DNA of 64,000 bases, from contig NW_026570473.1 in assembly GCF_019649055.1 (NCBI RefSeq), positions 1 to 64,000 on the forward strand, written 5' to 3'. Origin of the DNA: Paramacrobiotus metropolitanus (taxonomy: Eukaryota; Tardigrada; Eutardigrada; Parachela; Macrobiotidae). Both the position numbers and the translations under genes were made by a program. Below the pieces are notes generated by a model. It saw nothing but the letters and a program-made list of their open reading frames with translations. It had not been told where the DNA came from and did no database searches. The stretch's first letter is position 1. The number at the start of each line of letters is the position of its first letter. This document shows positions 1 through 64,000 of this stretch, one piece after another.

Positions 1-634
1 CTTGCCGATGTAAACTTGTGCAGTATTTACTTTAGTTCGCCTTCCGGTGTACATTCGGGGTAGATAGGTAATCGCATTAAGTTACACAAAAATATCAACA
101 TGTGAAGTCAGCAGTACAGAATCTACATATATAATAACGCCAGATACTCGTATAATGTATCACCGACGTTCACAATTTCCTGCTTAGTCAGCCATGAGGT
201 TAAGCAGCTGATTCACTATTTGTACTTTATACAAGACTTGGGTTCGCCGTGGCAACCTTGATGTAAAAATTTAATCATGTAACGGTGTTCTTTGCACTTG
301 CTTGGTCAATAGAATTACCAGGCGTAATGGTACGGCGTATGGTAAGCTGTTAATATTTACTTTTTGTCTTAACATTTAATAAGTGTATCGCACGCAAGTA
401 CAAACTTGGATATATTATTTACTTTGTATTGCTTCTTCTGTATAACATTCTCTTTTGAATATCGACAGTCGTCACAGATGCTAATTCAGTTTTTGTTAAA
501 CGCGTTAAACGTGTTAAACGCGTACGTAGAATACGTAAGCACCGGGGAATTACCATTCTTAATAAAGTATTCGCCTTGTCAAATATTTCGATTCCTTTGG
601 GCAAGTACATAAAAATTTTTTTTGTGTAATTGCC
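1..634. other. Upstream region, no gene recognised
   Basis: No convincing coding signal upstream of the first kinase. The only structure noticed is a short tandem GTTAAACGC-type repeat at about 496-522. The last bases probably hold the kinase 5' UTR and promoter, but no clear TATA box or initiator could be fixed. Confidence 0.5.
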
Positions 635-3600
635 ATGGCCGCCAACTGCTCCGCCACAAGCAGCGAAGACTGTTATGGGAGAAATTGCCAGTACACCTAC
701 AACGATAAAATCTTCCTCGGGAAGGGCGCTTTTGGTTTTGTATACCAAGCATCGATTACGCATCATGGGGATGGCGCAGAAATACGAGGAGATGTTGCCG
801 TTAAACGTTGTCATTTTTCAAAAATGCCGGATCCCGTGCGCGATCGGGAGAACTGGGTGAAACGTCGTGCACGATGGGAGAATTTGATCAAGCTGAAGCA
901 TCAACGATTGTTAACGTACTACAAAATTTGTGTGTTCCAGTCACCAGGAGGAGCAAGTGTTGAATATCTAATGGATTACTGCAGTGGTATGTTGTGTTTA
1001 AAAGAGCGGTCATCGCTCGACTGCATGGTAAAGCGTATATAGGGGGAATTAACCTGCTGGGGCCAGCACTCCCTGTACTTGCTGCCGTCAGCCGGCTGGA
1101 GTTTTACGTTGTGGCTGAACATGGTGCTATGTACCGCGCAGTATTTAAAATTATATCACGCTTAACATAGGTACAGCTACAATGTACATACCTGTTGATC
1201 CTACTGTTTTTGTTCTGAAAATCCCAGATTCTTTCAAGTTATTGATTTTATATCTATAGATATATCTATTGTTGTATCTATATTTTCTGCATTGTACGCT
1301 TTATTTATGCATTTTTAGAAAGTATTTCATTTATTCTTACTGTATTCCGTCCACTGTTGCGCAAACTAGTACTGTGATAGTGTGATATTGAAAGTTTGCT
1401 CATCAGAGTTATCATCGCTATGGGTGCGAGGGTCGATCCTTACATCGTGAAACGCGTGCACGAGCTCAAACGTTTGGGAAAGCGTCATTACGATATCGGA
1501 CTTGAATTTGGTCACTGCATGAGCTGGGTACACAAAGTGCTGAGTAATTATCTCCCCGACGGCAGCAGGAAACCCACGAAAGGAACCAGAAAACCACAGC
1601 AACGAAAAACCACAGCAGCGCAGGATCGCAAAATTATCAGTCTCGTAACTCAGAATCGGACAATTACTCACTCCGATATCTTGAAGATCCTGCAGAAAGA
1701 TCCCGAGCCTGTACTTGTGGGGAAAAGCACAATCGGTAGAAGAATTCGAGCTGCAGGATTTCATAAAACCACCTGTGTGCAGGACGAGCTTTCGCCACAA
1801 GCCAAAAATAAGCGAATAGATTTCTGTCATCATCATCGTGTAGCTGTTCGCAAAAATCCGAAGCACTTCTGGTTTTGGCTTTTCTCTGACGAGTCAACGT
1901 TTCGCCTTGTAGGAAACAAAGTGCAGGTACAGAAAAAAAACAAAATAAGTGCAGCAAAATATTTCAGTTATTCTATACACGCACGTAAAAAGATGTTTAA
2001 AAACGTGCACGAACATCTGCAGATATGGCGTCGTAAGGGGGAGTCGAAATATCAAGACAACTTGCAAGTCCCTGTTGGAAATAATCGGATGATTGGGATA
2101 ATGTATTGGGGACTAATATCCATAGCAGGTCCGATGTGCTTAGTCGAGATTCCTGGCAGAATGAACGCGGGAAGCTACGTTGAAGTTCTTCGAAAAGAAC
2201 TGTTGCCCGTATTAGACCAGATTGGGAGAGATAATGTTTTCATGCAAGACGGTGCGCGACCGCATACTGCAGCGACTACGATGGCGTTTCTCAAGAAAGA
2301 AAAGGTTCGCGTTCCTACCTGGCCGCCAAAGTCGCCTGATCTCAACCCTATAGAGCACATTTGGGGAATTATGAAGGATCACATCAATAAACATCATTCC
2401 CCACGTAACAAAGATGAGCTTCGTGCATGCGTTCAAGAAGCGTGGGAGCACGTCAAAAAGGAAATTGAATTCGAAAATCTTTATGACAGTTTGCCAGACC
2501 GACTTGAAGCAGTCATAAAAAATCACGGTGCTCGAATTTGTACAAAAAGGAATTTTTTTAAAAACCGGTGAAAACTTAAAAGAGAAAGTACTGACGATGA
2601 ATTTGAATAAAGTTAAATAAAGTACGTAATTTTAAGTGTACATGTATGTACCTGTGATTGGCATGCAATCTTAAATAATGCGCGGTACATAATACCATGT
2701 TTAGCCACAACGTAAAACTCCAGCCGGCTGACGGCAGCAAGTACAGGAGTGCTGGCCCCAGCAGGTTAATTCCCCCTATATCATCTGTACGAGTACAGTT
2801 TTCACATGAGCTTGTAGACAAGTTTTCCGGCTTCCGGAACTGCCAAGTTGGCAGGGGATAAAAGGTGGCAGTGGCAGTGGCAGTTGCCACTGCGCGTTCT
2901 GGCAAGCGATAAAACGTGGCAGTTATCGGAATCTTGAATGACATTTGCTGCACGGAAGAGCTCATTTGTTGTAAAATAATTACATTTTTATATAGGTATC
3001 CTTTGTAACAAAATATTTAGTATTTCAGAAATTGTGATTCGTCCTATCAGATCTATCTTAGCGCGGATCATGCGCTGGCGCAGCAATAAAGTCCCGACGA
3101 ATAAGCTTTACGCAGGCGCACCGCACGACCTATTGTCTGAAAGTGTATGAGGGTTTTTCGAAAATGATAGAGACGGCAGAGCCTTCGTTCGTTTTCTTCG
3201 TTGTCAGAAGACACAGAAGCAGAGCTGGGGAAATCAGGGCAAACAAGCCTTTATTGTGAAACAATAAAGCAACCACAAAAAAAAACAGAAAACCAATGCG
3301 GTCTGAAGCTGTGGAAAAGTAGCTGCCATCGAGCTCGTCAGAAATCGTGACAATGAACAGCGTGCTGCAGCTATGCAACAGCTGAGGCCTGCTGCAGCTA
3401 TGCAACAGCTGAGGCCGCAAAGCATGGAATCGCTCGTAGGCGCTGAGCTACGCCCCCTAGAGTGCAGCAATGCGCTGATTGGTCCGCGTAGACTAAGTAT
3501 ACGCTGAGTAATCAGAGTAATATAGCGGCACGAATGGCGTGGCCATCTGCGTGCGGGCGACAGAGCAAGTCACAAGAGGTGTCTACCGCCTCGAGTGACC

Positions 3601-5268
3601 GGTCTCTGACATCGTTTTCCCTTAAATTTTAATAAATGCAGAAAACAGAACGACAGTTCTGTAAAAAACTTTTTCTCTACATTGTGAACCGTGTAAGCAT
3701 TGGAGAAACCCACGCAACCGTTTGGAAGAAAAAGAAAAGGAAAATGTCGGCTTGCGTTCCTCGTACATTTTCTTATGCTTGGCAGCCAGTAGCGGATGGG
3801 TTTGACCCCAAAGCTTCACAAAGATATGCTCTTCGGCCCTCACTGATTGTCTGGCATGTAAAAGTGTATGAGGAATACAAGAGGACATTTTTTGTCCTCT
3901 AAACGCGACATGAGTTTCTCAGTTGCTTGTTGGTTACATAATATAGAGGAAAAAACTTCTTTACAAAACTATAGTTTCATTTTCTGAAGTTTGAGGGAAA
4001 CTTATTTTATGGAAACTTAAAGGAAACTTATTTTACTGAAACAGAAACTTAAAATTAAAAAAAAACTGAAAAACCTAAAGGAAACGTAATTTACTGAAAC
4101 TTAAAATGAAAACGAACGGAGACAATTTTTTCTCTGCCGTCCCACGATAATAATGCCGCACGAATGCTCAAACATCGGGAGTGACCGATTCGCGACCTAA
4201 TTATGAGTTGCGAGTTGAAGTTGCCACTGCCGGTGGCAGTTGCCAGTGGCAGGTGCCACTGCCACCTTTCATCCCCTGCCGCAAGGGCAGCGGAGTCGCC
4301 GGACACAGTACCCCTAACCACAGCCGAACTTAAACGCTGTCTCAAAAAAGGCAGTGGAACTAGATTCTCTTGTCGGAAGCACCATGAAGGCTAAGAGAAA
4401 GGGGTGGCAACAGTTAAGGGGAGTAAAGGGGTGTCACTAACCATATCCTAAATACCAACCTTGTTATTTATACTTTTGGTTTTGCAGCCCGAGCCGGTAA
4501 AACCAAACATTAATGATCTGCCTTTCTTCAGGTGGAGATTTGGCGTCGCTCTTGGGAAGCTCTAAAAGCAAAGAATATCAACTCGACCAGTTGGAAGCCT
4601 TGTGCTATGTTACGCAGATTATTGATGGTATCCAATACTTACATGACAAAAAGATCATCCATGGAGATTTGAAGCCGGGCAACATTCTTCTAAACAATGT
4701 AAAGCCAGAAAAACACCATCACAGCTTACTGATAGGTGATCTGGACGACCTTATTCCGATGCAGCAGAGCATCAGTAATCCGAGTGACTTTCCCACCGTT
4801 CACGGAAGTTTTCGCTACACGTCTCCAGAATGTCTCAAGAAAATGGGCTCACAGGAATGTGATAATCTTGGGAGAAAATCGGACATTTGGAGCATTGGAT
4901 GTATTATCCACGATCTCGCCAACTGTTGTTTTGATGTGCCAGACAAAATCCTTGTTAAAAAGGGAAGTCCACCACTGTTCACTAATGGTCTTAGTGACTA
5001 CGTTTTTGCAATGAGAATAGTGGACGGCTACGTCCCTGAGACTGATGATAGAATTTTCACATCGTTTAAAGAGATGATTAAACGTTGTTTAGAAGTAGAT
5101 AGCAGAAAGAGGCCTTCTGCAACCGAGTTGATGCGTCTACTCTTAAGAGAATTACGCGAACTTGGCGTTAGCCAGCACGAAGGTGCGGTGCAATGCAGTG
5201 TCTGCGGAATGTTAAACGCTCAAAGTAACCAGAGTGCAGGTGGGTCTTACGAAGAAGAAATCTTTTGA
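635..5268 (+). CDS. Divergent protein kinase, two exons (HGD / GDLDD type)
   Basis: Spliced model 635-986 and 4532-5268 gives 362 residues. The start ATG sits in a good context (gccATGG). The glycine loop GKGAFG is at residues 29-34, the ATP lysine of VAVK at 57, the catalytic loop reads HGDLKPGN (161-168) and the metal-binding motif GDLDD (186-190) replaces DFG. SPE and KSDIWSIGC of the C-lobe are present, so Lys, catalytic Asp, Asn and metal Asp are all retained and the enzyme is probably active as a Ser/Thr-type kinase. The phase-1 intron lies between YCSG and GDL. It carries a complete Tc1-like transposon, which splicing should remove. No transmembrane segment; the short cysteine-containing tail is unrecognised. 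Substrate and pathway are unknown. Decayed relatives lie at 16297 and 41010; other family members at 19523 and 23991. Confidence 0.82.
1037..2780 (+). mobile_element. Complete Tc1-like DNA transposon
   Basis: A 1.74-kb element in the intron of the kinase gene. Its ends are about 105-bp terminal inverted repeats, starting TATAGGGGGAATTAACC on the left and matching the reverse complement at the right end with only a few differences (one C indel, a few substitutions). TA dinucleotides lie at both borders, as expected for Tc1/mariner insertion. It encloses one uninterrupted transposase gene. Near-identical ends plus an open frame suggest recent insertion. Confidence 0.9.
1420..2571 (+). CDS. Tc1-family transposase (DD34E)
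   Basis: The 383-residue product cuts and pastes the surrounding element. The N-terminal part has helix-turn-helix character (the VKRVHELKRLGKRHYDIG stretch followed by a second helical segment). The catalytic core is readable: first Asp in LFSDEST, second Asp in FMQDGARPHTA, and Glu in SPDLNPIEHIW with exactly 34 residues between the last two, the Tc1 DD34E spacing. The reading frame extends 8 codons upstream but only from a TTG; the ATG at 1420 is the first usable start. No stop or frameshift. Length is somewhat above the usual 340 residues of Tc1 transposases. Confidence 0.9.
   Translation: MGARVDPYIVKRVHELKRLGKRHYDIGLEFGHCMSWVHKVLSNYLPDGSRKPTKGTRKPQQRKTTAAQDRKIISLVTQNRTITHSDILKILQKDPEPVLVGKSTIGRRIRAAGFHKTTCVQDELSPQAKNKRIDFCHHHRVAVRKNPKHFWFWLFSDESTFRLVGNKVQVQKKNKISAAKYFSYSIHARKKMFKNVHEHLQIWRRKGESKYQDNLQVPVGNNRMIGIMYWGLISIAGPMCLVEIPGRMNAGSYVEVLRKELLPVLDQIGRDNVFMQDGARPHTAATTMAFLKKEKVRVPTWPPKSPDLNPIEHIWGIMKDHINKHHSPRNKDELRACVQEAWEHVKKEIEFENLYDSLPDRLEAVIKNHGARICTKRNFFKNR
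2840..2935. repeat. CCACTGGCA hairpin repeat, copy 1
   Basis: Copy of a dispersed short repeat built from TGGCAGTGGCA/TGCCACTGCCA units next to a GCGATAAAACGTGGCA block. Other copies are near 4208-4280, 35325-35430, 37845-37945 and 40365-40500. The units are self-complementary and can fold. Confidence 0.6.
3363..3415. repeat. Tandem duplication of about 26 bp
   Basis: Two head-to-tail copies of a unit containing TGCAGCTATGCAACAGCTGA. The flanking 3.0-4.0 kb has no convincing coding exon and is treated as intronic DNA of the kinase gene. Confidence 0.7.
3985..4110. repeat. Imperfect tandem GAAACTTA repeat
   Basis: AT-rich tandem array of units like GGAAACTTATTTTACTGAAA, inside the kinase intron. 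No coding content. Confidence 0.6.
4208..4280. repeat. CCACTGGCA hairpin repeat, copy 2
   Basis: TGCCACTGCC and GGCAGTTGCCAGTGGCA blocks repeat the family seen at 2840-2935, again beside a CATCCCCTGCC block. Confidence 0.55.
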
Positions 5269-5699
5269 TATATTTTCCAGAACCTTTTCTCTTAAAACTG
5301 TGCTGATAAAATGAATATACTTAATTCAGTTAAAAAATGAATTCCATCAAAATCGATCTGATTGTTACTCCTGTTGCAACGCAATAAAACCCCTCGTTAA
5401 ACGCTGACAGAATTGTTCTTGATAGGTTACAAGATCATACAGTTAGTATTATAAGAAAAACGAGGTACCTGACTATTTCGGTGTAATGAAATCCCGGTGT
5501 GGTTATGTACAAAATTCTAATGGGTAGATATTGCGCTTTGTCACAATCAAAATGAACTGCTTTCAGCTTTCTTTTGTGACGAATTAATAAATTTATTATA
5601 ATCATTTTTTTTAAATTAAAGCTGCAGGTAGTGTGCAGTTAAGCACAGTGCTTACTGTAGTGACTGCAATACCTGAATATTATTTGCAATGAATTAAGT
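5269..5699. other. Intergenic, kinase 3' flank
   Basis: AT-rich. It contains AATAAA-type sequences near 5385 that could serve as a poly(A) signal. No gene seen. Confidence 0.4.
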
Positions 5700-6127
5700 A
5701 ATATATATGGGTGGAGACTATAGGCACCCCTTTCACCCCCGTTTGCTATAGGCACCCCCTTTTGCACCCTGTTTTACTATAGGCACCCCTTTTCCATTAG
5801 TTAATTCTCGCACCCCGTTTTTTCCGCGGACTATAGGCACCCATTTTTAAATTTTTTTCCCAGAAGACTGACAACAATGTTTTGACAGTTTTATTGTTTC
5901 ACAAAATTTTTTGACGATCTTACATTCTGACATAATTTAGGTCACGCATTCAAAAAAGAAAGGTATGTTAGGCACTCCATCCTACAATTGGCCGGTTTGG
6001 CTGATCGGCCAGCATAGACCGAATGCGCAGGGCTTCTTCCACGCGCACGACAATATCGCCCTTTTGGATGGTTTGCTCGTTCGCTCATTGTTTCCGTCCG
6101 ACGCGTTTTGGGCATCTTAGCAGGATT

Positions 6128-6412
6128 TCAGTTTCTAGAATCTCTACTAGCCTTGCACGGTGGGTGGCAGCTTTTGTGAAAATTGCGTTCTCTGGCCTGT
6201 GCCCTTGCAATTTCACTCTGCCAAGCGCAGACCATTGGCCCGCATTGATTCGTGCCAGGCAACTGGCGCTGCACAACCGGAAGCCTAATGTTCACATCAC
6301 GCGTTTCGCGTCCGTAGAGCATGGATAACTGAAGGAGGATATGTTCCGGAAGCGCGGCGTCCAGGCTGTTGTATACGGGGACGAACGGGTGACCTTGTCG
6401 CTTATATGACAA
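6128..6412 (-). pseudogene. Ulp1/C48-like cysteine protease remnant in transposon
   Basis: The minus-strand reading has VYNSLDAALPEHILLQLSML, then LPVVQRQLPGTNQCGPMVCAW. This resembles the C-terminal half of Ulp1-type (peptidase C48) domains, where a VYDSL strand precedes Q-x(n)-CG with the catalytic Cys. The preceding catalytic His region was not found, and the frame ends at the hairpin at 6424. Such protease domains are known in several eukaryotic DNA transposons. Likely a broken fragment. The next upstream minus-strand frame (6402-6623) is acidic and serine-rich and may be part of the same protein. Confidence 0.45.
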
Positions 6413-6423
6413 AACAAAATGAT

Positions 6424-6471
6424 GTTTTCCGAATTCGAATCTGCTTGAAAGCAGATTCGAATTCGGAAAAC
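6424..6471. repeat. Perfect 22-bp inverted repeat (hairpin)
   Basis: Arms GTTTTCCGAATTCGAATCTG(CT) and its exact reverse complement are separated by the 4-nt loop TGAA. It lies inside the transposon, next to the protease remnant. Confidence 0.9.
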
Positions 6472-6862
6472 GCCGGGTAATTGTCCTTCAGGTCGCTTTC
6501 TTCTTCGGTAGTGGTTGGGTAAACCAGGTCATTGTCAGATCCTGGATTATCTTCGGATGGGCTACTTGTTACAGAACTGTCAGACATTAACATTACAGAG
6601 CCGTTACTCCTGCAGCAACTCACATAATATAATAATTATTACAAAAGAATAGGTAAAAAATCCGGAGCCGGTGGTAAAATGACTTTCTGAAAATTCTCTA
6701 AGGTCAACAAAATTCGACCTTAAAACATAGCAACGGACAACAGGGGGTGCCTATAGCTTTCGCACACGACGGGGTGCCTATAGTCTAAGTGGGTGCGACA
6801 GGGGGTGCCTATAGATAACGGGGGTGAAAGGGGGTGCCTATAGCCATTTCCAATAAATATAC

Positions 6863-7142
6863 TGTAGATTTCAACAATTAAAAACAACTTATTCAGTAAT
6901 CTCCGCAATGGTTTCATAGAATGTTCAGAAAGAGAGATCGACATCAATTCCACCGACGACAACCGTACAGAAGATGCGGTGGACCATCTGACACCGTTGA
7001 ATGTGACAGTACTCCGGGAAAGTGTCAGGAATGTCCAGGAGATGCCCGCTCAATCGCCAACCGATAATGCAACTGGTAAGAGTAGTCCAATTGCTGCGAC
7101 CGCAACAGGTTGCGACTGGTGCATTTACTGGGTTTATAATCG
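6863..7142 (+). other. Possible coding fragment, unrecognised
   Basis: A plus-strand frame without a start codon stays open from after a TAG near 6860 to a TGA at about 7142. It reads acidic and hydrophilic sequence (for example EREIDINSTDDNRTEDAVDH) and could contain an exon ending at a GTAAGA donor near 7075. No family recognised and no neighbouring exon found. Confidence 0.2.
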
Positions 7143-7189
7143 GTGAGTTATTAGCGTTTGAGAGAATGTTATCGTTTGAGAGGGTTATC

Positions 7190-7215
7190 GTTGAGAGAGA
7201 GAGAGAGGGGGTTAT
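7190..7215. repeat. GA-rich simple repeat
   Basis: Short GAGAGAGAGAGAGAGGGGG run beside GTTATCGTTTGAGAG units that recur from 7145 to 7235. Confidence 0.6.
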
Positions 7216-9239
7216 CGTTTGAGAGAATGTTTGAGTTGGGACAATGATTTACAGTTGGCTCGGCTTGACATAATAAGACAGAGATGAACCAAGGACAGTA
7301 TATAACGGGTACAGGACGCGCGTCTCAATATACACTGCGTGGACAATCTCTCGATTGTGTAGCGGCAGGTACGGGATAAGATACAGGAATACTGGGATTT
7401 AAAATAATTTCGGATTTGTGTATATAAAAGGAATAATAATAGTAGGGGAAAGAATTTTGTGAGTGTATGAAGGACATGAGAGGTTGTGGGTGTTTCTTTA
7501 CTACAGTCGAGACCTTGAAAATTGCGCGTTTAGTCTGTAACTTTCCATAGGTTTACACAGTTATTTTTGGTGGTAGTAATTTGTGTAGTTAAGAAAGTTG
7601 ATTGCTTAATGGAGCGAAGTGCTCAGCGAACTATTATGTTTTGCACTGATAGTCTTGGATGTGTAGTAACAGGTGGTTTGTATATGGGATGTAGGCTGGG
7701 ACGTACATTAAAAGGTTGTTCGAGAGAATGTTTGATTTAATTGGTTTATTGACTGGATTTTTTGAGTTCGGTGAGTATATTAGAAGTTGAGGAACGTTGT
7801 GTTTAAGTTATTATGGATTTTACGAAGTATATGCAGTGAGGAGAATGTTTTTCTTGTTGGTTATTTTCTGGTGGCCGGTTTAGATTTTCGGAAGCGTACT
7901 GATTCAGGTTGCGTGTTTTGTTTGGCTTTGGTCTTTTTAGGTTGAGTATAGTTTAGTAAGTTTTCTTTCATAGTTTCTTTTGAGTATTGTTTTTTTAATA
8001 AAATAATGGAAACTGGTTGTGATCGCAAGAAATACAAGCGTGAGCATGTGCGTGATTATAGAGAAAAAACCGCAAAACGGAAACTGATGGTAATTGTAGC
8101 AAGGAAGATAATGAAGTAGTAATGATGTTAGACATGAAAATGTGAAGTTAAGAAACAAAAATGTAAACTTAACAGGGTCAGCAAAACACAACAATTCAGG
8201 ACAAAATCGTAAAGTAATGCTTAAGAAAAGATCCGGACAACCATTACACATTACCATACTTCGCAATTGTCGTTTAGCACGTTCTTTTTACAAAAATTGT
8301 CCAATAACTGTCCAAAAATTCTCCAATAATTTTTTTCCAAACATACCAGAAAACGCACCACCTTTAGTATTCCGATTACATTTTCGTTTTTTAACTTTTA
8401 CATTCTCATATCTAACATCATCACCACTTCCCACATTATCTTCCCTGCTACAATTACCATCAGTTTCGATTTTGCATTTCTTTCTTTAATCACGATATAC
8501 TCACGCGTGTATTTCTTACAATCACAACCACCTTCCATTATTTTATTAAGAAAAGAATTCTTAAACGAAAATAATGTATAAAAGAAAACTTACTGAACCA
8601 TACTCAACCTAAAAAGACTTACCAAAGCCAAACAAAAGACAGCAACCTGAATCAGTAAGTATCTACAAATCCACACCGGCCACCAAAAAATAACCAACAA
8701 GAAAAACATTTTGCTCACTCCATATACTTCGTTCAGTCCATAATAACTCAAACACAAGATTCCTCAACTTCTTATATACCGACCGAACTAAAAAAATCCA
8801 GTCAAGAAACCAATTAAAATATACATTTTCTCGAACAACCTTTTAATATACCTACTAACCTACTTCCCATATACAAACCACCTGTTGCTACACATCCAAG
8901 ACTATCAGAGCAAAACATAATAGTCTGCTCCATTAAGCAATCAACTTTCTCGAAATTTCTTGAATTTTCCACAATAATCCATCACTATCTACAACCCGCA
9001 ACACACTCCACTTCCTGTAACACTTTATTAAACACTCAAATACGAACAACCAGAAAGTCGAATATATTTATATCATACTACAGTAAAAATCCCTTTATCT
9101 TCACCCAAATTCAGTGTATAACCTTTCTTCGCTACACTGGATTAGTACACCCTTTCTTCATTTCGTCAAACATATCACCTTTAACATAATTTATTATTAA
9201 ATTCTCTATTCAGCACTTTACATTCCTACCCCTTATAAT

Positions 9240-9545
9240 TTCCACATACAATATACTCCTGCAATGTACTCCTACATTATGTAGGAGCACATTGCAATAT
9301 GCTCCTACATATGTAGGAGCACATTGCAATGTGCTTCTACATATGTAGTAGCACATATATATAGGAGCACATTGCAATGTGCTCATACTTATGTAGGAGC
9401 ACATTGCAGGAGCATATTGGATTATGTTTGTTTGGGTACTAAAATTCCGTTTTTCTCCTCCTAGAACCGATGAAACCGATGCAGTGTGCTCCTGCATAAT
9501 GTACGAGCACATTGCAAGGTGCTCCTACATAATGTAGGAGCACAT
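9240..9545. repeat. Palindromic tandem repeat (TGTAGGAGCACATTGCA)
   Basis: Alternating direct and inverted units of TGTAGGAGCACATTGCA and TGCTCCTACATA. Each unit is nearly self-complementary, so the array can form many hairpins. There are no unique spacers, so it is not a CRISPR array. Confidence 0.85.
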
Positions 9546-9639
9546 AATGTAACCTAAAAAAGATGCCGAGCCAACAACGCCATCTACAAGTTTCACGCAT
9601 CGTTACTCGACTCATGTCACATGACTGTTAGGCCCCACC

Positions 9640-10420
9640 GCTTCCTTCAACCGGCCGGACCCTTCCGTACTCTACGGGCGCCAAAATTACTTTTGTTTAC
9701 ACGGATATCGAAGACCAAAAACCGAAACTACAGTTTCATATATGCTACGACTGATTCTAGTCGTATACCGCATATAAGAACCTGTCTCGGTTCAATGAAC
9801 CTGCCGCAAAAATTTGTGGGCACGGCAGGCCGCCTTAACGTCCTGCCACATGCCAATGAACATCTTGCCCGCTACTTTTCCCGCCTCAGCTGGTCACTCT
9901 TGTTGCACAGACAGACAATGCGGGCCGGCGCATGCCGTACGAGTGCTACTTTTTAGAAAATTGTTGTTGTTAACACGTTGCGTTTTGGAGATATTGGTTG
10001 TGGCCATAAAACAGTGCAGAAAAGCCGCTTTCGAATGATGTGCGATAGGAAAAAATAATTGCTACCACTGACTAACAAACGCGATATTAGCCACCATCGT
10101 ACGCTAAACTCTAGCCATCTTTTAGCGTACGAAACTGGCTAATACCGCGTCTGTTAATTAGTGGTTGCAGTTATTGAAACTTTTTTCACATCATTCGAAA
10201 GCAGTCTTTCTATACTGCTTTATGGCCACAAAGATTATCTCCTAAAAGTAACGTGTCAAAAACAACAATTTTTGAAACGTTGCACTCTTGGTGCGCGGCG
10301 GCCCGCATTGTTGGTCTGTGCATACGAGTGACCAGGTCAGGCAGAAAAAGTAGCGGGCAGCCTGCCTATTCGCCGGCCTCCGGCCGCTAGGGTGGGCACA
10401 TCGAGAACAATAGTCGCGCG
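9640..10420. repeat. Inner long inverted repeat
   Basis: The left arm contains CATCTTGCCCGCTACTTTTC and ATGCGGGCCG; the right arm contains the diverged reverse complement (AAAAGTAGCGGGCAGCCTGC and CGGCCCGCATTG). Around the centre, CGTACGCTAAA and TTTAGCGTACG face each other. Open frames here are not gene-like. Confidence 0.65.
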
Positions 10421-10499
10421 TCCTGTACACGTTATATACTGTCCTTGGTTGAACCCTACGACTCAGAAAACTTAAAATGCGTAAAGCATCCTAAGAAAC

Positions 10500-10845
10500 A
10501 AACCATGAAACACATGAATCACTTGAAACACGTAAAACGCATGAAACACATGAAACACATGCATAACATGAAACGCATGAAATACATGAAACACATGAAA
10601 AACATAAGCAAGAAGGCGACGCCCATGAAACATGAAACGCGAAGCACGAAGAAGGAACGTAAGGAAGCCTAACAAGTAATAAGAACAGAAATCTGAAACA
10701 GTGAAACATCGAAACACTGAACCTTGCATAATAAGACATTTAAGTGATGAAACCCGAAACATGAAACGGGAAACGCGAAGTTAAAACCTAACAAACCAAA
10801 CAAGAAAGGAAACATGAAACAATGAATCGAAACCTACAAATAGGT
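10500..10845. repeat. ATGAAACAC/ATGAAACGC minisatellite
   Basis: Many copies of a 9-12 bp unit ATGAAAC(A/G)C. The plus frame reads a Met-Lys-His-rich string that is an artefact of the repeat, not a protein gene. Confidence 0.8.
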
Positions 10846-11400
10846 CATGAATATGACGAGCCGTTCGTGCAAAAAGGTTTTATGTATGTTATGTTACTAA
10901 TGATATCTCTATATAATAATTGCGTAAGCCATAATCTTTGTTGAGTCCGTCAGCTCGCCGCCCTGATCCAAACTGATCTGGCTATGCATCATTCGATAGC
11001 CCTTTACGTGTAGATTTGCCACCACAAATCAGTTTTTGGAGAAAAAGTTGCATTTGAAAGAAAACTTTTAAAAACTTCAGTATACAAAGTCTATGGGAAA
11101 AGCCAAGAACCCACCACTGCTAAACTGACCAACCCACCACTGTCTCAACATGGCACCAAACATTTTTCGCGATTCCGTCAGCTGGATCATGGATGGAATT
11201 TTGTGTTCCATAACAGATAATATGCCACCGTACTACGTTAAACGTTTGTACATTTCTTATCGCAATTTGTTTTAAGAAAGAAAATAAAGCTACAAACTGA
11301 CAAGATTCTGCGAAGGTGGAACGGTTCGAAAATCTGTTTTCAAGTAGCTGCCTCTGTAGTGGTGATAGGCAGTCGCACAGTGCGCTAAAATCTTAAGAAG
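10846..11400. other. Intergenic, left arm of a wide inverted repeat
   Basis: The stretch 10855-10905 (CGAGCCGTTCGTGCAAAAAG then TTATGTATGTTATGTTAC) matches in inverted orientation the stretch 13440-13512. Together with ATGAAAC-type sequence outside both arms this suggests an element of about 2.7 kb. No gene seen in this stretch. Confidence 0.5.
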
Positions 11401-11410
11401 ATTTAATAAT

Positions 11411-11481
11411 GCAGCCGGTGTAGATCAGTGGTAAGACGGACGCTACAGACGCAGCTGGCACGGGTTCGAGTCCCGTCATCG
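11411..11481 (+). tRNA. tRNA-like sequence (probably degenerate or SINE-related)
   Basis: 71 nt. Acceptor arms GCCGGTG/CATCGGC pair fully (one G-U), and the T arm ACGGG-TTCGAGT-CCCGT is perfect. A-box-like (TAGATCAGTGGTAAG) and B-box (GGTTCGAGTCC) promoters are present, and a T-run follows. D-arm and anticodon stems pair poorly and no anticodon can be read with confidence. It is therefore a decayed tRNA gene or the head of a tRNA-derived element. Neighbours give no help. Confidence 0.55.
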
Positions 11482-12547
11482 GCAGATTTTTATTTCTTCA
11501 GTATCTTCAGTAAATTCAGAAATTCATATTTAAATTTCATTTATAGAATCAGCAGTGCTCTCCTGTCGCAGGCGTCCGCCCTTCTAAGATGGTAGCAGAT
11601 CCGTTGGTTCCCCCCTCCGGGTGTATTTAAAGTACAGCAATAGGCTTGGCTCCACACGCACCGTGTAAGAAAACGGATAGGCGCATTTAGGGGCGGGGGG
11701 GTTGTCTTTCTTGCTGAATTGTTGCAAATAAATTTTGTGAAAGGAAAGGAGAATTTTTTAAATTTGTTGTTTTCAGTAAAAGCGCAGTTCGAGAAAGGGC
11801 AAATAAGGCAACTTGAAATCGTTAAAGTTTGCTTGAAAGTACAGCGTCCTGTTTCATCCGCATGTCTTGTTGGGAGTGTACTTATACAACTTCTACGTAA
11901 TCTGCTGCATGCGCATTGCCCACCACGGTGCAGCAGAATCCAAAATATGTTCGTTTTAAAGTTAAATGTGGCGCGAATTGCATGATCCATTAAATAAGGT
12001 GGAATCCTTCATTATCATTAAGTAACAAGGGATTAGGGAAAAGTCGACCTTTGTCTCTTCGTTATAATTATAGCGTATTAGGAGGCGGAGCTGCGGCGCG
12101 AGCGGAGCTCGCGGAGGAGTAAACGAGGCATGCATCCGATTTCTGGGTAAGAACACATACTTTCTATACATACTATATACGATAATTTTCAGTGTATCAA
12201 GCGGTCGAAAATAAATGACGTTACGGGTTTCTTTATGTTTAATTGTACTCGCGCAGAATCATTAAATTTTAAAAATACAAACTTGATATCGCCTAAATTT
12301 ATGTTCAGCCTTCTGCCTAATACTATTAAATTTTAGTAGGTGTTTAATTTCGTAACAAATAAATGCAAAAACGTTAGTACAGCAAATATCACAGTTTTAC
12401 GTTTTCCGGTAAATTGTTAACTATCGGAAAGGTGCCGGTGGCCACTGGGTGCTGTTAGTGGCACGGTGCCCGTTTGTTTATGACACGGCGCTGTCGGCGA
12501 AACTCTCGGTACCACCTTTGTCGGCAGTGGTTGTCTCGGCACCACTA

Positions 12548-12643
12548 ATTAACGAAGTGCTCAGCACTTCGTTAATCCGGAGTTCTCGCTTCCAGTTGAT
12601 CGCAGCACTTAGTGCTGCGATCAACTGGAAGCGAGAACTCCGG
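12548..12643. repeat. Two adjacent near-perfect palindromes
   Basis: 12548-12576 is a 14-bp inverted repeat around one base (ATTAACGAAGTGCT / AGCACTTCGTTAAT). Immediately after, 12577-12643 is a perfect 33-bp inverted repeat around a single T (outer ends CCGGAGTTCTCGC / GCGAGAACTCCGG). Both centres share GTGCT/AGCAC. Confidence 0.92.
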
Positions 12644-12899
12644 AATTTTGTTTCCGCCCGTGGTGCAGCAAAGGAATGACAATAATTGTGTACTTTTCGC
12701 GATCGCATTCCCATCGGAACTCATTAACAAAACAAATCCCGAAAATACCAGGTTTAATGACCAACAAATGAGGCCGCATGTTAGCGATGCGTTAAGCGGC
12801 AACAAACTTCGCTTGACGATTTTCCCTGCCGGTGGTGGCTGGGGCAAAATAGAAAAACGGCCGAGAGAAAATTGCTGGTGACTGTTATAAGATTAAATA

Positions 12900-13020
12900 A
12901 CAGGGGTATGACAATAGCCAAAAGGGTGTGTGGTAAGGAGTGATAAGTGTCTAAGCGGCGTTTATTTATTAAGAAAAGGGGGTGACAATAGTTAAAAGGG
13001 GTGCAGGGTGGTGACACTTT
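12900..13020. repeat. Transposon end with GGGTGACAATAG motifs
   Basis: Repeated (G)GGTGACAATAGTTAAAA and related motifs, also GGTATGACAATAGCC. This block is homologous in inverse orientation to 29800-29925 and has the same architecture as the CTATAGGCACCCC element ends at 5716 and 6842. Confidence 0.6.
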
Positions 13021-13680
13021 AATTCTTACGATAAATGTGACATTTTAATTTGCTTGCATGTTTGTCGAGGTTATGCTTCTTCCATAAAACCCATACAGTA
13101 CTTACCATTCTCACTTGCACAGAGTTGCACTCATGGGTTTTGATTTTTGTACGGGTTATGATCTGGCCATTGCAATAACTATTCCGCGCAATTTGCGCGG
13201 GGTCAGCTAGTGTTTGTTATGATCGCCATGTTACTCATGTTACGTTTGTTATGTACGTTTGTTAGCCGCAGGGCATAAGCCATTACTTTTGATCCAAATA
13301 AATCAGAATATTTTAATAATTTTTTTTATTTTCTATCACTAACTCTTGCGCCAAAACGTCTGATTAGAAATAATTTGAAATCAAGCATAAAATAGTATCA
13401 TGTATACAAGAACATAGATAACAAACGCCACATAAGTAACATAACATACATAAGAAGCGTAACATAAGAACATGACATACATAAACCTTTTTGCCCGAAC
13501 CGCTCGTCAAACATGAAACACGATACGTTTCATGTTTCATTGTTTCCCGAATATTATTTCATTTTTCAGTGTTTTATGTTTTATTGTTCAACTAATCCAT
13601 ATTTACTATTGCTTAGTGTTTGCTGTTTCTTTTTTCATGACCCATACTCATGTTATATGTTTATTTGGTTTTTGCTGTCC
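13021..13680. other. Intergenic, right arm of wide inverted repeat
   Basis: Contains GTTATG/GTTACG-type low-complexity DNA (13215-13265), the inverted match to 10855-10905 (13440-13512) and a short ATGAAAC palindrome at 13512-13545. No gene. Confidence 0.5.
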
Positions 13681-13694
13681 AGCTGAGAGCTCGG

Positions 13695-14116
13695 TTTTTG
13701 CAATTATAAAAAAGCGTTGTCCCAACTTGCAGATTCTATGGCTCGTTTGGCCTACCGCAACCGCGAAATGTTTCCCCGAAATGGGTCAGAGAGAAAGTGG
13801 CGGAGAGAGAGAGGAAGAAAGGTGGAAGAAAGCGAAAGAGACCGCGGCAAAAGCCGCAAAGAATTTCAGTGTGAACCTGGAGCCGGATAGTTTTTCTGAG
13901 GCTTTACATAAATTTCGCCGCAAGTTGGTTTCCATTCATCCTGATAGGCATCCCAACGCAACCGAAGCGGTCAAAGCGCAACTTACGACCGAAACACAAG
14001 CTCTTATAGCCAATTGGCAGATTGTGCGCGAATATTTCTTTGCGAAGGATGCCAGCCAACTGGAAGACGAAATTCAGACGAAGACGAAAGACATTCGCGC
14101 ATTGAGACCAGGTTGA
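13695..14116 (+). CDS. J-domain (DnaJ-like) protein, terminal exon
   Basis: A plausible acceptor (TTTTTGCTGTCCAG) precedes 13695 and the frame stays open to a TGA at 14116. An ATG at 13782 starts a basic, Glu/Lys-rich segment (RESGGEREEERWKKAKETAA), followed by a compact helical region with FRRKLVSIHPDRHPN. The HPD tripeptide and surrounding pattern are those of J domains, which stimulate Hsp70 ATPase. The J-domain start is short and divergent. Upstream exons were not identified. The upstream part of the same frame (from 13532) is AT-rich and hydrophobic and is probably intron. A real coding exon seems likely; the full gene is unresolved. Confidence 0.55.
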
Positions 14117-14623
14117 TCTACCTGTAGTTCATGTCCTGCACATAGTAAACCGTTCAGTAAATGAGTAAACTATCCTATCTGCCTCGGTGTCTACGTGCAT
14201 GATCACACTACATATTATTTGGAACCCATTAACATATTACTTGTCCCATTTTATCATTTCCTTGCTTAGAATTTCCGCAGTTTCGTTTTGATAATTCGTT
14301 GCGTTACGAGGTTTGCCGCACCCGGCCGACGTCGTAAGCGCATGCAAGTAAAGTTTCTAAGGGTAAACTGTAGTTGTATATGATATTAGTATTCTCCTGT
14401 GTGTTGTTCCTGTTTTTAATAAAACGTTTCGTTTGATCTGCTAGTACACGTGTTCGTGCTTTGCTGCCTCTATACGCGGAAGCAAATCCAACAACAAAAT
14501 TATTTTTGAACTGTAAATAATCACGAGCACTATCTGGTGATTTGTGCAAACACCCGTAACCGGGTCTAACGAGAGCACCGTTGGTGAGAAGGTCGTCAGC
14601 AAGTTATCGATAGGTTCAGCAAA

Positions 14624-15314
14624 TCAAATAGTCGGCGTGCCATATAAGGCACCCGTGCACACCGCACTAGTGAATATCCATTGAGTATTCTTGCAGTCCA
14701 ATACTAGCCTACACAGGCCGTCCCTTGCATTAGCATTGTTATAGTGGGCAATGCGCACACTGTTTACTGAATAAAGGTTACTCTCATACGGGCTCGTTTC
14801 CCAGTCGCCGCACATATGTAACATACAAAGGTCACCGTCGACCTGCACAGGTGTGACAACAGGTGCACAAAAGAACTCAGTATTGGGACAGCCGTGGCGG
14901 GCCATTACCACCGGCCATTCCCCCTTCCAGGGTTGCATCGTGCGGAGGGGGACGCCACTTCTTTTGAAGCAGATCTTCGGGCGCTGTCACCCGGTAGAGC
15001 TAACTGCGCTAACTAACCTCTGTCGATGCTGCGCATTCTCTGGTTGCGCCACCAACCTCGCGTTCATCCCGACACCACCAGCGTCTTGGACCGTGAAGGG
15101 CGCAGCGGTCTCCAGCGGCGCGTATTGCTGTGGAACATCTTCTGTTGGTCACCGCGATGCACAGCGTGACCTCTTTGCTGCAGCCGGCGGCAGTCTTCCT
15201 CTTCTCGAATTCCAACCGACATCCTATCGTGTCGCTGACGCGTATTATGGGCCAACTGTCCCAGAAGTCGGTTTCATCATCACATCAGCCGTGACCTTTG
15301 CTGTGATTAATTAG
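14624..15314. other. GC-rich stretch with open frames on both strands
   Basis: Plus-strand frame 14853-15314 (Cys-rich in the middle, ending in PEVGFIITSAVTFAVIN) and minus-strand frame 14938-14624 (MQPWKGEWPVVMARHGCPN and several cysteines) overlap. Base composition suggests that one is coding, but neither resembles a family I can name and no flanking exon settles the strand. Confidence 0.25.
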
Positions 15315-15339
15315 TTTGCTCGTTAATTGCTGATTGACA

Positions 15340-15434
15340 TGCAGATTGCGCTGAGCAAAGATGGCTTTACGGAGATTGCGGAGGTGCTGATGCAGCGTCC
15401 GTATCCGGCGGCTAAAAAGTCGTCCGCAAAATAA
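15340..15434 (+). CDS. Possible short terminal exon, unrecognised
   Basis: After an acceptor-like GATTGACATGCAG, the frame reads MQIALSKDGFTEIAEVLMQR and then PYPAAKKSSAK before a stop at 15434. The helix-forming sequence with a basic tail and GC-rich codons suggests a C-terminal exon. The partner exon may be in the preceding GC-rich block. Function unknown. Confidence 0.3.
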
Positions 15435-16190
15435 CGACTTTAAATCAGCAACTTTTACACTTTAAAATAACCAAACCGAGTTCAGACTTCTAACTTATGT
15501 AGTGAAACTATCTTAGTGTTTGGCGCATTGCATTGTTATCATGCAGCGCAAAGACACGCATTGCGCCAGCGAGAACAGTGAAAAGAGGTCAAAATCGGTA
15601 GAATCTCTACTTAATTCAGCTGACGACTAGGAGCATCTTTAATCAAAATAATTTTATTTAAGGCCTGTATTGGCTGTTAGGCTTACGCGTACTTGTCACT
15701 GGCACCGTCTACCTACGTTTATCTGTACAGCAGATGGCTATTGCCTGACATCTTTACAAATTTGGAAGTATTTCCGTCTTTGAAGGGTTAATCTCAGTTC
15801 TGATATTCTGATAGCTACTTCTATAAATAGTTGTATGAAAAGGAAACGTACTTGCGATACTTGCAGTTATTTATCATCCATATCCGCAGAGCGGAGCATG
15901 GCAGTACGACAAATTTGAACAAATTAAACATTAACAGTTGACCGCACATGTAGTGCTATGGAAGGATTCCACTACTGCTGAGCGCACAGGAAGTGGCACG
16001 CGCACCTGTACGTATGTAAATAACGCTTTTATACTGCTTAGTAAGACTCGAATCGGTGCCGAACGTGCGTGAGCACGGGCAGTACATAACGTATAATATT
16101 ATTTCCTTAGTTAGACTAACTGGACCACGTAACTGGATGTAAGTCAGTACATACACTCTTATTCTTGACCAACGCGCATTCCTGACATAC
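15435..16190. other. Intergenic
   Basis: AT-rich, no gene seen. From about 16195 the sequence resembles the region before the kinase scrap at 40880 (both contain AAGCTT followed by TACGAACATTT), so the kinase duplication includes upstream DNA. Confidence 0.4.
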
Positions 16191-16296
16191 GTGGTGCATT
16201 GTGGTGAAATTACCACCCTAAATGAAGCTTGTCTTTTACGAACATTTATTGCTTTGGACAGATACTGTAAGCACCAAGGTCTGTGCTTCGCTATCA

Positions 16297-17360
16297 TGGA
16301 CACCGATGGCGCCGCCGACAGCGAAGAATCGTATGGGAAAAACTGCCAATACACTTACGATGTCAAACACCTCCACGGGAAGGGAGCCTTTGGTGCTGCT
16401 ACAAGGCATCGATTACGCATCACGGTGATGCTGCAGAAATACAAGGAGATGTTGCCGTTAAACTTAGCCAGTTTCGAAAGCCGCGCAGCCATTAAGCGAT
16501 CAGGAAAACTGGGCAAAACGTCGTGCGAGATGGCAAAAATTAATTCAGCTGAAACATGAGCGATTGTTGACGTACCATAAAATTTCCATATTCCATTCCG
16601 CAAGAGGAGCAAGCGCCGAATATTTAATGGACTATAGAATTGGTATGTTGTGATTAAGCGAGTTGTTATCAGTTGGCTAACGTCTGATAATCTGTTATTT
16701 TTTCTGCAAAATCTTTACATCAGTTTTTAAAGATTTTTCCAGTGTCCAGAAGTTCCTATAGAAGTATACTTCTTAAACCATGACGGTTACCAAGCTACGG
16801 TACGGCGAATAAAAAAAAATAAATAAAGGTTAATGACTTGTCGCACAACGAACGAGTAGACGTACATTCAAACAGGTTACACAAATATTAATGACTGGTC
16901 TCCCTTCAGATAGTGACTTGACGTCGCTGTTGTGTACCTACAGAGACAACAAATGTCATCTCGATCAGATGGAAGCCTTATGCTGTGCTATGCAAATTAT
17001 TGATGGGGTGCAATACTTACATGGCAAAAGATGATCCCTGGAGATTTGAGCCCAGCAACATTCTAGTAAACAAAAAAAAAACCCTACTCCAGCTTACTTA
17101 TCGGTGACCTTGACGATCTAATACCGATGCAGGAGAGCATCAGTAACGCTCGAGACTTTCCAAGCGATGTCCCCTTGATCGATGATAAAATTGCGACACC
17201 CTTCAAAAAGATAATTACACGTTGCTTAGAGGTGGATAGCAGAGACAGGCCAGCGGCAGCAGAGTTAATGCGCCTACTCATGAGAAAACGAAAACTAAGC
17301 GAACATAGCGACGACGCCGACGGCCAGCAGTCTAGATATGGACGACTTCGTACACGTTAA
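16297..17360 (+). pseudogene. Broken copy of the HGD-type kinase
   Basis: Starts like the kinase at 635 (ESYGKNCQYTYDVKHLHGKG against DCYGRNCQYTYNDKIFLGKG). It is shifted by one base just after the glycine loop, so the next homologous block (YKASITHHGDAAEIQGDVAV) lies in another frame, and it shifts again before KRRARWQKLIQLKHER. The C-lobe part follows at about 16914 (the LTSLL and DQMEALCCAMQIIDGVQYLH stretches), but the HGDLKP loop is damaged and followed by stops. After GDLDDLIPMQ an in-frame deletion of roughly 90 codons removes the activation segment and the DIWSIGC region. Homology resumes at DDKIATPFKKIITRCLEVDS. Not functional as a kinase. Confidence 0.85.
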
Positions 17361-17389
17361 ATTTTTCGAGGCAAGTATTTTGTTTGCAT

Positions 17390-17860
17390 CCACAGTATCC
17401 CGCCGTATCCCACGGTATCCTCTACGTATCCCTTATGTATCCTTTCAGTTTTAGTAACTCTGTTCGATTGTTGCCGTATCCCTCCGCATCTCTGCAGTAT
17501 CCTCTATGTATCCCACATGAACCCCGTTAAAAAACCTAAGAAAACCTAAGAAATCTAAGAAAACGTAATAACGGGATACATGGAGGATGCGCAAAGGATA
17601 CTGTGGGATACGCTAATTAAAAAGAATGACCACATTAACAATATTTGCAATACGTGCAGAATAGACACTAAGCGATGTGGCCAGTATCCCAGCGTATCCC
17701 ACAGTATCCTTTACGCATGCATGCTGAATGCTGAATGCAGGTTTAAAGGCCATCAGTAACTGCAGTATCCCAACGTATCTTAACGTATCCTTACTGTATC
17801 CGTTGAGTATCCGGATATACTGCAGAGATACGGCGGGATACTGCAGTAACTAAAACTAAG
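17390..17860. repeat. GTATCC/GGATAC-rich satellite
   Basis: Dozens of irregularly spaced GTATCC(C) motifs, with runs of the reverse complement GGATAC (17570-17620 and 17810-17850), starting right after the broken kinase. More GGATAC copies run on to 17910. No coding content. Confidence 0.75.
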
Positions 17861-18499
17861 TAGAAAATTTGAGATACATGAAGGATACGCAGGGATACTG
17901 TGGAATACAACTAAAAACACATGCCGGAAAAAATTTAACGTGTACTAACCGTGCCATAGGGGAGCAGTCGGCCGACGACGGCATGCTCTGCAATGCAAGG
18001 TTTGCGGAACGTCAGCCGCAAAGCTTAACAGAATGGAAAGCAAATTTTAGGAATAAAAAACTAGTATGTATACAATCTGTAACCCTTTATCTAGCTTGTG
18101 TTGGCACACTTACGTGTGGTGGCGACTGTCCGTAGTGTGTACTTACTTAAAGTTCGACGCATCCAGTGAACCAACAGTATTTGTGGCTGACGCTGAGGGA
18201 AAGTTGGTGCTTCTGTCGCTCAATCGCTCGTCGAATTTCCTGTCTTGGCTAGGTCGATCGACAATCTCCTGTCTTGGCTGGGCGTTTTTGCTCTTCGTTC
18301 GCTTTAGAACGTTTTATCATTCTGATTTGGGCGTTTTATCATCCTGGTTTGGCCGGATGCTTTTTCGCATATATTGAGGTAATCCGTGGTTTGTCCATGT
18401 CGCGTTCATTGTTTATGTGGCTCGAATACGACGCCGTTTCCCGGAAAAAAATAACCTTCTTAGATATACCTGAGTGGGCTTGATTTACCGAAGATACGA

Positions 18500-19236
18500 G
18501 TACTGCAATCATGGCTGATGGGGTCCGCTCTGTACCCTTAAGCGATTTTCCAGCCAGATGACAGCCACCGTTGCTTATGCAACCACACCTCCTGCGGCTT
18601 CCGGAATTCATCCCTACGGCTGCCTTATATGCAAGGATCCTTTTCACTGCGCCAGCTTTGCCCACAGCGAGCGAGGGTGAGCGTACGGGGGTGCGTACTA
18701 ATTCCGGCAGCCCTTTTTTTCTCAGCCCGAGCTCCTCCCCTACACAAAACCCCGCAACTCCGCAGCCGATATCGCGCAGTCCTCGCCCTGTCATCCTTTG
18801 GGACTACAACAATGGCCGTTGAGTGATGCCATGCCCGCAACGCCGGATCCACATCTGCGAGCAATGTTACGATGCCGCACACGTTCGTGGTTTTCATAAG
18901 TTGAATTCCGTTCAGATTCCTGTTTCGTCACGCTTTCTTTATCGTCTGTGCCATGGTATCTCAACTTTTCTCATAATACTGCAGCAGTTCACTCAGACTG
19001 GCTATCACTCGCTAAATTTAATTAATAACCTAATTTGTCTTTGCAGTTATCCCGTTTTACCTCCGCGCGGTTGGGGCTTGCCTTTCGGTTTGGGGGTGTC
19101 CAGCGAGCCTTTTATCATAAAATGGGTGACCGACGGCGCCCTTCAGTGCGTCGTCTGGGCATTGCCCAGGCTGATCACTTGCCCCGGCATCCTCAGGCGG
19201 CAATGTTTCGGTCGTGAGCGAGCTCATAAGCGTTGA
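18500..19236 (+). other. Uncertain coding region with a Cys/His motif
   Basis: A GC-rich stretch with open frames. One reads RRIHICEQCYDAAHVRGFHK (18840-18900), whose C-x2-C and spaced histidines recall a zinc-binding motif (ZZ-like or B-box-like). Another possible exon follows a strong acceptor (TTTGTCTTTGCAG) at 19047 and stays open to 19217 or 19236. The reading frames do not join cleanly and no full domain could be assembled. Confidence 0.25.
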
Positions 19237-19522
19237 TACAGTGTATATACCGGTAGATTAATTAATATTCGAGAGCCGATTTCTTGAAATTTATTCCAAA
19301 AAAATTTTAATAAAAATCAGATTTAAGACCATGACAAGGCCGACTAATAATTCATGTAGCGTCACATTGTTTTTACCCGTAAATAATCAGAAAATAACGA
19401 TAAATCCATCTGATCGACATAGAGTCTGCTTCTGAACTTTGCACGGCGAAATTAAATCGATAATGTTGGCAGTCTCCTGATAATAGAGTACCAGCAATAA
19501 AAAGCGATGAAGAATACTGTTC

Positions 19523-20701
19523 TCAGAGCAGATTATAATAGCGTACTATTTTCTTGCTTGCTGGCATTTGTAAACACCGTAGTACGACACCTATCACGCA
19601 CAAGCCCAGTATAATAAGAACTGCTAGAGTAATGAGGCTTTGACGATGCCTTTGATACAGAACCTTCGTAACGCTGCGTACAAGCTCAACAGGCTCCAAA
19701 AGTACTTCTCGCCACGTCTGCAACTTCCGCATTTGCTTGGATAGTTCCTCTCCAGAAATTCTAAGGTTAGCATTGGTGTGTAAACACTGTCGAATGCACG
19801 CAGCTATATCCTCTCTAATGGAATCAATGATTTCCGGCGTATATCCATCGATAATGTACCGTACATACTGATGCCCAGTTAACGCTGCATTGACCCTGAC
19901 CCTATGGTTTTCCTTTTGCAGCCACTTTTCCTTGTAATCAACAGCGCCGTTGACCAGATCAACCATTATGCAACCAAAACTCCAAATGTCACTTTTCCTT
20001 CCCGGTAGCGCATTGTTTTGCGCTATGAATTTATTCACTATTTCCGGTGACATATAGCGTGGAGTTCCGCGCAGGTCCCTCACATCCTGGGAGACGGTAG
20101 TATCTCCATGCATCAGTACGTAATCATCCAAATCGCCGATCACCAACATTTGTTGATTCCACTGGGAAAGCTTCGTAAATATATTTGAAGGTTTCAAATC
20201 TCCGTGGATGACACGGTGATTATGCAAAAAGCTAATTCCATCCGCCATGTCAATTCCAAAACTCACCACGGTGGTCCAGTTTAGCTGTTTTCTTTGCTGA
20301 ATATATTTTTCCAGATCGCCTAAAATGTCAGATTGGCCAACGTAATTCAAACTACAATTCTGGTAAGTTAACAACGTACCATTGCACCACTCCATTATCA
20401 TTTCCAGGGCTGGCAGGCCGTTTGTCTTTGTTATCTCATATCTGTAGTACTCCAGCACGTTTCGATGTCGTAACGTTGTTAGTCTATTAAGCCGGGCACG
20501 AATCTCTTGTTCAGTTTCCCCTGCCGACTGACCACTCAGTCTGCAGATTTTGGACGCGATCGTGGTGGCGCCACGAAAAGCACGGGTCTTTTTGATCGTG
20601 ACTTTAAAAACATTACCAAATGCGCCTCTTCCGATAAACTCCTTTTTCGTATACTTTAAACCGTTACAGAATAGTAAGGTTTCTGCTTCAATGGTACTCA
20701 T
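19523..20701 (-). CDS. Tail-anchored HGD-type protein kinase
   Basis: The ATG at 20701 opens a frame of 392 codons. A 60-nt stretch with GT...AG borders (20379-20320) lies exactly where the other family members have their phase-1 intron. Removing it joins WCNG to DLEKY, like YCSG-GDL in the first kinase, giving 372 residues. Features: GRGAFG loop (residues 24-29), ATP Lys in ASK (51), HGDLKPSN catalytic loop, GDLDD for DFG, SPE and KSDIWSFGC. The C-terminus has one hydrophobic helix (LITLAVLIILGLCVIGVVLR) followed by a short basic tail, so it is probably membrane-anchored with the kinase facing the cytosol. Its own remnant copy is at 41670-41972. Confidence 0.87.
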   Translation of the reverse strand: MSTIEAETLLFCNGLKYTKKEFIGRGAFGNVFKVTIKKTRAFRGATTIASKICRLSGQSAGETEQEIRARLNRLTTLRHRNVLEYYRYEITKTNGLPALEMIMEWCNGTLLTYQNCSLNYVGQSDILGDLEKYIQQRKQLNWTTVVSFGIDMADGISFLHNHRVIHGDLKPSNIFTKLSQWNQQMLVIGDLDDYVLMHGDTTVSQDVRDLRGTPRYMSPEIVNKFIAQNNALPGRKSDIWSFGCIMVDLVNGAVDYKEKWLQKENHRVRVNAALTGHQYVRYIIDGYTPEIIDSIREDIAACIRQCLHTNANLRISGEELSKQMRKLQTWREVLLEPVELVRSVTKVLYQRHRQSLITLAVLIILGLCVIGVVLRCLQMPASKKIVRYYNLL

Positions 20702-21074
20702 TTATGAAACCTCACAAAAATGACAACTATGCTCACAAACTGTTTATATAACGTCAATATTAACAAAATGTGGAAACAAACATGTAAAATATGACAAAGC
20801 GACGACAGATGTAGGCAGCTGCGCGCGCACGTGGAAGTTTCTTATCACATCATCCAATATCGTTATCGTCAGCAATTCAGTATGGCTCATGTTATCAGGA
20901 ACTAGGAAGCTTGATGATATTCGGGACTTTCGTGTGATAGGATAAATTATACTGCCTAGTAGAGAGCTGACCATGAGAGCGAGAGTATATTAGCGCGGTT
21001 AAACTCTATGCCGCAAGTGCGACCTGATTACAGCGGCTGCACTACTGCTCAATCAGTATGACTTTACAAGTACT

Positions 21075-21392
21075 AAATCAGTGATCACAACCAATACTTC
21101 GACTTTATCCGTCATTGTATCACTTATACTTTATGGTGCAGCTATCGGATCACTGCAACCCGCGCTATCACATCGAGAGATACGTAGCACGCTACATGGG
21201 GGGCTGGTGTTCGGTTAGCTTAACCACACAGTAAAAAGTGTGGTTCAGCTAAATGATTACCAACCGCCCAATGTGCCGCATTACATACTTGCTGATCTTG
21301 CGTGGGTTGCAGTGATCCGATAGCTGCACCGTAAAGTATAAGAGTGATCCAATGACGGATCAAATCGAAGTACTTCTAATCACTAGTTACTA
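21075..21392. mobile_element. MITE-like inverted-repeat element
   Basis: The arm 21085-21165 (CGACTTTATCCGTCATTGTA then GTGCAGCTATCGGATCACTG) pairs with 21295-21375. The centre has a GTGTGGTT/AACCACAC hairpin near 21215-21245. About 320 bp, non-coding, short end motifs (GTGAT.A). Target duplication not resolved. Confidence 0.7.
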
Positions 21393-21730
21393 GTACTAGG
21401 AGTCTAGTTAGTAAACGCATCTGTGTTAAAATGCAAGAAAACCTATGTTACTTACTTTACCTTTGCCGCCTCATTTGCTTCTGTTTTCTCGCTTTACGGT
21501 ACTTGTTCTACTTCGCCTTTGCCTTTACGTTTGCCGCCGTGAAAATCGATTTCATCTTACACCGTCGAAAAACGTTTTAAAGTCTCATCCGATAGTTAAC
21601 ATTAAAAAGTAATACCAACGACACTTTGCCATTTACAGAGCGTAGACCAACCTAAAGTTGCTTTTTCTTAAGGTTAACTGTATCTCGAAACCCTTGTTAT
21701 ACGATATTACGGGTAGTTTAACACGGTAGT

Positions 21731-22029
21731 TGTTAGAAATTATATTACCAATATAATATACACTCATAATGTGTCATCTACTTGTGAACTATGATCATTG
21801 TCTTACTAGCTGATCTATGAGTGTACGGTGCACCCAGGTCACCAATCCCCTTGTTTATCAGATGTTTAGGTGCAGTAACTTACTAATATCGTGAATGTAC
21901 CTAGTGCTATATAAGAAACCTGCTTGTATAACGTTGATGAACAGAACATAACAGAACAACACCAGTGTGTGCGACGCTTCCGGTTTCTGTTCCCGTGACT
22001 ATAATAATCTCCTAATATAAATTCTAACA
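21731..22029 (+). repeat. 5' LTR
   Basis: TGTTAG...CTAACA, 299 bp, with a TATATAA box at about 21908. Identical to the 3' LTR except for one extra C in the CCCC run near 21848. Confidence 0.95.
21908..21914 (+). promoter_or_regulatory. TATA box of the 5' LTR
   Basis: TATATAA in the distal third of the LTR, preceding a presumed R region. The same sequence is in the 3' LTR at about 23333. Confidence 0.55.
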
Positions 22030-22123
22030 GATTATGAGACCTGCTTGTCTCTAAGCAGGAAGTTGTATCTGCCGTGTCTTACTAGTATAGTGGTTTGCTA
22101 CTGTTACTGTTACGGACGCCAAG

Positions 22124-23080
22124 ATGGCAACGTTGAAGGAGATAAAGGTCACGGTACTCAATGGCTCGAACTACGCTCGATGGAGAGTCGAAGTGGAGGA
22201 CGTCTTAACTGGAGAAGGCGTGTGGAGCATTGTGGATGGAAGCAACAAGATACCAAGAGATGATCCAGCAGACGAAAAGAAGCATGCCGCTTATAATAAA
22301 TGGATATCCGGAGACGGAAAAGCAAGAAGTATTCTGCGCGCAACGCTCGACGAGGTTACCTTCAATCAGGTACGCGACTGTGCAACGTCAGCAGAAATTT
22401 TGGATCGGATTAAAGAGTTAAGGGAGCCGAAAACTGGATGCGACTTAATGACCGCGATGACTGAGTTTTTCGGACTGAAGTGGAAGGATAACGACGACGT
22501 TAACACCTTCATGTCAACGCTGCACGTATTGGCATCGAAGATCGACGCCTGTGGGAAAGCCGTGAAAACCAGCGATGAGTGGCTGATTTCGAAAACACTG
22601 TCCAGCCTGCCAGTTGAATACGGACCCTTTGTGGCATCATGGAACATGATGGCCGGCCCCGACCCAAAGATGAGCGTCTTCCGTGAAAAGCTGATGTTAA
22701 CAGAACAGATGATCAAGACCCAGGAAGAAAATCGTGGATATCCTAAAGTACCTTTTGGATCAGCCTATTCCAGCTATAACCAGAGAGAAAGAGAGAATCC
22801 GAACCGATCAAACCGATTCGACCGATCTAACCGATCCGACCGATCTAACCGATCCGACCATTTTAACCGATCTGACCATATGAACCGATCTGACCGATCT
22901 GACCGACCGACCGATCTAACCAATCAAACCGATCAAACCGACCAGTTCCAGTGTAACTACTGCGGAATGGAAGGACATACGACCAGACAGTGCCCAACCT
23001 GTCCTGCTTGTGCCAACTGTGGAATCGTTGGACATAAAGCCCAATATTGCCGACGTGAACGCGTGAGAGAATCAATGTAA
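22124..23080 (+). CDS. Copia-type Gag protein
   Basis: 318 residues. The first ~200 match the copia Gag pattern (opening with binding to an L/VLNG-NY-W motif: TVLNGSNYARWRVEVEDVL, and later TLSSLPVEYGPFVASWNMM). It packages element RNA into virus-like particles. An Asn/Arg/Ser/Asp-rich linker (about 215-270), built from a repeated 9-nt unit encoding NRSD, precedes two CCHC zinc knuckles: CNYCGMEGHTTRQC and CANCGIVGHKAQYC. The frame closes soon after the second knuckle and no pol follows. The uninterrupted frame supports recent activity in trans. Confidence 0.92.
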   Translation: MATLKEIKVTVLNGSNYARWRVEVEDVLTGEGVWSIVDGSNKIPRDDPADEKKHAAYNKWISGDGKARSILRATLDEVTFNQVRDCATSAEILDRIKELREPKTGCDLMTAMTEFFGLKWKDNDDVNTFMSTLHVLASKIDACGKAVKTSDEWLISKTLSSLPVEYGPFVASWNMMAGPDPKMSVFREKLMLTEQMIKTQEENRGYPKVPFGSAYSSYNQRERENPNRSNRFDRSNRSDRSNRSDHFNRSDHMNRSDRSDRPTDLTNQTDQTDQFQCNYCGMEGHTTRQCPTCPACANCGIVGHKAQYCRRERVRESM

Positions 23081-23156
23081 AGATATCAAGGATCCGAATC
23101 AAGAACCTTTGGAACCAGTGTGCATTTCAGTGGATATGGCGCGCTGGGTGAAGGGG

Positions 23157-23454
23157 TGTTAGAAATTATATTACCAATATAATATACACTCATAATGTGT
23201 CATCTACTTGTGAACTATGATCATTGTCTTACTAGCTGATCTATGAGTGTACGGTGCACCCAGGTCACCAATCCCTTGTTTATCAGATGTTTAGGTGCAG
23301 TAACTTACTAATATCGTGAATGTACCTAGTGCTATATAAGAAACCTGCTTGTATAACGTTGATGAACAGAACATAACAGAACAACACCAGTGTGTGCGAC
23401 GCTTCCGGTTTCTGTTCCCGTGACTATAATAATCTCCTAATATAAATTCTAACA
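23157..23454 (+). repeat. 3' LTR
   Basis: 298 bp, same TGTTAG...CTAACA ends as the 5' LTR, followed by the GTAGT target duplication. Confidence 0.95.
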
Positions 23455-23990
23455 GTAGTTCAGTTGTCGGAAAAATTATAATTATATGCTGCAAGTCTGC
23501 AGTCACACGTAAGTTGTCGACTATACAAGCGCATTGACGATTCATAGGTTTTTAAGGGTTGCGTTTCAGAATACCACTTTCCAAATTCAAGCATAATTAT
23601 AACGGAAGACACATAATAGTATAATAGTATATGACACAGCAATTTCTGGCCTTGATTAGATAACGTTTTTGGCTGTTATTGCTCAGGGTTAAAATGTAAT
23701 GTGTATGTGGAGTTTCTGATCCATGGCGGCATGCCGGCATGGCCACACTACGTAACACAATCGAATTATCTTAAACTGGTTCATAGGGGATACATGCATA
23801 ATAGCGCTGCGCCGTTTACAAGATCTACTTATTTTCCCGGCTCTGCAACTTCAAGTTATCACCACAAATACCGTGTAAGAGCGCTCTAATCAGTAATCAG
23901 CAGGTTTTAAAACTGCTGAATATGTTGTTGCAAATTATTGACCACAGCCGCTAACGCCAGGCATACTACGAGTAATCATTATTATTATTT

Positions 23991-26593
23991 ATGGCACAAC
24001 TGCAGACAACCCCGAAGGAACTTCAAGTGTGGTCGAAGATGCCTCAATCCAGGATAGTGGATGCACTGTTACTTATTACTAGCGCACTCCATTTGGTTTT
24101 TGACTACTTTTCAGTACTACTGCGCAAAGCATTCATAAAAAATGTCGTCAACAAAGCCGCTGCGAAATTCTCATTTGGGGTGGATTGCGAATATGAACCC
24201 AAAGATTTTATTTCCGAAGGAGCTTATGGAAGCGTGTTCAGAGCATATATTATTCGCCGCGGAGATTTTATCGGAGAAAAAACGGTCGCCGTGAAATCAG
24301 TGAAACTTTATAAAATGCGACTTGCATTAGCAGAGCCAGATAGTTACATTAGGCTGCGCAGGGGATTAGACCAATTGCTAGAACTGCATCACGATAATGT
24401 GGTGAAGATTTACAAGATAAGTATCAGCTCGGATGACGCGAAAGTGCCCGCCGTGGAACTGATGATGGATTATTACTGTGGTGAGTACTCACATATCACG
24501 ATTATTGTACAATGTACACCACAAATTTTATGCACAAGTGAAAACATAAAAGAGAGCGCCACACCAGATCTATTTTGCCACTTACTCGTAGAATGCAGAC
24601 TCAGTGCACTAACTGATAATCATACTCATTGCACAGTAATCCAAGACAATCATTCAGTGTCGAATCAAGTTTCTATATTACGGGGAGGGTGCAGCGAACT
24701 TCAAAGAGTCATACTCTTTGAAGTTCGTAAATTTGTAATGTTATTTTATAAATAACCTTTCATAACCTTTTATAAAATATATATAAATAACCTTTTATTT
24801 TATATAAATAACCTTTTATATTTATAAACAATAGTTTTTAGGCCATTTTTGTTATTTCCTGCTTTAATATGTTAGTTAAACAATATCCTCAACTCCCTGC
24901 AAAGGGTTGCAGCTCCAGGGAGCTAACTAGCCGCCCTTGCGCCGTGATTGGTTACTGTCCTCTTCAAAGTTGCATCTACGATTTCCGTCGTATTGGGCTT
25001 TTGCTTAGAAACTCAAGAAATTCAACAAAAGGAAGCTACGTCTGTAGTTAAGATTTAGTCTCTATTATGGCTGCGTGCACGGGTAAACACGGCAGCTGGC
25101 CGCGTGCACGGGTGACCTTTGGAGTCCGCACCGACCGCACGGGTGCTGGCTGGGGGCACGGGATTCCTGTACAGGCGTTGGCTGCGTGTACGGGTCATTC
25201 ATTTAATCATAAATTTATTTTTTTTAACTTTTTCTTTACTAATTGAACTTTTAGATATACTTTTATTTCTCAATTTCTTATATGATGGAACTAGACTCAT
25301 CTTAATTTTTCAACAAAATACAGTTAAGTAGAACCGCGAATTATGCTGCCTGTTTTTTGACTCAAGAAATGAATCACTCGGCTTGTTCATGGTGCCAAAT
25401 TCGTGTATTCACACAAAAGCAATCGCTGTCGCGTATGTACACAAATTTGGTACTGTTTATTTCCATAACGGTACAACTTGGTGCACAAGAAGAGTCTAGT
25501 AGAACATAGTAAGAACACTCAACATACAAAACAATATTTCTTTGTACTCTGTACATGAGAAATAGTAAATTAGTTATCAGTTTATCCCAGGCAGAAAATC
25601 CCACTTGCTTCCTTCTGCAAGATACTCTTCAGAACGGCTTGATATACAGACAACGCAAATAATCAGTAATGTTTAACGTTTTGTTTTTCAGATGGTGACC
25701 TGCGTAATTACCTACAAAAGCTAAAACAAAGCAACACGCTTCTCGATCATCCTACCATTCTTCGATTTTTAACCGATATTGCGAGCGGTATTCGATATTT
25801 TCATCACAATAACATCATACACGGCGACTTAAAACCGGAAAATATTCTCGTCAAGCATTTGAAACACAATGGAAAAAGGCTTGCGATTGGTGACTACGAT
25901 GACCACTTTAAGTCCAGAAGTGGGGCTGTAAGCAATTATGGTATCGAACGGGCCTGTTGTACCCCTAGCTATATGTCGCCTGAAATGATGCGCTTTTTCC
26001 TGAAAGAAAATCCTGGTATCTCCGAAAATCCGGGATTGGCAACGGATATCTGGAGTTTCGGCTGTATTGCGCTTGATTTCCTGGACTGTGTATTTGGTGA
26101 CCGACCAAGGAAGCTGGTGTCGAAGAGTGCCGATTCCGCATTAAATGAGGAATCTGTTGATGATAACACGACACTACAGCGTTACAGTTACCTTTATTCA
26201 GAAGGTTATGCTCCCTTCGTGAGTAGCGGCATTTGGATCAACGTAAATGGGACGGACGGAAATGAGATAAATTTAGCGCAATGTATTGAAAGATGTTTTG
26301 CTGTTTGTGGGACGGACAGGATAACGGCGGACGAACTCCTGTATGAGCTGCAGGCTGCTAAACAAACAATTTCTGCTACCTTAAAACAAGCTGATACAGC
26401 TCCAGCGAGGTTAAACCAGTTTGTCATACAAAAAGAAAGTAGCCGTTTATTTTACTGCTGCTCGTGGGCAATCGATGAGGTGAGAAAGGAGATTTTTTTG
26501 GAAACTTTCGACCCCACATTATCTTTTGTGTGGCGTTTTCCTCTCCACGCTGAACTAACGCCCAATGGCCAGGTACGAACACGAACTGCATAA
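23991..26593 (+). CDS. HGD-type protein kinase with hydrophobic N-terminal segment
   Basis: Exons 23991-24480 and 25692-26593 give 463 residues; the phase-1 intron (GTGAGT...TTTTTCAG) is at the family's conserved site, joining YYC to DGDL. Residues about 21-45 (IVDALLLITSALHLVFDYF) are hydrophobic and may be a membrane anchor, followed by the kinase fold: SEGAYG loop (75-80), VAVK Lys (102), HGDLKPEN catalytic loop, GDYDD in the DFG position, SPEM and ATDIWSFGC. Key catalytic residues are kept. It is longer than the other two because of an insertion in the C-lobe and an unrecognised tail of about 60 residues. The intron carries no transposase, only small repeats and a hairpin at 24695. Confidence 0.85.
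24695..24727. repeat. Perfect 15-bp hairpin in kinase intron
   Basis: CGAACTTCAAAGAGT, loop CAT, then the exact reverse complement. Followed at 24750-24830 by AT-rich TATAAATAACCTTTTA direct repeats. Confidence 0.85.
25065..25200. repeat. GCACGGGT degenerate tandem repeat
   Basis: Recurring GCGTGCACGGGT and GGCTG units within the kinase intron; non-coding. Confidence 0.6.
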
Positions 26594-28679
26594 AACACCC
26601 ATGCGTAAATAAACGTGATAGGTCATTGCCGTGCTCTAAGAGTACGAGTGGAATGAATGAACAATCCTCTCTTAAAAGGCTGCAGTACTTCCATAGAACT
26701 TCGATGGACGGAGTTAACCGTGTCCGGAAATAGCGTAGGTGCCTACGAGAAATCCAATCAAAGATTAACCTTTTGGTTTGGTTCTTATCGTTTAAACCCT
26801 TCTGATTGACAGACAAAGCATGGGTGGTCAGAACTGTATGGGTTTGAGTGGTTAAATCTGACCCCAAGCCTGTAAAGAGATGAAAGTTCATCTGTTCCTC
26901 TCGTACTCCTAGGGTAACGGCAAGGGATAGTTCATTTTGCAGAAATTCATAAATAAAAAGCAATTTAAAATGCGCAGTTACTTAATTTTGTGCTTATTTA
27001 TTTAAGTAACTGCTTTAACTGAAAGCAGCTAAACCATGCAAAGCAATCTGAATATACACGTATATACTATTATCGACCGGAGAGAAGCGAAGGTCCTCTT
27101 AATTCAAATCAAGACCAATGGATTAGTTGAATCTGTCCGTTACGGAAATCCGATACGAAAGAGCGTTACCGAAGTAACGCTATGACGACATCACTGTCGG
27201 CAGCAATGACATTACCGCTGGTTTCCGTGAGGTATCGAGCATATACAAGAGTACTGCAACCCTTCATTTCTATCCGTTACGGAAGCGCGTTACGGATGTG
27301 CGCAGTGATGCCGTTACCAGCTGAACCATTCTTATGTTATACTGAAGGAAAAGCTTACTTTTAATGTACTTGTAACCCAAGCACGTTTGTTATGATATTT
27401 TCGTACGTACGGTACGCTACGTATAAAAATTTCATTATAAACGTGCTTAGTGTCACACGTACCGGCAGGGCCGTAGCGATGCCCGAGCGATGGGTATCGT
27501 TCTGCTGAAGCTTTCAGCTTGCCAAATAGCAGCATTTGGCAAGCTATTTGGCTGCGCTTGTTCCGCCGGTTAAAGTTCGATCTGCGGCCAATGCGCTCAT
27601 AAATATCAAAACCTGCCCTCTTTGAGCATCCCCCGGACCTAGCTAGGGCCATGGTGATTACTTATGCCAGTCCCTCTCCTGCTACCGTTGGCCAAATATA
27701 TTCAATAATTCTGTAGGCCAAATCCCACTCCCCCCCCCACCTTCGTAAACCGCCGGCCAACGGACCCTCACGTACATACCTCCATCTTCTTGCGCTTATC
27801 ATGCACGCCAGAGGTCCAGAGCTGCCTTTAAAGCTGCTGAAGCTTTCAATTGGCATAATCTTTTCGAGCAGCAACGCCTTGAATTTACCAGCCGATAGTG
27901 TCGCATTCAAGAGATCATTCGAAAATATTATTGCATTGAATGAATGCGCTGATTAGCGCGAAATGTAAAACTTATTGGTAGAAATATCTAAGATGCGCTG
28001 GAGTGGCCATAAAATGTGTTTCTTTTACTGTATAAACTGATGTATTCACATCAGCAAGAAGGTTAAAAACCGAGAATTTGATGTTGTACCTTACGAACAT
28101 CGCTGCAGAGCCAGTCTGCATTTCTTGAATTACATACGTATAATGGTGAACCAAATGAGAAAGCTGCAAATTGATAAAATCAGCTGCCTGTACGAACTCT
28201 GGAGCAAATCTCATTCGGCGCTTTATTAAATTCCAGTAGATTACTTATTAATTTTACAAACACCTCAAATTAAAATAAAAACGGTTTACCTCTACAGCAG
28301 GAACTTTTTTTGTCGTACACAATAAGGTTTATCTTCAAAGCATGTCACGAGTACTCCTCGTGTCATAGCTTGCTTAGATGTTTTCCAATATGGCGATGCT
28401 CTTGTTTTCTGTGTGTCATCCTTCATTGTTTTGAGTGCTAAGTGCTTTCAAAAGCTGCACTATATGGTCACATGGATCAAATGACAGATTGAAGTACTGG
28501 TTGAAACAAATTCAAAGACGAAACTGGTCATAAATAAAAGAATGATTTTGAAGAAAGGACATGAAAAAAACTGCAAAAGTACCTAAAGGTTTTCGATTTT
28601 TCGTTTTCGCTGTTCTCCACAGAAAACGTTTAAATTTCGTTTCCTTCAATGCTTACATAATGGCAAGTACAAAAAAATA
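26594..28679. other. Gene-poor stretch
   Basis: No supported gene. It holds a CCGTTACGGAA-rich patch (27135-27310) and a short hairpin AGCTTGCCAAAT/ATTTGGCAAGCT near 27515-27545. The minus-strand frame at 26424-26963 lacks splice context or recognisable motifs and was not accepted. Confidence 0.4.
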
Positions 28680-28917
28680 TATATAGGGGGAAAAAGCAGT
28701 CTACTCGAACCATTTCCTTGTACTGCTGCCGTCAGCCGGCTGGAGTTTTACGTTGTGAACTTGTGGGCCTGTGGGCCTTTACATGATGCTTATGTACCGT
28801 GCCCGATTTAACCATATGTACTGCCGTAACGTCACACACGGCAGACGGCAGCAGTGCCGTGAATTGGTTCGACTGACATGGTTTTCCCCCCTGTAGATGA
28901 TTTGTGTACTGCTACAT
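28679..28917. mobile_element. Tc1-related MITE
   Basis: About 240 bp with imperfect inverted ends TATAGGGGG(A)AAA... and ...TTTTCCCCCCTGTA. It shares CTGCTGCCGTCAGCCGGCTG and GAGTTTTACGTTGTG with the terminal repeats of the transposon at 1037-2780. Non-coding, probably mobilised by that transposase. Confidence 0.75.
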
Positions 28918-29798
28918 ATGACAGAGGGGTAAAACAGGGAAAATTATTTTGGGAATTATTGGTCCTTTGTATTATTTTATTATTTTGGTCCTTTGTATTA
29001 ATTATTTAAGTATAAACGATGATTTTAATCGTACTTTCTCCAATTTTCATTTCCAGTGCATTTTGATGGCCGGTATCGGTATATTGTGACAACGAAAAAA
29101 AATTTCTCCACAGTTTTTGTACAATTTGCAATCAGAAGTCACATGCATGCTGCAATTATAGGCATTCGAATTTCCACAACGGGATTTTTTATTTTCGGCT
29201 TTTTCTCGCCACACATGTGAAATGTGAGGCTGCACGCACGTACAGAGTACAGTACGCTGATTGTAAAGCTCATTACATTAGGTTTTACAACTTTACACAA
29301 AGCATCCGAACTTTGTTGCTAAACTGGCCTCAAACCAACCTAAATAACGACGTTTTAGAAGAAAGAAGTACAGATAGGTTAAACTTATCATGAACGTAAT
29401 ATTTTGGTGTTTTCATGATGCAAGATTTTGTAAATTTTACCTGTCTGAATTTATTTTGTGGTATTGTTAACCTGTAATAAAACCTTCCTTGAACCATCTC
29501 AGCGTGACAAAGAAAGGTTACTCTCTGCGCATGTAAGGAATACTCTTTGAAGAGGAATACTCCGAATGTATGGACTTGAAAAATGACTTAACACCGCCCT
29601 GAATCAGTTGTACAGCATGCAGGCTTTACCGCCTTATCGATCAGCGTTGAGTCATTTTTGAAGCCCATTTTGAAGCATCTCTCCTTTTTTGGTGGCGGCT
29701 GAAACCGAACAGAAAAGCCGTAGGTGGTAAAATTCAGATTTATTACATACTTCAATGCGAAATCCATTTCATAAACAATAAATCGAAATTGAAGGGAG
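28918..29798. other. Intergenic
   Basis: AT-rich, no gene or clear repeat recognised. Confidence 0.4.
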
Positions 29799-29930
29799 CG
29801 ACTATTGTCACCCCCGCACCCTTTTTTGACTATTGCGACCCTCTTTTTACATAAAATAAACGCTACCCTTGACTATTGTAACCACCTTTCTTACCCCCTT
29901 TGGCTATTACCACTCCTTGAGATTGCGGTG
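29799..29930. repeat. Transposon end with GACTATTG motifs
   Basis: GACTATTGTCACCCCCGCAC and repeated TTTGACTATTG(C/T) motifs; the inverse of the block at 12900-13020, including the shared TTTATT core. Probably one end of the same transposon family; the partner end was not found nearby. Confidence 0.6.
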
Positions 29931-30107
29931 CTCGGCAGTTTGTGCGCGTTTATGCATTTACGTGAAATGAACCGCTCGCACTTATTTATGCACGGGTTTA
30001 ACAATTTAAGCAAAATTCACCTTTCTGGTTTGTGGATGCATTTGTTGATTCAGTAGTTACCTGACCACCTCTGGCTGTCAGCGCAATCTGTATCCGGCGA
30101 TTATAAG

Positions 30108-31155
30108 TTGGACGCACCGGTCTCAGCTGGTAATGGTGAAATAATTCTGGAGTTCCTTGATGCAGACAAGTTATTTACACACATAATGGCTTGGAATATT
30201 GCCACAGCGACCTTAAGAAATTTGGGAACTTGGGATCTACGAAACGAAGAAATAGAACTGATGCCAATTGCTGTAGGCACAAACATTTATTTTTGGGTAG
30301 GAAGTAAACTACAAAAGCTATGCCTCATTCGTGGAACACAATGCTGGGTGGATCCGCCGTACAAGCATAATGTGTAAGCTTTCTGACTTAATTAAGAGCT
30401 CATCAGGAAGACATCCGGTAGAGACAGCTCAAAGTTTTTAATCAACGAATTAGTCACTGCCGGCTGCGAACACATTTCGCGAACTTGTTGGATTTAGTTA
30501 AATGAGTCTTAGCGACTAAAAAACCGTCATACTGTTTGTAGTCACAAAATGTGTTAGACTTTTAGCTATCTTAACTTCCTAAGCACATATTCCGTTACAG
30601 TGGAGAGATTGTCTACGGGGAACGGATCGAGAACCACTAGTTTACTGTTATTTAACAAAGTTCAAATCGTCGCTTTCCTTGCGATTTCGTTGCCTGAACA
30701 CTGTGACGGACCTGTGGAGCAAAAACTGCATTCCCGATTTAGATGAAGCACGTGAGCAGTTTGTCATCGTTAAGCTGGACCATCACTTGTACCTCCTGGG
30801 AGGAAGAGAACCACTGAAGGATCCGCCTGAACTGCGAGAACGTCGCGAACCAAAGTTGGGTATTCTTGCATCTAAGGCAAGCATGAAGTCTTGTTTACGT
30901 GTGAATATTCCACGTGGGTCCTGGGAACCCATTGCTCCCCTAAATCACGATCGCATATCTCCTTCCGCGTTTGTTTTACACGGTCAGATATATGTCTTTG
31001 GCGGTTGGTCCAAAACTGGTGACCCAGAAAAATCGATGGAAGTGTACTGCACAGAAAAGGATAGCTGGTCCCTTGTCGGCTTTCCAGAGCCAAAAGATGA
31101 GAGCAGAAATTACAGTGTCTTTAGGGCTTGCGGGACTATGATCTACCCATCTTAA
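30108..31155 (+). CDS. Kelch-repeat protein, partial model
   Basis: A first block (about 30168-30375) reads LFTHIMAWNIATATLRNLGT and IELMPIAVGTNIYFWVGSKL and may end at a GTAAGC donor near 30376. A last exon, open to the stop at 31155, reads NTVTDLWSKNCIPDLDEARE, HLYLLGG, then SWEPIAPLNHDRISPSAFVL, QIYVFGGWS and SMEVYCTEKDSWSLVGFPEP. The GG pairs with downstream W and aromatic positions are those of Kelch beta-propeller blades. About three blades can be seen where a propeller needs five to seven, so exons are missing or the gene is reduced. No BTB or BACK domain was found. A middle exon may follow CCGTTACAG at 30600. Role: probably protein-protein binding, as in Kelch substrate adaptors. Confidence 0.6.
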
Positions 31156-32940
31156 AGAAAAAAGGCTGTTGCAGGTCATATTATCGCGGAGTTTGTGAGG
31201 GATGCATTCATGCTTTCGCTTTTCGTAATAACGATCAAATGATTTTACACTAAATAGTAGAAATGCCGTTTTTTATTACATATGTTCTAATCATAAAATA
31301 AAACATAAAATAAAACATCTCAAACTATTTCACAAGTCAGCGCATCAGCGAAGCGATCCCAGTGGATGACGAATTTTATTGTGTCGAAATTAATCAGCAA
31401 AATATAATATCAAAATTTCTCCCACAATATTGCCATGCACAAAATACATTATACAGCGGTCGGATTACAGCTTTTTAACAAATCTATTCGCCGCTTTTTA
31501 ACAGTACACTGATGACAGAACTACCGTTCATCTACCGGTATGTGAAGCTCAGTAACCAAAGCCAGTGCCTAAAAGTACTCGTAAAAACTGTACAAGTTTG
31601 TCGCGGAATTGAGGGCGTACAGGCACAGCATACTAACCGTATATCGGCATTTTAACGACGTCCACTACGTGACTACACTACAGCTATCAAAATAACAATA
31701 ATTTATTACAACACTTGCAAAATTAATTTAACTTTCGAAGTAAGTATATTACGTTGTACCGTCATTCTTAAACTTGGCCTGGAGTGTTTTACCGCCGATA
31801 ACAGCCTCCGCGCCGACGGTAACGTAAAGGTGAACAACACTGGCCGCCACAGGTACGTTTGTTATTCTTTAATAAACTTTATTGTTATTCGATTTTCCAC
31901 TGATGAGCGCCTTTATTTAAGTGAAGCAACGGCAAAATTTGATGTTACCACTTAAGTGGTCAACGCACGCACAGTCTGTATGCTCCCGCTGCCAGATTGC
32001 CAGGTAAGTTTAAGTGTTTAATTAATGATACGCAAAAATCGTTTCACTCTAATTATTAATTTTGGTTGTACCTTGTATTTATTATCAACCTGTACAAGCA
32101 AATGCCATTTACACTTAAACTTTAAAAACCCAGTAACTAGATTGTTATTATCGTCATTTGGCTGCTCGGATGTAACAGAATTATGCAAGCTTTTATTTTC
32201 TGTTCTGCAGGAAGTCGCACGGCTGGAGATTACTGGCTATTTAAATTGATACGGATTACACTGCATGCTGCGTTGTACGTACATACTTCATAAACAGCTT
32301 GCCTTGGAGAATTTCGATAATGCACTAATGATGACATAATTGTGTACTCTGTAGATACTGAATTTAACCAATTTTTAGCTATGCGCTTGCCGCACCCTCC
32401 GACTGTTCAAAAGCGGTATTCAAAAGCGGTATGCGGTTCAAAAGCGATCTTCCATCACGGTAGAAAAAAAAACTGCAGAAAAAATGTGGGGAAAATTTCC
32501 TGTATGTTGCAGAGTTTTTATGGCTTTTAAGCCGTAACCGTTCCGGTTATACGACCAGCATCGCGTGGAGCAGATCCTCCAACAACAGCAGATCAGTCCT
32601 GAGCCGCTCAAGCCCTAACCAACTTTACTGCCAAGCGCAGCGGAAGCTGTTTATTTCACCTATTGACGAATTCCACCATTCCCAAATAGCTTGACAAATG
32701 TTTTATTACCGTGCAGTGTTGCGCTTCGACGGCGTTGCATCTATGATAAGATGAAAGAGGCAGTATGCTTGGCTGTGCTAAAAAGATGGATAAGCTTATT
32801 GAATGTGCTATTTCCTGAACATACAGTATTTGGTAATCCACTGAAAATTTAAATTTAGAGAATTTAAAACTGGAACAAGAATGATCGGCATGGTAGCGCT
32901 TATGTCAACAACTATAACAGTAACCTATGTAACCAGCTCT
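31156..32940. other. Gene-poor stretch
   Basis: No gene supported. Open frames are short and AT-rich. Nothing repeated was noticed apart from a GCGGTATTCAAAA duplication near 32414-32440. Confidence 0.4.
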
Positions 32941-33370
32941 TAATCGTCAGTTTCGGCCTGTTCGGGGATGTTCGGGAAGGTCACATTGGTAAACTAGTAC
33001 TTGGCCCAAACTGACGATTAAGAGCTGAGGCATTTGCAAAAGTACTACCATACTTTGAAAGTGCTTTCAAAGTACTGATGTACCACAGTGACCCTCCCGA
33101 GCATCCCCGAACAGGCCGAAACTGACGATTAAGAGCTAGGCATTTAAAAGTATGGCAGTACTTCGAAAGTAAAGCAATACTTTTAAAGTGCTGTAGTACT
33201 TTCAAAGTACTGGTGACCTAAGTGACTTTCCCTACAGCCCCGAACATGCCGAAACTGACGATTAAGAGCTGGGGCATTTTGAAAGTATGGCTGTGCTTTT
33301 AAAGTAAAGCAATATTTTCAAAGACCTTTTTACTGTCAAAGTGCCTTTCAAGTTGCTGGTGTGCCAAAGT
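32940..33370. repeat. Tandem/inverted repeats of about 125 bp
   Basis: The block ACTGACGATTAAGAGCT occurs at about 33009, 33120 and 33253, and inverted at 32935-32955. It is followed each time by GCATTT...AAAGTACT-rich sequence. Several AAAGTACT and AGTACTTT pieces can pair. Non-coding. Confidence 0.7.
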
Positions 33371-33579
33371 GCAAGTATAAAAAAACGGTGCTCATCATGG
33401 GTGTAGTGCACCGACGCACTGGTCACCGCGTTGTCAAACACCAGAAACAGCATCCCCAGATGGAACCAGTTGAAGCGCAGGATTTTCTAGCAGAACTCCG
33501 GCGCTTGACCTTTTGGTTTATTCTCGTCCACCGTCTCCAGGCGCCAGTTGCCGGTCTGCTCATCAATAACGATAACAGT

Positions 33580-33680
33580 TCCACATTTTCACATTTTCGC
33601 ATTTTCACATTTTTGCATTTTCACATTTTTGCATTTTCGCATTTTCGATGTTCGCAGATTTGCATTTTCGCATTAATACA
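33580..33680. repeat. CATTTTCA/CATTTTCG minisatellite
   Basis: A run of 8-9 bp units CATTTT(C/T)(A/G/C), about ten copies. Confidence 0.8.
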
Positions 33681-33973
33681 GACTCGTTTTCACCATGGTG
33701 CTTTACAGTGCGACGAAGACGACGACAACACAAAACATGGTTATTGTGAATCGCAGATCTGTACTGCACCGTGCACTCACGGTTGGGTCATGGTAAAGCA
33801 ATGTGCAGTATGATGCACAGTACTGTATAGCACTAGAGACTAGTACTAGAGCATGGGTCAAGCAAAATGTAGTTTGAACTGTGGTGCAAAAAATTATTAA
33901 CTGCATACGTGTTGCATTTAGGTAAGAAATCTTCACAGTACTGGTGCTGGAAAGGTGATACAGTAAACAACAG

Positions 33974-34891
33974 TTTTAACGGGGTCCGCCAACTTCGCCT
34001 TTGCCGTCCATTTGCCTTTGCCGTTTCAGTTTGTCGTTTTCAACTTCACCTTTACCTTTGCCTTTGTCGTCGGAAAAGCTGTTAGCAAACCAATTTGCCG
34101 TTTCAGAATGCCGTCTGTAGAAGCCTTTGCCGTTTGAAAAACGAGTTACCGTTAGCACAATGCCGTTTCTAAAATTTTGCGCGTTCCTTGTTTCACGGTT
34201 TTTCACATAATCCTGCATACGTTATGTGCACAGTCCGCGAAGTTTTAAAAAGTGCTGGAGTGTATATTTACAGTCTCCTACTTTTATAATTATTTACAGT
34301 CTTTTTAGTTTTGTTGTTCACTTTATTAGGCACAAGTCTACACTGCGTATCACGTTTCTACTACTCCGAACATCAGACAATATTGAAAAGTGTTTATTTA
34401 AGGATTTAACATAACAATCATTGCAAGCGCCGGTACACTACGTGAAAGTTAAAATTTAAACGTTAATAAAAAAAGCTTTAAGGATTTTATATTGTGTTTG
34501 ACCTTGCAGTGCCAACATTTTTGTTCCATTAAGTATATTACAAATGAGAATTAAAATGTACACCTTGAAAACGATGTATACAGAAACAAAAATACTAAGA
34601 GCCTAAAAACTGTCACGGGCTGTGCACATACCGTATGCAGAATAGTGTGGAAAACCCTGAAACCGGAAACGCGCAAAAAAGTTTAGAAACGGCAATGTGC
34701 TAACGGTAATTCGTTTTCAAACGGCAAAGGCTTTTACAGGCGGCATTCTGAAACGGCAACTGGAATGCTAACGGCTTTTCCGACGGCAAAGGCAAAGGTA
34801 AAGGTAAAGTTGAAAACGGCATACTGAACGCCGTTCAGTGAACGGCAAAGGCAAATGGACGGCAAAGGCGAAGTTGGCTGACCCGTTTTAA
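33974..34891. mobile_element. Non-autonomous element with ~200-bp inverted repeats and TTTTAA duplication
   Basis: The element body is 33980-34885, flanked by TTTTAA on each side (33974-33979, 34886-34891). The ends read CGGGGTCCGCCAACTTCGCC and, on the opposite strand, CGGGTCAGCCAACTTCGCC. Arms of about 200 bp are built of TTTGCC(G/T)TT units (GCCTTTGCCGT and its complement ACGGCAAAGGC). The middle (34200-34650) is AT-rich without a gene. A fragment with the same GCCTTTGCC composition lies near 21515-21545. Confidence 0.85.
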
Positions 34892-34943
34892 CGAACGTTT
34901 TCACCGTGGTGCATTATAGTGCAACGACGACGACAACTCAAAA

Positions 34944-35216
34944 TATACCGTAATTATGAATCTGAAGCCCCCCCCCCAAAAGTACAAGCCCCCCATAATT
35001 AGAGCCCACCCTAAGATCGTTTGAAAGTTATAAGCCCCCGAATAGAGGCCATGGGCTTACTAAAATACCGTAAAGCCCAAAATAAAAAATGCCAAAAGCT
35101 GGTTTGAAAAATTGAAGCCCCCCCCCCCCCCTAAACACAAGCTCATGCCCGTAATTGGAGCACGGGGTCATTTGAAATATTTGTAACCCTGGGCTTCTAA
35201 TTCGATAATTACGGTA
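34944..35216. mobile_element. Small MITE with poly-C core
   Basis: Inverted ends TACCGTAATTAT(GAA) and ...ATAATTACGGTA. Inside are inverted AAGCCCC/GGGGCTT blocks and C runs. About 270 bp, non-coding. Confidence 0.7.
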
Positions 35217-35324
35217 GATAATAGATATGAACCGCAGATCGACAGTGTACCGAGTAGATGCACGGTTGCATTATGGCACAATACCATGCATTATGAAGCA
35301 CAGCTAAGGACAAATTGTAGGGCA

Positions 35325-35430
35325 GGGTGTAAAACCTGGCAGTGGCACCTGCCACTGGCACTGCCAATGGCATGGCGAGCGATAAAACCTGGAGACTCTG
35401 GCAACTGGCAAACGATAAAATCTGGCAGAT
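35325..35430. repeat. CCACTGGCA hairpin repeat, copy 3
   Basis: Contains GCAGGGTGTAAAACCTGGCA, GTGGCACCTGCCACTGGCA and GCGATAAAACCTGG. It is the inverted counterpart of 40365-40500, with long matching stretches. Confidence 0.7.
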
Positions 35431-35469
35431 GCCCTTAAAATGTGGCACACTTAATAAGCGGGGTTGAAC

Positions 35470-37844
35470 CGTATACTTCTTTAAAATGTTGTCGGTATAT
35501 AGTGAATTTTTCATATAATGTGTTGACACATTACTGGCCATGCACGAATTGCGTACGTAAAAGCCGACATACAGAATTTTGTTAGGTCACATTCTGCTTC
35601 GCCGTTTGCAACAAAAAAAAATGACAAGAGGCGCTAAAAATATAATCGCGGTACTTCCAGATCTAGCAAGCACGCCGCTGAAATACGGTTTGCGGTTGAA
35701 CGCGGTTTGCGGTTGCTAACAAAGAAAGAACAATGAAAGTAGGCTGCAGTGTTGACTGTTGACTGAACTCGAACGGATCAGTTCAGTAACAGGCTACCAG
35801 CACGATAGGCGCTACAACTGGCACACTACCTGGGGCCTGCTTTTACTCGACTTTCGTTGCGTTCCTTATACCTCCTACAAAAAAGGCAACAAAAGTGGTG
35901 TCACTGAATGAAATGCCGGTACATGGAAATTTAAGGAATGCCGGTACATGGTGCAACATTGGTGTATATTATAGCAATTGTGGTTAAATTCAAATAATTA
36001 GAACTTTATTTGATTGGTCTGTGTGAGCGAAGCCGATAAGTCACGGCTGGCGAGTTGTTTTAGTGTTTAACGGTATGATGTGAGACGGTGAATTTGGACG
36101 CTGATCAGTCGGTGATGAACTAACTTCCTAAATTTGAATCAAATTGTCCAAGGGCATTCTGTCGTTCGTTCGGTCTTAATAACCTCTCGTTCTTCCACCT
36201 TTCCACACAGCAATCTTCCAGAGAAACAGTAAGATCTCTTCCTGTTTGTGTGTTTCGCAATTGTGTATTATTAGACCACCAACATCGGTCTGTTTAGCGG
36301 CGTGGCGCGGCGTGCAGCCAACCCACAGTAAACGAGAGCACACCGCCAGGCTTCCGTTGTAATATAAAAGAACACTTTCGCTTTCGCGCACCCCGGCACC
36401 CTTAACCTTTTTTTCCTAGTTTTTAGTCATTCTGTAGTCAAATAATTCGTATACAGTGGCCAGAAGACCCTTTATATGCGTTGCACATAAAGGGTTTATG
36501 TTTTGGCCTGGTTTAGCTTATAACGTTGTTGGCGGGGAGACTGAACAACGTTAAGAGCCAGCTCAACCTGGCCGGAAACGATATTTTCGGTAGCAGTTCG
36601 CTTGCTGTTTTCGTAATGCACTGAAGAATGCAACCATTACAGACTGACTCTTAGTGACTTTTGCTACAATTTCATTACGATGCCTGTTGTTTAGCCAGGT
36701 TTAAATTCCCATGCTAGATGTCGATCCAAGCCTTTAATGGGTTACCTGCCTACCGTACAATAAACAATAAGCAACGCAAAGCAAAGCAGATCGACCGTCT
36801 TAAAAATTTTGCCTGGAAGTACCAATTTCCCGGAAGATCACCGAGCACGGTTTTTATCATTTGTTTCAAATTTCATATATTTTTATCTGAGATTCATTTT
36901 CTTAGCATTTGAATTTTGAAAGACATTCATGGAAACGAGACTCGGTGTAAAAACGATCTTTTGGCCAATGAGTGTTTTCATGCAGGATTTGGAGATCAAT
37001 TCAAACTGAGATTTATGCATACACCTCCGTATGTTTAAACGTTTTAAACTTTATCAAGCCCATAACTGCCGAAGCGGATGTTGCGCGCACAGACAGCCTT
37101 CACGCCAGTGAATACAACTCATCTGACTACAAAAATGCCAAAAAACAACGCCAAAAAGTGTTTTCGTTTTTCGTATGAAATTAAAATATTTTTAATTCAA
37201 TTACGGTTAGACGAGCACGCGCTGTGCAACTTCATCAGCATGGTAGCATCTAATAAATTTATTGCAGACCAAAGCAGCATGCAATCGTCAAAAATTCATA
37301 CTTTGTATTTTTATGAGGCTTTTGCGGTTTTGCCGGACAGACCTGGTGGTCCCTCACTGCGTTTTTTTGTTGCGAAGTTTGTATTCGTTTACTTATAACA
37401 TATAGTTGAAGCTCATTTGGTATATCGTGGGCGCAGAATTTAGGCATTTGGGACCTTTGGGTACCGCTGAATGTTAATATTTTCATTATAGGTAGTGTTC
37501 TGTAAATTACGGTTAGTCATACCAGACACGACTCCCTTATACTCGTATTACTCACAAGAAGATTTAGCGCCTAGCGCTATATCTTCTCTCACATGTCCCT
37601 TACATCAAGCCAAGCTAAGAAACTAAGGAGTCCGAGTAAGCCGAAATCCTCAGAAAAGAAATTATTAATTTTAAGAAACATAATTAACCTAGCGAGCGAC
37701 CAAAGGCAGGTGGCCGAAGTGACTGGATACCTCATGGTCAGACTCGGACCATGAACACGCACCTAATGTTAAGTTATTGTAGTTTTTGTAATTCTGATGA
37801 TGGCGTTTTGAGATGGCATTAGTGCAGTTAAGAATATGATATCT
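35470..37844. other. Gene-poor stretch
   Basis: No supported gene. A tandem AATGCCGGTACATGG pair lies at 35910-35950. A compact hairpin (ACCCTTTATATG / CATAAAGGGT, extended by GGCC and AGAA/TTTT pairs) is at about 36457-36509. Open frames here show no motif. Confidence 0.4.
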
Positions 37845-37945
37845 TGGCATTTTGCCACTTGCCATGTTTTACCGCTTGCCAGTAAGCTGCCACTGCCAGT
37901 GGAAATTGCCAATGGCAGGTGCCACTGCCACGTTTTACACCCTGC
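37845..37945. repeat. CCACTGGCA hairpin repeat, copy 4
   Basis: TGGCATTTTGCCACTTGCC, GCCACTGCCAGTGGAAATTG and GCCACTGCCACGTTTTACAC, ending in CCTGCCC. Confidence 0.6.
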
Positions 37946-38746
37946 CCGTAAATTGGCATAATAATCGAATACTGAGAACGTAGATACAGACTAAAACGTA
38001 GTGTGTCCCAGTATGATCCTGTCCACCTTGATGGAGCCCACATTAAATTTTTATAAAATTGACGGCTTTACGGCAGAAGTCGGCATTGTTAATTATAGGC
38101 GCTCTAAACATAGCGTCTCATGCTAAACTAGCCAGAGACTGATGTAAACGTTTTCAACGCAACTGATTTTACGTGCGCACTCTGTCGCACGTTAACAATC
38201 ATATGAGCCGGTTGGGCTCATCTGTTTGTATCGCCATTTATGTACAACGGGCGAAATAATCAGCAGACAAAACAACTAGATAAGGCTAGCTGTTTGTAGA
38301 ACTATCCTCTGGAAGCAAAGTGAGCGTAAACAGTGTACAAAGCGCCGATTTTTTTTTGGAATCACAATGAAGTTTACATGCACGCATATCGAACTTGAGC
38401 CGAGCCGGCACCATAGTGACCATTAGTCTGTAGTCAAATCGCTGTGGTACTGTAGATCGTGCCATCATCGTGATACAAAATCGCGGCTTCACTCATTACC
38501 ACCTTTTCATTGCAGAAATGATTTCGTGATGGTTTAGTAAATTTACAAATAATGACAACACTAGTTACCCTTCTCAGCCGGCCTTGTGGTCCAAAACTGT
38601 TTGTCGTCAATAATAAGGCATGTCGTGGAGCAATACGGGGCAATGTTAATTAGCATTACAGCGCTTAACATTATCCATAAATTAATCTTTTGTGACTGTA
38701 AAGGTATGAGTACGAGATCATATTAATTTTTATTATTGGCTTCGAT

Positions 38747-39154
38747 TGGTAAGGAAGCCGGACGTGATCACGCTCGCACCCTGGGAGCGCGGAAAGCCAC
38801 TGGCTATCGATATGACTTGCGTAGATACACTAGCGGCTTCGTATATTGACCGGACCCTGGTGAACGTCGGGGCTGCGGCCGAGCACGCGGAGCGAGGAAA
38901 GCTGACAAAACACGGCTGGCTGAACCAAGGTACAATTTCATGGCAGCAGCATTTGAAATCTACGGACCCTGGGGAAATGGAACTAAAACGCTCGACCAGA
39001 AGATAGGAAACGGAATTGCAACTGCTACCGGCCAAAAACGCGCAAAAGAGTTTTTTAGGCAGCGGCTATCTATTCAAATGCAACGGGGAAACGCGATATG
39101 CGTGATGGGTACAATCCCCGAACAGGATAGCATCGAAGAAGTGTTTTTATTATA
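38747..39154 (+). pseudogene. Retroelement C-terminal nuclease-like remnant, frameshifted
   Basis: The first frame reads RKPDVITLAPWERGKPLAID then MTCVDTLAASYIDRT. The second frame (from 38940) reads FEIYGPWGNGTKTLDQKIGN, FFRQRLSIQMQRGNAICVMG. This pairing (PD...PW..G..L..D.TC..TLA, then E..GPWG, and RQRLS..IQRGNA) is a pattern I recall from the C-terminus of invertebrate retroelement reverse-transcriptase polyproteins. The PD...D core may be a PD-(D/E)XK-type nuclease fold (inference). One base shift near 38930 separates the two halves and nothing of the reverse transcriptase precedes it. Confidence 0.65.
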
Positions 39155-39155
39155 A

Positions 39156-40364
39156 ATTATATTCTGCTTTGGTACTCAGTTTTGTACTAGCATTGTGATA
39201 CTTATTAAAGGTCCTCCAGACGTAAGGATGCAGATACATAGCTTGTAACACAAAATTTGCTGTTCACAGTTACAGTAGTACCCCGCTAGCCTTGCCGCTA
39301 GTATAGTTCACCTTATGGAGCATGTTATGATTTCAGTTAATTTTTATCAGCGCTTTGACGAAACGTACAGGTATTGTTATGCTTTACACAAATTATTCAG
39401 ACAATATGTATTTATTATGTAATAAGTAAAATAGCGCTGAAAACTAATAATTTCTATAGTGAATTAACAAACAGCAGAAACGAGAGGTCTGTAGATAGCA
39501 GATCATCACAGAAAGCAGTTGATCTAAATTAGCCGGAACAAGTTACCTTATGTATGCACTATGCATACATTGACATCGTATTACCAATGCAATTTTGGAT
39601 AAAATTTCTATTTCCATTTCAAAGGTACGGTGGTGCAAAGTTTATACAGCATACATTGTTCATTCATTCCTAAACGGGTCCACTGGAGAGCGGGCATGAT
39701 ACACATAGCACATCTAAATTTAGATTACTGTGTTTATATGTGTTTATATGCGTACAATTTTGCTTGCTGTAGCGCAGCAATGTTCTAAAATACTGCTGTC
39801 AAAAAAATAATTGGTCAAATTAATAAATTATTTTAATAAGTCAGATCAATAAGCCAGAAAAACTGGTCTAAAAGTTCATATTCCAAGTTTTTCCCATAAA
39901 ATCATATACGATTTGTTTTAGGTTTGATAGAAGTGTATAATACTTCATATTTTATCACAGGCGTTAAATTACGGTAGCCATTGCAAGTTAAAGTGAAAAC
40001 TACCAAATGGCTGAATGAGTGTGCAAATAAAATTGTAAATTTGTTCATGCGTCAGTAAGCAGATCCGATTTAGGCAGCTTCACGCTCAACCGCAAATCAT
40101 TTTCCAGCGGTTTGCTTTCTGGATCTGGAAGTGCCGCGATTGTATTTTTTGCAAGTCGCCTTGCGATTCTGCTTAATTGTGATACTTTGCGCCAACGGCA
40201 AAATGCGATGTAACCTTTTGAAATTGTTTATGCCGGCGCATACTTTCGAACTCCGTGCATGGCTAATAAGGGTGTTAACACTTTATATGTAAAACTGACG
40301 GTACACTGGCAAGAGTTTCAGGGATTATGCAGTTGACCAAACTCCAAACCCGCTTTTTAATTGT
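39156..40364. other. Intergenic
   Basis: AT-rich, no gene or strong repeat seen. Confidence 0.4.
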
Positions 40365-40500
40365 GCGACCGTGCCACATTTTATGCGGCATCTGCCAGAT
40401 TTTATCATTTGCCAGCTGCCAGAGTCTCCAGGTTTTATTGCTTGCCATGCCACTGGCAGTGTCATTGGCAGGTGCCACTGCCAGGTTTTACACCCTGCCC
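40365..40500. repeat. CCACTGGCA hairpin repeat, copy 5
   Basis: CATCTGCCAGATTTTATCAT, GCCACTGGCAGTGTCATTGG and CAGGTGCCACTGCCAGG, then TTTTACACCCTGCCC. Long near-match, inverted, to copy 3 at 35325. Confidence 0.7.
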
Positions 40501-40714
40501 AAATTGTAGCTAGTTTGCACCGTGATGCTAATGTGCTTTGCAATTTGATACTATGCTAACAGTTCTGGCAATCCTAGCCAGTGCAAGCAACGCACTTGTC
40601 GTCGTCAATATTATTATTGTCATCTGCACTGTACTGGTACGGTTCTTTACCTTTAGGCTTTACCTTATGATTGCACAGTAAGGGACTCAAATCAGTGCCG
40701 ACCATGTACCGTAT

Positions 40715-40781
40715 GTAAGGACGTACCGTATGTATCCTTACAGACGTACCGTATGTAAGGATACATACGGTACGTCCTTAC
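40715..40781. repeat. Perfect 27-bp inverted repeat
   Basis: The arm 40715-40741 (starts GTAAGGACGTACCGTATG) and its exact reverse complement 40755-40781 are separated by 13 nt. A further partial copy (GACGTACCGTATGTAAGG) overlaps the spacer, giving nested pairing. Confidence 0.88.
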
Positions 40782-41009
40782 AAATTAGTTTCAAGACCTT
40801 CCCTTTTGGCACGTTACTCAGTACATAGATTTTGATTACTGTCAAACTTGTACCGCAGCGACGTCAGCATTTCCATAAAGCTTACTTTCTACGAACATTT
40901 CAATATTTTTTGAACACGGGAGGTACGCTTTATTAGTTTTGAGCACGAAGGGAGTCTCGGGAAACGTTTGTGCTTTTTTTTCTAGTCATTTTTCGAAAGA
41001 CACAAACCC

Positions 41010-41140
41010 ACTGAGTGATCTGGAGAACTGGACAAAGCGTCGTGCACGATGGCAGAGTCTAATCCAGCTGAATCATAACCGTTTGTTAAAGTACTACGAA
41101 ATCACTGTGAGCCAAACGGTGCCTAATATCTGATGGGTTT
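41010..41140 (+). pseudogene. N-lobe scrap of the HGD-type kinase
   Basis: Reads DLENWTKRRARWQSLIQLNH and NRLLKYYEITV, close to the helix-C region of the kinase at 635 (RENWVKRRARWENLIKLKHQ). The following MDYCSG-like stretch is damaged. No glycine loop before it in frame and no C-lobe after it. The same upstream sequence as at 16220 (AAGCTT...TACGAACATTT) lies near 40880. Confidence 0.75.
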
Positions 41141-41669
41141 TTGCAACGGTATGTTGAGAAATAATTGCTTGTAGTTGTCTTCATTTAGCATGGCGAATTT
41201 AACTCGCTTGGGAGCGAGTTTGAATTCAGACCTCCCGCCCAAGCGAGATGCGAATAAACTTTGTTGTATTCCCTTTTTCGAGCAGTTCGAAGGTTAAAAT
41301 ATTGTGTTTACTACATAGGCCTGGCCGCCTCTCCAAAGTAGAGACCAGAGCAGACGTTACCTTGTCGCTATTCGCTACTTTACCGGTGCTGGCGGTGCAG
41401 GGTGTACGTACGATAAGGCGCTGGCTGTTTGTGTGCCTGTCAGACATACTATAACTGCCATTAATTTTAACAGGCAGTTGGGCACAAGTCCGCACAGCTG
41501 ATATCTTTGCTAAATTCTTGCTACTACAAATTCATGGTTTACGGGATTTGGCCCGGTACAATCTTACTGCCTGCTGAAGCTCTCCTATATACGTAGCTAC
41601 GAGTAGATCGCTTAAAACGTGGGATTTGCCTAATATGACATGAGTTGCGTCAAATACCGTTTAGTGCGG

Positions 41670-41972
41670 TTCACAACGTAGCTGAGCACAATTCCATTAT
41701 CAGCTCCAGTGGGTCGTGAGGATCCTTGTGAGTTACCGCCCATCCGTAGTACGCCAGCTCATTTCGGTGTCGTAGGGTTGTCAATTTATTAAGCCGGGTC
41801 CGGATATCTTCCTTATTTTCTTCCGTTAGCGGAGCGTTGACTAACTGCTTGACCGCGACTGGAAAACTGCAAGGAAACAACCAGACTTCACGATCCGGTC
41901 TTTATAAACGACACCAAATGAGCCCTTTTCTAGAATACTCGTACAGCTGTCTACTTCATATGTAAATGAGTC
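41670..41972 (-). pseudogene. N-lobe remnant of the tail-anchored kinase
   Basis: On the minus strand from about 41972: a short start, then ILEKGSFGVVYKDRIVKSG (glycine loop). A frame change follows, then VAVKQLVNAPLTEENKED, TRLNKLTTLRHRNELAYYGW and LELIMELCSATL. This matches the kinase at 19523 (RLNRLTTLRHRNVLEYYRYE, LEMIMEWCNGTL). At the family's intron site the donor GTACGTTG has become CTACGTTG and a stop follows; the C-lobe is missing. Confidence 0.75.
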
Positions 41973-42884
41973 CATTCTAAGCCCTGTGCTGCCCGTTCCA
42001 AGAAACAAAGTCAGAAGTGGAAACTAAACGTTCATAATGCCGTAATCGAAAATTGAAAGCAAGGGTTCTACGTTTGTTGCATGTGGAACGAGTAGGCGGT
42101 AAGCGCCAACGGTTATTTGCAGGTCCATGCATGAGAAAACTTAAAGCGCACAGTGCTACCGTACCAATTATCAGTTTCGGCTTAGTCATGAATACAGTTA
42201 TTGCATACCTTATTTCAGTATTCTGTCATGAATACATATTCTATGGTTATAGCTCATTGCATCAGCTGTTCGTGCTAGAACATTTAAAGCTTTCGATGAC
42301 TCACATCTGATACGATAATCATAAGCGGTGATACTGGGTGAGCGAACAAACTGGCTTTCTTCGCTTCCGGTTTGTCTATCGCGAACCACCTATCGTATGA
42401 TGCCTCGTATCGCATCGTATACAGTTTAAACTCATTCAAAAGACACTTTCATTAGCTACTAAACAACAGCAAAACCATTTAATTTGCAAAAATTAAACAT
42501 TCTTCGTAAGCAATAGTGCCGATCGAAAATTGTGCCGCGGATTATTCGCATTTTTTTTTAAAAATAACATTTATAATTTTTTGTTCATGAGGCTGCAACA
42601 AAAGATTTGGCTAGTGACACTGATACTTCTACCAGCTGCGTATCGCCAGTGATTTTTTATCGCGATAAGCTATCAGGGCAAGTGATCTTAGGGATAAGAG
42701 AATGAATGCATGGTAGTATGTACGGCATTATCCACTCTATCGACATTTGCCAGCCGATCTATGGTACGTTAGTGATTAGTATATAAGACAGGCATGATCG
42801 TTCGGCAATGTAAAGCGCAGATTATTATTAATATTGTCATTTGCGCGTGTTCTCGAGTTTCTTTTGTGCCAGTAACGCTAAAAA
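41973..42884. other. Intergenic
   Basis: No gene seen. Some TATCG/CGATA-rich sequence near 42300-42430 and 42640-42660. Confidence 0.4.
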
Positions 42885-44144
42885 ATGTTTAAGATGGTCC
42901 AAGGTGCTATTGGTGTCGGAAAAATGCTGTTTTTCTCCGTGTTTACTGCCGGATTTCTTCGATATCCCAACGTCAACGCGCTCGTTGCGGTAAGAGTATT
43001 AGGATTTTAGCCTTTTTCTTGTGCGGTGCTATCGTTCTCCTTCAGTTAAGCGGTAGCAGTGCACTGACCGATTACTGCTTCAGGATAAACCGGCATCCTG
43101 TGACGATATTTCCGGGAAATGGTATAATCAACTTAACTCCGAAGTGGAATTCCGACACGGGAATGGTTTTCAGCTGCACGGAACGTACGGCTCATACGTC
43201 AATACCGCACAAACTCATGGAAATTCTTCCAGTGCAGGTATCTTAGTCCGCGTAATAAATTTTCCAGGAGTTGATGTCACTGCGCAAGGCCTTGAACAAT
43301 GTTATGTTGCAGATGCGACTCGAGGACGACTGATCGGCTTTATCAAGGATACCGCCCTAGGCTTCACAGTTGTGTGGGTAAAGTGTAACATCGGTCCAAA
43401 ATAATGCGCTAAATAACCTTACGAATCACGGCTCACGGATGGAATAACCTTCAAAAATCTTTTTTGATGTTGGCAGGACACATCAAGCACGATGACTTCA
43501 TATACCGGAAATTGTAAGATATTTTGCCGAATAATATTAATTTGTATATGATGTTGCAGATGTTGTGTAGCGCTTTCTCAATATACAATATACAATTTTT
43601 CTACATTGTATGATAATACTGTGATGGAAGTAAACGTTTTGCATTTGACACATACTGCGCAAACCAGCTCTTCCCAAAAGCTTTTGAACTCAGTGCCATG
43701 GCGCATTGCATGTATTCCTCTTCAAGACCGTTTGTTGTTGATTTTATTGTTGGATTTCTCATTTCATTTCATTTCATTTCTCATTTTATTGTTGGATTTC
43801 TGCACCGCCTACCGACTAGCCGATTTCTATTTTCCTACTTCCACATTGTACTAGCAGCCCATATTATAATACATGCAAACTGTAGCACGTACCGAAAAAT
43901 TATTTTACTTCTGTTTTTTTAAGGCTACGTGGACCATGAACGCGGTACTGTACAGATCAGAGCCGCGTGGCACTTGGTGGAGCGGCAAGATTCCCTCGCC
44001 GATTCATGGAAGGGTGTCCGGTGAGCACGATTTACTGAACATTCGGCATTTGGTACTTTTACACACACTCTTCAGGTTTCTATTGTTTTTCGTAGATCGG
44101 GACAGGCTGTGTTCACCCGACAGAGACAACAAGCATGCTTTTAA
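42885..44144 (+). CDS. Secreted avidin-like biotin-binding protein, six exons
   Basis: Exons 42885-42989, 43084-43237, 43313-43377, 43477-43513, 43924-44020 and 44096-44144 give 168 residues with consistent phases. The first exon encodes a signal peptide (MLFFSVFTAGFLR core). The mature part follows the avidin beta-barrel: DISGKWYNQLNSEV (strand 1, Asn and Ser ligands), LHGTYGSYV (Tyr, Ser), ALGFTVVW, SSTMTSYTGNCYVD (Thr, aromatic, the GNC/GQC turn), IRAAWHLVERQDSLADSWK (both tryptophans) and SGQAVFTR at the end. Nearly every biotin-contact position of avidin/streptavidin has the same or a similar residue, so biotin binding is likely. The Asn of the last strand appears as Gln. A sister gene with the same exon plan lies at 55324-56393. 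Role could be nutrient sequestration or egg/immune defence. Confidence 0.88.
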
Positions 44145-44823
44145 ACTAAGCAACATTGTATCACCGCGAACGTCAAGGTCACGAATATGAATATCGAACA
44201 TATTTGGTGACACTGACAGAAGAATCACCAGAAAGACCCCAACCTGCCGTTTGCTAGCCAGAGCTTTTAGTGCTGGGTGTTTTGGGTCTCCTTACATAAT
44301 AAGAAATGTGGTTGATGGGTACGGTAAATAAAATTTAAACACTCGTAATTTCCGCCTGTATGCGGCTGCACATGCTGCTGATAATTCTGGCCATATTGGA
44401 AGATTTAATCGCTGTCTCGTGCATTATGCTATGCTATACTACGTACAGTATAATATGGGTTTACTGTGTACTAATTAACCACACAAAGACAGTAAAATAT
44501 CATACGCATCTGTGTGAGTCAGTGTGAATCTTATCACAGAGGGAAGATAACCGTGCCAATTCATAATCCCCGCATAAGGGCTGCATGTTTATATACGTCT
44601 TACCGTCCCGTTTGTTTGTTTGTTTGTTTAATCAGCTTAACGTCTACAACAATCAGGTAAGAACCTGCACGAGGTTGCAGACAAACGCTCAAGATCAGCT
44701 GTCACAAAAAAATGACAGCCCCTTTCAAAAAGTCTTCGAGCTACCGTAATCACAATGCACAGCACACAAAGTTATTTCAGCATGTAACATAAAAAACAAA
44801 TGATATCACAACAGTCAACAAGA
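44145..44823. other. Intergenic
   Basis: No gene; contains a short TTTG simple repeat near 44610-44630. Confidence 0.4.
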
Positions 44824-45790
44824 TCAATCAGTATACCCATTCTCGCACGAAAACGTTGGAGGGCCAAAGTTCAGGTCGTAGGATTTTATCAGCATCATCT
44901 TTGAATATTCCAGTCCGGTTCCAGTCGCAGTGCGCTTGTCTCCACGCGGGGGAACAAAAACGCTTACGAATTTGGTAGAAATTCCTTCGCTGTTCAACTG
45001 ATTGGCAATGAAATCGTTGTACGCTTTCACACTGGTGAAATTTGAATTTTCAAGGCGAGGAATACCTCTCACGCAAAAATCAGCATGTGGTTTTCGCTTA
45101 CACTGGAAGGTCTTGCTCAATTCATTGCGAGGTTCCACGTCAGCACCGTTGTAGACCTGACATCCACGAATTGATTTTGGCAACCGCTTAGTAGCAACGA
45201 CATGTGCATACGAAGCATGGGTTGACGGAGATGACACAGGCGAAGGGTTCGATCGGGTTTCACTGCCAGCTGGCATAAACTCAGGACATTTCATCGCACC
45301 AAGCCGCGGCACGTTAACTTTTCGAGGTTTCCACAGTGCCCCCTTTTTCTCCATCGTCTTCCTCTTCTCGTCCAGAAGTTCCCAATTTCCCGGAGCGTAT
45401 CCGAAGTTTTCCTCAACAACACGCGCAACAAGAGGGTCCGAGATCACATCATCACTGTCGTATCCCCGCGCAGGGGTCTCACCGCCAGTGGCGAGTCCAC
45501 ATTCTATCACGAAAACTCGATCACATAGTTCTTGCACTCCGTTCTTCAATTCAGCGATATCAAGAGACGACAAAAGGTTCTCCTTAGGGAGGCTCCACGA
45601 CAGGACTTGGCAAGGCTGTGAATGGAGTGGCTTTCAGCTGGTTCTTGATGGCCACATTTTCTACAGTCAGTTCTTCGATCTTCGATTCCAGGCACTTTAC
45701 ATGGTTAACAAATTTCTTAAGTTCGGGTATAAATTTTTCCCAATTAACTTTTGAGCCAGAAAAGTCAAAAGAAAAGTTGCAATCAGTCAT
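44824..45790 (-). pseudogene. Coiled-coil protein, frameshifted, unrecognised
   Basis: The first frame starts at an ATG (45790): MTDCNFSFDFSGSKVNWEKF, then a Leu/Glu/Lys heptad region (KKFVNHVKCLESKIEELTVE), and stops after PSPVVEPP near 45595. The next frame begins in the overlap (SLPKENLLSSLDIAELKNGV) and continues to the stop at 44824, with a basic, Pro/Ser-rich middle and the C-terminal block FVPPRGDKRTATGTGLEYSK. A one-base shift separates them, so this is a decayed gene, a programmed frameshift or an assembly error. The layout (coiled coil then basic region) recalls ORF1/Gag-type proteins of retroelements, but no reverse transcriptase lies nearby. Confidence 0.5.
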
Positions 45791-45934
45791 GTTTCCAAAA
45801 TATATCAAAATATTCCAAAAGGTGAAAAACGTGTTGGCCCGGTCACTCCCGAGGTGTAAAATTTCAAGCCCTGAAAGATCCGGGGTTTTATAAAATGCGC
45901 ATTTGTAACCGGCAAAAACGTCCGGCAGATTCAT

Positions 45935-46528
45935 CCGTCCGGACGGTTTTGCAGGTTACATGCGTTCAGGACACCACAATATGGAAGAACACCTCAGGCT
46001 GTCGTACAAAACCTAGAAGATACGCTTGTACGTATCTGTCGTTAAATATTTGCTTTGCGTCTACTGGCGATGATAACAGTAAAGTGTAAAATCAGGTGAT
46101 GGCAATGCTAATGGTAAGGCAAAGAAGTTCAGCCTAGGAACTGCTAAATCGACTTCGAAGATTCGATCCAGGAGTTGATGGAGATGTTTTAGCTGTTTGC
46201 ATTTACTGTTTAATTATCGCAATGCTCTGCGAATCTCGATTCAATAGGCCGATGATATTAGGGTGATTGAAAGCCTTCTTTCTGACGTTGATTTTCTGAT
46301 AATTCCTCTTTTATCTGTAGTATGACCAGTCTGTACCACTTGAGATATCGGATTTCTTCTAAAAGAACTGATCCCCTATGCTTGTGAATGAACTAAATTT
46401 TTTGCATTAATATCTGTGGCTGCACTGAAATAAACAGACATGTTTGCACTTTAACTAAACAACTTGCTTAGAATTTCCAGACACGAAAATCCAAATGAAC
46501 ATTCTGCAGATTATGTCACTTAACAAAA
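45935..46528. other. Intergenic
   Basis: Downstream of the mosaic protease-like gene; no gene or strong repeat seen. Confidence 0.4.
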
Positions 46529-49500
46529 CTATTCGGCTGTGGTCATTTGGTTCATGGTCAGATAAGGACCGATTACATCGCTGATCCATTGCCGGTGCTG
46601 GTAGATGTCGGTGTACACCGAGGGGGCCATCCAGAGAGAATCACACACCGGCTGGAAACTGCGGATCCCCACCACTTCCCATAACTGCTCGGCATTCCGG
46701 CAAATTACCGGCGCGCCATCCACTCGACCCTGCGCCACAGATTCTTCCGTTATTGCGATGCTGTTTTATCAGATATGTTATTGGTCTACACTTACGCGGA
46801 AGTTTTCTTAACTAATTTTTACCATGCAGGGACTCCTGTGCGTGGTATTGCGGAAACCGCCACACACCATCGAGTCGGTGATCAATCCGTTGTAATTGCC
46901 AGCTTGATTGCACTGCTCCGTCGATATCAGCGGAGTCTTCCAGAAATAAAGTTGCCCTTCCGGCCGTTTAGTCATCCGCGTGCCCGGAATTTCCGTTCCT
47001 ACAAAACAAATGAAGCACAGTGACGGAATGCATCAGCAATGAAATGCTAATTCATTTTCGCCATAAAAGGAAATTGATCGGATTGTGTAAAACACTTGTT
47101 CGGTCGAAAGAATAAATGCAGCACAAAGATCGTGGACAAATATTATGTCTTCAGCATTGCTTTCGATGCGCTTTTATAAGATACGAATGCAAAAAGCAGG
47201 CGGCGTGTATTCCGTGTTTTTTTACAGGCAAAATTGGGCATCAAAATTCGTGCTGGACTTAAGTTTCCGGTTAAATAAAACAACTTTTGAAAAAAGTCGC
47301 TGCTAACTGATACAGCTGCAACACTCGCATGCTGCTGATGCTTGCTGCAACACTCGCATATTGATCGGCCGCAAAGACTTTGATCACCTTCGAAGTTCGA
47401 ATTACTTGCAAAACTTGAGTGCGTCAACATACTTGAGTGCAAGTATCCATAGGATACACACGACGCGTTCAGCGCTACCGAACTCCTCGGCATCCACACA
47501 GCCGCATTTTTCCCCAGATTGGAGCCTATTATTAAGCTTTCCACGGCTTCCACCAACACCAGATCGTGCTTGGAAAAATAGATATTAAACTTAACATTCG
47601 GATGGGGAACAAACCGTCGAATCATATGGAAGGAGCTCCGATCCATGGAGCTGGGGTCGGTGAATAGCGCCCAATCCCCCGGCGATATCATGGGGTCACT
47701 AAACAATCGTACAGTTACAAAACCGGCAGCGTTCTTATGCATAGGTAAATTATAAGCAGCAACTCACGCTTGAGAGACGCATTCGTAGGATGTAAGAATC
47801 CAGCGCGAGTTCAACAGAACGCCGATGCACTTTTCCAGGTCACCTTTTAAATACATTAGCACGACAATTTGGCGGTGCTCGTTAGGCGCGGTTCTGTATG
47901 CTACAGAAGGATCGAGGTTCGTCAGATCGAACTGCCGATTGCCTCGTGCTGAAACAGCCAATATTAATTTCGGCATTGAAACGTGCTGTACTGCCTTTCT
48001 ATGGATATCGTCATGCATTATTTAAAGTCCAGCTACATGCAAGCCATGTTTTTTATACCATCAGGACACTGCAGTGTGAATGGCGCTGGTGACGTCGTCG
48101 TGTCCGGTACGAGCATCGTGGCCACGGTCTTGTTGAGCGCCACACCGGTGATGTTTCCGACAACATTGAACAGCACCGCGGCAAATCCTGCTGCTGTACT
48201 TTTCGACAGTCCAACCGGTCTCCGCATGATAAAATTATACGAAGCATTTCCGTTCTCCGCCGACACCTCCTCCAGACCAAAATGCACCGGCGTTATTGAT
48301 GCCACGGTCGTCGGGACAGTCGTCGCAGCGGTGTACTGGTAGTCGGCAGCTCATGGGCGGTCGTATTGACTGCAGTATGGGATTCAAACGAAAAGGGTTC
48401 CTTGTAGGCATAGAATACCGATTCATTGGTGCGCGCCACAGTGGACAGCGCCGGTCCGATGAGATCCCGCATCCAGTCGACGGCGTAGGTCAGATTGGCA
48501 AAGACCAGGGGTTTGGGGCTGAAGTTGCCGCATTTGTGCTGGTAGCTGAGGAAGCCGCGGATTTCCCATGCACCCAGTGTGCTTTGGCAGATCATCGGCG
48601 ACACGGCGTCCTCCTGCAAAAAGCATTGTACATTATATTATGTACTTTGTATTACGCCAAAAGCAAAACGTATGTCGCCATTTTGTGGTAAATATATCCC
48701 GAATCTAGTCATACTCTGAGACAAACTAATTGAATTTGCTTTGCGACAAAGCATCCGTCTCTGCAGCGGTATTTTGCATTCCTCTCACACTCTGGATTTC
48801 TGTTGATATTTCCGTAAGGGAAATTTGATAGTGTTACTATCTGTACTGTTTGTCAGACGACTTACGTCACACACAGACAGCGAGCTCCGCCAGCACTCCA
48901 TACTTCCGCTGACCAGTCCGACAAAATTCCGCCTCGAATTACAATCGATATCGGCCGCGCGCTGCAGCTGTGATGCCACCACGGTACTGTTATCGTAAAG
49001 CTTCACCAGTTTGCACAAGGACGGAATAGCACTGGACGGCAAACAAATGGGAACCAAGTTGGCCGGGACTACGCTAGCCAGTTTCAACAGAGTAAAATCG
49101 TAATTATGCAGCATGCGCACAGTCAGATGGTTAGGATGGAAAAACACCGCGCTCACGCTGGTGTGGAAAGAGTTGGCATAAAAGGTCAATTTTATTGTGC
49201 TGGCCGGTCTAAAATAATGAACACAAAAATCAGCTGCCAGACAAGCTTTACAGATAATTCTGCTCCATGTATAACGTAAAGTATTATTTAAAGAAATAAA
49301 ATTTCTAACGCATATGTTTTGTGGAGGTGATAAAGAAGTTTTAGTACCTATTTTGCAAACAGCTGGCCGACGTCAGAATCCAGATTGGTGCCACCAGGTA
49401 TCCATTGCACACCGTGAATGCATCACCGTCGAACATAATCTTCACAATAGCCGACTGCAATTTGAGCTGATTGCCGACACCGGGATCACTGGCGATTTGG

Positions 49501-51975
49501 CACCGGAGCCTCTCGCATGTAATTCCGGCTCGGGAAGTGGGATCGGAGCAGGTGTCAGGTGAGGAGATGAGAAGCTGCTGCAGCACGGGCAGCGTCGCAT
49601 TGAAGTCCGGTTTCATCGAGAAAGTGTTGCCGGTTTCGGTGGCTGGAGCGGGAAGAGCGAACACTGCCACGGCCGGTCTAATGCAAACATTAGGAAATTC
49701 TGATACAGAAACTGGTAGTTTTAGAACGGCGGTGTCTACGGGAAACTTTAGGAGCCTCGATTTTCTCTTAGATGTAATAAAAACCAATTTGTTTGGTATC
49801 AAAATTCTTATAATTTTTTTCTTATTCTTTTGAGAGATCGCTTGATGGTTTTCGTTAAGAAATGTGCAAGTTCCAAGTGACTGAGTTTAGCATGTGAGTC
49901 TACGCGCAATGGACATGACCGACTTATTTTGGTCTGCTGCTGGTCTTGCCGTTAAAATATCGGTCCTCGGACCGATTGTCTAGTGTAACCACATTTATGG
50001 AGTCCACTGTACGATAATAACTGCTTCAGCTCTATATTTTTCGTTTGATCATTTAGTTGATATTATTAAACACTAACTCAAGTTGGCAAATCGCCGAAGA
50101 GGATGATTTGTCATCGACCTTTTACCCTGTATGTTCTTAACATAGTACATAACACAGTATATATGTACATCACCGAATCGGACACAATCAAGCTTCCTTA
50201 ATTCAAACGCGTAATTATTTAAAATGGATGATGTTCTGCTTAGTAATTAGCTGCTCAAAGTACGCAACGACAAGAGTAGCAACTTCAGTTAAGTATTACA
50301 GGATGTTGGTTAACTTCAGTGTGAGTTTACCGGTATCCAAGTTGTTGGCAAATTTTATTAGCCGCTCGAAGATTCCATCCGTGGGTGCAGAGAGTGTGCC
50401 ATTCGGTATCCAGCATTCGTGCCTGCACTAATCCAGAGTATTGTAGCTGGAAGCAGTCTTTTTCATCGCTGTATCCATCAGGGCAGTCCGCCACTCCGTT
50501 GCAGCGCAATCTGTACCATGGTAGACATATCGATTGTTAAAACAACTCACCAAAAATTTAGCGTATGGTGTGTAGGCTCGTTTTACAACTGATGTTTGGA
50601 AAATGTGTTATGTACCTCGCATCAATGCAACCGCCACCACCTTTACAAGAAAACTTTCCGGCATCGCACTGACAGTTAATTTCGTCCTCATGACTGAGAC
50701 AGTCAATTCGTCCATTGCACCTAGCGCAACATCAACTGCATCAGAAACACATCAATGTTTTATTTCTCTGTTTGTGTTAATCAAACCAACACCCAAAATG
50801 TTTTTTGATTGGGTTATAAGGCTCTGGTCCACCTGGAGGTGATCGAGCTTCCATGCACAAACAAAATTCCAGTTGACAACAGATTCCTTACCTCCAGTGC
50901 AGTGGAATACACCGTAGGCTCTGATGGCAGGTAAATTGATTGGGACTAGTACAAGTGTTATCCGTTTCAATGCAGTTTAACTCGTCAACTGGCAAGCCCA
51001 TGACAAAGCAGTCGCCTACTCCATCACAGCGGTTATCGTTTTCCAGACAGTATCCCGTAACACATTTGAACATTCCCGCCGCGTGGCAGACGCTTTGTGA
51101 ACAGTCGCGCTCATCGGATCCATCGCTGCAGTCTTCTACACCATCGCACTGTACAAGACATAGATTTAATGCGTAATGCATACACAATAAACTTTTCAAT
51201 TTTTTTGGAAGAAAATCTCAGCGCTCCCAACACGCAGGTAAAAGACTGAAATTTTATAAGATGTCATTTTATTTTACAATTACAGTATTTCATTTTGTAA
51301 TTTATTATTAAAATTTTAAAATTATGATTTCTATTTAAATTTTATTTTATAATGATTGAATAGAAGATTTATACATCATTGCATTACACAATGAGGCCAT
51401 CAAAATGCCATTGCGACTGACCACAAGCCCAGAGGGAACACATGCTCCTGACCAGCAGCGGAAGTTGGGAAGGCAGTCGGTGCAGTTGGCCTCATCGGAG
51501 CCATCCTGGCACTCCTGCACACCGTTGCATACCACCAAGTGCGGCACACAACGGTTCTCCTTTCGGCAAAGAAATTCGTCACTGTAACAGTGCGCAACGG
51601 CTCTGATGACAGAAGCAGGTGGCGGAATAGCTGACACACTCGGCAATATGTTAGGAACGGCTGTGTTCACCGTTAATAATGGCTGGGATGCTACCGTACT
51701 AGCAAAAGTCATTGTCGAGTTATCTGTAACGGCGGGGACAGTTTCCGCAGCGGCAGTTGCGGAAATCCTTAATACCTGAAAGCCGTATTTACATACAAAG
51801 GTGAAAATAAGACAGTCTTACTGCAGTTTGAAGCTGTGCCGCAACCGTGGAAAAAATTAACTTCAACACCCATTCTGGACTGGCGAAACAACGGAGCAAC
51901 ACTTAAGTTTTTACATGGAAAAATTTTGTTGGCAGATACCTGGGCAAGAATGGCAACGACGTAATAGTAGGCCAT
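46529..51975 (-). CDS. Secreted LDLa-SRCR-trypsin mosaic protein with two inactive protease domains
   Basis: Thirteen exons (51975-51940, 51775-51422, 51148-50892, 50720-50616, 50510-50331, 49677-49348, 49208-48866, 48613-48419, 48335-48059, 47948-47768, 47698-47433, 46998-46823, 46729-46529) join in phase to 966 residues. Order: signal peptide (MAYYYVVAILAQ), Thr/Ser/Val-rich stretch, five LDLa modules (for example CNGVQECQDGSDEANC), an SRCR module (WHTLCTHGWNLRAANKICQQ), then two trypsin folds in tandem. In the first, the His site reads ILTSASC, Asp is kept in NYDFTLLKL, and the Ser site is EDAVSPMIC. In the second they read ILTSYEC, KHDLVLVEA and GRVDGAPVIC. Catalytic His and Ser are lost twice, so no proteolysis is expected. 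It resembles matriptase/corin-type proteins in module order but is soluble, and may be a binding or decoy protein. Confidence 0.82.
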
Positions 51976-52098
51976 GGCAAATGGATTCACTTTGTATACT
52001 GCAAAAAAGGATTAGTTAGTTCTTTAATGGTCTCTAGCGTTTACTCAGTATTTTACAATCGTTGTATTTTTCTCCGTATTAATGTACATGCAACTTAC

Positions 52099-52305
52099 GT
52101 CCTCTTCTGCCACATACGTGTAGTCGAAATGATTTTGGTATCGGTGCTTTAATGCATCAGTAACACTAGGATATTCGGGTGGGACATCTGGATCACGTAG
52201 AAATATGAATAGGGAAGAAAATGCTGTTTGAACATCTCGGTTAAGCGAACCAAGGTATGCAGTCGGGTCGAGATTTATTGCATCATCATTAATTTTTTTT
52301 ATCAT
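52099..52305 (-). other. Possible upstream exon, unassigned
   Basis: A minus-strand frame (VTDALKHRYQNHFDYTYVAE) ending at a strong GTAAGT donor. The exon at 51998 begins after a strong acceptor (CCTTTTTTGCAG), so an upstream exon of the mosaic gene must exist. The reading phase does not match, so this may be 5' UTR or belong elsewhere. Confidence 0.3.
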
Positions 52306-52536
52306 TTAAGAAATCAAGGATATGATAAATAGAAAACCTGTAAACGACCGATGACCGTTCTTGGCAATGGCCCTTACTAATCCAGTACTCCTATACTGCC
52401 GAAGAAGTTTGCGCCGAAGAAGTTACCTATACTGTCGAAGAAGTTTGCGCTTTGAAATAACGCAGTTGAGAAGTAAACCGGTAAACAATTGAATACACGG
52501 AACTGGTTTGCCTTTTAATCGTTTTTATACGAAACA

Positions 52537-53908
52537 ATGAGCCAGTACGCGCCGCTTGATATTGTGCTGCAGGATCAAACGTGGCAGTCCTTGGTAAGCT
52601 CGACAGTTCTTTGGTAATTCTTAATAAATGTCTTTGTTGGCAGACTTGCTATACTGTTTTAGCTGGAGGACCTGTGCTGGCATTGTCGTTGCAACCGGTT
52701 TTGGCGTATTTCTAAACATTATGCTCGTAACTATTCGAATAGCACTTAACTCCATTGCTACTAACCATGGCACGACGTTATGCGTATGCTTTCACTTTGT
52801 TATTTTCTTATTTTAATAACCGTAGTAATTCCGGCTGTTTGGAGGCCGCAAGCAACCAGAGGAGGAGGAAGTTTTTTTTTGGGGGGAATTCAGCGCATCG
52901 TAAACTTTGCCGGCAATTTCGACTGGATTTTCATTGTCATGGATTGTGCTACCTATATCCTACAAATCTACAACATGAAAGACATCAGGTGCGTAATGCC
53001 CTGACCCTGAATATTCTTATCTGCTTAAATACACATGCATAGGCAACGGTGTGGAATTGATGTTGAACAAATTTGATAACTGGTCAACGCGAATGGATAA
53101 CCATGTGTCGCGATTTGAACTTAATAAAATAAACGGTATAAACCATGTGTTACAATTGCATTATGGAATGGAACCTCCCCATATCGTTCCTCCGGAATCC
53201 CTGAGAACCCTCGAAGCACCGGATCGGATTTATAAGGTAATCGAATCGTTTCGGAATAGGGAACGAAATGTGGTGAGCAGTTATGGCCCCCGTAGATCTC
53301 ATAACAGAAGTCGATACCGTCATTCCTATTTAGACCGCAACCGCATTTATGAAACTGATACGTTTAATTCCGACAAGGTTCTGAACTTCTGGATGTGTGT
53401 TAGAAACGGTGTCCTTTTGGGAATTGCCAAAAAGTCTTAACGGATTCGCCTAGTATACGGTACGCCATACGAACAATCTTGTGCTATGCGACAACAATGG
53501 ACCCATCCCTTTCCAATGCGAAGGCTTCACTTTGGACAATGAGACATTCGTCATGCTGACGAGGACAAATTCGCCTTCCTTTCGTGTTGGTGATCTGATT
53601 TTGCAAATCAATGAAAAGAAGCGTATTACAAACAGTAAGTACCTGTACGCTGCAGTTTAATGGGAATTTTGGATTCAGTAAGAAAATGGAAATTGGCGAT
53701 TTCATTGTTTCCTTTATCTATGCATTTAGCAGAGACTTTAGGAGATTTTCATTACCCAGGCCCTCGTCTAAAAAGTCGTCTTACTGAAAGCACCACCGAA
53801 AGAACGTTGAAAATTCAGTACATACACAAGATCGGATCTGACATGGAAACGGGGCACTTTCTTGATTCTCTAACGCACCCACACAAGAATTCATGCGTTT
53901 TAAATTAA
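52537..53908 (+). CDS. PDZ-like domain protein, multi-exon, partial model
   Basis: Candidate start at 52537 (MSQYAPLDIVLQDQTWQSL) with a GTAAGC donor after 52593. A block near 52800-52988 reads NFAGNFDWIFIVMDCATYIL, ending at GTGCGT. A third block (53045-53400) reads NKFDNWSTRMDNHVSRFELN and PPHIVPPESLRTLEAPDRI. The best exon, 53454-53634 (TAG acceptor, GTAAGT donor), encodes FTLDNETFVMLTRTNS and FRVGDLILQINEKKRITN, a PDZ-type carboxylate loop and beta-C segment. It joins in phase to 53730-53908, which ends at a stop. The early exons contain hydrophobic segments, and not all phases could be reconciled. It is divergent from the mosaic gene with a short shared upstream region. Confidence 0.45.
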
Positions 53909-55323
53909 TATTGACTTACAGTAGCTTATGCAGTGCTTCCTGTACAAAGTAACTGGGTATAAAAATCCAAAGAATTTGTTCTTAACTGTAATAGCACTAG
54001 TGGTACTCTTATTAGCACATTATTGTGCATAAACGCATTACAGGCCTATAGTCGGAATGAACGTGGCTGACTTCTAACTTCCAAGTATCTATAAATAATA
54101 CGGTCAAAAACAAAATTGTGGTGGAAGGTTTTATAAGACACACTGAGAGCATTCAGTACACCAGTGAAGAATAACAGTGTCATGTTATTCATAATTTAAT
54201 ATTGAGCTCTGATGTTTAAGCGCTCATCGCAGTAAAAGTATGTTCACTTATCTGACTCTGGTGAGTGACTAGTCTTGGTAGAACTTCTAGTACAAGAAAG
54301 TTATAAAGTGGTGACGTTAATTTATTACTGCTAATGTTATGTCATCTGATTTGTAAACACAGCTTTATTACGGTTTATGCCATATAGATAATTCATGATA
54401 AACGCTCACTCAGTGACTAGTTTTGCTTTCGCCTGGAACTAGTTATAAAGTCATAAAGTGGGGACGCAAATTTATTACTGCTACTGTCATCAACTTAGTT
54501 GCCGGTTACGAATTATCAAGGAGGAAATGACGAACCGACGAACCATTGCCTTGTTGCATTATCTTAATTAGTATTCTCTTTCTGCCGATGGGTGAGCTCG
54601 GATCGTAAATTCCGAATAAAATATGCGCGTTGCAAAGACTGCTTATGGCACTTGTTTTCCATGAAAATAACGAACGCTGACAAAGCTCTATAAGCGATAA
54701 TTACTAGTACTATTCTAGTTACAGTCTCTTTTAATAATACCTTTTATTACTACCTCATATGAGTCATAGCTATTGATACCCGAGAAAGCGGAACAATGCC
54801 GGAAAAGGTTGGCTGCAGAGTAAAAGATAGTGCCAAAATGTATTACACGTAGGGAAAGGTAGTGCGAAAGGTTTTTTATCTCTGTTGCATGAGTCGCGCA
54901 ATTATATATTTTAATGTATAATAATGCTATAAGAATATTAAACAGTGCAGAGTACAGAAAGCAGGGCTTTTTTTGCAATTACTAGACTAAGGGTAATGCG
55001 CCTATGGAATTTGGTGGCATATTAGAACGATCGCGTCCATGTTGTATCAGTAGCACGAGGCCGGCCGGCGCTGTCGGGTAAACACGTCCTGGCCCGATCT
55101 ATAAAAATTAAAAAATATATCTTGATCGAAAGCAGCTACATACAAACAGCCAGAAATGCGAGATTATGAGCATACAGTCATATTCTCGAGAAGCGCTAGC
55201 CTAACACAAGGAACGCAAACGTTTTTAATTCGGCTACTGCTCAGTTCTTTCGCACTGTCTAGACTACGTTCCCGTGCTCTTCCGCAATAGGGATATCGTT
55301 CTGCATCCTTAAAAGTAACTTAC
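53909..55323. other. Intergenic and unresolved last exon of the second avidin gene
   Basis: The final exon of the minus-strand avidin-like gene should lie in 55140-55320 but was not fixed; one candidate follows CCTTGTGTTAG near 55207. The rest has no gene. Two similar blocks (GTGACGTTAATTTATTACTG at about 54311 and GGGGACGCAAATTTATTACTG at about 54461) form a diverged direct repeat. Confidence 0.4.
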
Positions 55324-56393
55324 AGTACACCCTTCCATGAATCAGCGAGGGAATCCTGCTTTCGCACCAAGTGCCATGAGGTCTTGATCACCACCAGATT
55401 TCGTTCGCTGTCAACGTAACCTTAAACCAAATAACATCGTCGACACTACACGTATCAACGTTATTTTTGTATCATTATCAAAAGTAATAAAATATTAAAA
55501 TATTAGAAGTAATACTTCAGCATAAATAATTCTGCAATTTGAGCACAATCTTACAGTTTCCAGCCCAGGCGGTAATGGCGCCACTGTTATCCTGCCAAAT
55601 CAAAAGCAGCCATGTTAGCGAAGATGTTAACAGAGTTAACCGTACTACCCTAGTACTCGCTGTACCCAGTTCACGGTGAAAGCCAGAGTGGCATTCTTCA
55701 AGTAACCGACCAGCGGTCCAGTGGACGGCGCTGCAAGCAAACCGTTAATTTCATCGTGGGTTTATTTGTGCAACACTGTTGTTGAATCCCGAGTACCTGC
55801 GTTGGAAGAATTGGCCTGGCTCTGTGCGGTATTGACGTACGACGCGTAGTCTCCATGGATCAGCCGCCCGTTGCCGTGGCGGAGCACCACTTCCGAATTG
55901 AGCTGGTTGTACCAGAGACCGGAAATATCGTCGCATGTTACCGGAGCGTCCTAGAAAAATCCTCCTTCAATCAGCCTCGCTGCACATAACAAACAGCGTG
56001 TATGTCGTACTAAAAAAATTAGATGTCGGCGATTTGGTTGGCGGTTAAAAAACTTGATGATAAAGTATGGATATAATATGTAGGAACATATCCAGTACGT
56101 ATAAGTCATGATAAGTGTAATTTGTAAATGTCTCGTAGACTGAGCTTTGGGTCCGGTAATGAGCTTTGGGTCCGAAGCTCGAACAGAAAAGCGCTGGTTT
56201 GCGCAGTACGCCTTAAGGCAAGGCTTTCTTCGTTCTTTAGTCCTATGTCTTCTCCAGATTACTTCCGACGTCTTACCACACGGCTTCGCAGCGAATTATC
56301 GGCGGGGTTGGGTACCAATTTGGCATTGCTGCTGGTGGCCATCAGCATCACCATGGCGCAGAATATCAAAGCTGCATACACAATTTTCGACAT
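55324..56393 (-). CDS. Second secreted avidin-like protein, five of six exons
   Basis: Exons on the minus strand: 56393-56277, 55950-55797, 55730-55666, 55591-55555 and 55420-55324. The middle four have exactly the lengths of the first avidin gene (154, 65, 37, 97 nt) and the same phases. The signal peptide is MSKIVYAALIFCAMVMLMAT, followed by an Arg-ending propeptide-like stretch. The mature part reads DISGLWYNQLNSEVVLRHGN, IHGDYASYV, LAFTVNW, ITAWAGNCYVD and IKTSWHLVRKQDSLADSWKG, keeping the Asn, Ser, Tyr, Thr and Trp ligands of avidin. The aromatic before the GNC turn is Trp here, as in streptavidin. The last exon (C-terminal strand) is not resolved, so either it diverged or the gene is truncated. 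Confidence 0.82.
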
Positions 56394-58099
56394 TATTGCC
56401 GAGTTAACTTGTAGCGGAGAAGCAACTGTTTCAGATAATGGGCTGCAGTGAATTACTTGCCTACTCAAAAAAGCAGATAAATCGAACAGCACTGCCAGTA
56501 AAAGCTTGTCATGGGGTTTTTATATGCCACTGGGAGCGTTTACTTTTGCAGTGCACTGAATGCAGTATGTCATAATATTATTATGGTTCATGGTGTCATC
56601 GCATTCGCAGTATGCTAATCTATCTGCGTGACTACCATTTTCGCTGGAATCTGCAGCGGATGGTATTCAGTTTTGATGTCATTTGACTCAGTGTTGATGC
56701 CAATATTCTGTGTAAAATGCGATTTATTTACCAGGTTTGCGCTATCGAAAACGGAAATGATGAAACATAGCCCAACCTTTGTATTCTCTAGTCGCTTTCA
56801 AGCGCTTGACTTGAGAATTTCGCAAACTAGATGCGCGTGCCGCGCTACAAAGACCGTTTCTTGGACTTGTTTTTTCCATGGAAATGACGACGTTGTTGAC
56901 AAACTATGTAATCGATAAAGTACAGAATACAGATCTGTACTGATGCCGCGTTCGAAGCGCATGGATGTTAAGTACAGTACTATCACAAAAACCTTTTTTG
57001 CCATACATACTGCAACCGGAAAAGATTAGTGCGTTATCCGAATGAGCGATGATTTTCCTTTTCTACAATCATTGCGGCACGTACTATGCAGCATTCCGCT
57101 TCGGACTGGAATCAATCATTAAGACAACTAGGTCAGCCGTAAGTAATACAGACATCACTGGCGCTTAGTAATGTATTTTTGCGTATCAGATTTTTGGTTT
57201 ACAGGAATATGATAACATTATGTGCATATTTACATATGTATCCTTCCCTCAACCACATACGTATTTTTGAACCGTAACGGCTTCGTTCTTTTTTCAGACA
57301 CATCTGCACTTTATATCATTTTGCAGCACACGACAGAGACATCTTGTTTATGCGAGCTTCAAACATGATGGGATGTAGGTATATAGCTGACCTGCAATGT
57401 AGGACTAAATGGCATCGGTATGCAGTGCACTTGTACGCGGATATTTCGAACAGTCGAACAGTGCATTGCACTGAATGTGGATATGTTGGGTATGCGACCA
57501 TTTCGTCCTACATTGTACATGGTACTACAGACTACAGAGCGGTGACAATATCAAGGTATTAAAAATATGGCGCGGTATTGAAAATAACAGTTTCTCATAA
57601 ACTGAAAGTCGTGTACCGCGAAAGAACACTTGATATCACGAAACTATTGCTAATATTAGATTCTCTTATTATTGCTCGCATAATACGTATTTATCGCTTC
57701 GCATAATACGTATTTATCGTATTTTTCCATTCTTCTGTTATGTTATAATGTGGCGTACGTAAATGTTAAACCAGCATTATTCATGTTTTATCTTTGTCTG
57801 AGTTTGTCCCATAATCGTCGTTAATCTCGAGCTATTAAAACAGATAATATTTAGTTTGTATTTCTTTTTCCTTGTTATTGCATCGAACGCTGCGTTGTAT
57901 CGAAAGTTTTGTTCGCTTTGCAATAAATAAATATTGCATTCCGACTACAATACGGAAAAAAACTACACATCATTCGCACCGATACTGCAGAGGCGGGAGA
58001 CAAAACTATGATTTAAATTCATGATTCAAGCAATATTTATTCTACGCGAGTATAATCCCCATAAAAACAGAAACATGAATTTCTTATTGTGTGTCTGAT
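56394..58099. other. Intergenic
   Basis: No gene supported. A short direct duplication (GAGCTTTGGGTCCG) lies at 56141-56175, and GCATAATACGTATTTATCG is duplicated at 57679-57720. Confidence 0.4.
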
Positions 58100-58708
58100 C
58101 TACCCGGCAGAATACGTGGCCGCGTAATTCCATTTGACCAGCACGACACTCCCCCTGGCCACCACCTTGACCTTCTCGGAATCAAACCTTGGATCCACCC
58201 GCATCCCGGCCTGCTCCAACCCCAACTCTATCTCATCCTTCTCACCCAATCCCGCCGCTAGTTTATTGCTGACGTCGATCACCGCCACAGTCTTCCCGTA
58301 GCGGTAATCATGGGAGCGACGGTGGTAGCCGTTGACCTCCACCCGCATCTGCAGGTCCTTGGAAGGTATCCGGGTCCGCACCATCTTGATGGCCTCCTCC
58401 ACGCCCCGACTCATGGCGCCACCGTCGCTCTGGAAGAAGGAGATCGGGTGCAGGCCGGTGTAGAAGTTATCACGGACGGGTGTTTCGGGGTCGTTGCTGC
58501 AGTGGATGTCCACGGTTATTTTGGTCGGGTGGTCTGGGTTGACGGCGGTGTAGTTGCAGTATGGATTCAGTTGAGCGGCGTGAACAGTGGGTGCACTGGA
58601 TTCGGTGGTAGTGGTGCGGCGTTGTTTAGCGGCATCCACAGCGCGCCAGGACAGGAATAGGACGGTGGCAAAGAGAACATTAAAGAACTGCCGATTTAGA
58701 GGTAACAT
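58100..58708 (-). CDS. Secreted protein of unknown function
   Basis: Single-exon frame of 202 residues from the ATG at 58708; the frame runs four codons further upstream but without an ATG. The N-terminus is a signal peptide (FFNVLFATVLFLSWRAVDAA), followed by a Thr/Ser-rich linker (QRRTTTTESSAPTV) and a mixed alpha/beta region (the stretches YCNYTAVNPDHPTKITVDIH and GKTVAVIDVSNKLAAG). Only two cysteines in the mature part, so at most one disulphide. GC-rich third positions mark it as truly coding against its AT-rich surroundings. I do not recognise the family. Confidence 0.7.
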   Translation of the reverse strand: MLPLNRQFFNVLFATVLFLSWRAVDAAKQRRTTTTESSAPTVHAAQLNPYCNYTAVNPDHPTKITVDIHCSNDPETPVRDNFYTGLHPISFFQSDGGAMSRGVEEAIKMVRTRIPSKDLQMRVEVNGYHRRSHDYRYGKTVAVIDVSNKLAAGLGEKDEIELGLEQAGMRVDPRFDSEKVKVVARGSVVLVKWNYAATYSAG

Positions 58709-60492
58709 GTTGTTTAGCAAAACCGTTTAACAAAACTAGTAATCAGTTAATATTTTAAAGCACTGTAAATAATATTAGCAATGCTATAACACTATTTAAG
58801 CACACTAAGCGGCATACATCAGGATAATATTCGTTACAATATTGTTATGCATAATGTATTACCTGCATTTGCTGCACGTAGCTGCATGTAGGCATTTTTC
58901 ACTATTTCCCTTCAATGTGGAGCTAGGTACAGATACTTGTATACAGCAACATGCTTGTTAAATTATGAGAATCGTTGAGGCCTTTATCTGAACCCAAGAT
59001 CACCGCGATAACTGATCGACGATAGAATCGACTTTCCTGCAAGTTTATTACACAATACATTCTGTATTTCAAAATTCAGTCGAATCGTTGTCAGCTCATT
59101 CAGTAAAAAGTACAGTGATACTTTTCGATAAAATGCAGGCATGGTTCCAGGTCTCCATTGATTTTGTAATTTATGTCGGAGTGTATTTTATGTAAGAAAG
59201 CTGCACCCCGGGGCACCGCCGCACCGGTGTTTATTTCGGGGGTACGGGTGAGGGCGGAGCAATAATTTATTTACTTCAAACAATTAACTGGACAGTAACA
59301 ACCATACAAGCAGTGCAATGTGCATAATAAATTCTATGGAGCCGCGCAGTTTTAAAGCGACTGCAAACTGCAATGACCACTTTAGCGATATTGACCTTTG
59401 CGACAGCCTTATGTAGGTTAAATCCGGCCGATAATGTGTTAGAAAAAGTCCGAGTCACCACTAATATTTCGTTCGGCGCCAATCGCCTTTGCAGCTGGGC
59501 ATTCCCACCGCTTTCCCCATACCCACTACTGCGGTCACACCAGGAAACGTGCCAGTCCGAATGATGCACGCAGTGCAAAGGCGGCTCGGCGTGTTCACAA
59601 ATGCAGCCAAGTGCAATGCTGCATTGCACAAAGGCTGCTTCGTGAAGTACTTAGTATATGAGAGCGTGATGATAGTTTGCAGAATGTGCAAAAGTTTGCA
59701 AAAGGTCGCATTTTCCGCGCGCAGATGGTTTTCACGCTAATATACATGTATATAAAATATAAAAATCATTTGGCTACAGAATACGATAAAATAATTCAAA
59801 GTAGTAGTAATAATTCAAAATAATGTTTGGTAGTGCTCGAAGCGCAATTTTCTTGAACATGCACACGAATTTGGCTCCATGTACCGGCACACTTTCCTTA
59901 ACACAATAATGCGCATTATTCATTCACATTCGTTTCATTACAATACGTAGTACTACATTGTACGTAGCCATGTCCAAAGTTTGTAACCGGTGCGCTACAG
60001 AAACAACCCAACAGTCACGCATGGTTTGGTATAATCGTATCATGAATTTATAGAAGTCTTGCATTGTTAATGTCGATACACTGGATACAATAAACAGACG
60101 TGCTCGGACATGAACCACCAAAAATATTTTTCTGTGCAGCAGTACAGCTAACAGACATCCTGAATGCGACAAGTGAGTAATCATGCGGATGGCATGTTTA
60201 ATAGTTTTTGCAATCTGCACGTATAATGGAAAAGCGCTCAACTCATACGGAATAAACACCGAGGATTATCAGTAGCTTCAGTACACTGGTTTATAAGAGT
60301 GATTAGCAGACATGCAAGAATCTACACTGTTGCATGCACCACACTACCGGTACGCCCAGTCTCCGCAAGATATAAGATACATTATAGCAATGCCAGAAGA
60401 ATAAGGATTATTTCTCAAACGCATAGTCTGGATAGAAACACTTTTAATCGATTGATTCAGTTTACCGCTCAACGAACTAGTGAAAACCGACA
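58709..60492. other. Intergenic
   Basis: No gene supported; short overlapping frames at 59276-59740 lack splice context. A CCCCGGGGCACCGCCGCACC patch at about 59205 is locally GC-rich. Confidence 0.4.
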
Positions 60493-62404
60493 ATGTACAG
60501 CGGGACCCGCGCAACCAACAGTGTTGATGTTTTGTCTGACGACGGCCGGCTCTGTTATGGACGTGTGGTGGACGTAACGGACAAGGGACTCTTCATCGAC
60601 TTCCTTATGCCCAGTCGACGCCGTGAATTCACCCCCTTTGAACGCTTATTCCACTGCCATGCTCAACTGCCTCTGGATGCCGACCGGATGGGCCCTCTTT
60701 ACGGTGAACCGCTGTCCTCCATTCACCTGGAAGTGTTGGGTCGGGAAAGTCCTTCCGGTGTGTGGATGTGGTTTCCCGCCCGGGCGGCCCATCTGTCGGA
60801 CGGTACGCAACACAATGCTTACGGCGTGGCCGTGGTAACATGGTGGAACGAAAGAGAGTACACGGATATTGTTCCTCTTGACCGGACACGGTGGAGGGTT
60901 GCGAGCGACTGGTGGGCGCAGCACGGCCAACCGCCAGTGGCTTTCACCAGCGGTACTGACGACATCTCGCGATTTCTGGCTACTTGGCCCGCGAACGTTA
61001 AGAAGAGCACATTTACCAAGAGTTTCATTCCGATACCGATAAACTGTTGCTCCATACCTGGGGAAGAACTGCTGAAGCGCATTAACAGTACATCTCCAGT
61101 GCCGTTTGTGGAGGTTGCCAGTGGAAAGTTGTGGTACATTCAGCTGAGAGAATTCTGTACGGCGGTAAGAATTCATTGATTACGTACGTGCGGTGGTTTT
61201 CCAGCTTTGGGATATGTATCGAGAAAATCGTTTTTGCAGAATCCGGATTTGCCGGTATTACAAGAGGAGTTTCTGATGTCTGTTCCACGCATTGTTGGGG
61301 AGCTGGTAGCTTCATCGACTAACTGCGACAACACGAAACCGTTTCTTGAACTACCGTCTAAGGTATGGAAGGAAGTGTTTTCTTGTCTGGGAACTGGTCT
61401 GCAAAACACGCTACGCGGTGTCTGCTTTACGTGGAACGACATTCTGAATTCGACATCTTTAACAGACAACATCATTATTAATAGTGCGGAATTCGAGGCA
61501 ACAAAGTCGGACCGGTTCGTTTACTACATGACGTCACCCATTTACAAACGTCTTCGTTCGTCTACGCAACGCATTGTGTGTGATGCGTCCCGGCTGACGG
61601 AAGAGACTGATGTACTTAAGCTGCTAGATATGATACAATATGTTGCAAGGCAGAACGCCAGTGTTCGACTGTCAGGTTTGTATTTGTTGGGGTTTCAATG
61701 GCGATTCCAGATTGGTTCGGGCCATTCTTCGCATCATGACACGTGCGAACTGCATCAAGCTGGAAGTTAGCAGCCACGTCAGAGTATGCTACCGGTAATT
61801 TCTGCTGTTTCCGGCTGGGCTATTTTGTCGCGTCGCTCCGGCGAGTTCCATGTGAATTCATCCGGTTTCTCAGCTGTACCGTAAATCTGGACTATGTGTT
61901 TTTCGGCACCCATCCACGACCCAGAACGATAGATTTGTCAGTTGTCAGCCGAATCAACACGCCCCGCATGCAGGTCATGCGGCCTTAGCGGTGCCGTGTG
62001 GGATGCGTTGGAAGCTGGTTTGTCGCAGAGCAGCTTCGACCAGCCAGTAAAAGTATCTGGGTGGTTGGGAATGATCACAAAACTGGCAGGAAACGGCGCT
62101 GATTACTATGGCAAAGATATGTGCAAGGTGGTTCAAAGCAACGTTTTTTTTTAAATGGTAATTCGGCGCCAGCATTTTATGTCCTTTTAACATGACGTTT
62201 GGTTTGTAGATTTTGTGTGCAGTGCAGACCGCTGATCCACGGACGTCCTCACATTATCCCGGGAAGAAATGGTGCGTTGACGGCCTGAGCGAGCTGCAGT
62301 GGGAAAAACTGTCACGTCTAACGCTGGGTTTCATCCAAGAAATGGCCGACGATTACGCCAAGGCACGTGTCCCGGACGTCAATGGAGGTCCGCATTTAGA
62401 CTGA
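60493..62404 (+). CDS. F-box protein with novel N-terminal domain
   Basis: Exon 1, 60493-61164 (224 codons, phase 0, GTAAGA donor), has a compact N-terminal domain beginning VDVLSDDGRLCYGRVVDVTD, with paired strands and a Trp-rich part (VAVVTWWNEREYTDIVPLDR). Exon 2 starts at 61240 (TTTTTGCAG) and holds an F-box: LELPSKVWKEVFSCLGTGLQ, LRGVCFTWNDIL. F-box proteins present substrates to SCF ubiquitin ligases via Skp1. Around 61690 the homologous-looking continuation changes frame (LYLLGF to NGDSRLVRAILRIMTRANCI), implying a one-base indel. Later exons: about 61990-62137 (VWDALEAGLSQSSFDQPVKV) and 62223-62404 (LSELQWEKLSRLTLGFIQEM, stop). The region after the F-box is Leu-rich but no clear repeat is seen. 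Confidence 0.68.
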
Positions 62405-63254
62405 GCGCCAGACTACGTTGACAGACAGTTTGACGGCGGATACAATTACTATAAGGTTCGCGGTTTGCTTATAGACAATTCTGCATCAATTTACAATTCA
62501 TTGACGCCAATTTACAATTTGTTAAAATCTGTATTGCACATTAATTTTGTCGTACGCATGGGCATGACTGAAATTACATCGAATAGTCATTGTCCACTGA
62601 TATCTTGAATTTGCATGTTTTCATATTATCGGCACCGTATCAATTAATATTAGCGTTTTCCTGTTGTTTGCGCAGTTTGTATTGTGAAACTGTTTACGAC
62701 GTTCTATGCTAGTATGTATGAAATGTGAAAATGTATACGTTGGCGGTAACGAACGGAACGGTAAAGTGAGGCAGGGAATTTTTGTTGAATAGGCCGCAGA
62801 CTGAGCGGGCGAATGTGCACCAAGTGTGTAACGATCGAAGGACACAAGTATAAAAAGAGGAGAAAAGCAACAGTATTTAAGCAAACAACTATTTAGGCAT
62901 ATCAAATAGAATGAGTGGGCAAATCACCATAATGAATCAGTAGCAACATAAAAAAACTGAATCAGCACACTCTGTAAAACATCTGTATAAAAGTATACAA
63001 GAAAAAGCCTCGGCTTCGCCTCCGCGTTTCTTGTGGTCAACGGCCACTTTACAGACTGTATTTAGTTTGACTGAACGTTTACTGTATTCGTCATTTACTG
63101 TATAATATATTTCGTTGCAACATAATCGGTACATCGTATTAACGCAAAAAACGGATTTTTATAAAAACACGGAATTTAATTTTATATGATTTTTTTTATT
63201 CAGTTCATGATTCTCTCAAATTACCATAAATTCTCAAAATGAATTCATGATTCT
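62405..63254. other. Intergenic
   Basis: Contains a duplicated TTTACAATT...GACGCCAATTTACAATT at 62480-62520. AT-rich, no gene. Confidence 0.4.
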
Positions 63255-63284
63255 GTGGACCTCAACCTGATGAATCTGGGTAGT

Positions 63285-63420
63285 GGGAGCTCGGTCACTC
63301 GTTCGCCTAACGGGTCCCGTACACTGGACAGTACCGGTAGCTTGGTTACTCGTTCGGCTTACGGGCCCCGTACCGCCAGCTTGGTCACAGCACCGCTAGC
63401 TTGGTCACTTGGTCGACCGG
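63285..63420. repeat. Imperfect tandem repeat (AGCTTGGTCACTCGTTCG)
   Basis: Three or four diverged units of AGCTTGGT(C/T)ACTCGTTCGGC followed by a CGGG(T/C)CCCGTAC block. The plus frame across it is a repeat artefact, not a gene. Confidence 0.7.
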
Positions 63421-64000
63421 CACTTGTGCAGAGATTGTCCTCCATGATGACGTTACATATGTAATCTTCTTGTCGTAATAACGGTCTGCTAATCAAATTC
63501 ATTCTGATAATTTAAATAGTAGAAATGACTAACATTTTTTAGCAGTATTTTAGTTGGTTTACGTGGCAACACTGCCTGGTTAAAAATACCACGATGATAA
63601 TTACTATTACGATAATTTAGTTGCATTTTTTGATGAACGTAGTCAAAACTCTTCCGCTTTGGCGTTCGAAGCGGGAGAGGTTTTGAAAGAAATGAATACT
63701 ATCTCGCCGGGTTTTCGACTACGGGCTTCAGAATATAACATTGGTTTTGGTCAGTCTTCTCTGGTTTGCCGGCTCTGATGTGTCCCATTCGTGGCAATAT
63801 AGATCTGAATTAGGATACGTGACACTTGTATCGGCAATGTAAAACCCCTGAGAATACAATAGCGATGAGAGCGATGCAAAATTTAAAACGGTAGTCCAAA
63901 TAAGAATTTTCCAAAAAATTGTCCCATACTCAAGGCACGCAAGTACCGATCTCTGAACTTATACGATGTTATAATGCCAGACTACTTTCTTGCTTGGATT
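63421..64000. other. End of window, no gene seen
   Basis: AT-rich sequence with no accepted open frame. One short GC-richer patch near 63660-63780 could be the edge of an exon outside the window, but no motif supports it. Confidence 0.35.

Follow-up and report, generated by a model that had tools for sequence, protein, structure and literature searches.

Avidin-family genes in a tardigrade: an opposed pair whose six-exon architecture fits all five copies

The window analysed here, a 64,000-nt stretch of contig C253 from the tardigrade Paramacrobiotus sp. TYO, carries two avidin genes on opposite strands, A (forward) and B (reverse), each made of six exons (Table 1). All 10 introns, five per gene, have GT..AG ends, and the intron phases derived from the exon lengths are 0,1,0,1,2 in A as in B; these phases and the four shared internal exon lengths (154, 65, 37 and 97 nt) agree with what the first-pass annotation had described. 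Its distance of about 12 kb between the genes has to be corrected, the measured gap being 10.9 kb (44,145-55,046) and the outer span 13.5 kb. The predicted proteins are 63% identical, and similarity between the introns of A and B is not above that of shuffles. The 105-nt open first exon of A is also kept in A', one of the further copies described below, and the last exon of B lies 225 nt past its exon 5. A TATA-like box is present upstream of A, B (TATAAAA at -131 relative to the start codon) and B', and none was found upstream of A' or C. Both products are predicted to be secreted, on the basis of leader exons judged by eye.

Table 1. Avidin genes, their exons and the surrounding homologous block, in positions of the window
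Feature	Position	Strand	Length	Description
Homologous block	41575..62141	.	20.6 kb	colinear with C31:756,419-777,121; holds A, B and intervening DNA
Gene A	42885..44144	+		six exons; predicted spliced protein of 168 residues
A exon 1	42885..42989	+	105 nt	start codon, hydrophobic leader (signal peptide by eye); donor GTAAGAGT; phase 0
A exon 2	43084..43237	+	154 nt	first Cys, GKWYNQLNS strand 1 motif, Y/S/V biotin contacts
A exon 3	43313..43377	+	65 nt	GFTVVW, Trp70-equivalent
A exon 4	43477..43513	+	37 nt	STMTSYTGN; Tyr versus avidin Phe79, streptavidin Trp
A exon 5	43924..44020	+	97 nt	Trp97- and Trp110-equivalents; second Cys codon across exon 4/5 junction
A exon 6	44096..44144	+	49 nt	SGQAVFTR, Ala at Asn118/Asp128 position; stop codon
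Gene B	56393..55047	-		six exons; predicted spliced protein of 173 residues
B exon 1	56277..56393	-	117 nt	start codon at 56393, hydrophobic leader (signal peptide by eye)
B exon 2	55797..55950	-	154 nt	first Cys, GLWYNQLNS, DYASYV contacts
B exon 3	55666..55730	-	65 nt	AFTVNW, Trp70-equivalent
B exon 4	55555..55591	-	37 nt	AITAWAGN, streptavidin-like Trp
B exon 5	55324..55420	-	97 nt	Trp97- and Trp110-equivalents; second Cys codon across exon 4/5 junction
B exon 6	55047..55098	-	52 nt	SGQDVFTR, Asp as in streptavidin; stop codon

A and B are almost certainly true avidin-family genes of a tardigrade, and as such they extend the known avidin family; no tardigrade avidin was found in the open-access literature searched. 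Pfam PF01382 (Avidin) is matched over profile positions 2-116 of 116 by both proteins, with 71.8 bits for A (8.1e-20) and 84.9 bits for B (6.9e-24) against a cut-off of 24, no further Pfam domain being found in either, and matches in the PDB include chicken avidin, xenavidin, zebavidin and streptavidin; the avidin identity proposed for the pair from the letters is thereby supported. A profile of our own, built from 11 avidins of other organisms, gives the five tardigrade models 68-76 bits (A', B' and C, 69-74); of 1,000 shuffles, 200 for each protein, none exceeds 10.3 bits. The Cys pair that forms the disulphide of avidin is matched in every one of the five copies, with an additional, C-terminal Cys in A and B. 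A chance match of exon lengths is rejected by the Pfam scores, the shuffles and the recurrence of the possible junctions across the five copies; bacterial contamination is rejected by the introns, by the size of the contigs (92 kb, 1.04 Mb and 1.29 Mb) and by two published tardigrade primers that each match the same assembly once, 3.7 kb apart.

The search for more copies in the genome, suggested together with the original description, proved fruitful: five intact avidin genes are present, namely A, B, their counterparts A' and B' on contig C31, and a divergent paralogue, C, on contig C49. An exon-by-exon Pfam search of the genome gave no match because it is blind to introns, and the exons were recovered by protein searches. 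The C31 copies lie in a block whose main aligned pieces are 79.7-98% identical to the window, and this raises the question of copy number. A' and B' could represent a second haplotype that the assembly retained, which would bring the true haploid count from five down to three (A, B and C). Colinearity across the whole block speaks for this, as does the making of the assembly, diploid-aware and later merged according to the excerpted text of PMC8277472. However, within the fetched stretches homology stops at either end of the block, two short repeat matches excepted; window positions 500 to about 5,690 have no listed match outside C253, with 40 of 1,293 candidates scored; and divergence is uneven, with a synonymous value of 0.24 in A versus 0.05 in B. 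We regard the haplotype explanation as a serious possibility that falls just short of an even balance.

The exon architecture had been presented as special to the A/B pair and as implying an inverted duplication. The first of these ideas does not hold and the second is weaker than presented, as the same five splice positions are available in the C31 copies and at the C49 locus. Since these positions fit five of the five genes found, C included, the architecture is older than the A/B split and is a family trait rather than the mark of a local inverted duplication. Paralogy of A and B stands, and their sisterhood is uneven in the trees, where support for A and B as nearest sisters is 72/78 or 48/40. 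Pairwise dN/dS (NG86, mature coding part) is 0.022/0.243 for A/A', 0.007/0.053 for B/B' and 0.275/1.617 for A/B, showing that the mature coding sequence of both genes is under purifying selection. Exon 1 is without such constraint (dN 0.211 and dS 0.249 for A/A'; dN 0.028 and dS 0.019 for B/B'). With a synonymous divergence of about 1.6, which is saturated, the A/B duplication is old, and it is older than the duplication or haplotype split that gave A' and B'.

The claim that almost all biotin contacts are kept applies to the ring shell of B and has to be qualified for A and for the valerate end of both proteins. Following the contact list in a passage of PMC3811995, the ring shell equals that of streptavidin at 11 of 11 positions in B, 9 of 11 in A and 8 of 11 in C, and the same counts are obtained for letters seen in chicken avidin, xenavidin or streptavidin; B equals chicken avidin alone at 8 positions. 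In A, Tyr stands in for Phe79 and Ala for Asn118/Asp128; in C the altered residues are His14, Phe33 and Tyr79. Both changes of A are shared by A', making an assembly error unlikely as their source. Valerate-end contacts are altered in A and B: in B, Ala replaces Ser75 and five of eight valerate-shell positions differ from chicken avidin. Six of eight valerate positions in C, and five of eight in B, have a letter that occurs among the three reference avidins, a count that tells against placing C clearly below B. Zebavidin, whose valerate end is unusual, holds biotin less tightly, as stated in part of PMC3811995.

These features can be brought together in a model that we consider highly plausible, in which B is a secreted, tight biotin binder, A and C being weaker or repurposed. 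Each gene would encode a hydrophobic leader and one barrel, for which a single internal disulphide and a dimeric or tetrameric assembly are expected. That B binds biotin is very probable from its pocket letters: the ring would be clamped by Asn-Leu-Ser, Tyr-Ser-Val, Thr-Trp, Trp and Asp, and by a further Trp lent by the neighbouring subunit. A rather likely binds biotin clearly more weakly than B. Despite its altered pocket A is still under selection, and for both A and C weaker biotin binding, or a different ligand, is probable; they could also have a role in assembly. A more specific picture, an old family with one streptavidin-grade binder and two paralogues whose pocket has been rebuilt for another ligand or which form mixed oligomers with B, appears unlikely to us.

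What B would be used for is the least supported part of the model: most likely it would deprive microbes or feeders of biotin, either within a secreted fluid or in the surroundings of the egg. Such a use has been suggested for avidins of vertebrates, lancelets and fungi. A role in defence or egg protection is about evenly balanced. Fungal tamavidin 1 brings populations of fungivorous nematodes down to less than 4% of control (excerpt of PMC6238071), and lancelet avidins respond to bacteria (excerpt of PMC8033661). However, in the portion of PMC13425791 consulted, zebrafish avidin knockout left both development and survival of S. agalactiae infection unchanged, a symptom-free outcome that weakens the general defence reading and leaves the biological role of avidins still unsettled. 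The fold could instead serve to join proteins in an egg coat or matrix, biotin binding being incidental or lost, at least in A and C. The ring-shell contacts lost in A (Tyr79, Ala118) and C (His14, Phe33, Tyr79), the persistence of both changes in A' and a third Cys that could cross-link chains of A and B all fit such a use, for which sea urchin fibropellin offers an invertebrate precedent: its avidin domain does not bind biotin (part of PMC8033661), a loss that A and C may parallel, and it sits at the C-terminus of a protein containing as many as 21 EGF-like domains (part of PMC10336842). In contrast to A and B, where no further domain is found, fibropellin is thus a composite protein, and it has, by the description in PMC8033661, Arg and Lys at the Trp70 and Trp110 positions, whereas A, B and C all have Trp there and do not show this fibropellin-type loss. 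According to that passage, binding is all but lost once these two Trp are exchanged following the fibropellin template. As every ring contact is moreover kept in B, we judge a purely structural role improbable and prefer B as a secreted biotin binder.

The tardigrade proteins resemble both animal and bacterial avidins. With animal avidins (chicken avidin, xenavidin, zebavidin; PF01382) they share the predicted single barrel with leader, the ring-contact residues, a Cys at the C83 column and G-x-D/N-x-F near the end, B being 31% identical to chicken avidin and 31% to xenavidin; the valerate-end contacts differ, and A and B have the extra C-terminal Cys. Streptavidin of Streptomyces avidinii is 33% identical to B, has the same ring-shell letters and the WYNQL.S of strand 1, but its gene is without introns, it has no Cys at the C83 column, and the loop following strand 3 is unlike the tardigrade one. 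Plasmid avidins of Xanthomonas and Burkholderia are 32-34% identical to B among the tblastn matches listed, and both have the Cys pair, like the tardigrade copies. Gene structure also differs, with six exons and five introns in the tardigrade versus four and three in vertebrates (excerpts of PMC1082904 and PMC3811995). The zebavidin exons given there (87/211/120/42) sum to 460, which is not divisible by 3, so that exact vertebrate phases cannot be set; one of the five tardigrade introns, intron 5 (in the codon that aligns with avidin 114, phase 2), lies near a vertebrate one, estimated at about codon 115.

For the trees, three of 14 Streptomyces loci (L016, L023 and L029) and L037 from the plasmid search were used, L031 (a near copy of L030) and L034 (broken frame) being left out. 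Three PDB searches matched 166, 127 and 167 sequences, of which the segments as printed were used for chicken avidin, xenavidin, zebavidin, streptavidin and 3szh only; we take the last to be shwanavidin of Shewanella. Tardigrade avidins form one clade, which groups with vertebrate avidins in two of three trees with modest support (76/75 and 82/81). The third tree joins vertebrates with Streptomyces (80/79), the tardigrade-vertebrate grouping being compatible with the data there (p-AU 0.369). Descent from Xanthomonas/Burkholderia-type avidins is rejected in the one tree tested (p-AU 0.019).

A streptavidin-type bacterial gene may have entered a tardigrade ancestor and then gained introns before duplicating. 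This is suggested by the ring shell of B, which agrees with streptavidin at all 11 positions and with chicken avidin at 8, and by tardigrade introns that are mostly off the estimated vertebrate positions; a tardigrade-Streptomyces clade survives the AU test (p-AU 0.279, 0.179 and 0.184), being neither rejected nor supported, and a transferred tardigrade gene, TPS-TPP, is on record (part of PMC8277472). The two trees that join tardigrades and vertebrates argue the other way, as do the PDB scores of B, higher with chicken avidin (1avd, 52.5 bits) and xenavidin (54.6) than with streptavidin (1mk5, 42.3), and the animal-type Cys pair absent from streptavidin, yet shared by the Xanthomonas and Burkholderia avidins. 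Transfer appears possible to us but is not what we would expect, and the trees do not discriminate between animal inheritance and transfer from streptavidin-type bacteria. Tardigrade avidins add an ecdysozoan phylum, making one inherited animal line versus several transfers now testable; if inherited, avidin would be an ancient animal protein that persisted in one or more ecdysozoan lines. For avidin engineering, the complete ring shell of B next to the modified shells of A and C also offers a natural comparison set. Searches for relatives with the tardigrade profile in genome and viral collections gave 14 and 16 pattern matches, none of them confirmed, and among 396 genomes of the phylum of G001 avidins turned up in one, the query's own. 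IPR005468 is listed in one paper, where it is named in yeast.

Two six-exon avidin genes, A and B, were delineated in the window (see the table), with GT..AG borders in all ten introns and spliced proteins of 168 (A) and 173 (B) residues. Their avidin-family identity, proposed in the first-pass annotation, is confirmed by a Pfam Avidin match over profile positions 2-116 of 116. In addition, a profile built from 11 non-tardigrade avidins gives 68-76 bits to A, B and the three further tardigrade models (A', B' and C) described below, the top score among 1,000 shuffles being 10.3 bits with the same profile. The mature A and B proteins are 63% identical, and their exon DNA is 51-71% identical, with the minimum in exons 3 and 4; as these exon figures have no shuffle control, the protein match is the evidence. 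The introns show no more likeness than shuffles (five per intron) and are of unlike length; intron 1, for example, has 94 nt in A and 326 nt in B. The start codon is preceded by a TATA-like box at -105 in A and at -131 in B and B', and no such box was seen in the 200 nt before A' or C. All five genes are followed within 400 nt by a poly(A)-like signal, a common motif scored without a control. The leaders, judged by eye, suggest that both proteins are secreted. A third Cys near the C-terminus (exon 6 of A and of B), absent from C, possibly forms an inter-chain cross-link.

Coordinates of the tardigrade avidin genes (A and B, window positions; A', B' and C, contig positions)
Feature	Position	Strand
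Gene A exon 1	42885-42989	+
Gene A exon 2	43084-43237	+
Gene A exon 3	43313-43377	+
Gene A exon 4	43477-43513	+
Gene A exon 5	43924-44020	+
Gene A exon 6	44096-44144	+
Gene B exon 1	56393-56277	-
Gene B exon 2	55950-55797	-
Gene B exon 3	55730-55666	-
Gene B exon 4	55591-55555	-
Gene B exon 5	55420-55324	-
Gene B exon 6	55098-55047	-
Gene A'	C31:757.2-758.4 kb	+
Gene B'	C31:771.3-769.95 kb	-
Gene C	C49:992.19-993.73 kb	+

Pocket residues were read after aligning the three tardigrade proteins B, A and C with chicken avidin, xenavidin and streptavidin, using the biotin-surrounding residues listed in PMC3811995. At the eleven ring-shell positions (N12, L14, S16, Y33, T35, V37, T77, F79, W97, W110 and N118 in chicken avidin numbering), B reads N L S Y S V T W W W D, as streptavidin does at all eleven, A reads N L S Y S V T Y W W A, and C reads N H S F S V T Y W W D. 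The earlier claim that both proteins of the window keep almost all biotin contacts holds for the ring shell of B, with 11/11 letters found among the three reference avidins, but goes too far for A, with 9/11; C has 8/11. At the valerate end, a letter of at least one reference is present at 5/8 positions in B, 4/8 in A and 6/8 in C, and the conserved Ser75 is missing from all three (Ala in B, Thr in A, Gln in C). Streptavidin without its Asp128 side chain (streptavidin numbering) binds about a thousandfold more weakly, yet binding is not abolished, and by analogy A may still bind biotin. A Cys at the avidin C83 column is present in A, B, C and both vertebrate sequences and absent from streptavidin, and its N-terminal partner was found in all five tardigrade copies. 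C4 and C83 form a disulphide in avidin, and one is predicted in the tardigrade proteins. The Cys pair is no marker of animal descent, since Xanthomonas and Burkholderia avidins also carry it.

Further copies were sought in the 169.8-Mb assembly (533 contigs) by two protein searches, with 16 and 11 hits at E values of 10 or below. They revealed avidin exons at three more gene places only; as just the best candidates are scored, there is room for further, very divergent copies. The assembly is identified as that of Paramacrobiotus sp. TYO by two cloning primers published for the TPS-TPP-2 gene of that tardigrade (PMC8277472): their gene-specific parts have a single exact match each, at C84:81,675-81,693 and C84:85,328-85,345 and correctly ordered, against 0 for either reversed control. 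PMC11191345 uses the name P. metropolitanus for the species with this genome, and the two names probably denote one strain. A' and B' are copies of A and B on contig C31, and C is a divergent paralogue on contig C49. Their models were hand-drawn after A and B, with a usable GT and AG at each homologous place, so that one set of five splice positions would serve all five copies. Exon lengths are 105/154/65/37/97/49 in A', 117/154/65/37/97/52 in B' and 93/166/68/40/91/52 in C, with intron phases 0,1,0,1,2 and no internal stop in any of them; in C, exon 2 could also end at an alternative donor a few codons downstream. Exons 2-5 of C differ in length from those of A by whole codons, which looks like an old gene structure.

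Selection was estimated by NG86 for A, A', B and B', C being too distant for a synonymous estimate. In the mature parts, dN/dS is 0.022/0.243 for A/A' (0.029/0.166 by YN00) and 0.007/0.053 for B/B', with saturated values of 0.275/1.617 for A/B and 0.263/1.483 for A'/B'. Gene A is not decaying. In contrast to the mature part, amino-acid-changing and silent rates are about equal in the A leader exon (exon 1 versus L013:4220-4324 at the locus carrying A'; dN 0.211, dS 0.249). The B/B' leader exon has dN 0.028 and dS 0.019, from three differences in total; the leader exons are without constraint.

From its sequence, B would be an oligomeric, biotin-binding protein. It may sequester biotin, either around the egg or in some fluid that is secreted, A and C having been weakened or retuned, a proposal that we regard as evenly poised between right and wrong; the use of the avidins is the least certain step of the explanation. 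Fungal tamavidin 1 nearly abolishes nematode population growth (<4% of control), supposedly by biotin sequestration (PMC6238071), and lancelet avidin expression responds to bacteria (PMC8033661). Avidin-null zebrafish, according to PMC13425791, develop normally and resist S. agalactiae as well as the wild type, which counts against a simple defence role.

In the open-access literature, which omits most subscription papers, no tardigrade avidin was found by title among the matches listed, and no paper linking tardigrades with biotin-binding; the invertebrate-avidin and PF01382/IPR005468 literature likewise held none by title among the matches listed. The P. metropolitanus transcriptome paper (PMC11191345) does not use the word 'avidin' in its main text, nor do the fish-avidin (PMC13425791) and bacterial-avidin (PMC8033661) papers use 'tardigrade' (0 occurrences each). 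Because the assembly was gene-called, these genes may well have been annotated automatically already.

Trees of avidins, which rest on about 140 columns, place the five tardigrade copies in one clade (99/98, 15 avidins). The best tree joins them to vertebrates (76/75; 82/81 with zebavidin added), and groupings of tardigrades with Streptomyces (p 0.279; 0.179 with zebavidin) and of vertebrates with Streptomyces (p 0.246; 0.2) survive. A grouping of tardigrade with Xanthomonas/Burkholderia avidins is rejected (p-AU 0.019). Once two long branches are dropped, the best tree switches to vertebrates with Streptomyces (80/79), neither tardigrades with vertebrates (p 0.369) nor tardigrades with Streptomyces (p 0.184) being rejected. 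In vertebrates, an avidin gene consists of four exons separated by three introns (PMC1082904). The final two introns of zebavidin would lie near avidin codons 74/75 and 114/115, as estimated from its exon lengths, chain length and numbering and assuming that the crystal chain extends to the C-terminus of the natural protein. By this estimate, tardigrade intron 5, within the codon aligned to avidin 114, lies near the last zebavidin intron, whereas introns 2, 3 and 4 have no counterpart. Descent is not settled by this near-coincidence of one intron in five.

Among plasmid records, 86 of 72,556 match B by tblastn (Xanthomonas 47, Burkholderia 37, Streptomyces 2). The X. vesicatoria plasmid avidin (L034:301-703) is frame-broken, and its homologues at loci L030 and L031 are intact. 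The B. glumae plasmid gene (L035) has a type I polyketide synthase on one side and an MFS transporter on the other, a setting that hints at a connection with a secreted natural product. In Streptomyces avidinii, two avidin genes (L016 and L023) share a contig, with about 36 kb between them.

Both genes of the window lie in a 20.6-kb block (41,575-62,141) colinear with C31:756,419-777,121; identity over the main segments of the alignment is 79.7% (around gene A), 91.5%, 98.0%, 95.9% and 93.1%. Past either end, no homology was found but two short repeat matches, with C253, the contig of the window (92,317 bases in total), followed to 74,000 and C31 over 743,001-783,000. A segmental duplication or a strongly rearranged second haplotype would fit. 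The tree pairs A with A' and B with B', so the A/B duplication predates the block event, whichever it was.

A 1.24-kb stretch of C253 (window 44612-45853), missing from the colinear C31 block, contains a minus-strand ORF (44824-45573, 249 aa) with no Pfam match and resembles a mobile-element insertion on the 3' side of gene A. C31 is longer by about 0.56-0.58 kb at three places (window 49717, 52241-52244 and 54024-54027), where the aligned pieces overlap by 1-4 bases; these are possibly one short mobile-element family with small target duplications. Between the avidins, the minus strand of window 46500-52300 holds ORFs in which Pfam recognises LDL-receptor class A repeats (PF00057) and, weakly, a single trypsin-like piece (18.2 bits versus a cut-off of 20.6). 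Trypsins carry an AAHC motif, at the place of which SYEC is found in ORF 47764-48018 and SASC in ORF 49341-49802 (minus strand); at least two protease-like domains here may lack the catalytic His. Elsewhere in the window, a tRNA gene lies at 11414-11484 on the + strand (Rfam RF00005, 37.3 bits).
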